NCBI GenBank assembly: GCA_949358305.1
Contig: OX442323.1
Coordinates: 434,001 to 498,000 of the forward strand
Source: Strigamia acuminata
Taxonomy: Eukaryota > Arthropoda > Chilopoda > Geophilomorpha > Linotaeniidae
Direction: 5' to 3'
DNA: 64,000 nt
Part shown: piece after piece, positions 1 through 64,000 of the stretch
Position numbering within the stretch: the first letter of the stretch is position 1
How the letters are laid out: every line of letters begins with the position of its first letter
Notes under the pieces: model-generated
Seen by the model: only the letters and a program-made list of their open reading frames with translations
Told to the model about the DNA's origin: nothing
Database searches by the model: none
Program-made: the position numbers and the translations under genes

Positions 1-88
1 AAATTGAAAGCGAAGTGTTTTTTGTCAAACGAGATTTTATCTTCCTTTTCGAAATTTGCAGCCGTGAATTTGTGAGAGGAGAGAAAAC

Positions 89-3000
89 ATGGCAGATCCT
101 TCCGTGCAAAACATGATCACTCCAGAACAACTCGAAATTTTGGAGACAAAATGGGAAGCGCTACTCACTTCACTCTCCGCTTTGCTGACTGTATCGGAGC
201 AGACCAGCGACCCGGGAGAGTTGGAGGCGCTGTTATCTACAGCAAATATTCGAGAGACACGTGCTGTCAATGAACTCAATGATCTTCAAACACATTCCGA
301 ACATGGATTTTATCTTGAAGCCATTGAAAAACTCGAGGCAGTTCAAACAAGAGTGGATCTTCTCCGCGGACGTTGGGAAGTATCGAAACGGTCCCTTCCT
401 ACACTGGGAGGACGACTAAATATGTCAACTGCATCTGGCGGTCATACGACAATGAATGCTTCTTTCCGAAAAATCCAGAAATTGCCAAAATTGGAGTCTG
501 TGAAGTTCGATGGGGACATTTTGAAGTACAAGACCTTCAAAAGTAACTTCGAAACTTCAGTTCATAAGGACCCAGACTTAAGCGATGTGGAAAAGCTTCA
601 ATATCTACAAACAATGTGTGTTGGCGAAGCAGCCACTTTGATTTCAACTTTTCCCCTGATCGAGGAATCATACCATTTGGCTCGTGAAGAGTTGGAGAGA
701 AACTACGGGGATGAGGACGCACAGCAAACTGCCCTCATCAGATCAATTAGAGAAATGAAAATTGTTACGAGTGTCTATCCAACTAAAGCGTTAAGAACAA
801 ATTTAACCAAAATTTCTTCCACCGTCAGACTCCTTGAGCAGTTGAAAATACCAATACAAACTTCAGGTGCTTTTCTCATGCCGGATATTATCAGCAAATT
901 TCCAACTCAGATGGCATTGCGTTTTTATCAGGTGCATGGAATTCAAAACAAAAACATTATGACACTACTTGACTTTTTCTTGAAAGAAGTAGCTATGGCG
1001 GAAAGAACAGACAATTCTTCTCATTCTGAAAAAGTGAAGAAGGAGAAAACTGAAGTCGAGAAAGGCAAGCAAAAGGGTTCCATGACCATGTGTGCTGCGA
1101 CTCAAGATTCTAAGCCGCAATCAAATGCTAAAGTGAAGTCCGGAGAGTCAAAACAAGACAACAAATCTTCCAACTCGAAGACCATCAAGTGTATTTTTTG
1201 TGAAGAAGACCATTTGAATGGTTCATGCAAAAAGGAATTCGAAGTTAATGCGAAGATTGAAATCATCAAAAAGAATAGACTTTGCTTCAATTGTTTTAGA
1301 ACTGGCCATCGCGTCGGGGACTGTAAAGTGAAGTTTTCCTGCAAACATTGTGGCGGAAGACACCACTCCACAATTTGCAAAAAGTCAGATGTGAAGAATT
1401 CATCAAGCGTTGTCGAGAAGCCCAAGGAGTCACAAGTGACAACACACGTCTCGTGCGCGATCTCCGCAACTCTTCAATTAATGATATTTACTGCGAACCT
1501 CAAAACCAAAAATGGAGGATCCCACAACATCAGAGGAATGATAGATCCAGGCAGTCACCGATCCTTCATAACTACTGAGTTAGTAGAAAGAATCAAGTTG
1601 AAAAAATGCGGCAGCATTTCGGCCACGACACAACGCTTTAATGATTCTACTCCTGCTTCAACGGATTATGACGTTTTTAACGTTACTTTGAAAAGCAGAA
1701 ATGACACGCAAGAAATCAAAATGACAATGTTATCGGTCGAGAATCTACCAAGAGTGCAAGGAATTTTAAACTCCACTGTAATAGAAAAGGTGAAAGGATT
1801 AAATCTTGAGTTGGCTGAAGAATTACCTGCCAAAACATCCCAAATTGACATTTTATTAGGAGTGGATGTTTGGTGGAAAATTCTGAAAGACGGCAAGAGG
1901 AAAATCAACGAGGATTTGGGCCTTATAAACACTTTATTTGGCTGGGTTCTCACCGGTGCAGCTGGAAACATCGATTTGTTTGATGATGAAGCCGACTTAA
2001 CCACGTGTTGCAACACTTGCAACGTTGACATAAATGAGAAGTTGGACAAATTGTGGAATTTGGAGGCAATTGGTATAAATGCTGGTGAAAAAAAATCCGA
2101 TTTCACAAGAGATCGCTTTGAAGCCACAACGAAACGTCTTGACGACGGAAGATATGAAGTGATGCTTCCCTTTAATGGACAAGAAACTGACTTAGATTCC
2201 AACTGGGAACTCGCCATGAACCAATTAGCCAACACGCTTAAACGAATCGATGCAAATGAGGACTATAAAAAACGATACGACGACTCGATGTGGCAGTACA
2301 TCGAGGAAAATCACGCGGAGGAAGTCCCAAAGGAGGAACGTTTTCTCAAGAAGGGGATATATAATATACCTCACCACCTCGTCATAAAAGAGGATCGTGA
2401 TACTTCTAAATTTAGAATAGTATTTAACGCGTCTTCATCCAAGAAGGGAAAACTTTCCCTCAATGACTGTTTATTTCCGGGACCTTCCCTCAACCCTGAC
2501 TTAATTCTTGTTATTGTGAGATTTCGCCTCTATTGCATCCCGATAATAGCGGATATCAAGCAGGCATTTCTGCAGGTAATGATCAACCCGACTCAAAGAA
2601 ACTTTCTACGCTTTCTGTGGGTGGCTCGTGATTATTTTAAACAGCCTTATTCGTGGCAAAACCTGTGGAACAATATTATGATCCTGAGAATGATCGTCGT
2701 GCCCTTTGGTGTTATTTCCTCACCATTCCTCCTATGCGCCACCATTCGAAAACATGCAAAACAATTCGAGAAAACACACGCAAAAGAAGTTGATGCGCTT
2801 GATGATGGAATTTTTATGGATGACTTAACATCTGGAGGAGATTTTCCAACCGACACGACGACACATTGCGAGAGATTAAAAATGATTTTAGACAGCGGAA
2901 AACTTCCCCTTGTGAAGTGGGCGACTTGCAGTAAAGACGTCTTCGAGAACTTGAAAAAAGAGGGATTCCACATGCGGGGCGAGGAATTTTCTAGTCTTGG

Positions 3001-5323
3001 AATCATCAAAATGCTCGGCATACTGTGGGACACAGAAAAGGACACTATAATGTTTAAAATACCGAAAATTGAAAAAATTCCGATTACAAAGCGAGAAGTT
3101 GTCTCATTTTTAGCTTCGATTTTCGACCCCATGGGACTCTTGGCTCCTGTGATTCTGCAAATGAAATTGCTCATTCAAGCGATCTGGGCTCGGACGAAAA
3201 AATGGGATGAAAAGATTCTTGATTCAGAGAAAAAAGAAATTGAAGAATGGAATTCCGACATCCAACAACTCAAGGAACTAAAAGTTCAACGTTGGTTAAA
3301 TACTTATTCAAGTCAGGACATAACCCTTGAAGTTTTTTGCGACGCCAGCACAAAAGCATTTGGCTGCACGATTTTTGTCGTCAACGTGGAGGGCAAAAGA
3401 ACATTGTTGTTAAGTAAATGCCGTATTGCGCCGGCCAAAAAAGTAACTCTTCCTCGACTCGAATTAACAGCAGCAGTGGTTGGAGTCAGAATGACAAAAT
3501 ATCTGCTCGAGAACTTTCTTCCTGGATACCCCGTCACTGAAGTTCGTTACTACTCGGACTCCACTATCACACTCGCCTGGATTAATTCAGACAAAAATGT
3601 TTGGAAACCGTATGTCTCAAACCGTGTTCAGGAAATTGTTTCCTTTTCCAAGCCTGAGCAATGGTCTCATGTGCCAACCGAATTTAACCCAGCTGACTTA
3701 TTAACCCGTCCACACAACTCAAAAACTTTGATGAACAATAAACTTTGGTGGGACGGTGTTGATGTATCAAAACTGGAAAAGAAAGAAGTTATACAGGAAA
3801 ACCCACCCGATGAAGAAAGAAAATTAATTGTTATGACTATTCAAGTAAAAGAGAATTTTATTTACAAATTTTTCCGACGTTTTAGCAATTACAACCGACT
3901 TTTGAGAGTGTTTTCCTACATAATGAGATGGAAAAATCAACTTGTTCGCGGTGAGCCCCTCTCGCCACTCGAGTTGGAGGCAAACCAACTGAAGATCCTA
4001 AAACTTTCGCAGAAATTGCATTTTTTGGAGGAAGTTGAGGATGTGAAAAACAAAAAGGAATTAAGCAAACATTCCACTTTAAAGAATTTTGAGCTCTTTA
4101 TTGACGAAAACGGATTACTGAGACTTCGAAGCCGTTTGAAAAAATCTTTGTTGACATTTAATGAAGTCTATCCCATTATTTTGCATTACGATAGTTGGAT
4201 AACACGACTGTTGATCAGAAAAGCACATCTAGAACTACTTCACGGTGATATTAGTGAAACCCTATATCACTTGCGTGAACAATTTTGGATCATAAGAGGA
4301 AGAAAAACAATTCAGACAGTGATTCGAGAGTGTGCAATTTGCAGACGTGCTAAACTTGCGAGAAATAACCCTTCTACTGGTGACCTTCCCACTGAACGCG
4401 TAACTCCAGCGGCTCCATTCCAACACACTGGAATTGATCATCTTGGACCCATTTATGTTGGCAACAACAAAAAGGAACGAAAAAAGGTTTATATTCTTTT
4501 ATTCACGTGCATGGTGACAAGAAGCTTGCACTTAGAAGTGTCCGAAGATCTTTCTGTTCCCAAGTTTTTGTTAGCAATGCGACGATTTGGAGCTCGTTTT
4601 GGCTATCCTGCCAAAATATTCTCAGATAATAGCAAAACATTCGAACGTGGTAGTGTGGAGTTACAATCATGGGGCAAACTCATTGGTCACAAGGACATAC
4701 AGACTTTCCTATCTGAAAAAAGAGTGTTATGGACTTTTATTCCACCACTGTCCCCCTGGATGGGAGGGGCATGGGAACGCCTTGTCCGTTCAGTTAAAGA
4801 TAAACTTCGAAAAACTTTGCTTCGATATACCGTTGATTTGGAGACTCTTCAAACTTTAGCTTTGGAAATTAGTTCCGTATTAAATTCAAGACCTTTGTCC
4901 TACGTTCCCGACAGTGTTGATGGAGGCAGAATTTTGGCGCCTGAAAATTTTTTAACCGGTGGTTTACCAAAATACCTTATAAACAAAAAATTGAGTGCCA
5001 TCAAAAAGACGGATTTAAGAAAATTAGACATTAAACGCAGACAGTTCATTTGGGAATTTTGGAGAGTGTGGAGAAAAAGTTACCTTATGCAATTGCGAAA
5101 TTTTTATGAAACCAAAGGCGATAGAAATTTCAAAAGTCCCAAAGTGAATCAGATTGTGTTGTTAGAAAAAATAGGAACAAATCCCTATTTTTGGCCACTT
5201 GCCCGGATAAAGGAGATTTTTCCAGGTGAGGATGGTTTTACTCGAGTCATTAAAGTAGTGCTACCAGATGGACGTGAACTGAAAAGATCAGTTAAGCATG
5301 TGAGAGCTCTTGAACTGGACTGA
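89..5323 (+). CDS. BEL/Pao Gag-Pol polyprotein (element A), 1744 aa
   Basis: Single uninterrupted polyprotein of an LTR retrotransposon, expected to form virus-like particles and carry out reverse transcription and integration. Order seen: N-terminal helical/coiled-coil region (about 1-110); DUF1759-like Gag (about 130-300); three CCHC-type zinc knuckles (about 368-430); DUF1758-like aspartic protease with D486 in a D-P-G-S motif; Pao-type reverse transcriptase with FMDD at 909-912; RNase H with D1085, E1125 and D1157; an HHCC integrase zinc module; integrase core D1450, D1513, E1563; and a C-terminal DUF5641-like domain ending at the stop. The length is usual for a one-ORF BEL element. The ATG at 89 is chosen because B and C start their homologous proteins at the same place (MA-P...). 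It differs from B and C at many positions, so it is a sister subfamily. No broken catalytic motif was seen. Confidence 0.95.
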   Translation: MADPSVQNMITPEQLEILETKWEALLTSLSALLTVSEQTSDPGELEALLSTANIRETRAVNELNDLQTHSEHGFYLEAIEKLEAVQTRVDLLRGRWEVSKRSLPTLGGRLNMSTASGGHTTMNASFRKIQKLPKLESVKFDGDILKYKTFKSNFETSVHKDPDLSDVEKLQYLQTMCVGEAATLISTFPLIEESYHLAREELERNYGDEDAQQTALIRSIREMKIVTSVYPTKALRTNLTKISSTVRLLEQLKIPIQTSGAFLMPDIISKFPTQMALRFYQVHGIQNKNIMTLLDFFLKEVAMAERTDNSSHSEKVKKEKTEVEKGKQKGSMTMCAATQDSKPQSNAKVKSGESKQDNKSSNSKTIKCIFCEEDHLNGSCKKEFEVNAKIEIIKKNRLCFNCFRTGHRVGDCKVKFSCKHCGGRHHSTICKKSDVKNSSSVVEKPKESQVTTHVSCAISATLQLMIFTANLKTKNGGSHNIRGMIDPGSHRSFITTELVERIKLKKCGSISATTQRFNDSTPASTDYDVFNVTLKSRNDTQEIKMTMLSVENLPRVQGILNSTVIEKVKGLNLELAEELPAKTSQIDILLGVDVWWKILKDGKRKINEDLGLINTLFGWVLTGAAGNIDLFDDEADLTTCCNTCNVDINEKLDKLWNLEAIGINAGEKKSDFTRDRFEATTKRLDDGRYEVMLPFNGQETDLDSNWELAMNQLANTLKRIDANEDYKKRYDDSMWQYIEENHAEEVPKEERFLKKGIYNIPHHLVIKEDRDTSKFRIVFNASSSKKGKLSLNDCLFPGPSLNPDLILVIVRFRLYCIPIIADIKQAFLQVMINPTQRNFLRFLWVARDYFKQPYSWQNLWNNIMILRMIVVPFGVISSPFLLCATIRKHAKQFEKTHAKEVDALDDGIFMDDLTSGGDFPTDTTTHCERLKMILDSGKLPLVKWATCSKDVFENLKKEGFHMRGEEFSSLGIIKMLGILWDTEKDTIMFKIPKIEKIPITKREVVSFLASIFDPMGLLAPVILQMKLLIQAIWARTKKWDEKILDSEKKEIEEWNSDIQQLKELKVQRWLNTYSSQDITLEVFCDASTKAFGCTIFVVNVEGKRTLLLSKCRIAPAKKVTLPRLELTAAVVGVRMTKYLLENFLPGYPVTEVRYYSDSTITLAWINSDKNVWKPYVSNRVQEIVSFSKPEQWSHVPTEFNPADLLTRPHNSKTLMNNKLWWDGVDVSKLEKKEVIQENPPDEERKLIVMTIQVKENFIYKFFRRFSNYNRLLRVFSYIMRWKNQLVRGEPLSPLELEANQLKILKLSQKLHFLEEVEDVKNKKELSKHSTLKNFELFIDENGLLRLRSRLKKSLLTFNEVYPIILHYDSWITRLLIRKAHLELLHGDISETLYHLREQFWIIRGRKTIQTVIRECAICRRAKLARNNPSTGDLPTERVTPAAPFQHTGIDHLGPIYVGNNKKERKKVYILLFTCMVTRSLHLEVSEDLSVPKFLLAMRRFGARFGYPAKIFSDNSKTFERGSVELQSWGKLIGHKDIQTFLSEKRVLWTFIPPLSPWMGGAWERLVRSVKDKLRKTLLRYTVDLETLQTLALEISSVLNSRPLSYVPDSVDGGRILAPENFLTGGLPKYLINKKLSAIKKTDLRKLDIKRRQFIWEFWRVWRKSYLMQLRNFYETKGDRNFKSPKVNQIVLLEKIGTNPYFWPLARIKEIFPGEDGFTRVIKVVLPDGRELKRSVKHVRALELD

Positions 5324-5376
5324 TTTGTTTGAGCTCGTTGTGTTTTCTCTTCTCTGTTCTCTCGCCGGCAATTCGC

Positions 5377-5863
5377 TGTTGCAAGACAGCGTGGAAGAAT
5401 TGTTGTGCTGAGATTGTGTCAATAAATATTACTAATTGCTTTAATTTGTTTAATTTTCCTTTAGTGTTTTATTTTTCATAATTAACTGATATTTTTCACT
5501 TTACAGGAATTTTGACTTATTAAAATGTTTTTCACTGATTTTTATTGTCACTTTTCGATTTAATGTACTGTTAATACCTTGCTATTATTTTATTCGTGTC
5601 TTTTTGAGTGCATTTATGAACCTTTCTATTAATTTTCCCTGATTTTGTGTTTATTGCGTGCAGTTCTAATGTTTTCTTCGTTTTCTGGCATACATTTGCG
5701 ATGCTCGATACGTCATTTTTCGGTTCCTAGCGGACTTTTGCTTCCGTCTTCTAACCTTTCGTTTTGTGCTTTAGAATTCATTTGGATTTCTTTTTACATT
5801 TGTTTCTGACTAATTCGAGTCTGTTCTTTCTTTCTGGATGCATTAGAACTGCCCAAAATGCTT
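5377..5863 (+). repeat. 3' LTR of element A, first part
   Basis: Starts TGTTGCAAGACAGCG, just after a pyrimidine-rich stretch and GCCGGCAATTCGC at the end of the element interior. It breaks off at 5863 where a solo LTR of a related family is inserted. The bases 5859-5863 (TGCTT) are repeated at 7426-7430, and the A LTR then continues. The sequence is clearly homologous to, but diverged from, the B/C-family LTR. Confidence 0.9.
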
Positions 5864-7425
5864 TGTTGCAAGACAGCGTAGATATTGTTGTGCTATTTTA
5901 TTGTCATTATTTATTACCATTTACTTTGAGTTGATTAAAATCTTTAAGTGTTTTTATTTCCTTTGCCTAATTGGTATTTTTTCACTTTTCAGATTTTTAT
6001 TGCTTATTAAAGTGTTTTGACTTGATTTTTATTCATACTTTTCAATATTTAGTAGTGTTTATGCTTTGTATTTATTTCAAATATCTTATTCCGTGCATTT
6101 ATTGACTTATTCACTTGTTTTTTGAGAGTTTGTGTTGATTCCGAACTGTTTTGGTGCAAATTTCGTTACCTAGCATACAATTGCGATGCTAGTGACGTCA
6201 TTTTTCTGTTTCCCGTAAAGTTACGGTTCCGTCTTCTAACCTTTTGTTTGGTACTTTTCTAATCATTTGGAATTTTATTAAACATTTGTTTCTACTAATT
6301 AAAACATGCTCTTTCTATCTAGATGCATCAAAACTGCTTTGGAAGTTCCGTTTGTTTGGTTTGAACGTTCGTTTCCATCTGCCATAAAAGCGCAGCCGGG
6401 AATGTTCGTTTGGCCGATAAATTCGTATTTATTCAATCTGTGTATTTTATTCCGATGTTTTGTGAAGAGAATTGATAATTATTCTTGTTATTTAATCGAT
6501 ACTTTATTGATTATATACATTTAGTGTTTTTACATTCATTTTACGTGTGATTTTGCCGCCGATGTTATGTTCGCCGGACGCCATGTTTGATCCAACACCT
6601 TTGTTATGTTCGCCGGTCGCCATGTTTGTCCCAAGCGACGATTACACAATGTAACCGTTATTTTTGTATTTTATATCACATAATTTGCATTTACTATTAC
6701 ATTGCGTTATTATTCAGTATGTATTCTTCGATAATTTTGTGCTTTTGTACCGATCGAAATTCAAATGTGATCGTTATGTAATTTTCCTGGCCTGTGATTG
6801 GCTATCGTCAATCCTCTCTTTCCGAGATCGGTTTATTGCTAATATCTCATTGTTTAACGTGTTTTTGGACATTGTTGTGATTAGCTTTTTTGTTCACCGC
6901 ATTCTTGTGGTCATTTCAATGTATTTCAATGTATTTTTAGTGCATTTTTAAGCAAATGCCAACTTTGCCGTGATCTTGTTTCCTCCGTTACCATGGTAAC
7001 GGAATCTTTTGTGTATCTGTATTTCGCCGCTATCGGCCTGGCGCGTGCCATATTCGGTACTGCGCATGTGCGGTTCTCTAAGAACCAATCTAATTGCTGT
7101 AATTTCATCAGTTATTAACCAACCTTTGAATAAATGTGTTGTGTTTTATTAGCTCTTGTTTTAGGCTTATTTTCAAACACATTCAATGTGTAGTGAGTAG
7201 TTTAAAATTTCTCAGGCCAACTTATGTTTCCGCCACCTATTGGATACTTGGTGCAGGTGTTCTCCACATTGTTCCAGCGGTTCAACAATGCCATTTGTTG
7301 CGGATTTATTGCTCTCCAGTGCGATTTTCGTACTAGCCACGCCATACGACCTTGGGCGAGCTCAAGTGTCTTGAATTTGGATACGCATCGCCATTCCTTT
7401 CCTTCTGTCTTGTTGACCTGCAACA
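5864..7425 (+). mobile_element. Solo LTR of the B/C BEL family inside the A LTR
   Basis: A 1562-bp LTR starting TGTTGCAAGACAGCGTAGAT and ending GACCTGCAACA, flanked by a perfect 5-bp target duplication TGCTT (5859-5863 and 7426-7430). Its length equals the reconstructed C LTR (14628-14912 plus 23590-24870, less the duplicated ACAC), and small variants near its end resemble B. A poly(A) signal AATAAA lies at 7129-7134, followed by the TAGTGAGTAG motif. A solo LTR between target duplications is the expected product of recombination between the two LTRs of a full element. The short ORFs inside it recur in every LTR copy and are not considered genes. Confidence 0.93.
6985..7086 (+). promoter_or_regulatory. 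Conserved dyad block in LTR (candidate core promoter)
   Basis: Contains the perfect palindrome CCGTTACCATGGTAACGG (6985-7002), a conserved GC-rich stretch with TGCGCATGTGCGG, and a short dyad GGTTCTCTAAGAACC (7072-7086) running into CCAAT. The same block, with changes on both sides of the dyads, is present in the A LTR (8067-8168) and in all B and C LTRs. The AATAAA signal lies about 45 bp downstream. The position upstream of the poly(A) signal suggests promoter or RNA 5'-end function; this is inference. Confidence 0.5.
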
Positions 7426-7430
7426 TGCTT

Positions 7431-8510
7431 CGATCGGTTGTTTCTAACGTTCGTTGTCGGCTGCCGTAAAAGCGTAGCCGAGAATGTTCGGTTCGTTCAA
7501 CATTTTCGTATTTATTAAACTTGTGTGTATTCTTTCAGTATTTTGTGATAAGAATTAATAATTATTCTTGTATTTTATTCGATACTTTATTTGTTATTTA
7601 CATTAAGTGCTTTATATTCCAATTCCGAATTGTTTTGACGCTTTTGCAATGTTCGCCGGACGCCATGTTTGATCCAATACCTTTGTTATGTTCGCCGGTC
7701 GCCATGTTTGTCCCAAGCGACGATTACACAATGTAACCGTTATTTTTGTATTTTATATTCTTATAATCTGCATTTACTATTTCATTTCGAAGTGTTTTCA
7801 CCTGTATTCTTTGCTATTTTTGCATTTTTATTCCGTTCGGAATTCAAATGTTTTGATTGCATCATTTTGCTTGACGCTGATTGGCTGTCTCGATCGTCTG
7901 CTTGACGATCATTGTTTTCGTTCCGTTTGCACTGTTTTACTCTTCTGATCTTATTGTTGTGATTAGATTAAATATTCCTGGTATTCTTGTGATCATTTTA
8001 GTGTATCACAATCGTTAATTCGTGCAGTTTTTATGTAACTACAACTTTGCTGTGATTTCGTTTCCTCCGTTGCTATGACAACGGAGTTTCTTGTGTATCT
8101 GTATTTCGCCGCTATCGGCTTGGCGCGTGCCGTATTGGGTACTGCGCATGTGCGGTTCCTCAGGAACCAATGTAATCAGTGTATTTTATTCAGTTCTCAA
8201 CCAACTTTTTAATAAACAAGTTGTTTTTTGTTAACTCCCGTGTTTTCTATTTTCAACCTTAGTTTTCAATGTGTTGTGAGTAGTTAAGCCTTTCCCTGGA
8301 TTAGCCATTGATTCAGCACTCCATTGGATATTAATCAACGGTGTTCCCATCAATGCTCCATGCATTCAACAATAGTCTTCAGTGCGGATTTGTGTTCTCA
8401 GCGCGGTTTTCGTACGAATTTAACAATACGATCACTTGAGTTTTTAGAAGCGGGAAATTCAAATAGCCCCGACCCCATTCATAGCTGTTTGGTGTTGACA
8501 GACCGCAACA
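7431..8510 (+). repeat. 3' LTR of element A, second part
   Basis: Continuation of the A LTR after the solo-LTR insertion; 7426-7430 is the right target duplication. It holds the diverged dyad block (8067-8168), a poly(A) signal AATAAA at 8211-8216, the TGTTGTGAGTAG motif, and ends GACCGCAACA at 8510. The base after it belongs to element E's pol gene. Confidence 0.9.
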
Positions 8511-10164
8511 GTCTTACGTCCCAACCGCAAAAAATCCTGCCGACATTTTGACGCGTCCTTGCGACGTACCGACCTTGATTTCAAGTCACCTTTGGTGGAA
8601 TGGTCCAGACCCGAAGGAGTTCGACCAGGTCGACGCCCCTCCGGTGGTCCTTCCCAAAGAAGAAGAGAAGCTGGTCTCTTCTGCAGTGACGTTATACGAT
8701 GATTTTCTCGATCAGTTTTTTAAGCGATTCCGCTCATTCAATCGCTTGACTCGCGTAGTCGCGTTCATTCGCCGATGGCGCTTTCCCGCGCCCGGGAAGG
8801 AATTGAATGTGTATGAGTTGGAGGAGGCGGAACGGAAGCTGATCTACTGGTCACAGCGCATGCATTTTTTAGAAGAATGTGTAGCCGTTGAACGCAAAGA
8901 GGATGTTGAGAAGTCATCCCCCCTCAGAAATTTCGACATATTCCTGGACGAAACCGTTTGGCTACGGCTCCGAAGTCGTCTTGCCAAATCGTTTCTTCTG
9001 TTTGATGAGGTCTATCCGATTTTGCTACACCCGAGTAGTTGGGTGACCCGGTTACTTATCCGTCGTGAGCACGTTTTGCTCTTACACGGCGACTTAAGTG
9101 AAACTCTCTACCATATGAGAAACCGTTTTTGGATAATACGCGGTCGCCGAACAGTGCAGTCGGTCTTGCGAAGCTGTCTCGTCTGCAGGAGAGGGAGGCT
9201 GATGCGCGAGGACCCGCCTACCGGTGATCCGCCGTCCGAGCGTGTTACACCTGCGGCTCCGTTCCAACACACTGGGATCGACCATTTGGGTCCGGTGGTG
9301 CTTGGGAGTGGGCGCAAGGCTTCTAAAGCCTACATACTGTTGTTTACCTGTTTAGTTACGCGTAGTGTTCACCTTGAGGTGTCCGAGGATCTCTCGGTGG
9401 AGAAATTCTTGCTTGCTTTTAGACGTTTCGCAGCCCGCTTTGGCTATCCAGCTAAAGTCTTCTCCGATAATTCGAAGACTTTTTCTCGCGGTGCCCAAGA
9501 GAATCAATCTTGGGGGAAGTTGGTCGCCAAGGAAGGGATGCGTACGCTCTTGTCCGAGAAGCGAGTCTTATGGACGTTTATTCCCCCCTTGTCCCCCTGG
9601 GCAGGAGGAGCTTGGGAGCGCTTAGTACGGTCCGTAAAAGACAAGCTACGCAAGACTTTATTGCGACAAACCATCGACTTGGAGTCCTTGCAGACTCTAG
9701 TGGCCGAGATAAGCTCAGTTCTTAACTCGCGTCCGCTATCTTATGTTCACGAGGAGGTGGACGGTGGTCGTATCCTGAGCCCGGAGAACTTTCTCACCGG
9801 CGGTACGACTAAATACGTCATCAATCGTCCCGTTCACGCGATTCGTCAGAAAGATTTGAGACGACTTGACCACAAGCGCAGACTCGCCTTATGGGAGTTC
9901 TGGCGTTTGTGGAAAGAAAGTTATCTTAAGCAATTACGTAATTTTCATGAAGTTAAAGGAGATCGACATCCCCGCAACCCCGAAGTGGGACAAATTGTTT
10001 TACTTAAAAAGGTGGGGTCAAACCCATATTTCTGGCCCTTAGCGCGAGTTGACGTTGTGTATCCCGGCGACGACGGGATAATCCGTGTCGTGCGAGTCAC
10101 GTCTGCTGAAGGGAAACAATTTCTCCGTTCGGTCAAGCACATCCGTGTGCTTGAGTTAGATTGA
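8511..10164 (+). pseudogene. E pol fragment: RNase H end, integrase, DUF5641 (split gene)
   Basis: The open frame begins at 8512, immediately after the A LTR, with codons reading SYVPTAKNPADILTRP. This is the conserved end of the Pao RNase H region, so there is no true start codon here; the coding region was cut by A. It continues without stop for 551 codons: a region matching the RH-IN spacer of A; an HHCC zinc module (HGD...C..C); an integrase core with D, D and E encoded at 9280, 9466 and 9616; and the C-terminal DUF5641-like domain ending SVKHIRVLELD. The intact remaining frame suggests the interruption by A is recent. It is inactive as a gene because its 5' half is separated from it. Confidence 0.92.
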
Positions 10165-10218
10165 CGTTTGAGAAGTCGCAGTTCTTCCGGCGTTGTCTTC
10201 TTCCCGCCGGCAAGACGC

Positions 10219-11137
10219 TGTTGCTAGCAACCGCGATGGAATCGTTAGCGGTTCAACTTTTGGTTTTTAGACAGAAAGTGTCTTTGGATTTTTAATAGTC
10301 TTTTTGTCTTCATTTAGTATTTTCTAGCCTGATCGCCAGGAATTTGGAGCACTTACCTGCACTGATTTCTTGGTCTTGACTGTCTGGGACGAGCTGCGTT
10401 GCCATGCCAACTCGTCACTGCTTTAGATTTAAGTTTTAGTAGAGCCTAGAGCATTTTCTCTTATGTTTGTACTAGTTTTTGGCCTCCCGTGTTTGAGCGC
10501 CATCTCTTGATCTGTTTGGTAATTAGTGATTGTTGTTAATATGCTTTATTGACAAGTGTTAAAGTGTTATTTGATTTAAGTGACACTGCTCATGCCTGTC
10601 AAAGCTTTGAGCTGTGTCTGAGGTTTAGTTTTGGGCCTTTCAGGCCAGAGTGTTCTTTGCCTGAGTGCATCTGTTATTTGTAAGTATTTATTTCCTATGT
10701 ATTTGCTTTATTTCCATGTAACTGATGCATTTCGCTCATTTTGTTCTTGCCTATTGTCGCGCGCCTAACAATGAGCGCGTATCTCTTGTGTTGTTGAAAC
10801 TTAACCCTAACGGTTGAGTTTTATTTTCCTCTCTCTCACTTTGGAATAAAACTGTTGTTTTCTTCCCCAAACCAGTCTATTTCTTCTGCCTACATGATGT
10901 GTAGTGAGTAGAGAACCGGGCGCGCTTTCTCCTCCTACTGGCCGCCACTTTGTGAGTTGATTCGAACGTTTATGCCTGAGATCGTTAACCCTAATTTGCC
11001 GTGGTTGGGCCCGACCTTGTCTGGTTGCTCATGCGCACGTCCACACACCCACTATACTTTCACTTTTCTCCTGGGATTTCTTCCGCCATCGTCGCTGACC
11101 GTTTCCCCGTCCTGGTCTGTTGCCAGTGCTAGCAACA
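10219..11137 (+). repeat. 3' LTR of element E (919 bp)
   Basis: Starts TGTTGCTAGCAACCG and ends TGCTAGCAACA, giving a perfect 11-bp terminal inverted repeat; the first bases also form the palindrome GTTGCTAGCAAC. It is preceded by a pyrimidine-rich stretch and CCCGCCGGCAAGACGC, the same arrangement as in A, B, C and D. Poly(A) signal AATAAA at 10845-10850, followed by TGTAGTGAGTAG. Satellite resumes at 11138. The 54 bp between the pol stop and the LTR hold nothing else recognisable. Confidence 0.9.
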
Positions 11138-14100
11138 TCTCTGAATGTTCAGAAATAGTGTTTAAACCTTAGTAGAAGGCTCCAATGTAAGTTTTAGAAA
11201 CATCTAACTAATGATTTGGGAGAATAGACTTTTGATCTCATCACAGTTGACTTAGCACAAACACCACAAGACCAATATTTCTGAATGTTCAGAAATAGTG
11301 TTTAAACCTTAGTAGAAGGCTCCAATGTAAGTTTTAGAAACATCTAACCAATGATTTGGGAGAATAGACTTTTGATCTCATCACAGTTGACTTAGCACAA
11401 ACACCACAAGTCCAATGTCTCTGAATGTTCAGAAATAGTGTTTAAACCTTAGTAGAAGGCTCCAATGTAAGTTTTAGAAACATCTAACCAATGATTTGGA
11501 AGAATAGACTTTTGATCTCATCACAGTTGACTTAGCACAAACACCACAAGTCCAATGTCTCTGAATGTTCAGAAATAGTGTTTAAACCTTAGTAGAAACC
11601 TTCAATGTAAGTTTTAGCAACATCCAAGCAATACATTTTGAAAAAAAAATTTTGAGCTTATTTCACATCGCAGTTGACTTAGCACAAACACCACAAGACC
11701 AATGTCTCTGAATGTTCAGAAATAGTGTTTAAACCTTAGTAGAAAGCTCCAATGTAAGTTTTAGAAACATCTAACTAATGATTTGGGAGAATAGACTTTT
11801 GATCTCATCACAGTTGACTTAGCACAAACACCACAAGTCCAATGTCTCTGAATGTTCAGAAATAGTGTTTAAACCCTAGTAGAAGCCTTCAATTTAAATT
11901 TTAGCAACATCCAAGCACTGATTTGGGAGAATAGACTTTTGATCTCATCACAGATGACTTAGCACAAACACCACAAGACCAATGTCTCTGAATGTTCAGA
12001 AATAGGGTTTAAACCTTAGTAGAAGGCTCCAATGTAAGTTTTAGAAACATCTAACTAATCATTTGGGAGAATAGACTTTTGATCTCATCACAGTTGACTT
12101 AGCACAAACACCACAAGACCAATGTCTCTGAATGTTCAGAAATAGCGTTTAAACCTTAGTAGAAGGCTCCAATGTAAGTTTTAGAAACATCTAACTAATG
12201 ATTTGGGAGAATAGACTTTTGATCTCATCACAGTTGACTTAGCACAAACACCACAACACCAATGTTTCTGAATGTTCAGAAATAGTGTTTAAACCTTAGT
12301 AGAAAGCTCCAATGTTAGTTTTAGAAACATCTAACTAATGATTTGGGAGAATAGACTTTTGATCTCATCACAGTTGACTTAGCACAAACACCACAAGTCC
12401 AATGTCTCTGAATGTTCAGAAATAGTGTTTAAACCCTAGTAGAAGCCTTCAATTTAAATTTTAGCAACATCCAAGCACTGATTTGGGAGAATAGACTTTT
12501 GATCTCATCACAGATGACTTAGCACAAACACCACAAGACCAATGTCTTTGAATGTTCAGAAATAGGGTTTAAACCTTAGTAGAAGGCTCCAATGTAAGTT
12601 TTAGAAACATCTAACTAATGATTTGGGAGAATAGACTTTTGATCTCATCACAGTTGACTTAGCACAAACACCACAAGACCAATGTCTCTGAATGTTCAGA
12701 AATAGCGTTTAAACCTTAGTAGAAGGCTCCAATGTAAGTTTTAGAAACATCTAACTAATGATTTGGGAGAATAGACTTTTGATCTCATCACAGTTGACTT
12801 AGCACAAACACCACAACACCAATGTTTCTGAATGTTCAGAAATAGTGTTTAAACCTTAGTAGAAGGCTCCAATGTAAGTTTTAGAAACATCTAACCAATG
12901 ATTTGGGAGAATAGACTTTTGATCTCATCACAGTTGACTTAGCACAAACACCACAAGACCAATATTTCTGAATGTTCAGAAATAGTGTTTAAACCTTAGT
13001 AGAAGGCTCCAATGTAAGTTTTAGAAACATCTAACCAATGATTTGGGAGAATAGACTTTTGATCTCATCACAGTTGACTTAGCACAAACACCACAAGTCC
13101 AATGTCTCTGAATGTTCAGAAATAGTGTTTAAACCTTAGTAGAAGGCTCCAATGTAAGTTTTAGAAACATCTAACTAATGATTTGGGAGAATAGACTTTT
13201 GATCTCATCACAGTTGACTTAGCACAAACACCACAAGACCAATGTTTCTGAATGTTCAGAAATAGTGTTTAAACCTTAGTAGAAGGCTCCAATGTAAGTT
13301 TTAGAAACATCTAACCAATGATTTGGGAGAATAGACTTTTGATCTCATCACAGTTGACTTAGCACAAACACCACAAGTCCAATGTCTCTGAATGTTCAGA
13401 AATAGTGTTTAAACCTTAGTAGAAACCTTCAATGTAAGTTTTAGCAACATCCAAGCAATACATTTTGAAAAAAAAATTTTGAGCTTATTTCACATCGCAG
13501 TTGACTTAGCACAAACACCACAAGACCAATGTCTCTGAATGTTCAGAAATAGTGTTTAAACCTTAGTAGAAAGCTCCAATGTAAGTTTTAGAAACATCTA
13601 ACTAATGATTTGGGAGAATAGACTTTTGATCTCATCACAGTTGACTTAGCACAAACACCACAAGTCCAATGTCTCTGAATGTTCAGAAATAGTGTTTAAA
13701 CCCTAGTAGAAGCCTTCAATTTAAATTTTAGCAACATCCAAGCACTGATTTGGGAGAATAGACTTTTGATCTCATCACAGATGACTTAGCACAAACACCA
13801 CAAGACCAATGTCTCTGAATGTTCAGAAATAGGGTTTAAACCTTAGTAGAAGGCTCCAATGTAAGTTTTAGAAACATCTAACTAATCATTTGGGAGAATA
13901 GACTTTTGATCTCATCACAGTTGACTTAGCACAAACACCACAAGACCAATGTCTCTGAATGTTCAGAAATAGCGTTTAAACCTTAGTAGAAGGCTCCAAT
14001 GTAAGTTTTAGAAACATCTAACTAATGATTTGGGAGAATAGACTTTTGATCTCATCACAGTTGACTTAGCACAAACACCACAACACCAATGTTTCTGAAT

Positions 14101-14627
14101 GTTCAGAAATAGTGTTTAAACCTTAGTAGAAAGCTCCAATGTAAGTTTTAGAAACATCTAACTAATGATTTGGGAGAATAGACTTTTGATCTCATCACAG
14201 TTGACTTAGCACAAACACCACAAGACCAATGTCTCTGAATGTTCAGAAATAGTGTTTAAACCTTAGTAGAAGGCTCCAATGTAAGTTTTAGAAACATCTA
14301 ACTAATGATTTAGGAGAATAGACTTTTGATCTCATCACAGTTGACTTAGCACAAACACCACAAGACCAATGTCTCTGAATGTTCAGAAATAGTGTTTAAA
14401 CCTTAGTAGAAGGCTCCAATGTAAGTTTTAGAAACATCTAACTAATGATTTGGGAGAATAGACTTTTGATCTCATCACAGTTGACTTAGCACAAACACCA
14501 CAAGACCAATGTCTCTGAATGTTCAGAAATAGTGTTTAAACCTTAGTAGAAGGCTCCAATGTAAGTTTTAGAAACATCTAACTAATGATTTGAGAGAATA
14601 GACTTTTGATCTCATCACAGTTGACTT
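11138..14627. repeat. 140/147-bp satellite array, left block
   Basis: About 25 head-to-tail monomers. The common monomer is 140 bp (the CTGAATG landmark recurs at 11141, 11281, 11421, 11561). A second type is 147 bp (11561 to 11708) with an A-tract followed by TTTTGAG. A third joins the first half of the 147-bp type to the second half of the 140-bp type. Identical variants recur every 560 bp (for example the CCCTAG-bearing monomers at about 11839 and 12399), so there is higher-order structure. No coding potential. Bounded by the E LTR on the left and the C LTR on the right. Confidence 0.97.
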
Positions 14628-14912
14628 TGTTGCAGGTCAACAAGACAGACAGAAAGGAATGGCGATGCGTATCCAAATTCAAGACACTTGAGCTCGCCCA
14701 AGGTCGTATGGCGTGGCTAGTACGAAAATCGCACTGGAGAGCAATAAATCCGCAACAAATGGCATTGTTGTACCGCTGGAACAATGTGGAGAACACCTGC
14801 ACCAAGTATCCAATAGGTGGCGGAAACATAAGTTGGCCTGAGAATTTTTAAACTACTCACTACACATTGAATGTGTTTGAAAATAAACCTAAAACAAGAG
14901 CTAATAAAACAC
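14628..14912 (-). repeat. 3' LTR of element C, outer part
   Basis: 285 bp from the LTR end (TGTTGCAGGTCAAC on the plus strand) up to the ACAC target site where B inserted. Reads on into 23590 once B and the duplicated ACAC are discounted. Confidence 0.9.
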
Positions 14913-16102
14913 TGTTGCAGGTCAACAAGACAGAAGGAAAGGAATGGCGATGCGTATCCAAATTCAAGACACTTGAGCTCGCCCAAGGTCGTATGGCGTG
15001 GCTAGTACGAAAATCGCACTGGAGAGCAATAAATCCGCAACAAATGGCATTGTTGAACCGCTGGAACAATGTGGAGAACACCTGCACCAAGTATCCAATA
15101 GGTGGCGGAAACATAAGTTGGCCTGAGAAATTTTAAACTACTCACTACACATTGAATGTGTTTGAAAATAAGCCTAAAACAAGAGCTAATAAAACACAAC
15201 ACATTTATTCAAAGGTTGGTTAATAACTGATGAAATTACAGCAATTAGATTGGTTCTTAGAGAACCGCACATGCGCAGTACCGAATATGGCACGCGCCAG
15301 GCCGATAGCGGCGAAATACAGATACACAAAAGATTCCGTTACCATGGTAACGGAGGAAACAAGATCACGGCAAAGTTGGCATTTGCTTAAAAATGCACTA
15401 AAAATACATTGAAATACATTGAAATGACCACAAGAATGCGGTGAACAAAAAAGCTAATCACAACAATGTCCAAAAACACGTTAAACAATGAGATATTAGC
15501 AATAAACCGATCTCGGAAAGAGAGGATTGACGATAGCCAATCACAGGCCAGGAAAATTACATAACGATCACATTTGAATTTCGATCGGTACAAAAGCACA
15601 AAATTATCGAAGAATACATACTGAATAATAACGCAATGTAATAGTAAATGCAAATTATGTGATATAAAATACAAAAATAACGGTTACATTGTGTAATCGT
15701 CGCTTGGGACAAACATGGCGACCGGCGAACATAACAAAGGTGTTGGATCAAACATGGCGTCCGGCGAACATAACATCGGCGGCAAAATCACACGTAAAAT
15801 GAATGTAAAAACACTAAATGTAAATAATCAATAAAGTATCGATTAAATAACAAGAATAAGATAATAAATGCACGGAATAAGATAATTGAAATAAATACAA
15901 AGCATAAACACTACTAAATATTGAAAAGTATGAATAAAAATCAAGTCAAAACACTTTAATAAGCAATAAAAATCTGAAAAGTGAAAAAATACCAATTAGG
16001 CAAAGGAAATAAAAACACTTAAAGATTTTAATCAACTCAAAGTAAATGGTAATAAATAATGACAATAAAATAGCACAACAATATCTACGCTGTCTTGCAA
16101 CA
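14913..16102 (-). repeat. 3' LTR of element B (1190 bp)
   Basis: Reads TGTTGCAAGACAGCG...GACCTGCAACA on the minus strand. It is 372 bp shorter than the otherwise matching C-family LTR, the loss lying in the U3 part. Poly(A) signal (minus-strand AATAAA) at 15204-15209. Carries the palindrome and dyad block described for 6985-7086. Confidence 0.93.
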
Positions 16103-16162
16103 GCGAATTGCCGGCGAGAGGACAGAGATGGAGAACCACGCAAAAAAATCACAAAAGAAAAA

Positions 16163-19100
16163 TCACTCAAGTTCTAGGGCTCTCACATGCTTGACTGACC
16201 TTTTCAACTCACGTCCATCGGGTAGCACAACTTTTATCACACGGATTTGACCATCCTCACCGGGAAAAATTTCTTTTATCCTAGCAAGGGGCCAAAAATA
16301 GGGATTTGTACCCATTTTCTCTAGCAACACGATTTGGTCTACTTTAGGGTTTTTGAAGAACTTATCACCTTTTGTTTCATAAAAATTCCTCAGTTGCATG
16401 AGGTAACTCTTTTTCCAAATTTTCCAGAACTCCCAAATAAATTGGCGTCGTTTAATGTCTAGTTTTCGCAAATCTGATTTTTTAATTGCACTCAATTGTT
16501 TGTTTATTACGTATTTTGGCATGCCTCCTGTTAGAAAGTTTTCAGGTGCCAAAATTCTACCACCATCAACACTGTCGGGGACATAACTTAAAGGTCGTGA
16601 ATTTAGCACTGAACTAATTTCCAGAGCCAAAGTTTGGAGAGTTTCTAAGTCTACGGTGCTGCGCAACAATGTCTTTCGAAGTTTATCTTTAACAGAGCGG
16701 ACTAAACGCTCCCACGCTCCGCCCATCCATGGAGACAGCGGTGGGATGAATGTCCAGAGCACCCTTTTTTCAGATAGGAATGTTTTCACGTCATTATGAC
16801 CGATGAGTTTCCCCCATGATTGTAATTCGAGGCTTCCGCGCTCAAACGTCTTACTGTTGTCAGAGAAAATCTTCCCGGGGTATCCGTGGCGTGCCCCAAA
16901 TCTTCTCAATGCAAGCAAAAACTTTGGCACAGAAAGGTCCTCTGATACTTCTAAATGTATGGAACGGGTCACCATACACGTGAAAAGCAAGATGTAAACT
17001 TTTTTCTTTTCCTTCTTATTGCTGCCGACATAAATGGGACCCAAGTGGTCCACTCCTGTGTTTTGGAATGGCGCCGCTGGTGTCACACGTTCAGCAGGAA
17101 GGTCACCCGTTGAAGGGTTATTCTTTGCCAACTTTGCACGTCGACAAATGGCACACTCACGAATCACAGTTTGTATAGTTCTTCGTCCTCTTATAATCCA
17201 AAATTGTTCGCGTAGGTGATACAAGGTTTCGCTTATGTCACCGTGAAGCAACTCCAGATGCACTTTTTTAATTAACAGCCTTGTTATCCAACTGTCATAA
17301 TGCAAAATAATTGGATAAACTTCATCAAATGTCAATAAAGATTTTTTCAAGCGGCTACGAAGTCGAAGTAATCCGTCCTCGTCAATGAAGAGCTCGAAAT
17401 TGCGTAGGGTGGAATGTTTAGACAATTCTCTTTTGTTTTTCACATCATCAATCTCCTCAGAAAAATGTAGTTTCTGGGAAAATTGCAGGATCTTCAATTG
17501 GTTGTCCTCTAACTCGAGTGGCGAGAGAGGCTCACCGCGCAAAAGTTTGTTTTTCCATCGCAAAATGTATGAGAAAACTCTCAAAAGTTTGTTGTAATTC
17601 CGGAAACGTTTGAAGAATTGTCCAATAAAACTTTCTTTAACTTGAATAGTCATCACTACAATTTTTCGTTCCTCTTCTGGAAGAATCTCTTGTATAATTT
17701 CTGTTTTTTCTAGTTTTGAGACATCAACTCCAAACCACCAAAGTTTATTTTGCATCAATGTTTTTGAGTTATGTGGTCGAGTCAATAAATCTGCTGGGTT
17801 AAATTCCGTTGGTACGTGAGACCATTGTTCAGGTTTGGTCGAAGAAATAATTTCTTGCACACGGTTTGAAACGTATGGCTTCCACACGTTTTTGTCACTG
17901 TTTATCCAGGCTAAAGTTATGGTGGAGTCAGAGTAGTAACGAATTTCAGTAACGGGGTAACCTGGAAGAAAGTTTTCTAACAGGTACTTTGTCATTCTCA
18001 CTCCTACCACTGCTGCAGTTAATTCAAGTCGAGGAAGAGTCACTTTTTTCGTCGGCGCAATACGACATTTACTCAACAATAAAGTTCTTTTGCCCTCCAG
18101 ATTGACGACAAAAATTGAACAGCCAAATGCCTTAGTGCTTGCGTCACAGAATACTTCTAAAGTGATGTCTTGACCGGAATAAGTCTGCAGCCAACGTTGT
18201 ACTTTCAATTCTTTCAATTTTTGTATGTCTTGACTCCATTCTTCGACTTCTTTTTTCTCTGAGTCAAGAATCTTTTCATCCCAGTTTTTTGTCCTAATCC
18301 AGATTGCTTGAACTAGCAGTTTCATTTTAAGCACAACAGGAGCAATGAGTCCCATTGGATCGAATATGGAAGCCATTAATGAAACAACTTCTCGCTTTGT
18401 ATTCGGAATTTTTTCAATTGTCGGAATGTTAAACATCATGACATCTTCTGCCGTGTTCCACAATATTCCAAGCATTTTTATAATTCCTAAGTCCGAAAAC
18501 TCCTCTCCTCGCATATGAAAACCTTCTTTTTTCAAATTGTTGAAGACGTCCTTGCTTGAGGTCGCCCACTTCACGAGGGGAAGCTTTCCGTCGTCTAATA
18601 TCATTTTCAGTTTCTCGCAATGTGATGTTGTGTCGGCTGTAAAATCTCCTCCTGACGTCAAATCATCCATGAAGATTCCATCATCGAGTGCGTCGACTTC
18701 TTTTGCATGAGTTTCTTCAAATTGTTTCGCTTGTTTCCTAATCGTCGCACACAAGAGGAATGGAGAAGAAATGACGCCAAATGGCACGACAATCATTCGC
18801 AGAACCATTAGATTATTCCACAAATTTTGCCATGAGTATGGCTCTTTGAAATAGTCACGAGCGACCCACAAAAAACGTAAAAAGTTTGTTTGAGTTGGGT
18901 TGATCATAACCTGGAGAAACGCTTGCTTAATGTCTGCTATTATTGGAATACAATAGAGACGGAATCTCACAATAACGAGTATTAAGTCTGGATTAAGGGA
19001 GGGTCCCGGAAATAAACAGTCATTGAGGGAAAGTTTCTCCTTCTTGGATGAAGACGCGTTGAACACTACTCGAAATTTCGTCGTGTCTCGATCCTCCTTG

Positions 19101-21403
19101 ATTACAGGATGGTGAGGTATATTGTATGTTCCTTTCTTCAGAAAACGCTCTTCTTTTGGGACTTCCTCCGCGTGATTTTCGTGAATATACTGCCACATGG
19201 ACTCGTCGTAACGTTTTTTGTAATCCTCGTTAGCATCTATTCTTTTGAGTGTGTTAGCCAGTTGGTTCATGGCCAACTCCCAATTGGATTCCAAGTCGAC
19301 TTCCTGTCCATTGAATGGAAGCATGACTTCATAACGTCCATCGTCTAGACGTTTCGTAGTTGATTCGAATCGATCGCGAATAAAGTCGGATTCTTTTTCT
19401 CCCGCATTTATTCCGATTGCTTCCAAGTTCCACAGTTTGTCCAATTTTTCTTGGATGTTTAAGTCGCATGTGTTGCAACATGTTGTCAATTCTTCTTCAT
19501 CTTCGAATAAATTGGTGTTCCCCGCCGCTCCGGACAAGACCCAACCAAAAATTGTATTTATTAATCCAAGATCTGCGTTTACTTTTTTCTTGCCGTCCTT
19601 AACGACCTTCCACCACACGTCGACTCCTAAAAGCACATCGATTTGAGAAGTCTTAGCTGGTAGGTCTTCAGCAAGTTCAAGGTTTAACTTCTTCACCTTG
19701 TCTATTATTGATGAGTTAAGAATGCCCTGCACTCGTGGCAAATTTTCCACAGAAAGCATTGAAAGTTTCAAATCTTGAGTGTCATTTTTACTCTGCAGTG
19801 TGACATTAAACACATCATAGTCCGTGGCTGCTGGAGACGAGTCGTTGAATCTCTGTGTGGTGGCAGAGACACTGCCGCATTTTTTCAGTTTCAGTCTTTC
19901 AACAAATTCTTTTGTGATGAACGATCGATGGCTTCCCGGATCAATCATCCCTCGAATGCTGTGGGTTCCTCCTGATTTGGTTTTAAGATCCGCGGTGAAG
20001 ATCATTAGTTGAAGAGTCGTCGAGATTGCGCATGAAACATGTGTTGTTACTTGTGGCTCCTTCGGCTTCTCCGCAGCGCTTGTTGAATTCTTCACCTCGG
20101 ATTTTTTGCATATTGTGGAATGGTGTCGCCCACCACAATGTTTACAAGAAAATTTGACCTTGCAGTCTCCCACTCTATGTCCAGTTCTGAAACAGTTAAA
20201 ACACAGTCTGTTTTTCTTTACTATTTCGATTTTCGCGTTGATTTCGAAATCCTTTTTACAAGAGCCGTTTAAATGTTCATCATCACAAAAAATGCACTTG
20301 TTTGTCTTGAAAAGCGTATTCTTGCTTTCAGATTTCGGTTCACTCTTCGTTTTTGCACTAGTAGACTGCTTGGCGTCTTGAGTAGTTGCGCACGTGGTCA
20401 TTGAACCTTTCACTTTCGGTTTCTCCACCTCAGATTTTTCATTCTTGTCTTTTTTCGATTTTTCCGAAACGTTTTCAGTTCGTTCGGCCATCGCAACTTC
20501 ATTCACAAAGAAATTGAGCAACGTAACAATGTTCTTATTTTGAATTCCGTGAACTTGGTAAAATCTTAATGCCATTGAAGTTGGAAACTTGCTAATTATG
20601 TCGGGCAATAAGAAAGCTCCGGAAGTTTGAATTGGAATCTTAAGTTGCTCGAGAAGTCTAATAGTCGCAGAAATCTTAGTCAAATTCGTTTTTATCGCTT
20701 TCGTTGGATATACACTCGTAACAGATTTTAATTCTCGAATTGATTTTATTAACGCAGTTTGTTGGGCATCCTCATCACCAAAATGTCTTTCTAGTTCTTC
20801 CCTGGCCAGGTCATATGATTCCTCGATCAAGGGAAAAGTTGAGATGAGAATTGCCGCTTCTCCAGTACACATAGTTTGTAAATACTGGAGTTTTTCAATG
20901 TTACTCAGGTCTGGATCCTTGTGTACGGAGGTCTCGAAGTTGCTTTTAAATGTTCTGTACTTCAAAATATCTCCGTCGAATTTTACGGAATCCAATTTGG
21001 GCAGCTTCGAATTTTTTCTAAACGTTGCTGTCGCGTTCAAGGTTGTGTTCTGATTTGAGCTTGTCGACGTATTTAATCTTCCTCCCAAAGTTGGAAGTGA
21101 TCGCTTTGAGATTTCGTATCTCGTGCGAAGAAGATCCACTCTTGCTTGCATAGTCTCAAGCTTGTCAATGCATTCTAGATAATAGCCGTGGTCCGAATAT
21201 TCCTGTAGATCATTCAGCGCACCGACTATTCTCGTTTCTTTTGGGTTCGCAGTTTGCACCAGCGCTTCCAGTTCTCCTGGATCTGCTGTCTTCTCCGATA
21301 TAGACAACAGATGATTCATTGCAGTGACTTGCGACTCCCAACGTTGTTGTAGCACTTCGATTTGATCCTCAGTTAGAAGATCTCTCATTGTAGGTTCCGC
21401 CAT
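16163..21403 (-). CDS. BEL/Pao Gag-Pol polyprotein (element B), 1746 aa
   Basis: Uninterrupted polyprotein with the domain order of element A: coiled coil, DUF1759-like Gag, three zinc knuckles, D-P-G-S protease, Pao reverse transcriptase with FMDD at 911-914, RNase H, HHCC and DDE integrase, DUF5641-like C terminus. It would make particles, copy the element RNA in the cytoplasm and integrate the cDNA. The start MAEPTMRDLL aligns with the MADPSVQNMI start of A, supporting the chosen ATG. Only 60 bp separate the stop from the 3' LTR. It is nearly identical to the C protein except for local clusters of differences. No frameshift or missing catalytic motif was seen, so this is the best candidate in the window for a working source of RT and integrase. 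Confidence 0.95.
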   Translation of the reverse strand: MAEPTMRDLLTEDQIEVLQQRWESQVTAMNHLLSISEKTADPGELEALVQTANPKETRIVGALNDLQEYSDHGYYLECIDKLETMQARVDLLRTRYEISKRSLPTLGGRLNTSTSSNQNTTLNATATFRKNSKLPKLDSVKFDGDILKYRTFKSNFETSVHKDPDLSNIEKLQYLQTMCTGEAAILISTFPLIEESYDLAREELERHFGDEDAQQTALIKSIRELKSVTSVYPTKAIKTNLTKISATIRLLEQLKIPIQTSGAFLLPDIISKFPTSMALRFYQVHGIQNKNIVTLLNFFVNEVAMAERTENVSEKSKKDKNEKSEVEKPKVKGSMTTCATTQDAKQSTSAKTKSEPKSESKNTLFKTNKCIFCDDEHLNGSCKKDFEINAKIEIVKKNRLCFNCFRTGHRVGDCKVKFSCKHCGGRHHSTICKKSEVKNSTSAAEKPKEPQVTTHVSCAISTTLQLMIFTADLKTKSGGTHSIRGMIDPGSHRSFITKEFVERLKLKKCGSVSATTQRFNDSSPAATDYDVFNVTLQSKNDTQDLKLSMLSVENLPRVQGILNSSIIDKVKKLNLELAEDLPAKTSQIDVLLGVDVWWKVVKDGKKKVNADLGLINTIFGWVLSGAAGNTNLFEDEEELTTCCNTCDLNIQEKLDKLWNLEAIGINAGEKESDFIRDRFESTTKRLDDGRYEVMLPFNGQEVDLESNWELAMNQLANTLKRIDANEDYKKRYDESMWQYIHENHAEEVPKEERFLKKGTYNIPHHPVIKEDRDTTKFRVVFNASSSKKEKLSLNDCLFPGPSLNPDLILVIVRFRLYCIPIIADIKQAFLQVMINPTQTNFLRFLWVARDYFKEPYSWQNLWNNLMVLRMIVVPFGVISSPFLLCATIRKQAKQFEETHAKEVDALDDGIFMDDLTSGGDFTADTTSHCEKLKMILDDGKLPLVKWATSSKDVFNNLKKEGFHMRGEEFSDLGIIKMLGILWNTAEDVMMFNIPTIEKIPNTKREVVSLMASIFDPMGLIAPVVLKMKLLVQAIWIRTKNWDEKILDSEKKEVEEWSQDIQKLKELKVQRWLQTYSGQDITLEVFCDASTKAFGCSIFVVNLEGKRTLLLSKCRIAPTKKVTLPRLELTAAVVGVRMTKYLLENFLPGYPVTEIRYYSDSTITLAWINSDKNVWKPYVSNRVQEIISSTKPEQWSHVPTEFNPADLLTRPHNSKTLMQNKLWWFGVDVSKLEKTEIIQEILPEEERKIVVMTIQVKESFIGQFFKRFRNYNKLLRVFSYILRWKNKLLRGEPLSPLELEDNQLKILQFSQKLHFSEEIDDVKNKRELSKHSTLRNFELFIDEDGLLRLRSRLKKSLLTFDEVYPIILHYDSWITRLLIKKVHLELLHGDISETLYHLREQFWIIRGRRTIQTVIRECAICRRAKLAKNNPSTGDLPAERVTPAAPFQNTGVDHLGPIYVGSNKKEKKKVYILLFTCMVTRSIHLEVSEDLSVPKFLLALRRFGARHGYPGKIFSDNSKTFERGSLELQSWGKLIGHNDVKTFLSEKRVLWTFIPPLSPWMGGAWERLVRSVKDKLRKTLLRSTVDLETLQTLALEISSVLNSRPLSYVPDSVDGGRILAPENFLTGGMPKYVINKQLSAIKKSDLRKLDIKRRQFIWEFWKIWKKSYLMQLRNFYETKGDKFFKNPKVDQIVLLEKMGTNPYFWPLARIKEIFPGEDGQIRVIKVVLPDGRELKRSVKHVRALELE

Positions 21404-22399
21404 TTTCTCTGTCCTCTCTCACAAAAAATTCGGCTGTGAAATTTGGAAAGAACAGATAAAAACGGGCATGACAATTCAACTTTGTTTTAATTTTTAAGAG
21501 AATAAACCTTTTTATTTTATCCCCCAAAAATATCTCAACATTCACGGTTTTTGTTTTAACTTTAAAGAGAATAAACTTTTTAATTTTATCCCCCAAAAAG
21601 CACTCAATTTTCACGGTCCTTGGTGACACGTGAGAATTTTAGAATATCAAATGTTTGGCCAATCGAGGATGACCAAAAATTTGAGCGGTTTTGTGTACGT
21701 AAATAAAACGTGACACAATTACCCTGCACAGTTTGAAAATAATTGACGGTTTGTTTTGCAACAAAGCACGCCAATAAACTCTTTCGAAAACAATTGACGG
21801 TTCGTTTTGCAACAAAACACGCCAATAACTCCTAACATTAAATTTAGATTCTACTGACAGCTCAATCAACTTGAAACTAGTCAGTTCTACTCGAAATAAA
21901 TCTAATCTCCCCCGCTTATGGCGGTTATAGTGGAGAACTAAGCATGCAATGAAAAAACACTTCAAAAGTTGTAAAATAGACACTTTATCGAAATTTTCCC
22001 GAAAACCAACAAATGTAACTACCAAAATCCCATAAAGACACTTGATACTGTTCCCCTTAATAACCAAAATCTCCAAAATTTCAATTTCAAAAGGCAAAAC
22101 ACTAAAAAATGCAATTATTCAAGGGGCGAATCCGCTTTCCAACACGACGCGTTGTGTTATCCAGTGTTGTGACCTTGAACTCCAACTGCATGCACACTTT
22201 TGTTCGTTTTCGCCGCCAAAGCAGTCCCCGTCGTAACTTCTGTCACGTTGAACGTTGACTCTTGACATGGGTGACGAAACACGAACGAATTGTTCCTCCG
22301 TCGCACCAAACACTTTTTCAAACGTATTGATGATGCACTGGAAAAACTCACGAATTGCAGACGGAATCCTGGTCACGGCTACCAAAAGCTTCGCATCTG
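21404..22399 (-). other. Untranslated leader of element B
   Basis: About 1 kb between the 5' LTR and the polyprotein start. It contains two imperfect tandem repeats: one of about 69 bp (21481-21617, sharing AAGAGAATAAAC and TATCCCCCAAAAA) and one of about 51 bp (21735-21833, sharing AATTGACGGTT and TTTTGCAACAAA). C's leader has the same pairs. ORFs here are not conserved between B and C. A role in packaging or translation is possible but not shown. Confidence 0.7.
22371..22387 (-). promoter_or_regulatory. Primer-binding-site-like motif, element B
   Basis: Minus-strand TTTTGGTAGCCGTGACC, 12 nt inside the 5' LTR. TGG is the expected first triplet of a tRNA primer site. The motif is shared with C, D and F, while the tRNA itself was not identified. 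Confidence 0.6.
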
Positions 22400-23589
22400 T
22401 GTTGCAGGTCAACAAGACAGAAGGAAAGGAATGGCGATGCGTATCCAAATTCAAGACACTTGAGCTCGCCCAAGGTCGTATGGCGTGGCTAGTACGAAAA
22501 TCGCACTGGAGAGCAATAAATCCGCAACAAATGGCATTGTTGAACCGCTGGAACAATGTGGAGAACACCTGCACCAAGTATCCAATAGGTGGCGGAAACA
22601 TAAGTTGGCCTGAGAAATTTTAAACTACTCACTACACATTGAATGTGTTTGAAAATAAGCCTAAAACAAGAGCTAATAAAACACAACACATTTATTCAAA
22701 GGTTGGTTAATAACTGATGAAATTACAGCAATTAGATTGGTTCTTAGAGAACCGCACATGCGCAGTACCGAATATGGCACGCGCCAGGCCGATAGCGGCG
22801 AAATACAGATACACAAAAGATTCCGTTACCATGGTAACGGAGGAAACAAGATCACGGCAAAGTTGGCATTTGCTTAAAAATGCACTAAAAATACATTGAA
22901 ATACATTGAAATGACCACAAGAATGCGGTGAACAAAAAAGCTAATCACAACAATGTCCAAAAACACGTTAAACAATGAGATATTAGCAATAAACCGATCT
23001 CGGAAAGAGAGGATTGACGATAGCCAATCACAGGCCAGGAAAATTACATAACGATCACATTTGAATTTCGATCGGTACAAAAGCACAAAATTATCGAAGA
23101 ATACATACTGAATAATAACGCAATGTAATAGTAAATGCAAATTATGTGATATAAAATACAAAAATAACGGTTACATTGTGTAATCGTCGCTTGGGACAAA
23201 CATGGCGACCGGCGAACATAACAAAGGTGTTGGATCAAACATGGCGTCCGGCGAACATAACATCGGCGGCAAAATCACACGTAAAATGAATGTAAAAACA
23301 CTAAATGTAAATAATCAATAAAGTATCGATTAAATAACAAGAATAAGATAATAAATGCACGGAATAAGATAATTGAAATAAATACAAAGCATAAACACTA
23401 CTAAATATTGAAAAGTATGAATAAAAATCAAGTCAAAACACTTTAATAAGCAATAAAAATCTGAAAAGTGAAAAAATACCAATTAGGCAAAGGAAATAAA
23501 AACACTTAAAGATTTTAATCAACTCAAAGTAAATGGTAATAAATAATGACAATAAAATAGCACAACAATATCTACGCTGTCTTGCAACA
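22400..23589 (-). repeat. 5' LTR of element B (1190 bp)
   Basis: Matches 14913-16102 in length and, by eye, in sequence, including the U3 deletion. Ends at 23589 beside the right ACAC target duplication. Confidence 0.93.
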
Positions 23590-24870
23590 ACACAACACAT
23601 TTATTCAAAGGTTGGTTAATAACTGAAGAAATTACAGCAATTAGATTGGTTCTTAGAGAACCGCACATGCGCAGTACCGAATATGGCACGCGCCAGGCCG
23701 ATAGCGGCGAAATACAGATACACAAAAGATTCCGTTACCATGGTAACGGAGGAAACAAGATCACGGCAAAGTTGGCATTTGCTTAAAAATGCACTAAAAA
23801 TACATTGAAATACATTGAAATGACCACAAGAATGCGGTGAACAAAAAAGCTAATCACAACAATGTCCAAAAACACGTTAAACAATGAGATATTAGCAATA
23901 AACCGATCTCGGAAAGAAAGGATTGACGATAGCCAATCACAGGCCAGGAAAATTACATAACGATCACATTTGAATTTCGATCGGTACAAAAGCACAAAAT
24001 TATCAAAGAATACATACTGAATAATAACGCAATGTAATAGTAAATGCAAATTATGTGATATAAAATACAAAAATAACGGTTACATTGTGTAATCGTCGCT
24101 TGGGACAAACATGGCGACCGGCGAACATAACAAAGGTGTTGGATCAAACATGGCGTCCGGCGAACAAAACATCGGCGGCAAAATACACGTAAAATGAATG
24201 TAAGAACACTAAATGTAAATAATCAATAAAGTATCGATTAAATTATAAGAATAATTATCAATTCTCTTCACAAAACATCGGAATAAAATACACAGATTGA
24301 ATAAATACGAATTTATCGGCCAAACGAACATTCCCGGCTGCGCTTTTATGGCAGACGGAAACGAACGTTCAAACCAATCAAACGGAACTTCCAAAGCAGT
24401 TTTGATGCATCTAGATAGAAAGAGCATGCTTGAATTAGTCTAAACGAATGCTTAATAAAATTCCAAGTGATTTGAAAAGTACTAAACAAAAGGTTAGAAG
24501 GCGGAACCGTAACTTTACGGGAAACAGAAATATGACGTCACTAGCATCGCAAATGTATGCTAGGAAACGAAATTTGCACCAAAACAGTTCGAAATCAATA
24601 CAAACTCTCAAAAAACAAGTGAATAAGTCAATAAATGCACGGAATAAGATATTTGAAATCAATACAAAGCATAAACATTACTGAATATTGAAAAGTATGA
24701 ATAAAAATCAAGTCAAAACACTTTAATAAGCAATAAAAAAATCTGAAAAGTGAAAAAATACCAATTAGGCAAAGGAAATTAAAACACTTAAAGATTTTAA
24801 TAAACTCAAAGTAAATGGTAAAAATATTGACAATAAAATAGCACAACAATTTCTACGCTGTCTTGCAACA
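23590..24870 (-). repeat. 3' LTR of element C, inner part
   Basis: Continues the LTR begun at 14628-14912 after the B insertion; ACAC at 23590-23593 is the duplicated target. It keeps the 372-bp U3 segment missing from B (about 24241-24640). Starts, on the minus strand, TGTTGCAAGACAGCGTAGAAATTG at 24870. Confidence 0.92.
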
Positions 24871-24930
24871 GCGAATTGCCGGCGAGAGGACAGAGATGGA
24901 GAACCACGCAAAAAAATCACAAAAGAAAAA

Positions 24931-27900
24931 TCACTCAAGTTCTAGGGCTCTCACATGCTTGACTGACCTTTTCAACTCACGTCCATCGGGTAGCACAACT
25001 TTTATCACACGGATTTGACCATCCTCACCGGGAAAAATTTCTTTTATCCTGGCAAGTGGCCAAAAATATGGGTTAGTACCCATTTTCTCTAGCAACACGA
25101 TTTGGTCTACTTTAGGGTTTTTGAAGAACTTATCACCTTTGGATTCATAAAAATTCCTCAATTGCATGAGGTAACTCTTTTTCCAAATTTTCCAGAACTC
25201 CCAAATAAATTGGCGTCGTTTAATGTCCAGTTTTCTCAAATCGGATTTTTTAATTGCACTCAATTGTTTGTTTATTACGTATTTAGGCATACCTCCGGTT
25301 AGAAAGTTTTCAGGTGCCAAAATTCTACCACCATCAACACTGTCGGGGACATAACTTAAGGGTCGTGAATTTAGCACTGAACTAATTTCCAGAGCCAAAG
25401 TTTGGAGAGTTTCTAAGTCTACGGTGCTGCGCAACAATGTCTTTCGAAGTTTATCTTTTACAGAGCGGACTAGACGCTCCCACGCTCCGCCCATCCATGG
25501 AGACAGCGGTGGGATGAATGTCCAGAGCACCCTTTTTTCAGATAGGAATGTTTTCACGTCATTATGACCGATGAGTTTCCCCCATGATTGTAATTCGAGG
25601 CTTCCGCGCTCAAACGTCTTACTGTTGTCAGAGAAAATCTTCCCGGGGTATCCATAGCGTGCCCCAAATCTTCTCATTGCAAGCAAAAACTTTGGCACAG
25701 AAAGGTCCTCTGATACTTCTAAATGTATGGAACGGGTCACCATACACGTAAAAAGCAAGATATATACTTTTTTCTTTTCTTTCTTGTTGCTGCCGACATA
25801 AATGGGACCCAAGTGGTCAACTCCGGTGTTTTGAAATGGCGCCGCTGGTGTCACACGTTCAGCAGGAAGGTCACCCGTTGAAGGGTTGTTGCGTGCAAGT
25901 TTTCCTCGTCGGCAAATCTCACATTCTCGAATAACTGTTTGTATAGTTCTTCGTCCTCTTATAATCCAAAATTGTTCGCGTAGGTGATACAAAGTTTCGC
26001 TTATGTCACCGTGAAGCAACTCCAAATGCACTTTTTTAATTAACAGTCTTGTTATCCAACTATCATAATGCAAAATAATTGGATACACTTCATCAAATGT
26101 CAATAAAGATTTTTTCAAGCGGCTACGAAGTCGAAGTAATCCGTCCTCGTCAATGAAGAGCTCGAAATTGCGTAGGGTGGAGTGTTTAGACAGTTTTCTT
26201 TTGTTTTTCACATCATCAATCTCCTCAGAAAAATGTAATTTCTGAGAAAACTGCAGGATCTTCAATTGGTTGTCCTCTAACTCGAGTGGCGAGAGAGGCT
26301 CACCGCGCAAAAGTTTGTTTTTCCATCGCAAAATATACGAAAAAACTCTCAAAAGTTTGTTGTAATTCCGGAAACGTTTGAAAAATTGTCCAATAAAACT
26401 TTCCTTAACTTGAATAGTCATCACTACAATTTTTCGTTCCTCTTCTGGAAGAATCTCTTGTATAATTTCTGTTTTTTCTAGTTTTGAGACATCAACTCCA
26501 AACCACCAAAGTTTATTTTGCATCAATGTTTTTGAGTTATGTGGTCGAGTCAACAAATCTGCTGGGTTAAATTCCGTTGGTACGTGAGACCATTGTTCGG
26601 GTTTGGTGGAAGAAATAATTTCTTGAACACGGTTTGAGACGTATGGCTTCCATACGTTCTTGTCCGAATTTATCCAGGCTAGAGTTATGGTGGAGTCCGA
26701 GTAGTATCGCACTTCAGTGACCGGGTAACCGGGAAGAAAGTTTTTTAACAGGTACTTGGTCATTCGCACTCCTACCACTGCTGCAGTTAATTCAAGTCGA
26801 GGAAGAGTCACTTTTTTCGTCGGCGCAATACGACATTTACTCAACAATAAAGTTCTTTTGCCCTCCAGATTGACGACAAAAATTGAACAGCCAAATGCCT
26901 TTGTGCTTGCGTCACAGAAAACTTCTAAAGTGATGTCTTGACCGGAATAAGTCTGCAGCCAACGTTGTACTTTCAATTCTTTCAATTTTTGTATGTCTTG
27001 ACTCCATTCTTCGACTTCTTTTTTCTCTGAGTCAAGAATCTTTTCATCCCAGTTTTTTGTTCTAATCCAGATTGCTTGAACTAGCAGTTTCATTTGAAGC
27101 ACAACAGGAGCAATGAGTCCCATTGGATCGAATATGGAAGCCATTAATGAAACAACTTCTCGCTTCGTATTCGGAATTTTTTCAATTGTCGGAATGTTAA
27201 ACATCATGACATCTTCTGCCGTGTTCCACAATATTCCAAGCATTTTTATAATTCCTAAGTCCGAAAACTCCTCTCCTCGCATATGAAAACCTTCTTTTTT
27301 CAAATTGTTGAAGACGTCCTTGCTTGAGGTCGCCCACTTCACGAGGGGAAGCTTTCCGTCGTCTAATATCATTTTCAGTTTCTCGCAATGTGATGTTGTG
27401 TCGGCTGTAAAATCTCCTCCTGACGTCAAATCATCCATGAAGATTCCATCATCGAGTGCGTCGACTTCTTTTGCATGAGTTTCTTCAAATTGTTTCGCTT
27501 GTTTCCTAATCGTCGCACACAAGAGGAATGGAGAAGAAATGACGCCAAATGGCACGACAATCATTCGCAGAACCAATAGATTATTCCACAAATTTTGCCA
27601 TGAGTATGGCTCTTTGAAATAGTCACGAGCGACCCACAAAAAACGTAAAAAGTTTGTTTGAGTTGGGTTGATCATAACCTGGAGAAACGCTTGCTTAATG
27701 TCTGCTATTATTGGAATACAATAGAGACGGAATCTCACAATAACGAGTATTAAGTCTGGATTAAGGGAGGGTCCCGGAAATAAACAGTCATTGAGGGAAA
27801 GTTTCCCCTTCTTGGATGAAGACGCGTTGAACACTACTCGAAATTTCGTCGTGTCTCGATCCTCCTTGATTACAGGATGGTGAGGTATATTGTATGTTCC

Positions 27901-30171
27901 TTTCTTCAGAAAACGCTCTTCTTTTGGGACTTCCTCCGCGTGATTTTCGTGAATATACTGCCACATGGACTCGTCGTAACGTTTTTTGTAGTCCTCGTTG
28001 GCATCTATTCTATTGAGCGTGTTGGCCAGTTGATTCATGGCCAATTCCCAATTGGACTCCAAGTCGACTTCCTGTCCGTTGAATGGCAGCATGACTTCAT
28101 AACGTCCATCGTCTAGACGCTTCGTAGTTGATTCGAATCGATCGCGAATAAAGTCGGATTCTTTTTCTCCCGCATTTATTCCGATTGCTTCCAAGTTCCA
28201 CAGTTTGTCCAATTTTTCTTGGATGTCTAAGTCGCATGTGTTGCAACATGTTGTCAATTCTTCCTCATCTTCGAATAAATTGGTGTTCCCCGCCGCTCCG
28301 GACAAGACCCAACCAAAAATTGTATTTATTAATCCAAGATCTGCGTTTACTTTTTTCTTGCCGTCCTTAACGACCTTCCACCACACGTCGACTCCTAAAA
28401 GCACGTCGATTTGAGAAGTCTTAGCTGGTAGGTCTTCAGCAAGTTCAAGGTTTAACTTCTTCACCTTGTCTATTATTGATGAGTTAAGAATGCCCTGCAC
28501 TCGTGGCAAATTTTCCACAGAAAGCATTGAAAGTTTCAAATCTTGAGTGTCATTTTTACTTTGCAATGTGACATTAAACACATCATAGTCCGTGGCTGCT
28601 GGAGACGAGTCGTTGAATCTCTGTGTGGTGGCAGAGACACTGCCGCATTTTTTCAGTTTCAGTCTTTCAACAAATTCTTTTGTAATGAACGATCGATGGC
28701 TTCCCGGATCAATCATTCCACGAATGCTGTGAGTTCCTCCTGATTTGGTCTTGAGGTCCGCAGTGAAGATCATTAGTTGTAGAGTCGTCGAGATCGCGCA
28801 TGAAACATGTGTTGTTACTTGTGGCTCCTTCGGCTTCTCCGCAGCGCTCGTTGAATTCTTCACCTCGGATTTTTTGCATATTGTGGAATGGTGTCGCCCA
28901 CCACAATGTTTACAAGAAAATTTGACCTTGCAGTCTCCCACTCTATGTCCAGTTCTGAAACAGTTAAAACACAGTCTGTTTTTCTTTACTATTTCGATTT
29001 TCGCGTTGATTTCGAAATCCTTTTTACAAGAGCCGTTTAAATGTTCATCATCACAAAAAATGCACTTGCTTGTCCTTAAAGGCACACTCTTGCTGTCAGA
29101 TTTCGTTTCATTCTTTGTTTTGGCACTAGTAGACTGCTTGGCGTCTTGAGTAGCTGCGCACGTGGTCATTGAACCTTTCACTTTCGGTTTCTCCACTTCA
29201 GATTTTTCATTCTTGTCTTTTTTCGATTTTTCAGAAACGCTTTCAGTTCGTTCGGCCATCGCAACTTCATTCACAAAGAAATTGAGCAACCTAACAATGT
29301 TCTTATTTTGAATTCCGTGAACTTGGTAAAATCTTAATGCCATTGAAGTTGGAAACTTGCTAATTATGTCGGGCAATAAGAAAGCTCCGGAAGTCTGAAT
29401 AGGAATTTTTAGTTGCTCGAGAAGTCTAATAGTCGCAGAAATCTTTGTCAAATTTGTTTTTATCGCTTTAGTTGGATATACACTTGAAACAGCTTTTAAT
29501 TCTCGAATTGATTTTATTAACGCAGTTTGTTGGGCATCCTCATCACCAAAATGTCTTTCGAGTTCTTCTCTTGCAAGGTCGTAGGATTCCTCGATCAGGG
29601 GAAAAGTTGAGATGAGAATTGCCGCTTCTCCAGTACACATAGTTTGTAAATACTGGAGTTTTTCAATGTTACTCAGGTCTGGATCCTTGTGTACGGAGGT
29701 CTCGAAGTTGCTTTTGAATGTTCTGTACTTCAAAATATCTCCCTCGAATTTTACGGAATCCAGTTTGGGCAGCTTCGAATTTTTTCTAAACGTTGCTGTC
29801 GCGTTCAAGGTTGTATTCTGGTTTGAGCTTGTCGACGTATTTAATCTTCCTCCCAAAGTTGGAAGTGATCGCTTTGAAATTTCGTATCTCGTGCGAAGAA
29901 GATCCACTCTTGCTTGCATAGTCTCAAGCTTGTCAATGCATTCTAGATAATAGCCGTGGTCCGAATATTCCTGTAGATCATTCAGCGCACCGACTATTCT
30001 CGTTTCTTTCGGGGTCGCAGTTTGCACCAGCGCTTCCAGTTCACCTGGATCTGCTGTCTTCTCCGATATAGACAACAAATGATTCATTGCAGTGACTTGC
30101 GATTCCCAACGTTGTTGTTGCACTTCGATTTGATCCTCAGTTAGAAGATCTCTCATTGTAGGTTCCGCCAT
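24931..30171 (-). CDS. BEL/Pao Gag-Pol polyprotein (element C), 1746 aa
   Basis: Open polyprotein collinear with B: coiled coil, DUF1759-like Gag, three zinc knuckles, D-P-G-S protease, reverse transcriptase with FMDD at 911-914, RNase H, HHCC/DDE integrase and DUF5641-like end. Most of it is nearly identical to B, but differences cluster in short patches (about 25890-25935, 26615-26750, 28000-28085, 29065-29120, 29555-29600), as if parts came from another template. The start ATG corresponds to B's. The gene looks intact, but the element has a truncated 5' LTR and a 3' LTR broken by B, so the copy is unlikely to move by itself. Its protein could still act in trans if transcribed. Confidence 0.95.
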   Translation of the reverse strand: MAEPTMRDLLTEDQIEVQQQRWESQVTAMNHLLSISEKTADPGELEALVQTATPKETRIVGALNDLQEYSDHGYYLECIDKLETMQARVDLLRTRYEISKRSLPTLGGRLNTSTSSNQNTTLNATATFRKNSKLPKLDSVKFEGDILKYRTFKSNFETSVHKDPDLSNIEKLQYLQTMCTGEAAILISTFPLIEESYDLAREELERHFGDEDAQQTALIKSIRELKAVSSVYPTKAIKTNLTKISATIRLLEQLKIPIQTSGAFLLPDIISKFPTSMALRFYQVHGIQNKNIVRLLNFFVNEVAMAERTESVSEKSKKDKNEKSEVEKPKVKGSMTTCAATQDAKQSTSAKTKNETKSDSKSVPLRTSKCIFCDDEHLNGSCKKDFEINAKIEIVKKNRLCFNCFRTGHRVGDCKVKFSCKHCGGRHHSTICKKSEVKNSTSAAEKPKEPQVTTHVSCAISTTLQLMIFTADLKTKSGGTHSIRGMIDPGSHRSFITKEFVERLKLKKCGSVSATTQRFNDSSPAATDYDVFNVTLQSKNDTQDLKLSMLSVENLPRVQGILNSSIIDKVKKLNLELAEDLPAKTSQIDVLLGVDVWWKVVKDGKKKVNADLGLINTIFGWVLSGAAGNTNLFEDEEELTTCCNTCDLDIQEKLDKLWNLEAIGINAGEKESDFIRDRFESTTKRLDDGRYEVMLPFNGQEVDLESNWELAMNQLANTLNRIDANEDYKKRYDESMWQYIHENHAEEVPKEERFLKKGTYNIPHHPVIKEDRDTTKFRVVFNASSSKKGKLSLNDCLFPGPSLNPDLILVIVRFRLYCIPIIADIKQAFLQVMINPTQTNFLRFLWVARDYFKEPYSWQNLWNNLLVLRMIVVPFGVISSPFLLCATIRKQAKQFEETHAKEVDALDDGIFMDDLTSGGDFTADTTSHCEKLKMILDDGKLPLVKWATSSKDVFNNLKKEGFHMRGEEFSDLGIIKMLGILWNTAEDVMMFNIPTIEKIPNTKREVVSLMASIFDPMGLIAPVVLQMKLLVQAIWIRTKNWDEKILDSEKKEVEEWSQDIQKLKELKVQRWLQTYSGQDITLEVFCDASTKAFGCSIFVVNLEGKRTLLLSKCRIAPTKKVTLPRLELTAAVVGVRMTKYLLKNFLPGYPVTEVRYYSDSTITLAWINSDKNVWKPYVSNRVQEIISSTKPEQWSHVPTEFNPADLLTRPHNSKTLMQNKLWWFGVDVSKLEKTEIIQEILPEEERKIVVMTIQVKESFIGQFFKRFRNYNKLLRVFSYILRWKNKLLRGEPLSPLELEDNQLKILQFSQKLHFSEEIDDVKNKRKLSKHSTLRNFELFIDEDGLLRLRSRLKKSLLTFDEVYPIILHYDSWITRLLIKKVHLELLHGDISETLYHLREQFWIIRGRRTIQTVIRECEICRRGKLARNNPSTGDLPAERVTPAAPFQNTGVDHLGPIYVGSNKKEKKKVYILLFTCMVTRSIHLEVSEDLSVPKFLLAMRRFGARYGYPGKIFSDNSKTFERGSLELQSWGKLIGHNDVKTFLSEKRVLWTFIPPLSPWMGGAWERLVRSVKDKLRKTLLRSTVDLETLQTLALEISSVLNSRPLSYVPDSVDGGRILAPENFLTGGMPKYVINKQLSAIKKSDLRKLDIKRRQFIWEFWKIWKKSYLMQLRNFYESKGDKFFKNPKVDQIVLLEKMGTNPYFWPLARIKEIFPGEDGQIRVIKVVLPDGRELKRSVKHVRALELE

Positions 30172-31168
30172 TTTCTCTGTCCTCTCTCACAAAAAATTCG
30201 GCTGTGAAATTTGGAAAGAACAGATAAAAACGGGCATGACAATTCAACTTTGTTTTAATTTTTAAGAGAATAAACCTTGTAATTTTATCCCCCAAAAATT
30301 TCTCAATTTTCACGGTTTTTGTTTTAACTTTAAAGAGAATAAACGTTTTTATTTTATCCCCCAAAAAGCACTCAATTTTCACGGTCCTTGGTGACACGTG
30401 AGAATTTTAGAATATCAAATGTTTGGCCAATCGAGGATGACCAAAAATTTGAGCGGTTTTTGTGTACGTAAATAAAACGTGACACAATTACCCTGCACAG
30501 TTTGAAAATAATTGACGGTTTGTTTTGCAACAAAGCACGCCAATAAACTCTTTTGAAAACAATTGACGGTTCGTTTTGCAACAAAACACGCCAATAACTC
30601 CTAACATTAAATTTTGACTCTACTGACAGCTCATTCAACTTGAAACTAGTCAGTTCTACTCGAAATAAATCTAATCTCCCCCGCTTATGGCGGTTATAAT
30701 GGAGAACTAAGCATGCAATGAAAAAACACTTCAAAAGTTGTAAAATAGACACTTTATCGAAATTTTCCCGAAAACCAACAAATGCAACTACCAAAATCCC
30801 ATAGAGACACTTGATACAGTTCCCCTTAATAACCAAAATCTCCAAAATTTCAATTTCAAAAGGCAAAACACTGTAAAATGCAATTATTCCAGGGGCGAAT
30901 CCGCTTTCCAACACGACGCGTTGTGTTATCCAGTGTTGTGACCTTGAACTCCAACTGCATGCACACTTTTGTTCGTTTTCGCCGCCAAAGAAGTCCCCGT
31001 CGTAACTTCTGTCACGTTGAACGTTGACTTTTGACATGGGTGACGAAACACGAACGTATTGTTCTTCCGTCGCACCAAACACTTTTTCAAACGTATTGAT
31101 GATGCACTGGAAAAACTCACGAATTGCAGACGGAATCCTGGTCACGGCAACCAAAAGCTTCGTATCTG
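30172..31168 (-). other. Untranslated leader of element C
   Basis: Homologous to B's leader, with the same paired tandem repeats (about 30249-30385 and 30504-30602). A 332-codon open frame (30372-31370) runs through it into the LTR but is broken in B, so it is not called a gene. The end next to the LTR carries the primer-site-like motif. Confidence 0.7.
31140..31156 (-). promoter_or_regulatory. Primer-binding-site-like motif, element C
   Basis: Minus-strand TTTTGGTTGCCGTGACC, 12 nt inside the 5' LTR; one base differs from B. Confidence 0.58.
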
Positions 31169-32103
31169 TGTTGCAGGTCAACAAGACAGACAGAAAGGAA
31201 TGGCGATGCGTATCCAAATTCAAGACACTTGAGCTCGCCCAAGGTCGTATGGCGTGGCTAGTACGAAAATCGCACTGGAGAGCAATAAATCCGCAACAAA
31301 TGGCATTGTTGTACCGCTGGAACAATGTGGAGAACACCTGCACCAAGTATCCAATAGGTGGCGGAAACATAAGTTGGCCTGAGAATTTTTAAACTACTCA
31401 CTACACATTGAATGTGTTTGAAAATAAACCTAAAACAAGAGCTAATAAAACACAACACATTTATTCAAAGGTTGGTTAATAACTGAAGAAATTACAGCAA
31501 TTAGATTGGTTCTTAGAGAACCGCACATGCGCAGTACCGAATATGGCACGCGCCAGGCCGATAGCGGCGAAATACAGATACACGAAAGATTCCGTTACCA
31601 TGGTAACGGAGGAAACAAGATCACGGCAAAGTTGGCATTTGCTTAAAAATGCACTAAAAATACATTGAAATACATTGAAATGACCACAAGAATGCGGTGA
31701 ACAAAAAAGCTAATCACAACAATGTCCAAAAACACGTTAAACAATGAGATATTAGCAATAAACCGATCTCGGAAAGAAAGGATTGACGATAGCCAATCAC
31801 AGGCCAGGAAAATTACATAACGATCACATTTGAATTTCGATCGGTACAAAAGCACAAAATTATCAAAGAATACATACTGAATAATAACGCAATGTAATAG
31901 TAAATGCAAATTATGTGATATAAAATACAAAAATAACGGTTACATTGTGTAATCGTCGCTTGGGACAAACATGGCGACTGGCGAACATAACAAAGGTGTT
32001 GGATCAAACATGGCGTCCGGCGAACAAAACATCGGCGGCAAAATACACGTAAAATGAATGTAAGAACACTAAATGTAAATAATCAATAAAGTATCGATTA
32101 AAT
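31169..32103 (-). repeat. 5' LTR of element C, truncated (935 of about 1562 bp)
   Basis: Matches the 3' LTR of C up to GTATCGATTAAAT (32103) and then stops abruptly. The missing part is the outer U3 end, about 627 bp. The conserved dyad block and poly(A) signal remain. No right-hand target duplication can be identified. Confidence 0.9.
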
Positions 32104-32294
32104 AGTGAGTTTGCGGTTGCCAATTGTTCCTTATAATTATGAGTTACAAGCTCATAATTATAATTATAATTCCTTCTTGAAATAAGCACTTGCGGTACAA
32201 TAAATATTTCATAAATTATACTTATAAATACCATGTGAACAGTACAAATCTCTTGCATGTAATGGTAGAACAAATCCATATGCAAAAGAAAATG
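32104..32294. other. Unidentified 191-bp segment with a perfect hairpin
   Basis: AT-rich DNA between the broken C LTR and the satellite, unlike any other sequence in the window. It contains a 13-bp perfect inverted repeat TTATAATTATGAG with a 7-nt loop (32131-32163). It may be filler DNA or part of another mobile element; no coding potential was seen. Confidence 0.5.
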
Positions 32295-32633
32295 AAGTCC
32301 AATGTCTCTGAATGTTCAGAAATAGTGTTTAAACCTTAGTAGAAGCCTTCAATGTAAGTTTTAGCAACATCCAAGCAATACATTTTGAAAAAAAAATTTT
32401 GAGCTTATTTCACATCGCAGTTGACTTAGCACAAACACCACAAGACCAATGTCTCTGAATGTTCAGAAATAGTGTTTAAACCTTAGTAGAAGGCTCCAAT
32501 GTAAGTTTTAGAAACATCTAACTAATGATTTGGGAGAATAGACTTTTGATCTCATCACAGTTGACTTAGCACAAACACCACAAGACCAATGTTTCTGAAT
32601 GTTCAGAAATAGTGTTTAAACCTTAGTAGAAGG
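32295..32633. repeat. Satellite, short block
   Basis: A little over two monomers (one of the 147-bp type, one of the 140-bp type and part of a third) up to the solo D LTR, which interrupts a monomer at AAGG. Confidence 0.95.
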
Positions 32634-33406
32634 TGTTTCTAGCAGTGCTTGAAGACCGTGTCGCACTCTAGAAGACATTTGAAAATGGTTAAAATAAATA
32701 ACCCTATTTACCAGAACTTGTGAAGAATCCCAAAGAAGAAAGTCCATTACAGGAAAAAACCTTGATGTGAAACCTGTAAAGTGAGCTGTGAACATGTTGG
32801 GACAATTCAATACTATTGTGCTCAAGTTAGCACACAAAAACGAATTTATTGTAAAGTTAAAATCTATCAAAACATTACACATAAGAGAGGAGAAAATCAA
32901 CGTTACTTAGGACTAGAAAAAACATATAACAAGTCAGAGTAGTTGCTGCGCAACCTACAACAATTAGAGCAGCGGCTCTTAGCAACGAGTGGCAACAATC
33001 ACTCGCAAGAGGCGAATTGTCCCTCTAGTGACAAAATGATAAAGCGTATACAAGAAAATACACAGTTTCGAGTATAAAATCATTACAAAAGGCACAAAAA
33101 CGTAATAAATTAAGACAAAGTGTTTCAAATAAACGAACTAACTTAGGAACTAACAGCAGCAACTCTTTGGACGAATCCAAGCAGTAAAACTCCAAAGAAT
33201 CAAAGAAAAGATACAAGATTACCTTAAAAAAGACAGCTTAAATCAGGTAAAACATAACTCCCACGTCACAAACTACACGAAATTCATTTAACCTTTAGCC
33301 AAAACTTAAGCTGCACTATTAACTAAACACAAACTTAAATTAATGATTAATCAAAGCAAATCCGCTATTGCGATAGCAAAAATCCATGTTGCGCGTGCTC
33401 GCAACA
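32634..33406 (-). mobile_element. Solo LTR of the D family
   Basis: A 773-bp minus-strand LTR homologous to the 772-bp LTRs of element D, with many scattered differences, so it is older. Ends are TGTTTCTAGCAGTG and GCTCGCAACA on the plus strand. Flanked by a 4-bp duplication AAGG (32630-32633 and 33407-33410). Removing it and one AAGG restores an unbroken satellite monomer. Confidence 0.92.
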
Positions 33407-36400
33407 AAGGCTCCAATGTAAGTTTTAGAAACATCTAACCAATGATTTGGGAGAATAGACTTTTGATCTCATCACAGTTGACTTAGCACAAACACCACAA
33501 GACCAATCTCTCTGAATGTTCAGAAATAGTGTTTAAACCTTAGTAGAAGCCTTCAATGTAAGTTTTAGCAACATCCAAGCAATCCATTTTGAAAAAAAAA
33601 TTTTGAGCTTATTTCACATCGCAGTTGACTTAGCACAAACACCACAAGACCAATGTCTTTGAATGTTCAGAAATAGTGTTTAAACCTTAGTAGAAGGCTC
33701 CAATGTAAGTTTTAGAAACATTTAACTAATGATTTGGGAGAATAGACTTTTGATCTCATCACAGTTGACTTAGCACAAACACCACAAGTCCAATGTCTCT
33801 GAATGTTCAGAAATAGTGTTTAAACCTTAGTAGAAGCCTTCAATTTAAATTTTAGCAACATCCAAGCACTGATTTGGGAGAATAGACTTTTGATCTCATC
33901 ACAGTTGACTTAGCACAAACACCACAAGACCAATGTCTCTGAATGTTCAGAAATAGTGTTTAAACCTTAGTAGAAGGCTCCAATGTAAGTTTTAGAAACA
34001 TCTAACTAATGATTTGGGAGAATAGACTTTTGATCTCATCACAGTTGACTTAGCACAAACACCACAAGTCCAATGTCTCTGAACGTTCAGAAATAGTAGA
34101 AGCCTTCAATTTAAATTTTAGCAACATCCAAGCACTGATTTGGGAGAATAGACTTTTGATCTCATCACAGATGACTTAGCACAAACACCACAAGACCAAT
34201 GTCTCTGAATGTTCAGAAATAGGGTTTAAACCTTAGTAGAAGCCTTCAATTTAAATTTTAGCAACATCCAAGCAGTGATTTGGGAGAATAGACTTTTGAT
34301 CTCATCACAGTTGACTTAGCACAAACACCACAAGACCAATCTCTCTGAATGTTCAGAAATAGTGTTTAAACCTTAGTAGAAGCCTTCAATGTAAGTTTTA
34401 GCAACATCCAAGCAATCCATTTTGAAAAAAAAATTTTGAGCTTATTTCACATCGCAGTTGACTTAGCACAAACACCACAAGACCAATGTCTTTGAATGTT
34501 CAGAAATAGTGTTTAAACCTTAGTAGAAGGCTCCAATGTAAGTTTTAGAAACATCTAACCAATGATTTGGGAGAATAGACTTTTGATCTCATCACAGTTG
34601 ACTTAGCACAAACACCACAAGTCCAATGTCTCTGAATGTTCAGAAATAGTGTTTAAACCTTAGTAGAAGGCTCCAATGTAAGTTTTAGAAACATTTAACT
34701 AATGATTTGGGAGAATAGACTTTTGATCTCATCACAGTTGACTTAGCACAAACACCACAAGTCCAATGTCTCTGAATGTTCAGAAATAGTGTTTAAACCT
34801 TAGTAGAAGCCTTCAATTTAAATTTTAGCAACATCCAAGCACTGATTTGGGAGAATAGACTTTTGATCTCATCACAGTTGACTTAGCACAAACACCACAA
34901 GACCAATGTCTCTGAATGTTCAGAAATAGGGTTTAAACCTTAGTAGAAGGCTCCAATGTAAGTTTTAGAAACATCTAACCAATGATTTGGGAGAATAGAC
35001 TTTTGATCTCATCACAGTTGACTTAGCACCAACACCACAAGTCCAATGTCTCTGAACGTTCAGAAATAGTAGAAGCCTTCAATTTAAATTTTAGCAACAT
35101 CCAAGCACTGATTTGGGAGAATAGACTTTTGATCTCATCACAGATGACTTAGCACAAACACCACAAGACCAATGTCTCTGAATGTTCAGAAATAGGGTTT
35201 AAACCTTAGTAGAAGGCTCCAATGTAAGTTTTAGAAACATCTAACCAATGATTTGGGAGAATAGACTTTTGATCTCATCACAGTTGACTTAGCACAAACA
35301 CCACAAGACCAATGTCTCTGAATGTTCAGAAATAGTGTTTAAACCTTAGTAGAAGGCTCCAATGTAAGTTTTAGAAACATCTAACTAATGATTTGGGAGA
35401 ATAGACTTTTGATCTCATCACAGTTGACTTAGCACAAACACCACAAGACCAATGTTTCTGAATGTTCAGAAATAGTGTTTAAACCTTAGTAGAAGGCTCC
35501 AATGTAAGTTTTAGAAACATCTAACCAATGATTTGGGAGAATAGACTTTTGATCTCATCACAGTTGACTTAGCACAAACACCACAAGTCCAATGTCTCTG
35601 AATGTTCAGAAATAGTGTTTAAACCTTAGTAGAAGGCTCCAATGTAAGTTTTAGAAACATTTAACTAATGATTTGGGAGAATAGACTTTTGATCTCATCA
35701 CAGTTGACTTAGCACAAACACCACAAGTCCAATGTCTCTGAATGTTCAGAAATAGTGTTTAAACCTTAGTAGAAGGCTCCAATGTAAGTTTTAGAAACAT
35801 CTAACTAATGATTTGGGAGAATAGACTTTTGATCTCATCACAGTTGACTTAGCACAAACACCACAAGACCAATGTCTTTGAATGTTCAGAAATAGTGTTT
35901 AAACCTTAGTAGAAGGCTCCAATGTAAGTTTTAGAAACATCTAACTAATGATTTGGGAGAATAGACTTTTGATCTCATCACAGTTGACTTAGCACAAACA
36001 CCACAAGTCCAATGTCTCTGAACGTTCAGAAATAGTAGAAGCCTTCAATTTAAATTTTAGCAACATCCAAGCACTGATTTGGGAGAATAGACTTTTGATC
36101 TCATCACAGTTGACTTAGCACAAACACCACAAGACCAATGTCTCTGAATGTTCAGAAATAGCGTTTAAACCTTAGTAGAAGGCTCCAATGTAAGTTTTAG
36201 AAACATCTAACTAATGATTTGGGAGAATAGACTTTTGATCTCATCACAGTTGACTTAGCACAAACACCACAACACCAATGTTTCTGAATGTTCAGAAATA
36301 GTGTTTAAACCTTAGTAGAAGGCTCCAATGTAAGTTTTAGAAACATCTAACCAATGATTTGGGAGAATAGACTTTTGATCTCATCACAGTTGACTTAGCA

Positions 36401-37309
36401 CAAACACCACAAGACCAATATTTCTGAATGTTCAGAAATAGTGTTTAAACCTTAGTAGAAGGCTCCAATGTAAGTTTTAGAAACATCTAACCAATGATTT
36501 GGGAGAATAGACTTTTGATCTCATCACAGTTGACTTAGCACAAACACCACAAGTCCAATGTCTCTGAATGTTCAGAAATAGTGTTTAAACCTTAGTAGAA
36601 GGCTCCAATGTAAGTTTTAGAAACATCTAACTAATGATTTGGGAGAATAGACTTTTGATCTCATCACAGTTGACTTAGCACAAACACCACAAGACCAATG
36701 TTTCTGAATGTTCAGAAATAGTGTTTAAACCTTAGTAGAAGGCTCCAATGTAAGTTTTAGAAACATCTAACCAATGATTTGGGAGAATAGACTTTTGATC
36801 TCATCACAGTTGACTTAGCACAAACACCACAAGTCCAATGTCTCTGAATGTTCAGAAATAGTGTTTAAACCTTAGTAGAAACCTTCAATGTAAGTTTTAG
36901 CAACATCCAAGCAATACATTTTGAAAAAAAAATTTTGAGCTTATTTCACATCGCAGTTGACTTAGCACAAACACCACAAGACCAATGTCTCTGAATGTTC
37001 AGAAATAGTGTTTAAACCTTAGTAGAAAGCTCCAATGTAAGTTTTAGAAACATCTAACTAATGATTTGGGAGAATAGACTTTTGATCTCATCACAGTTGA
37101 CTTAGCACAAACACCACAAGTCCAATGTCTCTGAATGTTCAGAAATAGTGTTTAAACCCTAGTAGAAGCCTTCAATTTAAATTTTAGCAACATCCAAGCA
37201 CTGATTTGGGAGAATAGACTTTTGATCTCATCACAGATGACTTAGCACAAACACCACAAGACCAATGTCTCTGAATGTTCAGAAATAGGGTTTAAACCTT
37301 AGTAGAAGG
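33407..37309. repeat. Satellite array, middle block
   Basis: About 28 monomers of the 140-bp, 147-bp and chimeric types. It also has a 126-bp type lacking the TGTTTAAACCTTA stretch (34079 to 34205, and again near 35050 and 36020). Monomers carrying CAATCTCTCTG recur 834 bp apart (33507 and 34341), the same spacing as in the right-hand array. No genes seen. Confidence 0.97.
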
Positions 37310-38081
37310 TGTTGCGAGCACGTGCAACATGGATTTTTGCTATCGCAATAGCGGATTTGCTTTAATTGATCAATTATTTAAGTTTGTATTTAGTTAATAG
37401 TGCAGCTTAAGTTTTGGCTAAATGTTAAATGAATTTCGTGTAGTTTGTGAAGTGGGAGCGGTGAATTACCTGATTTAAGCTGTCTTTTTTAAGGTAATCT
37501 TGTATCTTTTCTTTGATTCTTTGGAGTTTTACTGCTTGGATTCGTCCAAAGAGTCGCTGCTGTTAGTTCCTAGGTTAGTTCATTTATTTGAAACACTTTG
37601 TCTTAATTTATTACGGTTTTGTGCCTTTTGTAATGATTTTATACTCGAAACTGTGTATTTTCTTGTATACGCTTTATCATTTTGTCACTAGAGGGACAAT
37701 TCGCCTCTTGCGAGCGATTGTTGCCACTCGTTGCTAAGAGCCGCTGCTCTAATTGTTGTAGGTTGCGCAGCAACTACTCTGACTTGTTATGTAGTTTTCT
37801 AGGGTTAAGATATGTAATTTTCTCCTCTCTTTTTCTGTGTATTTTGATCGATGTTAACTTTACAATAAATTCGGTTTGTTTATGTGTTATTTAACACATT
37901 AGTGGTGAGTTCTTCCAGACACTTGTTAGGCCACTTTGCAGGGATTTCAAGCAGGATTTCTCCTGCAATGCATCATCTTTTTTGGAGCTCATCACAAGTT
38001 TTAGTAAGTAGGTTTATTTGTTATAACCATTTCCGATTGTCTTCTAGAGTGCCACACGGCCACAAAGCACTGCTAGAAACA
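37310..38081 (+). repeat. 5' LTR of element D (772 bp)
   Basis: Starts TGTTGCGAGCACGTGCAACA and ends CACTGCTAGAAACA. Poly(A) signal AATAAA at 37864-37869. Small ORFs inside it recur in the other LTR and are not genes. Confidence 0.93.
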
Positions 38082-38098
38082 TTTTTGGTGCCGTGACC
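38082..38098 (+). promoter_or_regulatory. Primer-binding-site-like motif, element D
   Basis: TTTTTGGTGCCGTGACC directly after the 5' LTR, nearly the same as the motif at the same place in F and close to those in B and C. Confidence 0.62.
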
Positions 38099-38698
38099 AG
38101 GATGCAAGCCAGATGTGAAGTTGTCGTGAGTTTGACAATGGCGGCAGTGGGCGCCATTTTACAAAACAAGAACGACATGTGCAGGACCAACTGTATCGAG
38201 AGTTGCCTGGACAGTGTTACGTCCACCACATCGTGTGCCACCAGCGCAGCGAGTGTGGCTGCCACACACATCGGGAATCATCACACGGGATGGCGAAATT
38301 TGTCTCAGGGACATCCAGTGGGTCAGGTTCGAGTCTGTGGGTCGCCGATGCCGTCCATGCAGTTCGTACTTGGGCGCCGCCAGTCAAGTTGGCGGTCATC
38401 GAGTCTGCCGTTTCCAGTGACCACTCCGGGATCGATTGACGATCTTTCACAGAGCAGAAGGAGGCAGCACCACTTGTGCAACATGCTAGGACTGCCCGAT
38501 CCGCCCATCCGAGTCAGGAGTGGTATCGTCTTGTTGTCAGCTGGGTGTTGGCGTGCCTCGTGTTCCGACGGATCCGCCAAGGGAGCTGTGCTGTCGGATC
38601 AGAGTCTCAAGCGTCAGTTACGCCGCCTGAAGTCTATTTTCGAAACACAACGCAATGTACTGGAGTCAGCAATGAAGATTTCATTTATTGTTGATTAA
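38093..38698 (+). CDS. Hypothetical 201-aa ORF of element D
   Basis: Longest plus-strand frame of D, beginning within the primer-site region. The product is rich in Ser, Arg and Cys and ends in a basic, possibly helical segment (SLKRQLRRLKSIFETQRNV). It matches none of the Gag features of A, B, C or F: no zinc knuckle of the usual spacing and no DUF1759-like block. A second long frame overlaps it, so the region may be a decayed gene or non-coding packaging sequence. A real protein is uncertain. Confidence 0.25.
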   Translation: MTRMQARCEVVVSLTMAAVGAILQNKNDMCRTNCIESCLDSVTSTTSCATSAASVAATHIGNHHTGWRNLSQGHPVGQVRVCGSPMPSMQFVLGRRQSSWRSSSLPFPVTTPGSIDDLSQSRRRQHHLCNMLGLPDPPIRVRSGIVLLSAGCWRASCSDGSAKGAVLSDQSLKRQLRRLKSIFETQRNVLESAMKISFIVD

Positions 38699-41600
38699 TT
38701 TCTTTATATGAAATGAAATGTTAGATTTTAAGGTTTTTTTTGGGGGAAATTGTGATCGTTTTGGGTTTTTTAAGGGGCGTTAGATTCTCACAGTGAATAA
38801 GGGTCGTTTTTAGCTCATTTCTCTAGAATTCTTTGCATGTTCGCGCCTTGTCTACCATGTTGAGCTGTCGGCAAGGTCCCTTTAGATTCCCTGTAACAGT
38901 TTTTGCCCTTTTTCTTACGATTTACTGTGATCCTGTTTCACGTTTCCCTTTTGAGATAAAATAAGGTGGCTGGTATAATTTTACTGGCCTTTTTTATTTA
39001 GGGTCTAGTTAGAGAGTTTGTATCTTTGATAGTTTATACTTAACCCGTGTATATTTATTAGCTTTACTCGATTTGCTCACGTTTGGTGAGATTTTCAATC
39101 CAATTCATGCTTAATATAGTTCTCTTCAAGTTTTGATTGTCAGGTCCCTTGTAGACGAGTTCGTCAGTAGGTTCTGCCGCTAGCCTTATATTTGTTTGGC
39201 TTTTTAGTTTAGTTCGTTTAGCAGTTGCTAATCGAATTTCTCCTTTACCATTGAAAAGGGGATTTCGTGTTGAGATGGGAAATCTGTCCCATGGCTCTTG
39301 TGGCCGGAGTTGAGATGCACGAGTCATATCTCGTGATCTGCTCTCTCCTTTTCTCGTGATGTTGCGTCTTATTGCAGAGTCCCGCCTTCTATAAGGGGCT
39401 CTATCTGTTTTTGCCTTTGTCTGTTTCAAGAAGGCCCGGCTTCACAGCTCGGGGTCCTTTCAGTTGGGGGTTTCCGCTAATCATTGGTGATCGGACGTTG
39501 GTGTTATGAGGCCAGTCCTTGACCAGCGAGGCGGACGAAGCCCGTCATTCTTGGTTTTAGTTTGTGTGCCGCTCGAGTTTCCTCGTGAGCTCTGGTGTCG
39601 GTCATCTCTCCGCTTCGGGAGAGGGCACACCCGTTTGTATTCGTGTGTTTGTAGAACGTTTCTTGTTTTTAGAACGAGATTCGTTCTTTTGCTGCTCGAG
39701 TCTAGCAGAGCGAGCGCTGGCCCGCGAGGTCAGTCGGTTCTTACCTGTCCGTCAATCTCTGTTAGTTTAGGTTGTTATACAACTTGTTTGCAAGTGGGTT
39801 TGGATTTAGAAAGGCGTGTGACTTCTGTCGGTGCTGGAAGTTTAGAGCAGCCGATCCGCACCGCCCACTGGACAAGTCCAGTTTTTGTTGTTGACCGCTG
39901 CATCCAGTGTTTACCGCTGGTGATGTACGTTCTGCATTTTCACTGTCTCTTCATGGAAACGTCCGTAGCGTTTCATGAGTCTTCATTGGCTATTCTAATT
40001 CTTTGGGGCAACTTTAGAATCTGGACATTTTAGCTTATTCGTTTAGGAAATAGCTTGCTTGCTATTTTTTGGTTGTGGCTAGCTAGCGTGGCGTTAGGGT
40101 ATAGGTACTTGTTTTGGATGGTCGTTCTTGCTGTGCACAGCAAGGACTGCCATTCGATGTGTTTCAGAGGGCAGGTTTGTACTGCCATACTCTGTTAGAT
40201 GTCGTGTCCGAGACAATGTCCCTGCGCCTCTTGGCGGCCCCTATTTCTACGTTTGCTTCCCGCGACTGAGTAGTTGTTGTTAGTCTTTCATCCCTAGCTC
40301 TGCAGTGAGGCAGACATGCACTAGGCAGGGAGCCCACTCTAGGATGGGTCGAAGGACGTGTGTGTGCGGCCTTCTTGGCGCCGGCACTCGGCAACACGTT
40401 TTGGTCATTGGACAACACGTGCTTTCAGTAGAGTGGCGATTTCCGGAAGTCGGCTTGCTGATCGACGATGTGGTCAATGGGTATGTGAGCGAGTCAATTG
40501 TCGACTTGCAGTTGCTTACCGGTTCCAGGAATGCGGTTGGCAACTGGCAAGCCCTTGTGCTCATGTCTATGTGTGACGCCCCTCGCAATCAGGGACGTCA
40601 AGCAACCCTCCCTCTTCTCTCGTTTCTCGGTTCAATCATATTGGTTCCGACTCGGGGTGGGCCAAGCGTTCATACGGTAGCCTCCTTATTGGGGCATGGG
40701 GTTTCAGCTAGATCTAGTTTGAATTTCCCCTTCGGTTAAAGAAGTTTCAGTCTTCGTGGTAGTCTGCTCACAACAGGCTACACGGTGGCCCGAGTGCGGA
40801 CGCGCTGTCCATCGGGTACCTCTTTGTTCAAGGCGCATTCGTAAAGCGCAGCTCGGCTGAAAGAAAGCCACCGGTTTTGATTTCTTTTCAACAACGTGAT
40901 TAGTTTTCATGCAGGAAGTGTAGCTTCACTTCATTTGGTTGCAGTTGCACTGCTTCCAACGTTTTTCAGTATCGTTTGACACCTGTTGATCTTCAAAAAG
41001 AAGTATCTCCCTTTCCTTACTTTTCTCGTGGGGAGGAAATGGATTGATTATTTGGGTACGGACTTATTCCCTCTTCGGAAAAAAAAGCAGAAAGTTTAGT
41101 GTTTTGGAATTCTTGCTGGTTTTCACAGTTCCAGTTTGTTAGTTTCCTTTGTGAGGCCATACTTGGCCAATAGCTTTAGTGATAATATTGACGTTTTTGC
41201 CGGTATTTATTTGCACGGAACGTGCTCGTTTTTTTTTAGATAATTGAACCGTTTTTCTTTTGTTAGTTAGATAAAGTTGTGGTCGATGGGTCAGCGTGCG
41301 CGTGTTTCCTTGTCGCTGTGGACAAAAGGTCGCAGTTGGTTTACACAGTCACCTGACTACGTCTTTCCTTTCTTTCTTTATTCTCTGCTCTTAGCGGTGT
41401 CGTGGGTTCATGTCAAGTCAGGGTGCGGTCAACGCCTTTGCGTGGCAGTTGCTGCGAATGGTTCGCATTGCCTGAGCTTCATGCCTTCTCGTTCTCTTTT
41501 TCCTCCTTCTGGCGTGATCATGATAGCTAGGTGGTCATGGCTTTGGGTAAGTTGTTAGTTAGTCACTCTTTGCGAAAGAGTGGTGCCTAGGTCTTGACGG

Positions 41601-42478
41601 CATTTTCTAGTTCTTCGTACGAATGCTGGGTGGTTGGTCAGACGATAGGTCTGGGTCAACGCATTCATTCCCTTAGTTTGTATTTTTTTTGTTTTCTATA
41701 AAAGGTTCGTCTTTAGTAGTTTAATAAGTTTAAGTTCGCAGCTCGTGTTTTAGTGCGGATGGAGGTTTCCGTGGTACGCTGTCACTTGAGCGCTGGCTCG
41801 AGGACAACGAGGCGGTGAAGCCTGCCGTGTCTCAAGTCCGTTCTCTTTTGCGTTCCAAGTTTTCTTTCTAGTCTTCATGTATGTCATGTTCCTTGCGAGG
41901 CCATGCTCGGTCAAGAGTTTTTTGTGACAGTTTTCTTTTTTCGATGACGTTTAGTTCTCGGTATTGAGATTTTGAACCTCGGTGTGTGGTCAGGCAAGTG
42001 TTATTGACCAGCACCCCTTCCTCTTTGACGAGGATTCTCGTTTTCCTGCTTCTAGTTTCCATTAGTTTAAGCGTCTGTCTACGAGTTGACAGACTGAGCT
42101 TTCGGACAAGCTCCCGCAATGTTCTCACGTCGTTTTGGTTAGAAAACCCGTTCAGTCGGATTTTCTAAAGGTTTTTTGCGTGTGCGCCACGTGGGTATTG
42201 GCGACGCCGTGGCCCCTTGGTGTCTGGACTAGGGCATCATGGCACGGCCCTTCTCTTTCTTCTCTCCGGTGTTTTTGGGTCACAATCCGATTTCGACGCT
42301 CTTGGTTCCGTGACGCTTCTAGAGGTCCCGGATGTTTAGGTTACAGCTTTTTGCCTTTGCGACTTTCACAAAGTCGAGTTTGGTTTCGGTACTTTTTCTT
42401 CCCGTGCTCTTGGTTTTGATGGGGAATTTCTTCAACGGTTTTCTGCCTTGCCTTCCCTTCTTCTTTGGCCGGCAACGC

Positions 42479-43250
42479 TGTTGCGAGCACGTGCAACATG
42501 GATTTTTGCTATCGCAATAGCGGATTTGCTTTAATTGATCAATTATTTAAGTTTGTATTTAGTTAATAGTGCAGCTTAAGTTTTGGCTAAATGTTAAATG
42601 AATTTCGTGTAGTTTGTGAAGTGGGAGCGGTGAATTACCTGATTTAAGCTGTCTTTTTTAAGGTAATCTTGTATCTTTTCTTTGATTCTTTGGAGTTTTA
42701 CTGCTTGGATTCGTCCAAAGAGTCGCTGCTGTTAGTTCCTAGGTTAGTTCATTTATTTGAAACACTTTGTCTTAATTTATTACGGTTTTGTGCCTTTTGT
42801 AATGATTTTATACTCGAAACTGTGTATTTTCTTGTATACGCTTTATCATTTTGTCACTAGAGGGACAATTCGCCTCTTGCGAGCGATTGTTGCCACTCGT
42901 TGCTAAGAGCCGCTGCTCTAATTGTTGTAGGTTGCGCAGCAACTACTCTGACTTGTTATGTAGTTTTCTAGGGTTAAGATATGTAATTTTCTCCTCTCTT
43001 TTTCTGTGTATTTTGATAGATGTTAACTTTACAATAAATTCGGTTTGTTTATGTGTTATTTAACACATTAGTGGTGAGTTCTTCCAGACACTTGTTAGGC
43101 CACTTTGCAGGGATTTCAAGCAGGATTTCTCCTGCAATGCATCATCTTTTTTGGAGCTCATCACAAGTTTTAGTAAGTAGGTTTATTTGTTATAACCATT
43201 TCCGATTGTCTTCTAGAGTGCCACACGGCCACAAAGCACTGCTAGAAACA
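42479..43250 (+). repeat. 3' LTR of element D (772 bp)
   Basis: Same length as the 5' LTR. The one difference noticed is TTGATAGATG here versus TTGATCGATG at about 37848. Followed by the AAGG target duplication and satellite. Confidence 0.93.
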
Positions 43251-46200
43251 AAGGCTCCAATGTAAGTTTTAGAAACATCTAACTAATCATTTGGGAGAAT
43301 AGACTTTTGATCTCATCACAGTTGACTTAGCACAAACACCACAAGACCAATGTCTCTGAATGTTCAGAAATAGCGTTTAAACCTTAGTAGAAGGCTCCAA
43401 TGTAAGTTTTAGAAACATCTAACTAATGATTTGGGAGAATAGACTTTTGATCTCATCACAGTTGACTTAGCACAAACACCACAACACCAATGTTTCTGAA
43501 TGTTCAGAAATAGTGTTTAAACCTTAGTAGAAAGCTCCAATGTAAGTTTTAGAAACATCTAACTAATGATTTGGGAGAATAGACTTTTGATCTCATCACA
43601 GTTGACTTAGCACAAACACCACAAGACCAATGTCTCTGAATGTTCAGAAATAGTGTTTAAACCTTAGTAGAAGGCTCCAATGTAAGTTTTAGAAACATCT
43701 AACTAATGATTTAGGAGAATAGACTTTTGATCTCATCACAGTTGACTTAGCACAAACACCACAAGTCCAATGTCTCTGAATGTTCAGAAATAGTGTTTAA
43801 ACCTTAGTAGAAGGCTCCAATGTAAGTTTTAGAAACATCTAACTAATGATTTGGGAGAATAGACTTTTGATCTCATCACAGTTGACTTAGCACAAACACC
43901 ACAAGACCAATGTCTCTGAATGTTCAGAAATAGTGTTTAAACCTTAGTAGAAGGCTCCAATGTAAGTTTTAGAAACATCTAACTAATGATTTGAGAGAAT
44001 AGACTTTTGATCTCATCACAGTTGACTTAGCACAAACACCACAAGACCAATGTCTCTGAATGTTCAGAAATAGTGTTTAAACCTTAGTAGAAGGCTCCAA
44101 TGTAAGTTTTAGAAACATCTAACTAATGATTTGGGAGAATAGACTTTTGATCTCATCACAGTTGACTTAGCACAAACACCACAAGACCAATGTTTCTGAA
44201 TGTTCAGAAATAGTGTTTAAACCTTAGTAGAAGACTCCAATGTAAGTTTTAGAAACATCTAACCAATGATTTGGGAGAATAGACTTTTGATCTCATCACA
44301 GTTGACTTAGCACAAACACCACAAGTCCAATGTCTCTGAATGTTCAGAAATAGTGTTTAAACCTTAGTAGAAACCTTCAATGTAAGTTTTAGCAACATCC
44401 AAGCAATACATTTTGAAAAAAAAATTTTGAGCTTATTTCACATCGCAGTTGACTTAGCACAAACACCACAAGACCAATGTCTCTGAATGTTCAGAAATAG
44501 TGTTTAAACCTTAGTAGAAAGCTCCAATGTAAGTTTTAGAAACATCTAACTAATGATTTGGGAGAATAGACTTTTGATCTCATCACAGTTGACTTAGCAC
44601 AAACACCACAAGTCCAATGTCTCTGAATGTTCAGAAATAGTGTTTAAACCCTAGTAGAAGCCTTCAATTTAAATTTTAGCAACATCCAAGCACTGATTTG
44701 GGAGAATAGACTTTTGATCTCATCACAGATGACTTAGCACAAACACCACAAGACCAATGTCTCTGAATGTTCAGAAATAGGGTTTAAACCTTAGTAGAAG
44801 GCTCCAATGTAAGTTTTAGAAACATCTAACTAATCATTTGGGAGAATAGACTTTTGATCTCATCACAGTTGACTTAGCACAAACACCACAAGACCAATGT
44901 CTCTGAATGTTCAGAAATAGCGTTTAAACCTTAGTAGAAGGCTCCAATGTAAGTTTTAGAAACATCTAACTAATGATTTGGGAGAATAGACTTTTGATCT
45001 CATCACAGTTGACTTAGCACAAACACCACAACACCAATGTTTCTGAATGTTCAGAAATAGTGTTTAAACCTTAGTAGAAAGCTCCAATGTAAGTTTTAGA
45101 AACATCTAACTAATGATTTGGGAGAATAGACTTTTGATCTCATCACAGTTGACTTAGCACAAACACCACAAGACCAATGTCTCTGAATGTTCAGAAATAG
45201 TGTTTAAACCTTAGTAGAAGGCTCCAATGTAAGTTTTAGAAACATCTAACTAATGATTTAGGAGAATAGACTTTTGATCTCATCACAGTTGACTTAGCAC
45301 AAACACCACAAGACCAATGTCTCTGAATGTTCAGAAATAGTGTTTAAACCTTAGTAGAAGGCTCCAATGTAAGTTTTAGAAACATCTAACTAATGATTTG
45401 AGAGAATAGACTTTTGATCTCATCACAGTTGACTTAGCACAAACACCACAAGACCAATGTCTCTGAATGTTCAGAAATAGTGTTTAAACCTTAGTAGAAG
45501 GCTCCAATGTAAGTTTTAGAAACATTTAACTAATGATTTGGGAGAATAGACTTTTGATCTCATCACAGTTGACTTAGCACAAACACCACAAGTCCAATGT
45601 CTCTGAATGTTCAGAAATAGTGTTTAAACCTTAGTAGAAGCCTTCAATTTAAATTTTAGCAACATCCAAGCACTGATTTGGGAGAATAGACTTTTGATCT
45701 CATCACAGTTGACTTAGCACAAACACCACAAGACCAATGTCTCTGAATGTTCAGAAATAGTGTTTAAACCTTAGTAGAAGGCTCCAATGTAAGTTTTAGA
45801 AACATCTAACTAATGATTTGGGAGAATAGACTTTTGATCTCATCACAGTTGACTTAGCACAAACACCACAAGTCCAATGTCTCTGAACGTTCAGAAATAG
45901 TAGAAGCCTTCAATTTAAATTTTAGCAACATCCAAGCACTGATTTGGGAGAATAGACTTTTGATCTCATCACAGATGACTTAGCACAAACACCACAAGAC
46001 CAATGTCTCTGAATGTTCAGAAATAGGGTTTAAACCTTAGTAGAAGCCTTCAATTTAAATTTTAGCAACATCCAAGCAGTGATTTGGGAGAATAGACTTT
46101 TGATCTCATCACAGTTGACTTAGCACAAACACCACAAGACCAATCTCTCTGAATGTTCAGAAATAGTGTTTAAACCTTAGTAGAAGCCTTCAATGTAAGT

Positions 46201-49200
46201 TTTAGCAACATCCAAGCAATCCATTTTGAAAAATAAATTTTGAGCTTATTTCACATCGCAGTTGACTTAGCACAAACACCACAAGACCAATGTCTTTGAA
46301 TGTTCAGAAATAGTGTTTAAACCTTAGTAGAAGGCTCCAATGTAAGTTTTAGAAACATCTAACCAATGATTTGGGAGAATAGACTTTTGATCTCATCACA
46401 GTTGACTTAGCACAAACACCACAAGTCCAATGTCTCTGAATGTTCAGAAATAGTGTTTAAACCTTAGTAGAAGGCTCCAATGTAAGTTTTAGAAACATTT
46501 AACTAATGATTTGGGAGAATAGACTTTTGATCTCATCACAGTTGACTTAGCACAAACACCACAAGTCCAATGTCTCTGAATGTTCAGAAATAGTGTTTAA
46601 ACCTTAGTAGAAGCCTTCAATTTAAATTTTAGCAACATCCAAGCACTGATTTGGGAGAATAGACTTTTGATCTCATCACAGTTGACTTAGCACAAACACC
46701 ACAAGACCAATGTCTCTGAATGTTCAGAAATAGGGTTTAAACCTTAGTAGAAGGCTCCAATGTAAGTTTTAGAAACATCTAACCAATGATTTGGGAGAAT
46801 AGACTTTTGATCTCATCACAGTTGACTTAGCACAAACACCACAAGACCAATGTCTCTGAATGTTCAGAAATAGTGTTTAAACCTTAGTAGAAGGCTTCAA
46901 TGTAAGTTTTAGAAACATCTAACTAATGATTTGGGAGAATAGACTTTTGATCTCATCACAGTTGACTTAGCACAAACACCACAAGACCAATGTTTCTGAA
47001 TGTTCAGAAATAGTGTTTAAACCTTAGTAGAAGGCTCCAATGTAAGTTTTAGAAACATCTAACCAATGATTTGGGAGAATAGACTTTTGATCTCATCACA
47101 GTTGACTTAGCACAAACACCACAAGTCCAATGTCTCTGAATGTTCAGAAATAGTGTTTAAACCTTAGTAGAAGGCTCCAATGTAAGTTTTAGAAACATTT
47201 AACTAATGATTTGGGAGAATAGACTTTTGATCTCATCACAGTTGACTTAGCACAAACACCACAAGTCCAATGTCTCTGAATGTTCAGAAATAGTGTTTAA
47301 ACCTTAGTAGAAGCCTTCAATTTAAATTTTAGCAACATCCAAGCACTGATTTGGGAGAATAGACTTTTGATCTCATCACAGTTGACTTAGCACAAACACC
47401 ACAAGACCAATGTCTTTGAATGTTCAGAAATAGTGTTTAAACCTTAGTAGAAGGCTCCAATGTAAGTTTTAGAAACATCTAACTAATGATTTGGGAGAAT
47501 AGACTTTTGATCTCATCACAGTTGACTTAGCACAAACACCACAAGTCCAATGTCTCTGAACGTTCAGAAATAGTAGAAGCCTTCAATTTAAATTTTAGCA
47601 ACATCCAAGCACTGATTTGGGAGAATAGACTTTTGATCTCATCACAGATGACCTAGCACAAACACCACAAGACCAATGTCTCTGAATGTTCAGAAATAGG
47701 GTTTAAACCTTAGTAGAAGGCTCCAATGTAAGTTTTAGAAACATCTAACCAATGATTTGGGAGAATAGACTTTTGATCTCATCACAGTTGACTTAGCACA
47801 AACACCACAAGACCAATGTCTCTGAATGTTCAGAAATAGTGTTTAAACCTTAGTAGAAGGCTCCAATGTAAGTTTTAGAAACATCTAACTAATGATTTGG
47901 GAGAATAGACTTTTGATCTCATCACAGTTGACTTAGCACAAACACCACAAGACCAATGTTTCTGAATGTTCAGAAATAATGTTTAAACCTTAGTAGAAGG
48001 CTCCAATGTAAGTTTTAGAAACATCTAACCAATGATTTGGGAGAATAGACTTTTGATCTCATCACAGTTGACTTAGCACAAACACCACAAGTCCAATGTC
48101 TCTAAATGTTCAGAAATAGTGTTTAAACCTTAGTAGAAGCCTTTAATGTAAGTTTTAGCAACATCCAAGCAATACATTTTGAAAAAAAAATTTTGAGCTT
48201 ATTTCACATCGCAGTTGACTTAGCACAAACACCACAAGACCAATGTCTCTGAATGTTCAGAAATAGTGTTTAAACCTTAGTAGAAGGCTCCGATGTAAGT
48301 TTTAGAAACATCTAACCAATGATTTGGGAGAATAGACTTTTGATCTCATCACAGTTGACTTAGCACAAACACCACAAGACCAATGTCTCTGAATGTTCAG
48401 AAATAGCGTTTAAACATTAGTAGAAGGCTCCAATGTAAGTTTTAGAAACATCTAACTAATGAATTGGGAGAATAGACTTTTGATCTCATCACAGTTGACT
48501 TAGCACAAACACCACAACACCAATGTTTCTGAATGTTCAGAAATAGTGTTTAAACCTTAGTAGAAGGCTCCAATGTAAGTTTTAGAAACATCTAACTAAT
48601 GATTTGGGAGAATAGACTTTTGATCTCATCACAGTTGACTTAGCACAAACACCACAAGACCAATGTTTCTGAATGTTCAGAAATAGTGTTTAAACCTTAG
48701 TAGAAGGCTCCAATGTAAGTTTTAGAAACATCTAACCAATGATTTGGGAGAATAGACTTTTGATCTCATCACAGTTGACTTAGCACAAACACCACAAGTC
48801 CAATGTCTCTGAATGTTCAGAAATAGTTTTTTAAACCTTAGTAGAAACCTTCAATGTAAGTTTTAGCAACATCCAAGCAATACATTTTGAAAAAAAAATT
48901 TTGAGCTTATTTCACATCGCAGTTGACTTAGCACAAACACCACAAGACCAATGTCTCTGAATGTTCAGAAATAGTGTTTAAACCTTAGTAGAAAGCTCCA
49001 ATGTAAGTTTTAGAAACATCTAACTAATGATTTGGGAGAATAGACTTTTGATCTCATCACAGTTGACTTAGCACAAACACCACAAGTCCAATGTCTCTGA
49101 ATGTTCAGAAATAGTGTTTAAACCCTAGTAGAAGCCTTCAATTTAAATTTTAGCAACATCCAAGCACTGATTTGGGAGAATAGACTTTTGATCTCATCAC

Positions 49201-52200
49201 AGATGACTTAGCACAAACACCACAAGACCAATGTCTCTGAATGTTCAGAAATAGGGTTTAAACCTTAGTAGAAGGCTCCAATGTAAGTTTTAGAAACATC
49301 TAACTAATCATTTGGGAGAATAGACTTTTGATCTCATCACAGTTGACTTAGCACAAACACCACAAGACCAATGTCTCTGAATGTTCAGAAATAGCGTTTA
49401 AACCTTAGTAGAAGGCTCCAATGTAAGTTTTAGAAACATCTAACTAATGATTTGGGAGAATAGACTTTTGATCTCATCACAGTTGACTTAGCACAAACAC
49501 CACAACACCAATGTTTCTGAATGTTCAGAAATAGTGTTTAAACCTTAGTAGAAGGCTCCAATGTAAGTTTTAGAAACATCTAACCAATGATTTGGGAGAA
49601 TAGACTTTTGATCTCATCACAGTTGACTTAGCACAAACACCACAAGACCAATATTTCTGAATGTTCAGAAATAGTGTTTAAACCTTAGTAGAAGGCTCCA
49701 ATGTAAGTTTTAGAAACATCTAACCAATGATTTGGGAGAATAGACTTTTGATCTCATCACAGTTGACTTAGCACAAACACCACAAGTCCAATGTCTCTGA
49801 ATGTTCAGAAATAGTGTTTAAACCTTAGTAGAAGGCTCCAATGTAAGTTTTAGAAACATCTAACTAATGATTTGGGAGAATAGACTTTTGATCTCATCAC
49901 AGTTGACTTAGCACAAACACCACAAGTCCAATGTCTCTGAATGTTCAGAAATAGTGTTTAAACCTTAGTAGAAACCTTCAATGTAAGTTTTAGCAACATC
50001 CAAGCAATACATTTTGAAAAAAAAATTTTGAGCTTATTTCACATCGCAGTTGACTTAGCACAAACACCACAAGACCAATGTCTCTGAATGTTCAGAAATA
50101 GTGTTTAAACCTTAGTAGAAAGCTCCAATGTAAGTTTTAGAAACATCTAACTAATGATTTGGGAGAATAGACTTTTGATCTCATCACAGTTGACTTAGCA
50201 CAAACACCACAAGTCCAATGTCTCTGAATGTTCAGAAATAGTGTTTAAACCCTAGTAGAAGCCTTCAATTTAAATTTTAGCAACATCCAAGCACTGATTT
50301 GGGAGAATAGACTTTTGATCTCATCACAGATGACTTAGCACAAACACCACAAGACCAATGTCTCTGAATGTTCAGAAATAGGGTTTAAACCTTAGTAGAA
50401 GGCTCCAATGTAAGTTTTAGAAACATCTAACTAATCATTTGGGAGAATAGACTTTTGATCTCATCACAGTTGACTTAGCACAAACACCACAAGACCAATG
50501 TCTCTGAATGTTCAGAAATAGCGTTTAAACCTTAGTAGAAGGCTCCAATGTAAGTTTTAGAAACATCTAACTAATGATTTGGGAGAATAGACTTTTGATC
50601 TCATCACAGTTGACTTAGCACAAACACCACAAGTCCAATGTCTCTGAATGTTCAGAAATAGTGTTTAAACCTTAGTAGAAAGCTCCAATGTAAGTTTTAG
50701 AAACATCTAACTAATGATTTGGGAGAATAGACTTTTGATCTCATCACAGTTGACTTAGCACAAACACCACAAGACCAATGTCTCTGAATGTTCAGAAATA
50801 GTGTTTAAACCTTAGTAGAAGGCTCCAATGTAAGTTTTAGAAACATCTAACTAATGATTTAGGAGAATAGACTTTTGATCTCATCACAGTTGACTTAGCA
50901 CAAACACCACAAGACCAATGTCTCTGAATGTTCAGAAATAGTGTTTAAACCTTAGTAGAAGGCTCCAATGTAAGTTTTAGAAACATCTAACTAATGATTT
51001 GGGAGAATAGACTTTTGATCTCATCACAGTTGACTTAGCACAAACACCACAAGACCAATGTCTGAATGTTCAGAAATAGTGTTTAAACCTTAGTAGAAGG
51101 CTCCAATGTAAGTTTTAGAAACATCTAACTAATGATTTGAGAGAATAGACTTTTGATCTCATCACAGTTGACTTAGCACAAACACCACAAGACCAATGTC
51201 TCTGAATGTTCAGAAATAGTGTTTAAACCTTAGTAGAAGGCTCCAATGTAAGTTTTAGAAACATCTAACTAATGATTTGGGAGAATAGACTTTTGATCTC
51301 ATCACAGTTGACTTAGCACAAACACCACAAGAATAATGTCTCTGAATGTTCAGAATTAAGGTTTAAACCTTAGTAGAAGGCTCCAATGTAAGTTTTAGAA
51401 ACATCTAACTAATGATTTGGGAGAATAGACTTTTGATCTCATCACAGTTGACTTAGCACAAACACCACAAGTCCAATGTCTCTGAATGTTCAGAAATAGT
51501 GTTTAAACCTTAGTAGAAGCCTTCAATGTAAGTTTTAGCAACATCCAAGCAATACATTTTGAAAAAAAAATTTTGAGCTTATTTCACATCGCAGTTGACT
51601 TAGCACAAACACCACAAGACCAATGTCTCTGAATGTTCAGAAATAGTGTTTAAACCTTAGTAGAAGGCTCCAATGTAAGTTTTAGAAACATCTAACTAAT
51701 GATTTGGGAGAATAGACTTTTGATCTCATCACAGTTGACTTAGCACAAACACCACAAGACCAATGTTTCTGAATGTTCAGAAATAGTGTTTAAACCTTAG
51801 TAGAAGGCTCCAATGTAAGTTTTAGAAACATCTAACCAATGATTTGGGAGAATAGACTTTTGATCTCATCACAGTTGACTTAGCACAAACACCACAAGAC
51901 CAATCTCTCTGAATGTTCAGAAATAGTGTTTAAACCTTAGTAGAAGCCTTCAATGTAAGTTTTAGCAACATCCAAGCAATCCATTTTGAAAAAAAAATTT
52001 TGAGCTTATTTCACATCGCAGTTGACTTAGCACAAACACCACAAGACCAATGTCTTTGAATGTTCAGAAATAGTGTTTAAACCTTAGTAGAAGGCTCCAA
52101 TGTAAGTTTTAGAAACATTTAACTAATGATTTGGGAGAATAGACTTTTGATCTCATCACAGTTGACTTAGCACAAACACCACAAGTCCAATGTCTCTGAA

Positions 52201-55200
52201 TGTTCAGAAATAGTGTTTAAACCTTAGTAGAAGCCTTCAATTTAAATTTTAGCAACATCCAAGCACTGATTTGGGAGAATAGACTTTTGATCTCATCACA
52301 GTTGACTTAGCACAAACACCACAAGACCAATGTCTCTGAATGTTCAGAAATAGTGTTTAAACCTTAGTAGAAGGCTCCAATGTAAGTTTTAGAAACATCT
52401 AACTAATGATTTGGGAGAATAGACTTTTGATCTCATCACAGTTGACTTAGCACAAACACCACAAGTCCAATGTCTCTGAACGTTCAGAAATAGTAGAAGC
52501 CTTCAATTTAAATTTTAGCAACATCCAAGCACTGATTTGGGAGAATAGACTTTTGATCTCATCACAGATGACTTAGCACAAACACCACAAGACCAATGTC
52601 TCTGAATGTTCAGAAATAGGGTTTAAACCTTAGTAGAAGCCTTCAATTTAAATTTTAGCAACATCCAAGCAGTGATTTGGGAGAATAGACTTTTGATCTC
52701 ATCACAGTTGACTTAGCACAAACACCACAAGACCAATCTCTCTGAATGTTCAGAAATAGTGTTTAAACCTTAGTAGAAGCCTTCAATGTAAGTTTTAGCA
52801 ACATCCAAGCAATCCATTTTGAAAAAAAAATTTTGAGCTTATTTCACATCGCAGTTGACTTAGCACAAACACCACAAGACCAATGTCTTTGAATGTTCAG
52901 AAATAGTGTTTAAACCTTAGTAGAAGGCTCCAATGTAAGTTTTAGAAACATTTAACTAATGATTTGGGAGAATAGACTTTTGATCTCATCACAGTTGACT
53001 TAGCACAAACACCACAAGTCCAATGTCTCTGAATGTTCAGAAATAGTGTTTAAACCTTAGTAGAAGCCTTCAATTTAAATTTTAGCAACATCCAAGCACT
53101 GATTTGGGAGAATAGACTTTTGATCTCATCACAGTTGACTTAGCACAAACACCACAAGACCAATGTCTCTGAATGTTCAGAAATAGTGTTTAAACCTTAG
53201 TAGAAGGCTCCAATGTAAGTTTTAGAAACATCTAACTAATGATTTGGGAGAATAGACTTTTGATCTCATCACAGTTGACTTAGCACAAACACCACAAGAA
53301 TAATGTCTCTGAATGTTCAGAATTAAGGTTTAAACCTTAGTAGAAGGCTCCAATGTAAGTTTTAGAAACATCTAACTAATGATTTGGGAGAATAGACTTT
53401 TGATCTCATCACAGTTGACTTAGCACAAACACCACAAGTCCAATGTCTCTGAATGTTCAGAAATAGTGTTTAAACCTTAGTAGAAGCCTTCAATGTAAGT
53501 TTTAGCAACATCCAAGCAATACATTTTGAAAAAAAAATTTTGAGCTTATTTCACATCGCAGTTGACTTAGCACAAACACCACAAGACCAATGTCTCTGAA
53601 TGTTCAGAAATAGTGTTTAAACCTTAGTAGAAGGCTCCAATGTAAGTTTTAGAAACATCTAACTAATGATTTGGGAGAATAGACTTTTGATCTCATCACA
53701 GTTGACTTAGCACAAACACCACAAGACCAATGTTTCTGAATGTTCAGAAATAGTGTTTAAACCTTAGTAGAAGGCTCCAATGTAAGTTTTAGAAACATCT
53801 AACCAATGATTTGGGAGAATAGACTTTTGATCTCATCACAGTTGACTTAGCACAAACACCACAAGACCAATCTCTCTGAATGTTCAGAAATAGTGTTTAA
53901 ACCTTAGTAGAAGCCTTCAATGTAAGTTTTAGCAACATCCAAGCAATCCATTTTGAAAAAAAAATTTTGAGCTTATTTCACATCGCAGTTGACTTAGCAC
54001 AAACACCACAAGACCAATGTCTTTGAATGTTCAGAAATAGTGTTTAAACCTTAGTAGAAGGCTCCAATGTAAGTTTTAGAAACATTTAACTAATGATTTG
54101 GGAGAATAGACTTTTGATCTCATCACAGTTGACTTAGCACAAACACCACAAGTCCAATGTCTCTGAATGTTCAGAAATAGTGTTTAAACCTTAGTAGAAG
54201 CCTTCAATTTAAATTTTAGCAACATCCAAGCACTGATTTGGGAGAATAGACTTTTGATCTCATCACAGTTGACTTAGCACAAACACCACAAGACCAATGT
54301 CTCTGAATGTTCAGAAATAGTGTTTAAACCTTAGTAGAAGGCTCCAATGTAAGTTTTAGAAACATCTAACTAATGATTTGGGAGAATAGACTTTTGATCT
54401 CATCACAGTTGACTTAGCACAAACACCACAAGTCCAATGTCTCTGAACGTTCAGAAATAGTAGAAGCCTTCAATTTAAATTTTAGCAACATCCAAGCACT
54501 GATTTGGGAGAATAGACTTTTGATCTCATCACAGATGACTTAGCACAAACACCACAAGACCAATGTCTCTGAATGTTCAGAAATAGGGTTTAAACCTTAG
54601 TAGAAGCCTTCAATTTAAATTTTAGCAACATCCAAGCAGTGATTTGGGAGAATAGACTTTTGATCTCATCACAGTTGACTTAGCACAAACACCACAAGAC
54701 CAATCTCTCTGAATGTTCAGAAATAGTGTTTAAACCTTAGTAGAAGCCTTCAATGTAAGTTTTAGCAACATCCAAGCAATCCATTTTGAAAAAAAAATTT
54801 TGAGCTTATTTCACATCGCAGTTGACTTAGCACAAACACCACAAGACCAATGTCTTTGAATGTTCAGAAATAGTGTTTAAACCTTAGTAGAAGGCTCCAA
54901 TGTAAGTTTTAGAAACATTTAACTAATGATTTGGGAGAATAGACTTTTGATCTCATCACAGTTGACTTAGCACAAACACCACAAGTCCAATGTCTCTGAA
55001 TGTTCAGAAATAGTGTTTAAACCTTAGTAGAAGCCTTCAATTTAAATTTTAGCAACATCCAAGCACTGATTTGGGAGAATAGACTTTTGATCTCATCACA
55101 GTTGACTTAGCACAAACACCACAAGACCAATGTCTCTGAATGTTCAGAAATAGTGTTTAAACCTTAGTAGAAGGCTCCAATGTAAGTTTTAGAAACATCT

Positions 55201-57985
55201 AACTAATGATTTGGGAGAATAGACTTTTGATCTCATCACAGTTGACTTAGCACAAACACCACAAGTCCAATGTCTCTGAACGTTCAGAAATAGTAGAAGC
55301 CTTCAATTTAAATTTTAGCAACATCCAAGCACTGATTTGGGAGAATAGACTTTTGATCTCATCACAGATGACTTAGCACAAACACCACAAGACCAATGTC
55401 TCTGAATGTTCAGAAATAGGGTTTAAACCTTAGTAGAAGGCTCCAATGTAAGTTTTAGAAACATCTAACCAATGATTTGGGAGAATAGACTTTTGATCTC
55501 ATCACAGTTGACTTAGCACAAACACCACAAGACCAATGTTTCTGAATGTTCAGAAATAGTGTTTAAACCTTAGTAGAAGGCTCCAATGTAAGTTTTAGAA
55601 ACATCTAACCAATGATTTGGGAGAATAGACTTTTGATCTCATCACAGTTGACTTAGCACAAACACCACAAGTCCAATGTCTCTGAATGTTCAGAAATAGT
55701 GTTTAAACCTTAGTAGAAGGCTCCAATGTAAGTTTTAGAAACATTTAACTAATGATTTGGGAGAATAGACTTTTGATCTCATCACAGTTGACTTAGCACA
55801 AACACCACAAGACCAATGTCTTTGAATGTTCAGAAATAGTGTTTAAACCTTAGTAGAAGGCTCCAATGTAAGTTTTAGAAACATCTAACTAATGATTTGG
55901 GAGAATAGACTTTTGATCTCATCACAGTTGACTTAGCACAAACACCACAAGTCCAATGTCTCTGAACGTTCAGAAATAGTAGAAGCCTTCAATTTAAATT
56001 TTAGCAACATCCAAGCACTGATTTGGGAGAATAGACTTTTGATCTCATCACAGATGACCTAGCACAAACACCACAAGACCAATGTCTCTGAATGTTCAGA
56101 AATAGGGTTTAAACCTTAGTAGAAGGCTCCAATGTAAGTTTTAGAAACATCTAACCAATGATTTGGGAGAATAGACTTTTGATCTCATCACAGTTGACTT
56201 AGCACAAACACCACAAGACCAATGTCTCTGAATGTTCAGAAATAGTGTTTAAACCTTAGTAGAAGGCTCCAATGTAAGTTTTAGAAACATCTAACTAATG
56301 ATTTGGGAGAATAGACTTTTGATCTCATCACAGTTGACTTAGCACAAACACCACAAGACCAATGTTTCTGAATGTTCAGAAATAGTGTTTAAACCTTAGT
56401 AGAAGGCTCCAATGTAAGTTTTAGAAACATCTAACCAATGATTTGGGAGAATAGACTTTTGATCTCATCACAGTTGACTTAGCACAAACACCACAAGTCC
56501 AATGTCTCTGAATGTTCAGAAATAGTGTTTAAACCTTAGTAGAAGCCTTTAATGTAAGTTTTAGCAACATCCAAGCAATACATTTTGAAAAAAAAATTTT
56601 GAGCTTATTTCACATCGCAGTTGACTTAGCACAAACACCACAAGACCAATGTCTCTGAATGTTCAGAAATAGTGTTTAAACCTTAGTAGAAGGCTCCGAT
56701 GTAAGTTTTAGAAACATCTAACCAATGATTTGGGAGAATAGACTTTTGATCTCATCACAGTTGACTTAGCACAAACACCACAAGACCAATGTCTCTGAAT
56801 GTTCAGAAATAGCGTTTAAACATTAGTAGAAGGCTCCAATGTAAGTTTTAGAAACATCTAACTAATGATTTGGGAGAATAGACTTTTGATCTCATCACAG
56901 TTGACTTAGCACAAACACCACAACACCAATGTTTCTGAATGTTCAGAAGTAGTGTTTAAACCTTAGTAGAAGGCTCCAATGTAAGTTTTAGAAACATCTA
57001 ACCAATGATTTGGGAGAATAGACTTTTGATCTCATCACAGTTGACTTAGCACAAACACCACAAGACCAATGTTTCTGAATGTTCAGAAATAGTGTTTAAA
57101 CCTTAGTAGAAGGCTCCAATGTAAGTTTTAGAAACATCTAACCAATGATTTGGGAGAATAGACTTTTGATCTCATCACAGTTGACTTAGCACAAACACCA
57201 CAAGTCCAATGTCTCTGAATGTTCAGAAATAGTGTTTAAACCTTAGTAGAAGCCTTTAATGTAAGTTTTAGCAACATCCAAGCAATACATTTTGAAAAAA
57301 AAATTTTGAGCTTATTTCACATCGCAGTTGACTTAGCACAAACACCACAAGACCAATGTCTCTGAATGTTCAGAAATAGTGTTTAAACCTTAGTAGAAGG
57401 CTCCGATGTAAGTTTTAGAAACATCTAACCAATGATTTGGGAGAATAGACTTTTGATCTCATCACAGTTGACTTAGCACAAACACCACAAGACCAATGTC
57501 TCTGAATGTTCAGAAATAGCGTTTAAACATTAGTAGAAGGCTCCAATGTAAGTTTTAGAAACATCTAACTAATGATTTGGGAGAATAGACTTTTGATCTC
57601 ATCACAGTTGACTTAGCACAAACACCACAACACCAATGTTTCTGAATGTTCAGAAATAGTGTTTAAACCTTAGTAGAAGGCTCCAATGTAAGTTTTAGAA
57701 ACATCTAACCAATGATTTGGGAGAATAGACTTTTGATCTCATCACAGTTGACTTAGCACAAACACCACAAGACCAATGTTTCTGAATGTTCAGAAATAGT
57801 GTTTAAACCTTAGTAGAAGGCTCCAATGTAAGTTTTAGAAACATCTAACCAATGATTTGGGAGAATAGACTTTTGATCTCATCACAGTTGACTTAGCACA
57901 AACACCACAAGTCCAATGTCTCTGAATGTTCAGAAATAGTGTTTAAACCTTAGTAGAAGCCTTCAATGTAAGTTTTAGCAACATC
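43251..57985. repeat. Satellite array, right block, with higher-order repeats
   Basis: About 105 head-to-tail monomers of 140, 147 and 126 bp. Marker variants show nested higher-order repeats. CAATCTCTCTG monomers recur at 51903, 52736, 53873 and 54706 (spacings 833, 1137, 833), where 833 equals one 147, four 140 and one 126. A GAATAATG/GAATTAAGG monomer recurs at 51331 and 53298 (1967 bp, fourteen monomers). CCTTTAATG monomers recur at 56546 and 57253 (707 bp, five monomers). Every monomer carries CTGAATGTTCAG or a one-base variant. No genes seen in 14.7 kb. Ends where element F is inserted. Confidence 0.97.
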
Positions 57986-58945
57986 TGTTGCAACTCGCCT
58001 CTGCCGTGATGCGACGAGTTGTAACGCGATGGGGAATTCTTGGCAAATTTCCCATAGGCCTATACTGAGAGGAGAAATGAGTTGACTTGAGTTTCTGCAC
58101 TGGATCTTGAGGGGAGCTGCTCCAGGGAGTTTGGGGTTAACTCTCCCTACTCACTCATGCTTTGTGTTGAAGGAAATAAAGCTTGTTGTTGAAAATTCCA
58201 CATAATGTTTTTATTCTTTTTTAAAACATTAAAATGGAGGCAAAATCCAACATAACTACATCTAATTCTTCATAACAAGAGTGTAACAACTTCATAACAA
58301 CAACAATTCTATAGCAACAACAAATTCACGAGGCACCTAGTGACTAAATTCATAAATAACATAAGTTAAAGCTTGCATTGTGCCTCATAATAGAGATAAA
58401 ATCAACTAAAATTAACAGAAATCATTGGAAAGAATTATAACAAATAGAATAGGAATAAACTTAACTAAATATGCAAATAACGCATCTAAAACAAGTCAAA
58501 TACACTGTAAAAATGCATTAATTGCAATCCATTACAAAATTAACAATTCCTTCTTTTCCAATGCACTTTTAAAGCAACTCAGATGCTTCAAACCCATCAT
58601 TCCGCCTTCACAACTGAACTGGGAACAGGACAAGACTTAGAAATAGGTAAACATAACATGAAAACATTGGAAAACAAGACTAAAAATTCCTAAACCTTGA
58701 CCTTGTCATTCTAAGAGATAAAATACCTAACAAACATTGTCTTTACTGAAAATTGGCACACAAAAAAAGACATGTAAAAATTCCTATTACAACAGAAAAA
58801 GATTAGATATTTGCTAAATAAATAATACAATTATAAGACCGAAATTAGTAACTCTTCTTTACATTTTCGAACACATAAAATCAAACTACTATCAAATTGA
58901 CGAGCAGTTGTGGTCTCTCTTTCCTCCTTTCTGTTGCTCGAAACA
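57986..58945 (-). repeat. 3' LTR of element F (960 bp)
   Basis: On the minus strand it starts TGTTTCGAGCAACAG (58945) and ends CGAGTTGCAACA (57986). Minus-strand poly(A) signal AATAAA at 58210-58215, followed by GAGTGAGTAGG as in the other families. The bases before it (57982-57985, CATC) would be the left target duplication; the right copy is outside the window. A 71-codon frame in both LTRs is not considered a gene. Confidence 0.9.
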
Positions 58946-59038
58946 GAGATTGCCGCCGAAAAGAAAAGAAGGTGAAGAAGAACCTCTTAGCAATCTGAAA
59001 ACTTCTCATCCACCTAGGATCGGCTCCCTAATGACTCC
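58946..59038 (-). other. 3' untranslated stretch of F with pyrimidine tract
   Basis: On the element strand a pyrimidine-rich run (TTCTTCTTCACCTTC and onwards) leads to TTCGGCGGCAATCTC just before the LTR. This is the F version of the motif that precedes every 3' LTR in this window. Confidence 0.55.
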
Positions 59039-62026
59039 TTAAGGTAAGCGCAATTTTTTGCGGATCAAACTGGCCACCCATGGAGGTAATCTTCGATTCA
59101 AAATCGCTAAACTTAAATGTGCCGCTCCATTAATTAGCTTTCTCTTGACTTCTATAGAATTGATTGATTTCTGAAAACAGGTACGACACGTTGGCTTGTA
59201 TCTCTCTTCTCCTCCCACAACCTGAACTTGCGTTTCACCCGATATTCGTTTGGTGAACGACGCTTGGTTTCCACAAAAGTGGCATTTGGCATGAAGTTTG
59301 ACAATAGTTTCCGCTAGTGGAATGAGATTAGATACTGCCTTGAATTCCTGTCTCTTAAAATCACCATTTAAAGCGGCAATTATTACATTCTTTCCTTCGT
59401 TCGCCATTTTGTCGGAAAACGAATCGATGTCTCCGAAAAATTGCCCTTCGTCGATACCTATCGTCTTGACCGACTCCGCAATTTTCTTGATTTCCTGTAA
59501 CGACGCGACCCGAACCGCTGGACGTCGTTGTCCGGTGTGGCTAACCATTTCATCTTTACTATATCTAACGTCTGTCAAATGCTTAACAAGCAGGTAAGAA
59601 TTTTCTTCTTCATTTCGGATTACATTAAGTAAAGCAGTAGTTTTTCCAGAAAACATTGGGCCAATTACTAAATGTATATTTCCCGTGGCCTTTGTGACTG
59701 CATTTGATCTTCTGTGCGAATTGGTGAGTTTCTTGCGACTCCATTTCAATATCTTCCTCCATTTACTTAAACCCTTTTCTTCATCTTTTTTGAAATTTTT
59801 CGGAAATTCTCCTTTCTTTTCCGTAGACTCCAGTGTGTCAGGACTCTGAGAAATCGCCATCTTGCCCGACCTTATCCCTTTAAACGTCCGCTTTCCATCC
59901 ATTTCCAATTCGATGGGGACGTCAGGATGCCGTACCTCCAGCTCGCTAGAGCGGCTCGCGGCAAAACGAGAAGCGATGACGCCTTTTGCTCGTACTCCAC
60001 CCTTTTCGCTTTTCTCGTCGGGCATTGATGTGGAATTCGCCTGTCCAAACCCGCCTTTGTCCTTTTTTGAAGTGTTGAAAGTCATCTTCTTTCCAGAATC
60101 GATCGCCATACACGATACATCTCCCAGTGAGATATCGTCTTTGTAGATGGAAGGCTCTTTTGAGTTAATTTGTCCGTTTAAAATCCATCCAAAAACTGTT
60201 TTCATCATTCCTAATTCTGGACTAATTCTCTTCGTTCCCGCTTGAATTATTTTCCACCATGCTCCGCTTCCGATCAAGACATCTACCTCATCCGACACGG
60301 AGGGATGTGGTTCTGCCATCTCAAGATTAAACGACTTGATTTGTTGCAGCGTCTGGTGATCTACCACTCCCTTTATATTGGGAAGTGTGTCGGTATCAAG
60401 AGCAAATACAGACACTTTCTGCTTGTCGTGACGAGACTGCAACTCGAATCGAAACACGTCATGAGTTGTAGGAACTGGTTCTTTATTCAGCAGACACTGG
60501 GTCATGGTGTGATACGTCTCAATCTTGTTTAGGTGTAATTTCTTTGCTAACCGCTTCGTAATATATGAACGATGACTACCCGGATCGAGTAATCCACGAA
60601 CTGGGATTGTTTCGCCACTCTTTCGGACAAACAATGCGGTGAAAACCATTAGCTGGACGTCACTTGAGACCGACAACGAGACGTTGGCGGAGACGTTCTC
60701 TTCTTTGGTATCAGTTGGCTTTTCCGCATGACCTCTGTTACAAATTGAAGAATGGTGTCGACCACCGCATGATCGGCAACAAAATTTCACAGGGCAGTTA
60801 CCCACTGTATGGCTTGGTCTCAGGCAATTAAAGCATAGACGTTTTCGCTTAACGATGTCGTATTTCTCCGAAACTTCCAGATTTGCGTCGCAATTATTGT
60901 TGAAATGATCTCCTTCACAGAAGGCACAGATCAATTTCCGGACTGGACCTGATTTTGGTTTGAATAATTCTTTCGTATTGGACCCGAATGACGTATTTTG
61001 CGCAACCGCGCAAGATGACATGGTCCCTCGTAATTCTTCTTTTTGCTCTCTAGTTGCTGGTTTCTCACTCTTCTTGGTGACTTTCTGACTGGTAAATACG
61101 CTATCGTCTGATAATTCTGCTACTCTGACTTCGCTTGCTACAAATTCGAGAAATAAATTAACGTTTTCCACGTTTCCTTTGTAAATCCTATGAAATCGTC
61201 TTCCCAATTCCGGTGGAAACTTCCGCAATAATTCCGGGATTAGAAATAATCCAGTAGTCGTAACTGGGAACTTCAACTGTTCTAATGTTCGGAAAGCACC
61301 GGTGAGGGACGTCAATAGAGATTTTACCGGCTGGATTGGGTACAAATCTTTAACTGCTTCGGCTTCACGAATTTTCCTCGCCAGAGCGTTCTTTTGGGCT
61401 ACTTCTGACCCAAAAAGTCCTTCTAAACTGCTAAGTGCCATTAAATACGAATCGTTAGTAAGTGGGTACGACTTAATCGCCACTTCAGCTTCCCCGATAC
61501 AGCTTGATTTAAGATATTGAAGTTTTTCGACGTTCGATAACTCGGCATCGGCGTCAACTGTGGTTGAAAACATATCCATGAAGCTCTTATACTCCATCGG
61601 ATTCCCGTCGAATTTCTGCATTGTCAGCTTTGGAAGCTTTGTAGTCTTCCTTGAGATTATCGATGAGTTGTTCAGAAATCCAGAATTCATTAGCGTATTT
61701 CCGCCGGGATGTGCCCCAAACTTATCCTGCATCTGTTTTGAAAATTTCGTCCTTTGCTTAAGAAGATTGACCTTAGTCCTAATGTCTTCGAGACGTCTCA
61801 AACTAAGCAGGTAATCTGAACGTTCTATCTTGTCTTTAAAGACAGCGAGCTCATCAATAAGGTCACTCAACTGCGCATCTATTGTTGCGTGGAGAGCTTC
61901 AAGCTCACCCCCGTCGAGAACGTTTGCAGATGTCGAGAGCAGATCCTCTGCTCCTTGGGCCTTGGCTTGCCATTGTGTTTCTTTCTCTTCCGCTGCTTCC
62001 GTGGTCAAACCAGCCGCAGTTGCCAT
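59039..62026 (-). CDS. Gag-protease-thymidine kinase fusion protein (995 aa)
   Basis: Uninterrupted fusion. Residues 1-110 are helical and contain DGGELEAL, like the A/B/C start. A DUF1759-like Gag block spans about 129-280, three CCHC-type knuckles about 366-428, and an aspartic protease has D481 in D-P-G-S. Homology to A fades after FGWILNG (about 615). A charged, low-complexity linker (about 620-781) follows, then a type II thymidine kinase: P-loop GPMFSGKTT at 789-797, DEGQFF at 859-864 with E860 as the likely catalytic base, LNGDFKR, and Cys915, 918, 947 and 950. The distances E-C (55) and C-C (3, 32, 35) equal those of human TK1 (E98; C153, C156, C185, C188). A basic 45-aa tail ends the protein and lacks a KEN degron. 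The family phosphorylates thymidine to dTMP using ATP. RT, RNase H and integrase are missing. Activity and release by the protease are inferred. Confidence 0.93.
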   Translation of the reverse strand: MATAAGLTTEAAEEKETQWQAKAQGAEDLLSTSANVLDGGELEALHATIDAQLSDLIDELAVFKDKIERSDYLLSLRRLEDIRTKVNLLKQRTKFSKQMQDKFGAHPGGNTLMNSGFLNNSSIISRKTTKLPKLTMQKFDGNPMEYKSFMDMFSTTVDADAELSNVEKLQYLKSSCIGEAEVAIKSYPLTNDSYLMALSSLEGLFGSEVAQKNALARKIREAEAVKDLYPIQPVKSLLTSLTGAFRTLEQLKFPVTTTGLFLIPELLRKFPPELGRRFHRIYKGNVENVNLFLEFVASEVRVAELSDDSVFTSQKVTKKSEKPATREQKEELRGTMSSCAVAQNTSFGSNTKELFKPKSGPVRKLICAFCEGDHFNNNCDANLEVSEKYDIVKRKRLCFNCLRPSHTVGNCPVKFCCRSCGGRHHSSICNRGHAEKPTDTKEENVSANVSLSVSSDVQLMVFTALFVRKSGETIPVRGLLDPGSHRSYITKRLAKKLHLNKIETYHTMTQCLLNKEPVPTTHDVFRFELQSRHDKQKVSVFALDTDTLPNIKGVVDHQTLQQIKSFNLEMAEPHPSVSDEVDVLIGSGAWWKIIQAGTKRISPELGMMKTVFGWILNGQINSKEPSIYKDDISLGDVSCMAIDSGKKMTFNTSKKDKGGFGQANSTSMPDEKSEKGGVRAKGVIASRFAASRSSELEVRHPDVPIELEMDGKRTFKGIRSGKMAISQSPDTLESTEKKGEFPKNFKKDEEKGLSKWRKILKWSRKKLTNSHRRSNAVTKATGNIHLVIGPMFSGKTTALLNVIRNEEENSYLLVKHLTDVRYSKDEMVSHTGQRRPAVRVASLQEIKKIAESVKTIGIDEGQFFGDIDSFSDKMANEGKNVIIAALNGDFKRQEFKAVSNLIPLAETIVKLHAKCHFCGNQASFTKRISGETQVQVVGGEERYKPTCRTCFQKSINSIEVKRKLINGAAHLSLAILNRRLPPWVASLIRKKLRLP

Positions 62027-62352
62027 TTATTCTCGAGAAAGAGAGAATGAGAATAAAAATTCTATTCAACAACTCAATAACTGCGAATTAAATTCCCACG
62101 AATATTCTCCGAACTTCACAGACTCTTACTTATACTTGCTTAACGTTAATTCAAATGCGGTGTGCAAATGAAAAACGACCTCGAAATAAAATGCTAAACT
62201 CAACTCCGGAATACTACAGACAAATTGACTTAACACACTATACGTAATACACTGGGACGGAATTATTGACCGCACAAATGAACTTATCCGCATAAATATC
62301 TAGATAATTCCCCCAAAATGCACTTAATTCGAAATTAATATTCAATATCTAA

Positions 62353-62565
62353 CCGCACAACCGAGATAAATAGTTATCTTTTACAATAACACTGCACAAA
62401 AGAGATAAATAGTTATATTTTACAATAACCCCGCACAAAGAGATAATAGCTATATTTAATAATAGCGCCGCACAAAAGAGATAATAGCTATCATATACAA
62501 TAGCGCCGCACAAAAGAGATAATAGCTATATTTAATAATAGCCCCGCACAAAAGAGATAATAACT
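62353..62565. repeat. 37-39-bp minisatellite in the F leader, six units
   Basis: GCACAA recurs at 62355, 62394, 62433, 62470, 62508 and 62546. Units share AAGAGATAATAGCTAT and end AATAGCGCC or similar; several contain the palindrome ATAGCTAT. Confidence 0.85.
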
Positions 62566-63181
62566 TGATATTCAAACTTATTGACATGAAAAAAAAACCC
62601 CTTTTTAAACTCCCCAAATACAGCTCGAAATTGGCAGAAACTCCCTTGGAAAATTAGACAAAGAATTAATTTCAGTAAATATAATTCTTAAATTTTAACA
62701 AGAAATTGAATTAAAACTATTCTTGTTCTTTATCATCAGCAGATGAACTTGAAGATTGACATTGCGTTGTGTTTCTCAAATTGTTGACCAGGAAATTGCT
62801 TGCTTGTCTCCTTATGTTGACCGCCACAGTAGAAGGACTCCGAACTCGTTACACTTGACATAAAATCCACTGACGAATCAACTCCCTGACGACTGCGAAG
62901 GATGACACAGCACAAACACACTTCTGTCGCAATTGGCGACAATAATCCAGTGGAAATAAATCAAAAAACGTGTTGTCACACACTTCACACCACGAAAATC
63001 GGCACCACACACTGCTTACTGCGAACTAGATGCCACACATTGCCTCACTGTGAAGTCGGGAACACACACGCAAATCACCGTGAAATCGACGTCACACACC
63101 TGGCTAAAAATGCAATGACGTGCACTGAAATCCACTGGAAGAACTGGACGAAAATCCTGGTTGTTAACAACAAAATCCTTG

Positions 63182-63198
63182 GGTCACGGTACCAAAAA
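63182..63198 (-). promoter_or_regulatory. Primer-binding-site-like motif, element F
   Basis: Minus-strand TTTTTGGTACCGTGACC immediately inside the 5' LTR, one base from D's version. This fixes the polarity of F. Confidence 0.65.
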
Positions 63199-64000
63199 TG
63201 TTGCAACTCGCCTCTGCCGTGATGCGACGAGTTGTAACGCGATGGGGAATTCTTGGCAAATTTCCCATAGGCCTATACTGAGAGGAGAAATGAGTTGACT
63301 TGAGTTTCTGCACTGGATCTTGAGGGGAGCTGCTCCAGGGAGTTTGGGGTTAACTCTCCCTACTCACTCATGCTTTGTGTTGAAGGAAATAAAGCTTGTT
63401 GTTGAAAATTCCACATAATGTTTTTATTCTTTTTTAAAACATTAAAATGGAGGCAAAATCCAACATAACTACATCTAATTCTTCATAACAAGAGTGTAAC
63501 AACTTCATAACAACAACAATTCTATAGCAACAACAAATTCACGAGGCACCTAGTGACTAAATTCATAAATAACATAAGTTAAAGCTTGCATTGTGCCTCA
63601 TAATAGAGATAAAATCAACTAAAATTAACAGAAATCATTGGAAAGAATTATAACAAATAGAATAGGAATAAACTTAACTAAATATGCAAATAACGCATCT
63701 AAAACAAGTCAAATACACTGTAAAAATGCATTAATTGCAATCCATTACAAAATTAACAATTCCTTCTTTTCCAATGCACTTTTAAAGCAACTCAGATGCT
63801 TCAAACCCATCATTCCGCCTTCACAACTGAACTGGGAACAGGACAAGACTTAGAAATAGGTAAACATAACATGAAAACATTGGAAAACAAGACTAAAAAT
63901 TCCTAAACCTTGACCTTGTCATTCTAAGAGATAAAATACCTAACAAACATTGTCTTTACTGAAAATTGGCACACAAAAAAAGACATGTAAAAATTCCTAT
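63199..64000 (-). repeat. 5' LTR of element F, cut by window edge
   Basis: 802 bp that match 57986-58787 with a constant offset of 5213 and no difference noticed. By the length of the other copy it should end near 64158. Confidence 0.92.

What the first reader, a model, noticed from the sequence alone, without database searches (positions are those of the whole stretch)
59039..62026. A retrotransposon Gag-protease fused in frame to a TK1-type thymidine kinase
Seen: one open frame joins BEL-type Gag, zinc knuckles and protease to a complete type II thymidine kinase (P-loop 789-797, DEGQFF 859-864, four cysteines at 915/918/947/950), while RT, RNase H and integrase are absent. Known: TK1 enzymes make dTMP from thymidine, and their zinc-site spacing matches here exactly. 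Inferred: the element captured a cellular or viral TK mRNA (no intron) and packages the kinase in its particles, raising dTTP where reverse transcription occurs, as virus-carried dUTPases and thymidine kinases adjust nucleotide pools. I know of no described BEL/Pao element with this gene.
Basis: partly seen in the sequence, partly recalled or inferred. Interest (0 to 1): 0.96.

Follow-up and report, generated by a model that had tools for sequence, protein, structure and literature searches.

The report
Retrotransposon carrying its own thymidine kinase
In a centipede genome, a family of jumping genes carries, where its DNA-copying enzymes should be, a gene for an enzyme that makes a DNA building block, and many copies have kept it intact, which is an unusual case of a mobile element holding on to a metabolic enzyme.

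Summary
One 995-aa frame (59039-62026) joins BEL/Pao Gag, zinc knuckles and protease to a complete TK1-type thymidine kinase (PF00265 E 1.5e-53; human-TK1 fold). It lies in a whole LTR element: identical 960-bp LTRs, 5-bp target duplication, tRNA-His-like primer site, no pol. The genome matches Strigamia acuminata, chromosome 9.

It is no one-off: 84 Gag-Pro-TK frames of intact length in two families (37 A, 47 B; Gag-Pro 59% identical); one stop among 150 scored TK matches. TK is under purifying selection: like Gag in deep comparisons (dN/dS 0.13 against 0.12; linker 0.48), looser than Gag in recent ones. An autonomous BEL element in the window shares primer-site and 3' motifs, so pol functions probably come in trans.

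A third family kept only a TK remnant and the tail (one copy read), yet 19 of its 25 listed frames are open, so TK looks useful but dispensable. dTTP supply for reverse transcription is the likeliest role; activity and packaging are not shown. My searches found no described Gag-TK element.

By-product: four endogenous loci with DNA polymerase B, p74, TMK, another TK and dUTPase-like matches resemble a large nuclear DNA virus.

The parts
57986..58945 (-). 3' LTR (960 bp, TG...CA on the element strand)
   Evidence: identical over 960 of 960 bp to the other LTR; starts directly at the 140-bp satellite; duplication ACATC at 57981-57985 and just beyond the other LTR
58946..58962 (-). motif directly before the 3' LTR, TTTTCGGCGGCAATCTC
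   Evidence: similar motif at the same place in the autonomous element 16163-21403, in B (L025, L026), in L027 and in F (L035)
59039..62026 (-). single ORF, 995 aa: Gag, zinc knuckles, protease, linker, thymidine kinase, tail
   Evidence: intact length in 37 of 41 listed full-Gag A rows
61181..61612 (-). Gag domain DUF1759 (residues 139-282)
   Evidence: Pfam E 4.7e-15
60740..60928 (-). three Cys/His zinc-knuckle-like motifs (residues 367-429)
   Evidence: positions; recognised by eye, no Pfam match in this copy
60167..60604 (-). retropepsin-like protease region (residues 475-620; DPGSH at 481-485)
   Evidence: Asp_protease_2 and DUF1758, both under curated cut-off; aligned with the autonomous elements
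59699..60106 (-). fast-evolving linker (residues 641-776)
   Evidence: dN/dS 0.48 (A against L002) and 0.44 (A against B)
59174..59683 (-). thymidine kinase domain (residues 782-951)
   Evidence: PF00265 1.5e-53; model of residues 770-995 mean pLDDT 88.8; Foldseek to human TK1 1xbt E 4.5e-19, TM-score by target length 0.95
59042..59164 (-). C-terminal tail, two predicted helices (residues 955-995); a related tail is kept in the D copy read
62027..63198 (-). leader (about 1.17 kb) with tandem repeats at 62350-62575
   Evidence: segment 62050-62340 matched 95% or more in 40 places (40 of 49 candidates scored), spaced as in A copies where compared
63174..63194 (-). primer-binding site resembling the complement of tRNA-His (TGGTACCGTGACCC, then AAGGATT), four bases inside the 5' LTR end
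63199..64000 (-). 5' LTR, cut by the window end (continues to C11:498158, i.e. 64158)
16163..21403 (-). autonomous BEL/Pao Gag-Pol (1746 aa), candidate helper; LTRs 1190 bp, 100% identical
   Evidence: Peptidase_A17, integrase zinc-binding domain, DUF5641; LTRs and primer site
24931..30171 (-). second BEL/Pao Gag-Pol frame (1746 aa), candidate helper; its LTR pair was not resolved by my script
89..5323 (+). third BEL/Pao Gag-Pol frame (1744 aa), candidate helper

Best explanation
A non-autonomous BEL/Pao LTR retrotransposon lineage in which a captured TK1-type thymidine kinase stands, after the protease and a linker, where pol should be. SHOWN by sequence: the Gag-Pro-TK frame; LTRs and target duplication; no pol in the copies read; 84 frames of intact length in two diverged families; purifying selection on TK; cis signals like those of an autonomous BEL element in the same window. 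INFERRED: the element makes its own Gag particles; RT, RNase H and integrase come in trans from autonomous BEL elements; each Gag chain carries a kinase, cleaved off or kept in the particle; the kinase turns thymidine into dTMP and so raises dTTP where or when reverse transcription happens, for example in non-dividing cells in which cellular TK1 is low (recalled from vertebrates). The helical tail probably serves assembly or localisation, because it outlived the kinase in the D copy read. TK was captured once, before A and B split, and later lost in D.
For: Complete catalytic and zinc motifs, TK1 fold. Purifying selection: A against L002 (a diverged, 5'-truncated A-like copy) TK dN/dS 0.133 at dS 1.0, beside 0.12 in the 98 Gag codons available, 0.044 in the knuckles, 0.074 in protease, 0.48 in the linker, 0.39 in the tail. 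Within A 10 synonymous and 9 nonsynonymous differences over 9 distinct TKs (P 0.004), within B 15 and 13 over 6 (P 0.0004). A against B: TK dN 0.386, Gag dN 0.381. Recent spread: aligned LTR pairs identical in L025 and L026 (1358 bp), L027 (718), L028 (950), L029 (960) and D L034 (1243). Shared signals with the autonomous element 16163-21403: GGT..CCGTGACC..AGGAT after the 5' LTR, CGGCAAT-type motif before the 3' LTR; a tRNA-His of the genome (ARAGORN, L048) ends in the matching sequence. A+B TK clade 100/99; TKs of this genome one group 100/94, kept when E or C+D is left out (99/97, 99/93).
Against: No activity, expression or particle data. In close pairs TK is less constrained than Gag: B pair L025/L026 TK 0.182 against Gag 0.023; A window/L027 TK 0.174 against Gag 0.056; A window/L028 two nonsynonymous and no synonymous TK differences. 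Family D shows that an element of this lineage can spread with TK reduced to a remnant (19 of 25 listed frames open; remnant read in one copy). 2 of 22 distinct A/B places read carry a change in a key motif (L038 DEEQFF, L045 P-loop). B has Ser (FSRR) where A and human TK1 have Thr (FTKR, YTKR); a change of human Thr163, which I take to be this position, to Ser shifts specificity (title of 2wvj), so B's substrate may differ. No pol-bearing element with the same leader or a close Gag was seen: the one Gag-Pol-size frame among the 127 of 1073 Gag candidates scored is 43% identical, so the helper is not pinned down.
Confidence: 0.47

Rival explanations
1. The TK domain is kept mainly as a folding and multimerising module (TK1 enzymes form dimers and tetramers; recalled) that took over the place of pol for particle assembly; catalysis is secondary.
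For: The D copy read keeps the start of the TK domain and the C-terminal tail after losing the DEGQFF and zinc motifs; A's tail is helical in the model; TK is less constrained than Gag in close pairs.
Against: P-loop, DEGQFF, GGxxxY and zinc motifs are kept between A and B, which are 55% identical in TK; 20 of the 22 distinct A/B places read keep P-loop and DEGQFF (ten of them picked from the list for differing scores).
Confidence: 0.17
2. The kinase is released and acts in the cell at large, not in the particle: it raises the whole dTTP pool and so helps all BEL elements (a shared good), which is why family D can do without its own.
For: TK follows a protease in the same chain; TK-bearing and TK-less relatives coexist and both have identical LTRs in the copies read; similar cis signals suggest one mobilisation pool.
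Against: A shared good would not by itself keep TK constrained in each element; no location is tested.
Confidence: 0.2
3. The copies are kept because the host uses the extra thymidine kinase (gene dosage or domestication).
For: The genome holds at least 150 TK matches of several kinds.
Against: The copies read with flanks are LTR elements in or near 140-bp satellite (L025, L026, L027, L029 directly, L028 about 2.2 kb away); Gag and protease are constrained with TK, as expected of selection on transposition.
Confidence: 0.07
4. Chance fusion or assembly artefact.
For: None.
Against: 84 frames of intact length on many scaffolds, two diverged families, HiFi assembly with QV 59.6 (PMC10556566).
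Confidence: 0.01

Closest known systems
BEL/Pao LTR retrotransposons
   Same: Gag (DUF1759), protease region, TG..CA LTRs, 4-5 bp target duplications, single-frame polyprotein
   Different: RT, RNase H and integrase are missing and a thymidine kinase stands in their place
TR-GAG elements of plants (non-autonomous LTR elements that encode only Gag)
   Same: two LTRs, one Gag-bearing frame, no pol; a TR-GAG moved in Arabidopsis ddm1 (PMC8704663, passages read)
   Different: here the frame also holds a protease and a complete metabolic enzyme; the plant case had a closely similar autonomous relative, none was seen here within capped searches
Maize Bs1 (LTR element with transduced host gene pieces)
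   Same: an LTR element that took up host coding sequence (PMC7264820, PMC13317346, passages read)
   Different: the Bs1 segments come from three genes and the review says none had full length; here one full-length catalytic domain is under selection in two diverged families
Acutely transforming retroviruses with Gag-oncogene fusions (recalled, not searched)
   Same: a captured host gene fused to Gag in place of pol, helper-dependent
   Different: those are short-lived and act on cell growth; this lineage is older than the A/B split and carries a nucleotide-salvage enzyme
dUTPase-bearing retroviruses; TK-bearing pox-, herpes- and other DNA viruses (recalled)
   Same: an element-carried enzyme of dTTP supply
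   Different: my searches found no LTR retroelement with a TK1-type kinase
Human cytosolic TK1 (1xbt, 1w4r)
   Same: fold, P-loop, DEGQFF, four-cysteine zinc site
   Different: 42-44% identical in the structural alignment; Gag-Pro-linker in front and a helical tail behind; B has Ser in place of a substrate-side Thr

Membership tests
BEL/Pao LTR retrotransposon | LTRs flanking the internal part, TG...CA | tested here: met
   960-bp LTRs, 100% identical
BEL/Pao LTR retrotransposon | short target duplication (4-5 bp; value recalled) | tested here: met
   ACATC in L029, ACACC in L025, GTTG in L026, TTTG in L027; four of four tested
BEL/Pao LTR retrotransposon | BEL-type Gag and protease | tested here: met
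   DUF1759 4.7e-15; DUF1758 and Asp_protease_2 weak, below cut-off; 38-39% identity over Gag-Pro to window elements that have PF05380
BEL/Pao LTR retrotransposon | RT, RNase H, integrase (needed to be an autonomous member) | tested here: not met
   absent between the LTRs; filed as a non-autonomous relative, not as an autonomous BEL
BEL/Pao LTR retrotransposon | tRNA primer-binding site after the 5' LTR | tested here: met
   imperfect match (one substitution and a 2-base insertion over about 18 bases) to the complement of a tRNA-His of this genome, four bases inside
TR-GAG-like non-autonomous LTR element | LTRs and a Gag frame without pol | tested here: met
TR-GAG-like non-autonomous LTR element | a closely similar autonomous partner | tested here: inconclusive
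   the one Gag-Pol-size frame among 127 of 1073 Gag candidates scored is 43% identical; the leader search (40 of 49 scored) gave no locus to read
TK1 (type II) thymidine kinase | family match over the full domain | tested here: met
   PF00265 positions 1-176 of 176, 181.7 bits
TK1 (type II) thymidine kinase | P-loop, DEGQF catalytic motif, Cys4 zinc site | tested here: met
   for the window copy; 20 of 22 distinct A/B places read keep P-loop and DEGQFF
TK1 (type II) thymidine kinase | TK1 fold | tested here: met
   model pLDDT 88.8; TM-score 0.95 by target length, rmsd 1.2-1.3 to 1xbt
TK1 (type II) thymidine kinase | thymidine kinase activity, tetramer | not testable with these tools
   needs protein
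Gag-oncogene-type defective retroelement | captured gene fused to Gag in place of pol, mobilised by a helper | tested here: inconclusive
   fusion in place of pol is met; helper inferred from shared signals only

The most novel reading that the evidence does not exclude
An old lineage of satellite-like retroelements lives off autonomous BEL elements while carrying its own nucleotide-salvage enzyme fused to the capsid protein, so that the particle brings a dTTP source to reverse transcription; families A and B keep it, and family D is a natural knock-out that shows it can be dispensed with. The kinase may have come from, or gone to, an endogenous large DNA virus of the same genome.
Probability: 0.38. 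Interest if true: 0.9.

Novelty: new variant of a known kind. Interest (0 to 1): 0.8.

Why it matters
Mobile elements often pick up host gene pieces, but these are usually incomplete or short-lived. Here a complete metabolic enzyme is fused to Gag, is under purifying selection in two diverged families, and has been lost in a third that still spreads. This makes a testable case for the idea that dNTP supply limits retrotransposition, and it would extend the virus habit of carrying nucleotide-salvage genes to an LTR retrotransposon.

Tried and rejected
Assembly artefact or chance fusion: rejected. Neutral decay of TK in A/B: rejected, though TK is looser than Gag in close pairs. An autonomous element with the same LTR or leader: not seen. 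The LTR search scored 40 of 100 candidates; where both LTRs are listed the pairs are about 5.2 kb apart (Gag-TK size) or, on C9, about 3.1 kb apart, where the one stretch read (L036) holds LTR copies with satellite between them and no ORF of 100 aa. Leader: 40 of 49 scored. Other nucleotide enzymes amplified with BEL elements: dUTPase 6, TMK 5 and dNK 7 matches, none near the count of TK; they led to the endogenous virus-like loci. Host TK1 gene with introns: not separable, because the list stopped at 150 of 205 TK candidates. Standalone classes C and D181: 10 ORFs from loci around standalone TKs gave no transposon domain apart from Ty3 capsid and aspartic protease in a neighbouring element in L016, and two weak unrelated matches in L022; their repeat type is unknown. 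Viral contigs: no relative of Gag residues 1-442, of the E kinase or of the PolB piece. Phages: only TKs under 60% identity, no place covering 80% of the query. TK tree: 119 of 123 database rows used; the program flags long branches that meet; the grouping survived leaving out E or C+D, with a thinned row set of 57 (14 long-branch rows and two thirds of the unnamed rows dropped). Gag-Pro tree: F and D unresolved. One search's script stopped with an error after printing the Gag-Pro-TK alignment that I cite. In one search the script took satellite or other repeats for the LTRs of L029 and of 24931-30171; for L029 I use, for the other I make no LTR claim. L001 and L028 are the same genome copy, so one search's 14 A copies are 13 places.
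Full report
WHAT IS THERE. The frame reported at 59039-62026 lies on the minus strand and encodes 995 residues without a stop. Pfam finds DUF1759 (a BEL Gag domain), weak aspartic-protease matches under their cut-offs and a full-length thymidine kinase domain, 782-951, E 1.5e-53. By sequence the nearest solved structure is human TK1 (1w4r, 6.4e-43). A model of residues 770-995, made with 54 other sequences, has mean pLDDT 88.8; Foldseek places it on human TK1 (1xbt, E 4.5e-19, TM-score by target length 0.95, rmsd 1.3). The last 40 residues form two predicted helices outside the part aligned to TK1.

THE ELEMENT. The ORF is framed by two LTRs of 960 bp, 57986-58945 and 63199-64158 (the second is cut by the window's end and was read on L029), identical in all 960 bp, with TG...CA ends and the duplication ACATC on both sides; the element sits in a 140-bp satellite array. 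L025, L026 and L027 show duplications ACACC, GTTG and TTTG. The element is about 6.2 kb and has no pol. A sequence like the complement of tRNA-His follows the 5' LTR after four bases. The genome has 17 sites that match my tRNA-His pattern with one mismatch; ARAGORN calls tRNA-His at one of the two loci tested (L048 yes, L049 no). The autonomous BEL element at 16163-21403 has a like primer site and a like motif directly before its 3' LTR; the LTRs of the other two autonomous frames were not resolved. This is why I infer that autonomous BEL proteins serve these elements.

THE HOST. A mitochondrial contig gives a COX1 closest to a geophilomorph centipede, Mecistocephalus (84%, then horseshoe crabs 82-83%; 8000 candidates scored, 120 listed). 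The genome paper of Strigamia acuminata (PMC10556566; first of three parts and one passage with Table 2 read) gives a longest scaffold of 66,985,994 bp and an N90 of 9,836,499 bp: exactly the lengths of C1 and C11 here. Total and count differ slightly (237,534,282 bp and 158 scaffolds in print, 237,517,015 and 157 here). The window is therefore on chromosome 9, and C13 (10.34 Mb) is the Y.

COPIES. The TK search scored 150 of 205 candidates. By my count of its rows: 84 Gag-Pro-TK frames of intact length (family A 32 of 995 aa and 5 of 1002; family B 34 of 1013 and 13 of 1009, stop to stop), 40 standalone frames of 190 aa (class C, 4 read), 13 of class D181 (9 read), 5 of class E (3 read), and 8 truncated, broken or odd; one of the 150 has a stop. 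The Gag search scored 127 of 1073 candidates: 37 of 41 rows that match the whole A query at 98% or more, and 47 of 51 B rows (57% identity, query 6 or 7 to 311), have the intact length. These counts are lower bounds. The copies read with flanks are LTR elements in 140-bp satellite (L025, L026, L027 on the side seen, L029) or about 2.2 kb from it (L028).

SELECTION. A against B: dN is 0.386 in TK, 0.381 in Gag, 0.64 in the linker; dS is beyond correction in Gag and protease, 4.95 in TK, 1.44 in the linker. A against the older A-like copy L002 (itself truncated at the 5' side): dN/dS 0.133 in TK, 0.12 in the last 98 Gag codons, 0.044 in the knuckles, 0.074 in protease, 0.48 in the linker, 0.39 in the tail. 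In close pairs TK is looser than Gag: L025/L026 0.182 against 0.023, window/L027 0.174 against 0.056, and window/L028 differ by two nonsynonymous and no synonymous TK changes. Within A (13 distinct places, 9 distinct TKs) there are 10 synonymous and 9 nonsynonymous differences, P 0.004; within B (6 places) 15 and 13, P 0.0004. L002, L038 and L045 were outside those groups by the script's motif rule; L038 reads DEEQFF and L045 has a changed P-loop, so 20 of 22 places keep both motifs. Ten of the 22 were picked for differing scores. B has FSRR where A has FTKR; I take the Ser to stand at human Thr163, whose change to Ser shifts specificity according to the title of 2wvj. So the kinase is under selection, but not every copy need be active, and B's substrate preference may differ.

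RELATED FAMILIES WITHOUT THE KINASE. Family D (25 rows in the Gag list, 19 with the open 892-aa frame) has Gag-Pro at 45% identity to A. In the one copy read (L034), the protease is followed by a stretch that aligns with the P-loop region of B, but with the P-loop changed, no DEGQFF and no zinc site, and then a C-terminal tail with 16 of 32 residues identical to B. Its LTRs are identical over 1243 bp. Family F (L035, one copy in the list) has Gag-Pro followed by hydrophobic segments (by eye) and no TK; its LTRs are 99.4% identical. In a Gag-Pro tree A, B, D and F stand together against the three window autonomous elements (100/100); D and F are unresolved inside. One capture before the A/B split with a later loss in D is the simplest account (inferred).

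ORIGIN OF THE KINASE. In a tree with 119 database TKs, the eight TK rows of this genome form one group (100/94) and A+B a clade (100/99). The grouping holds when E or C+D is left out, though branches are long. The nearest database TKs to class C are about 50% identical. Class E lies 15-64 kb from dUTPase-like matches in five places (38-39 of 129 model positions, in frames of 44-45 aa, so fragments or exons). In four of these a thymidylate kinase, a p74-like gene and a 1082-aa DNA polymerase B frame lie in the same stretch of 123-343 kb. This looks like an endogenous large nuclear DNA virus, or one such insertion later duplicated. Whether the retroelement took its kinase from the host or from such a virus stays open.

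HOW IT PROBABLY WORKS. Gag makes particles around the element's RNA; helper BEL proteins copy and integrate it; each Gag chain brings a kinase that makes dTMP. The benefit would be a better dTTP supply during reverse transcription. Only the anatomy, the copy numbers and the selection are shown; the rest is inference. The survival of family D says that the kinase helps but is not required, or that neighbours can supply it.

NOVELTY. Fusion-sized database proteins with a TK like this one: 3 hits among 467 candidates, none with a Gag domain listed (only relatives sharing short words are found). Paper searches for such an element showed none in their listings (wider searches); listed papers were not opened except PMC7264820, PMC13317346, PMC8704663 and PMC6327564, of which I read passages. 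Known relatives in kind are Bs1, TR-GAG elements and, from memory, Gag-oncogene retroviruses. I rate it a new variant of a known kind.

Noticed in passing
G000 C3:1802431-1953041, C5:11168997-11292405, C5:11625376-11777762, C13:1129651-1472735 (and C13:7699905-7715152 in part): Four stretches, each with a 1082-aa DNA polymerase B frame, a p74-like gene (E 3e-12 to 2e-11), a thymidylate kinase (the one on C13 with a stop), the class E thymidine kinase and a partial dUTPase-like match: looks like an endogenous large nuclear DNA virus in several copies, or one insertion later duplicated. Not assembled or read through.
   Followed up: partly
L009-L012 and 36 further places: Class C: a standalone intronless TK frame of 185 aa with 40 matches on 17 scaffolds; flanks of 4.7-4.9 kb are 99.98-100% identical between L009, L010 and L012, and a 1.8-kb piece is inverted in L011 and L032. 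Repeat type unknown.
   Followed up: partly
L013, L014, L018-L024: Class D181: a second standalone TK family (181 aa, 79% identical to class C), 13 matches, 9 read.
   Followed up: partly
L035:1276-3948: Family F: a Gag-Pro frame that ends in several hydrophobic, membrane-like segments (by eye) in place of pol or TK; LTRs 99.4% identical.
   Followed up: partly
L025 and L026 kinase region: Family B TK has Ser (FSRR) where A and human TK1 have Thr; by alignment this may be human Thr163, a specificity residue.
   Followed up: no
G000 C5:14360162-14371247: Gag-TK elements in tandem with LTRs spaced 5204 bases apart, as if neighbours share an LTR.
   Followed up: no
G000 C9:946776-1010204; L036: A-type LTR copies amplified together with satellite DNA at spacings of about 3.1 kb.
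   Followed up: partly
window 52000-57985 and other arrays: A 140-bp satellite hosts the window element, L025, L026, L027 and D L034, and lies about 2.2 kb from L028; target preference or survival in heterochromatin not tested.
   Followed up: no
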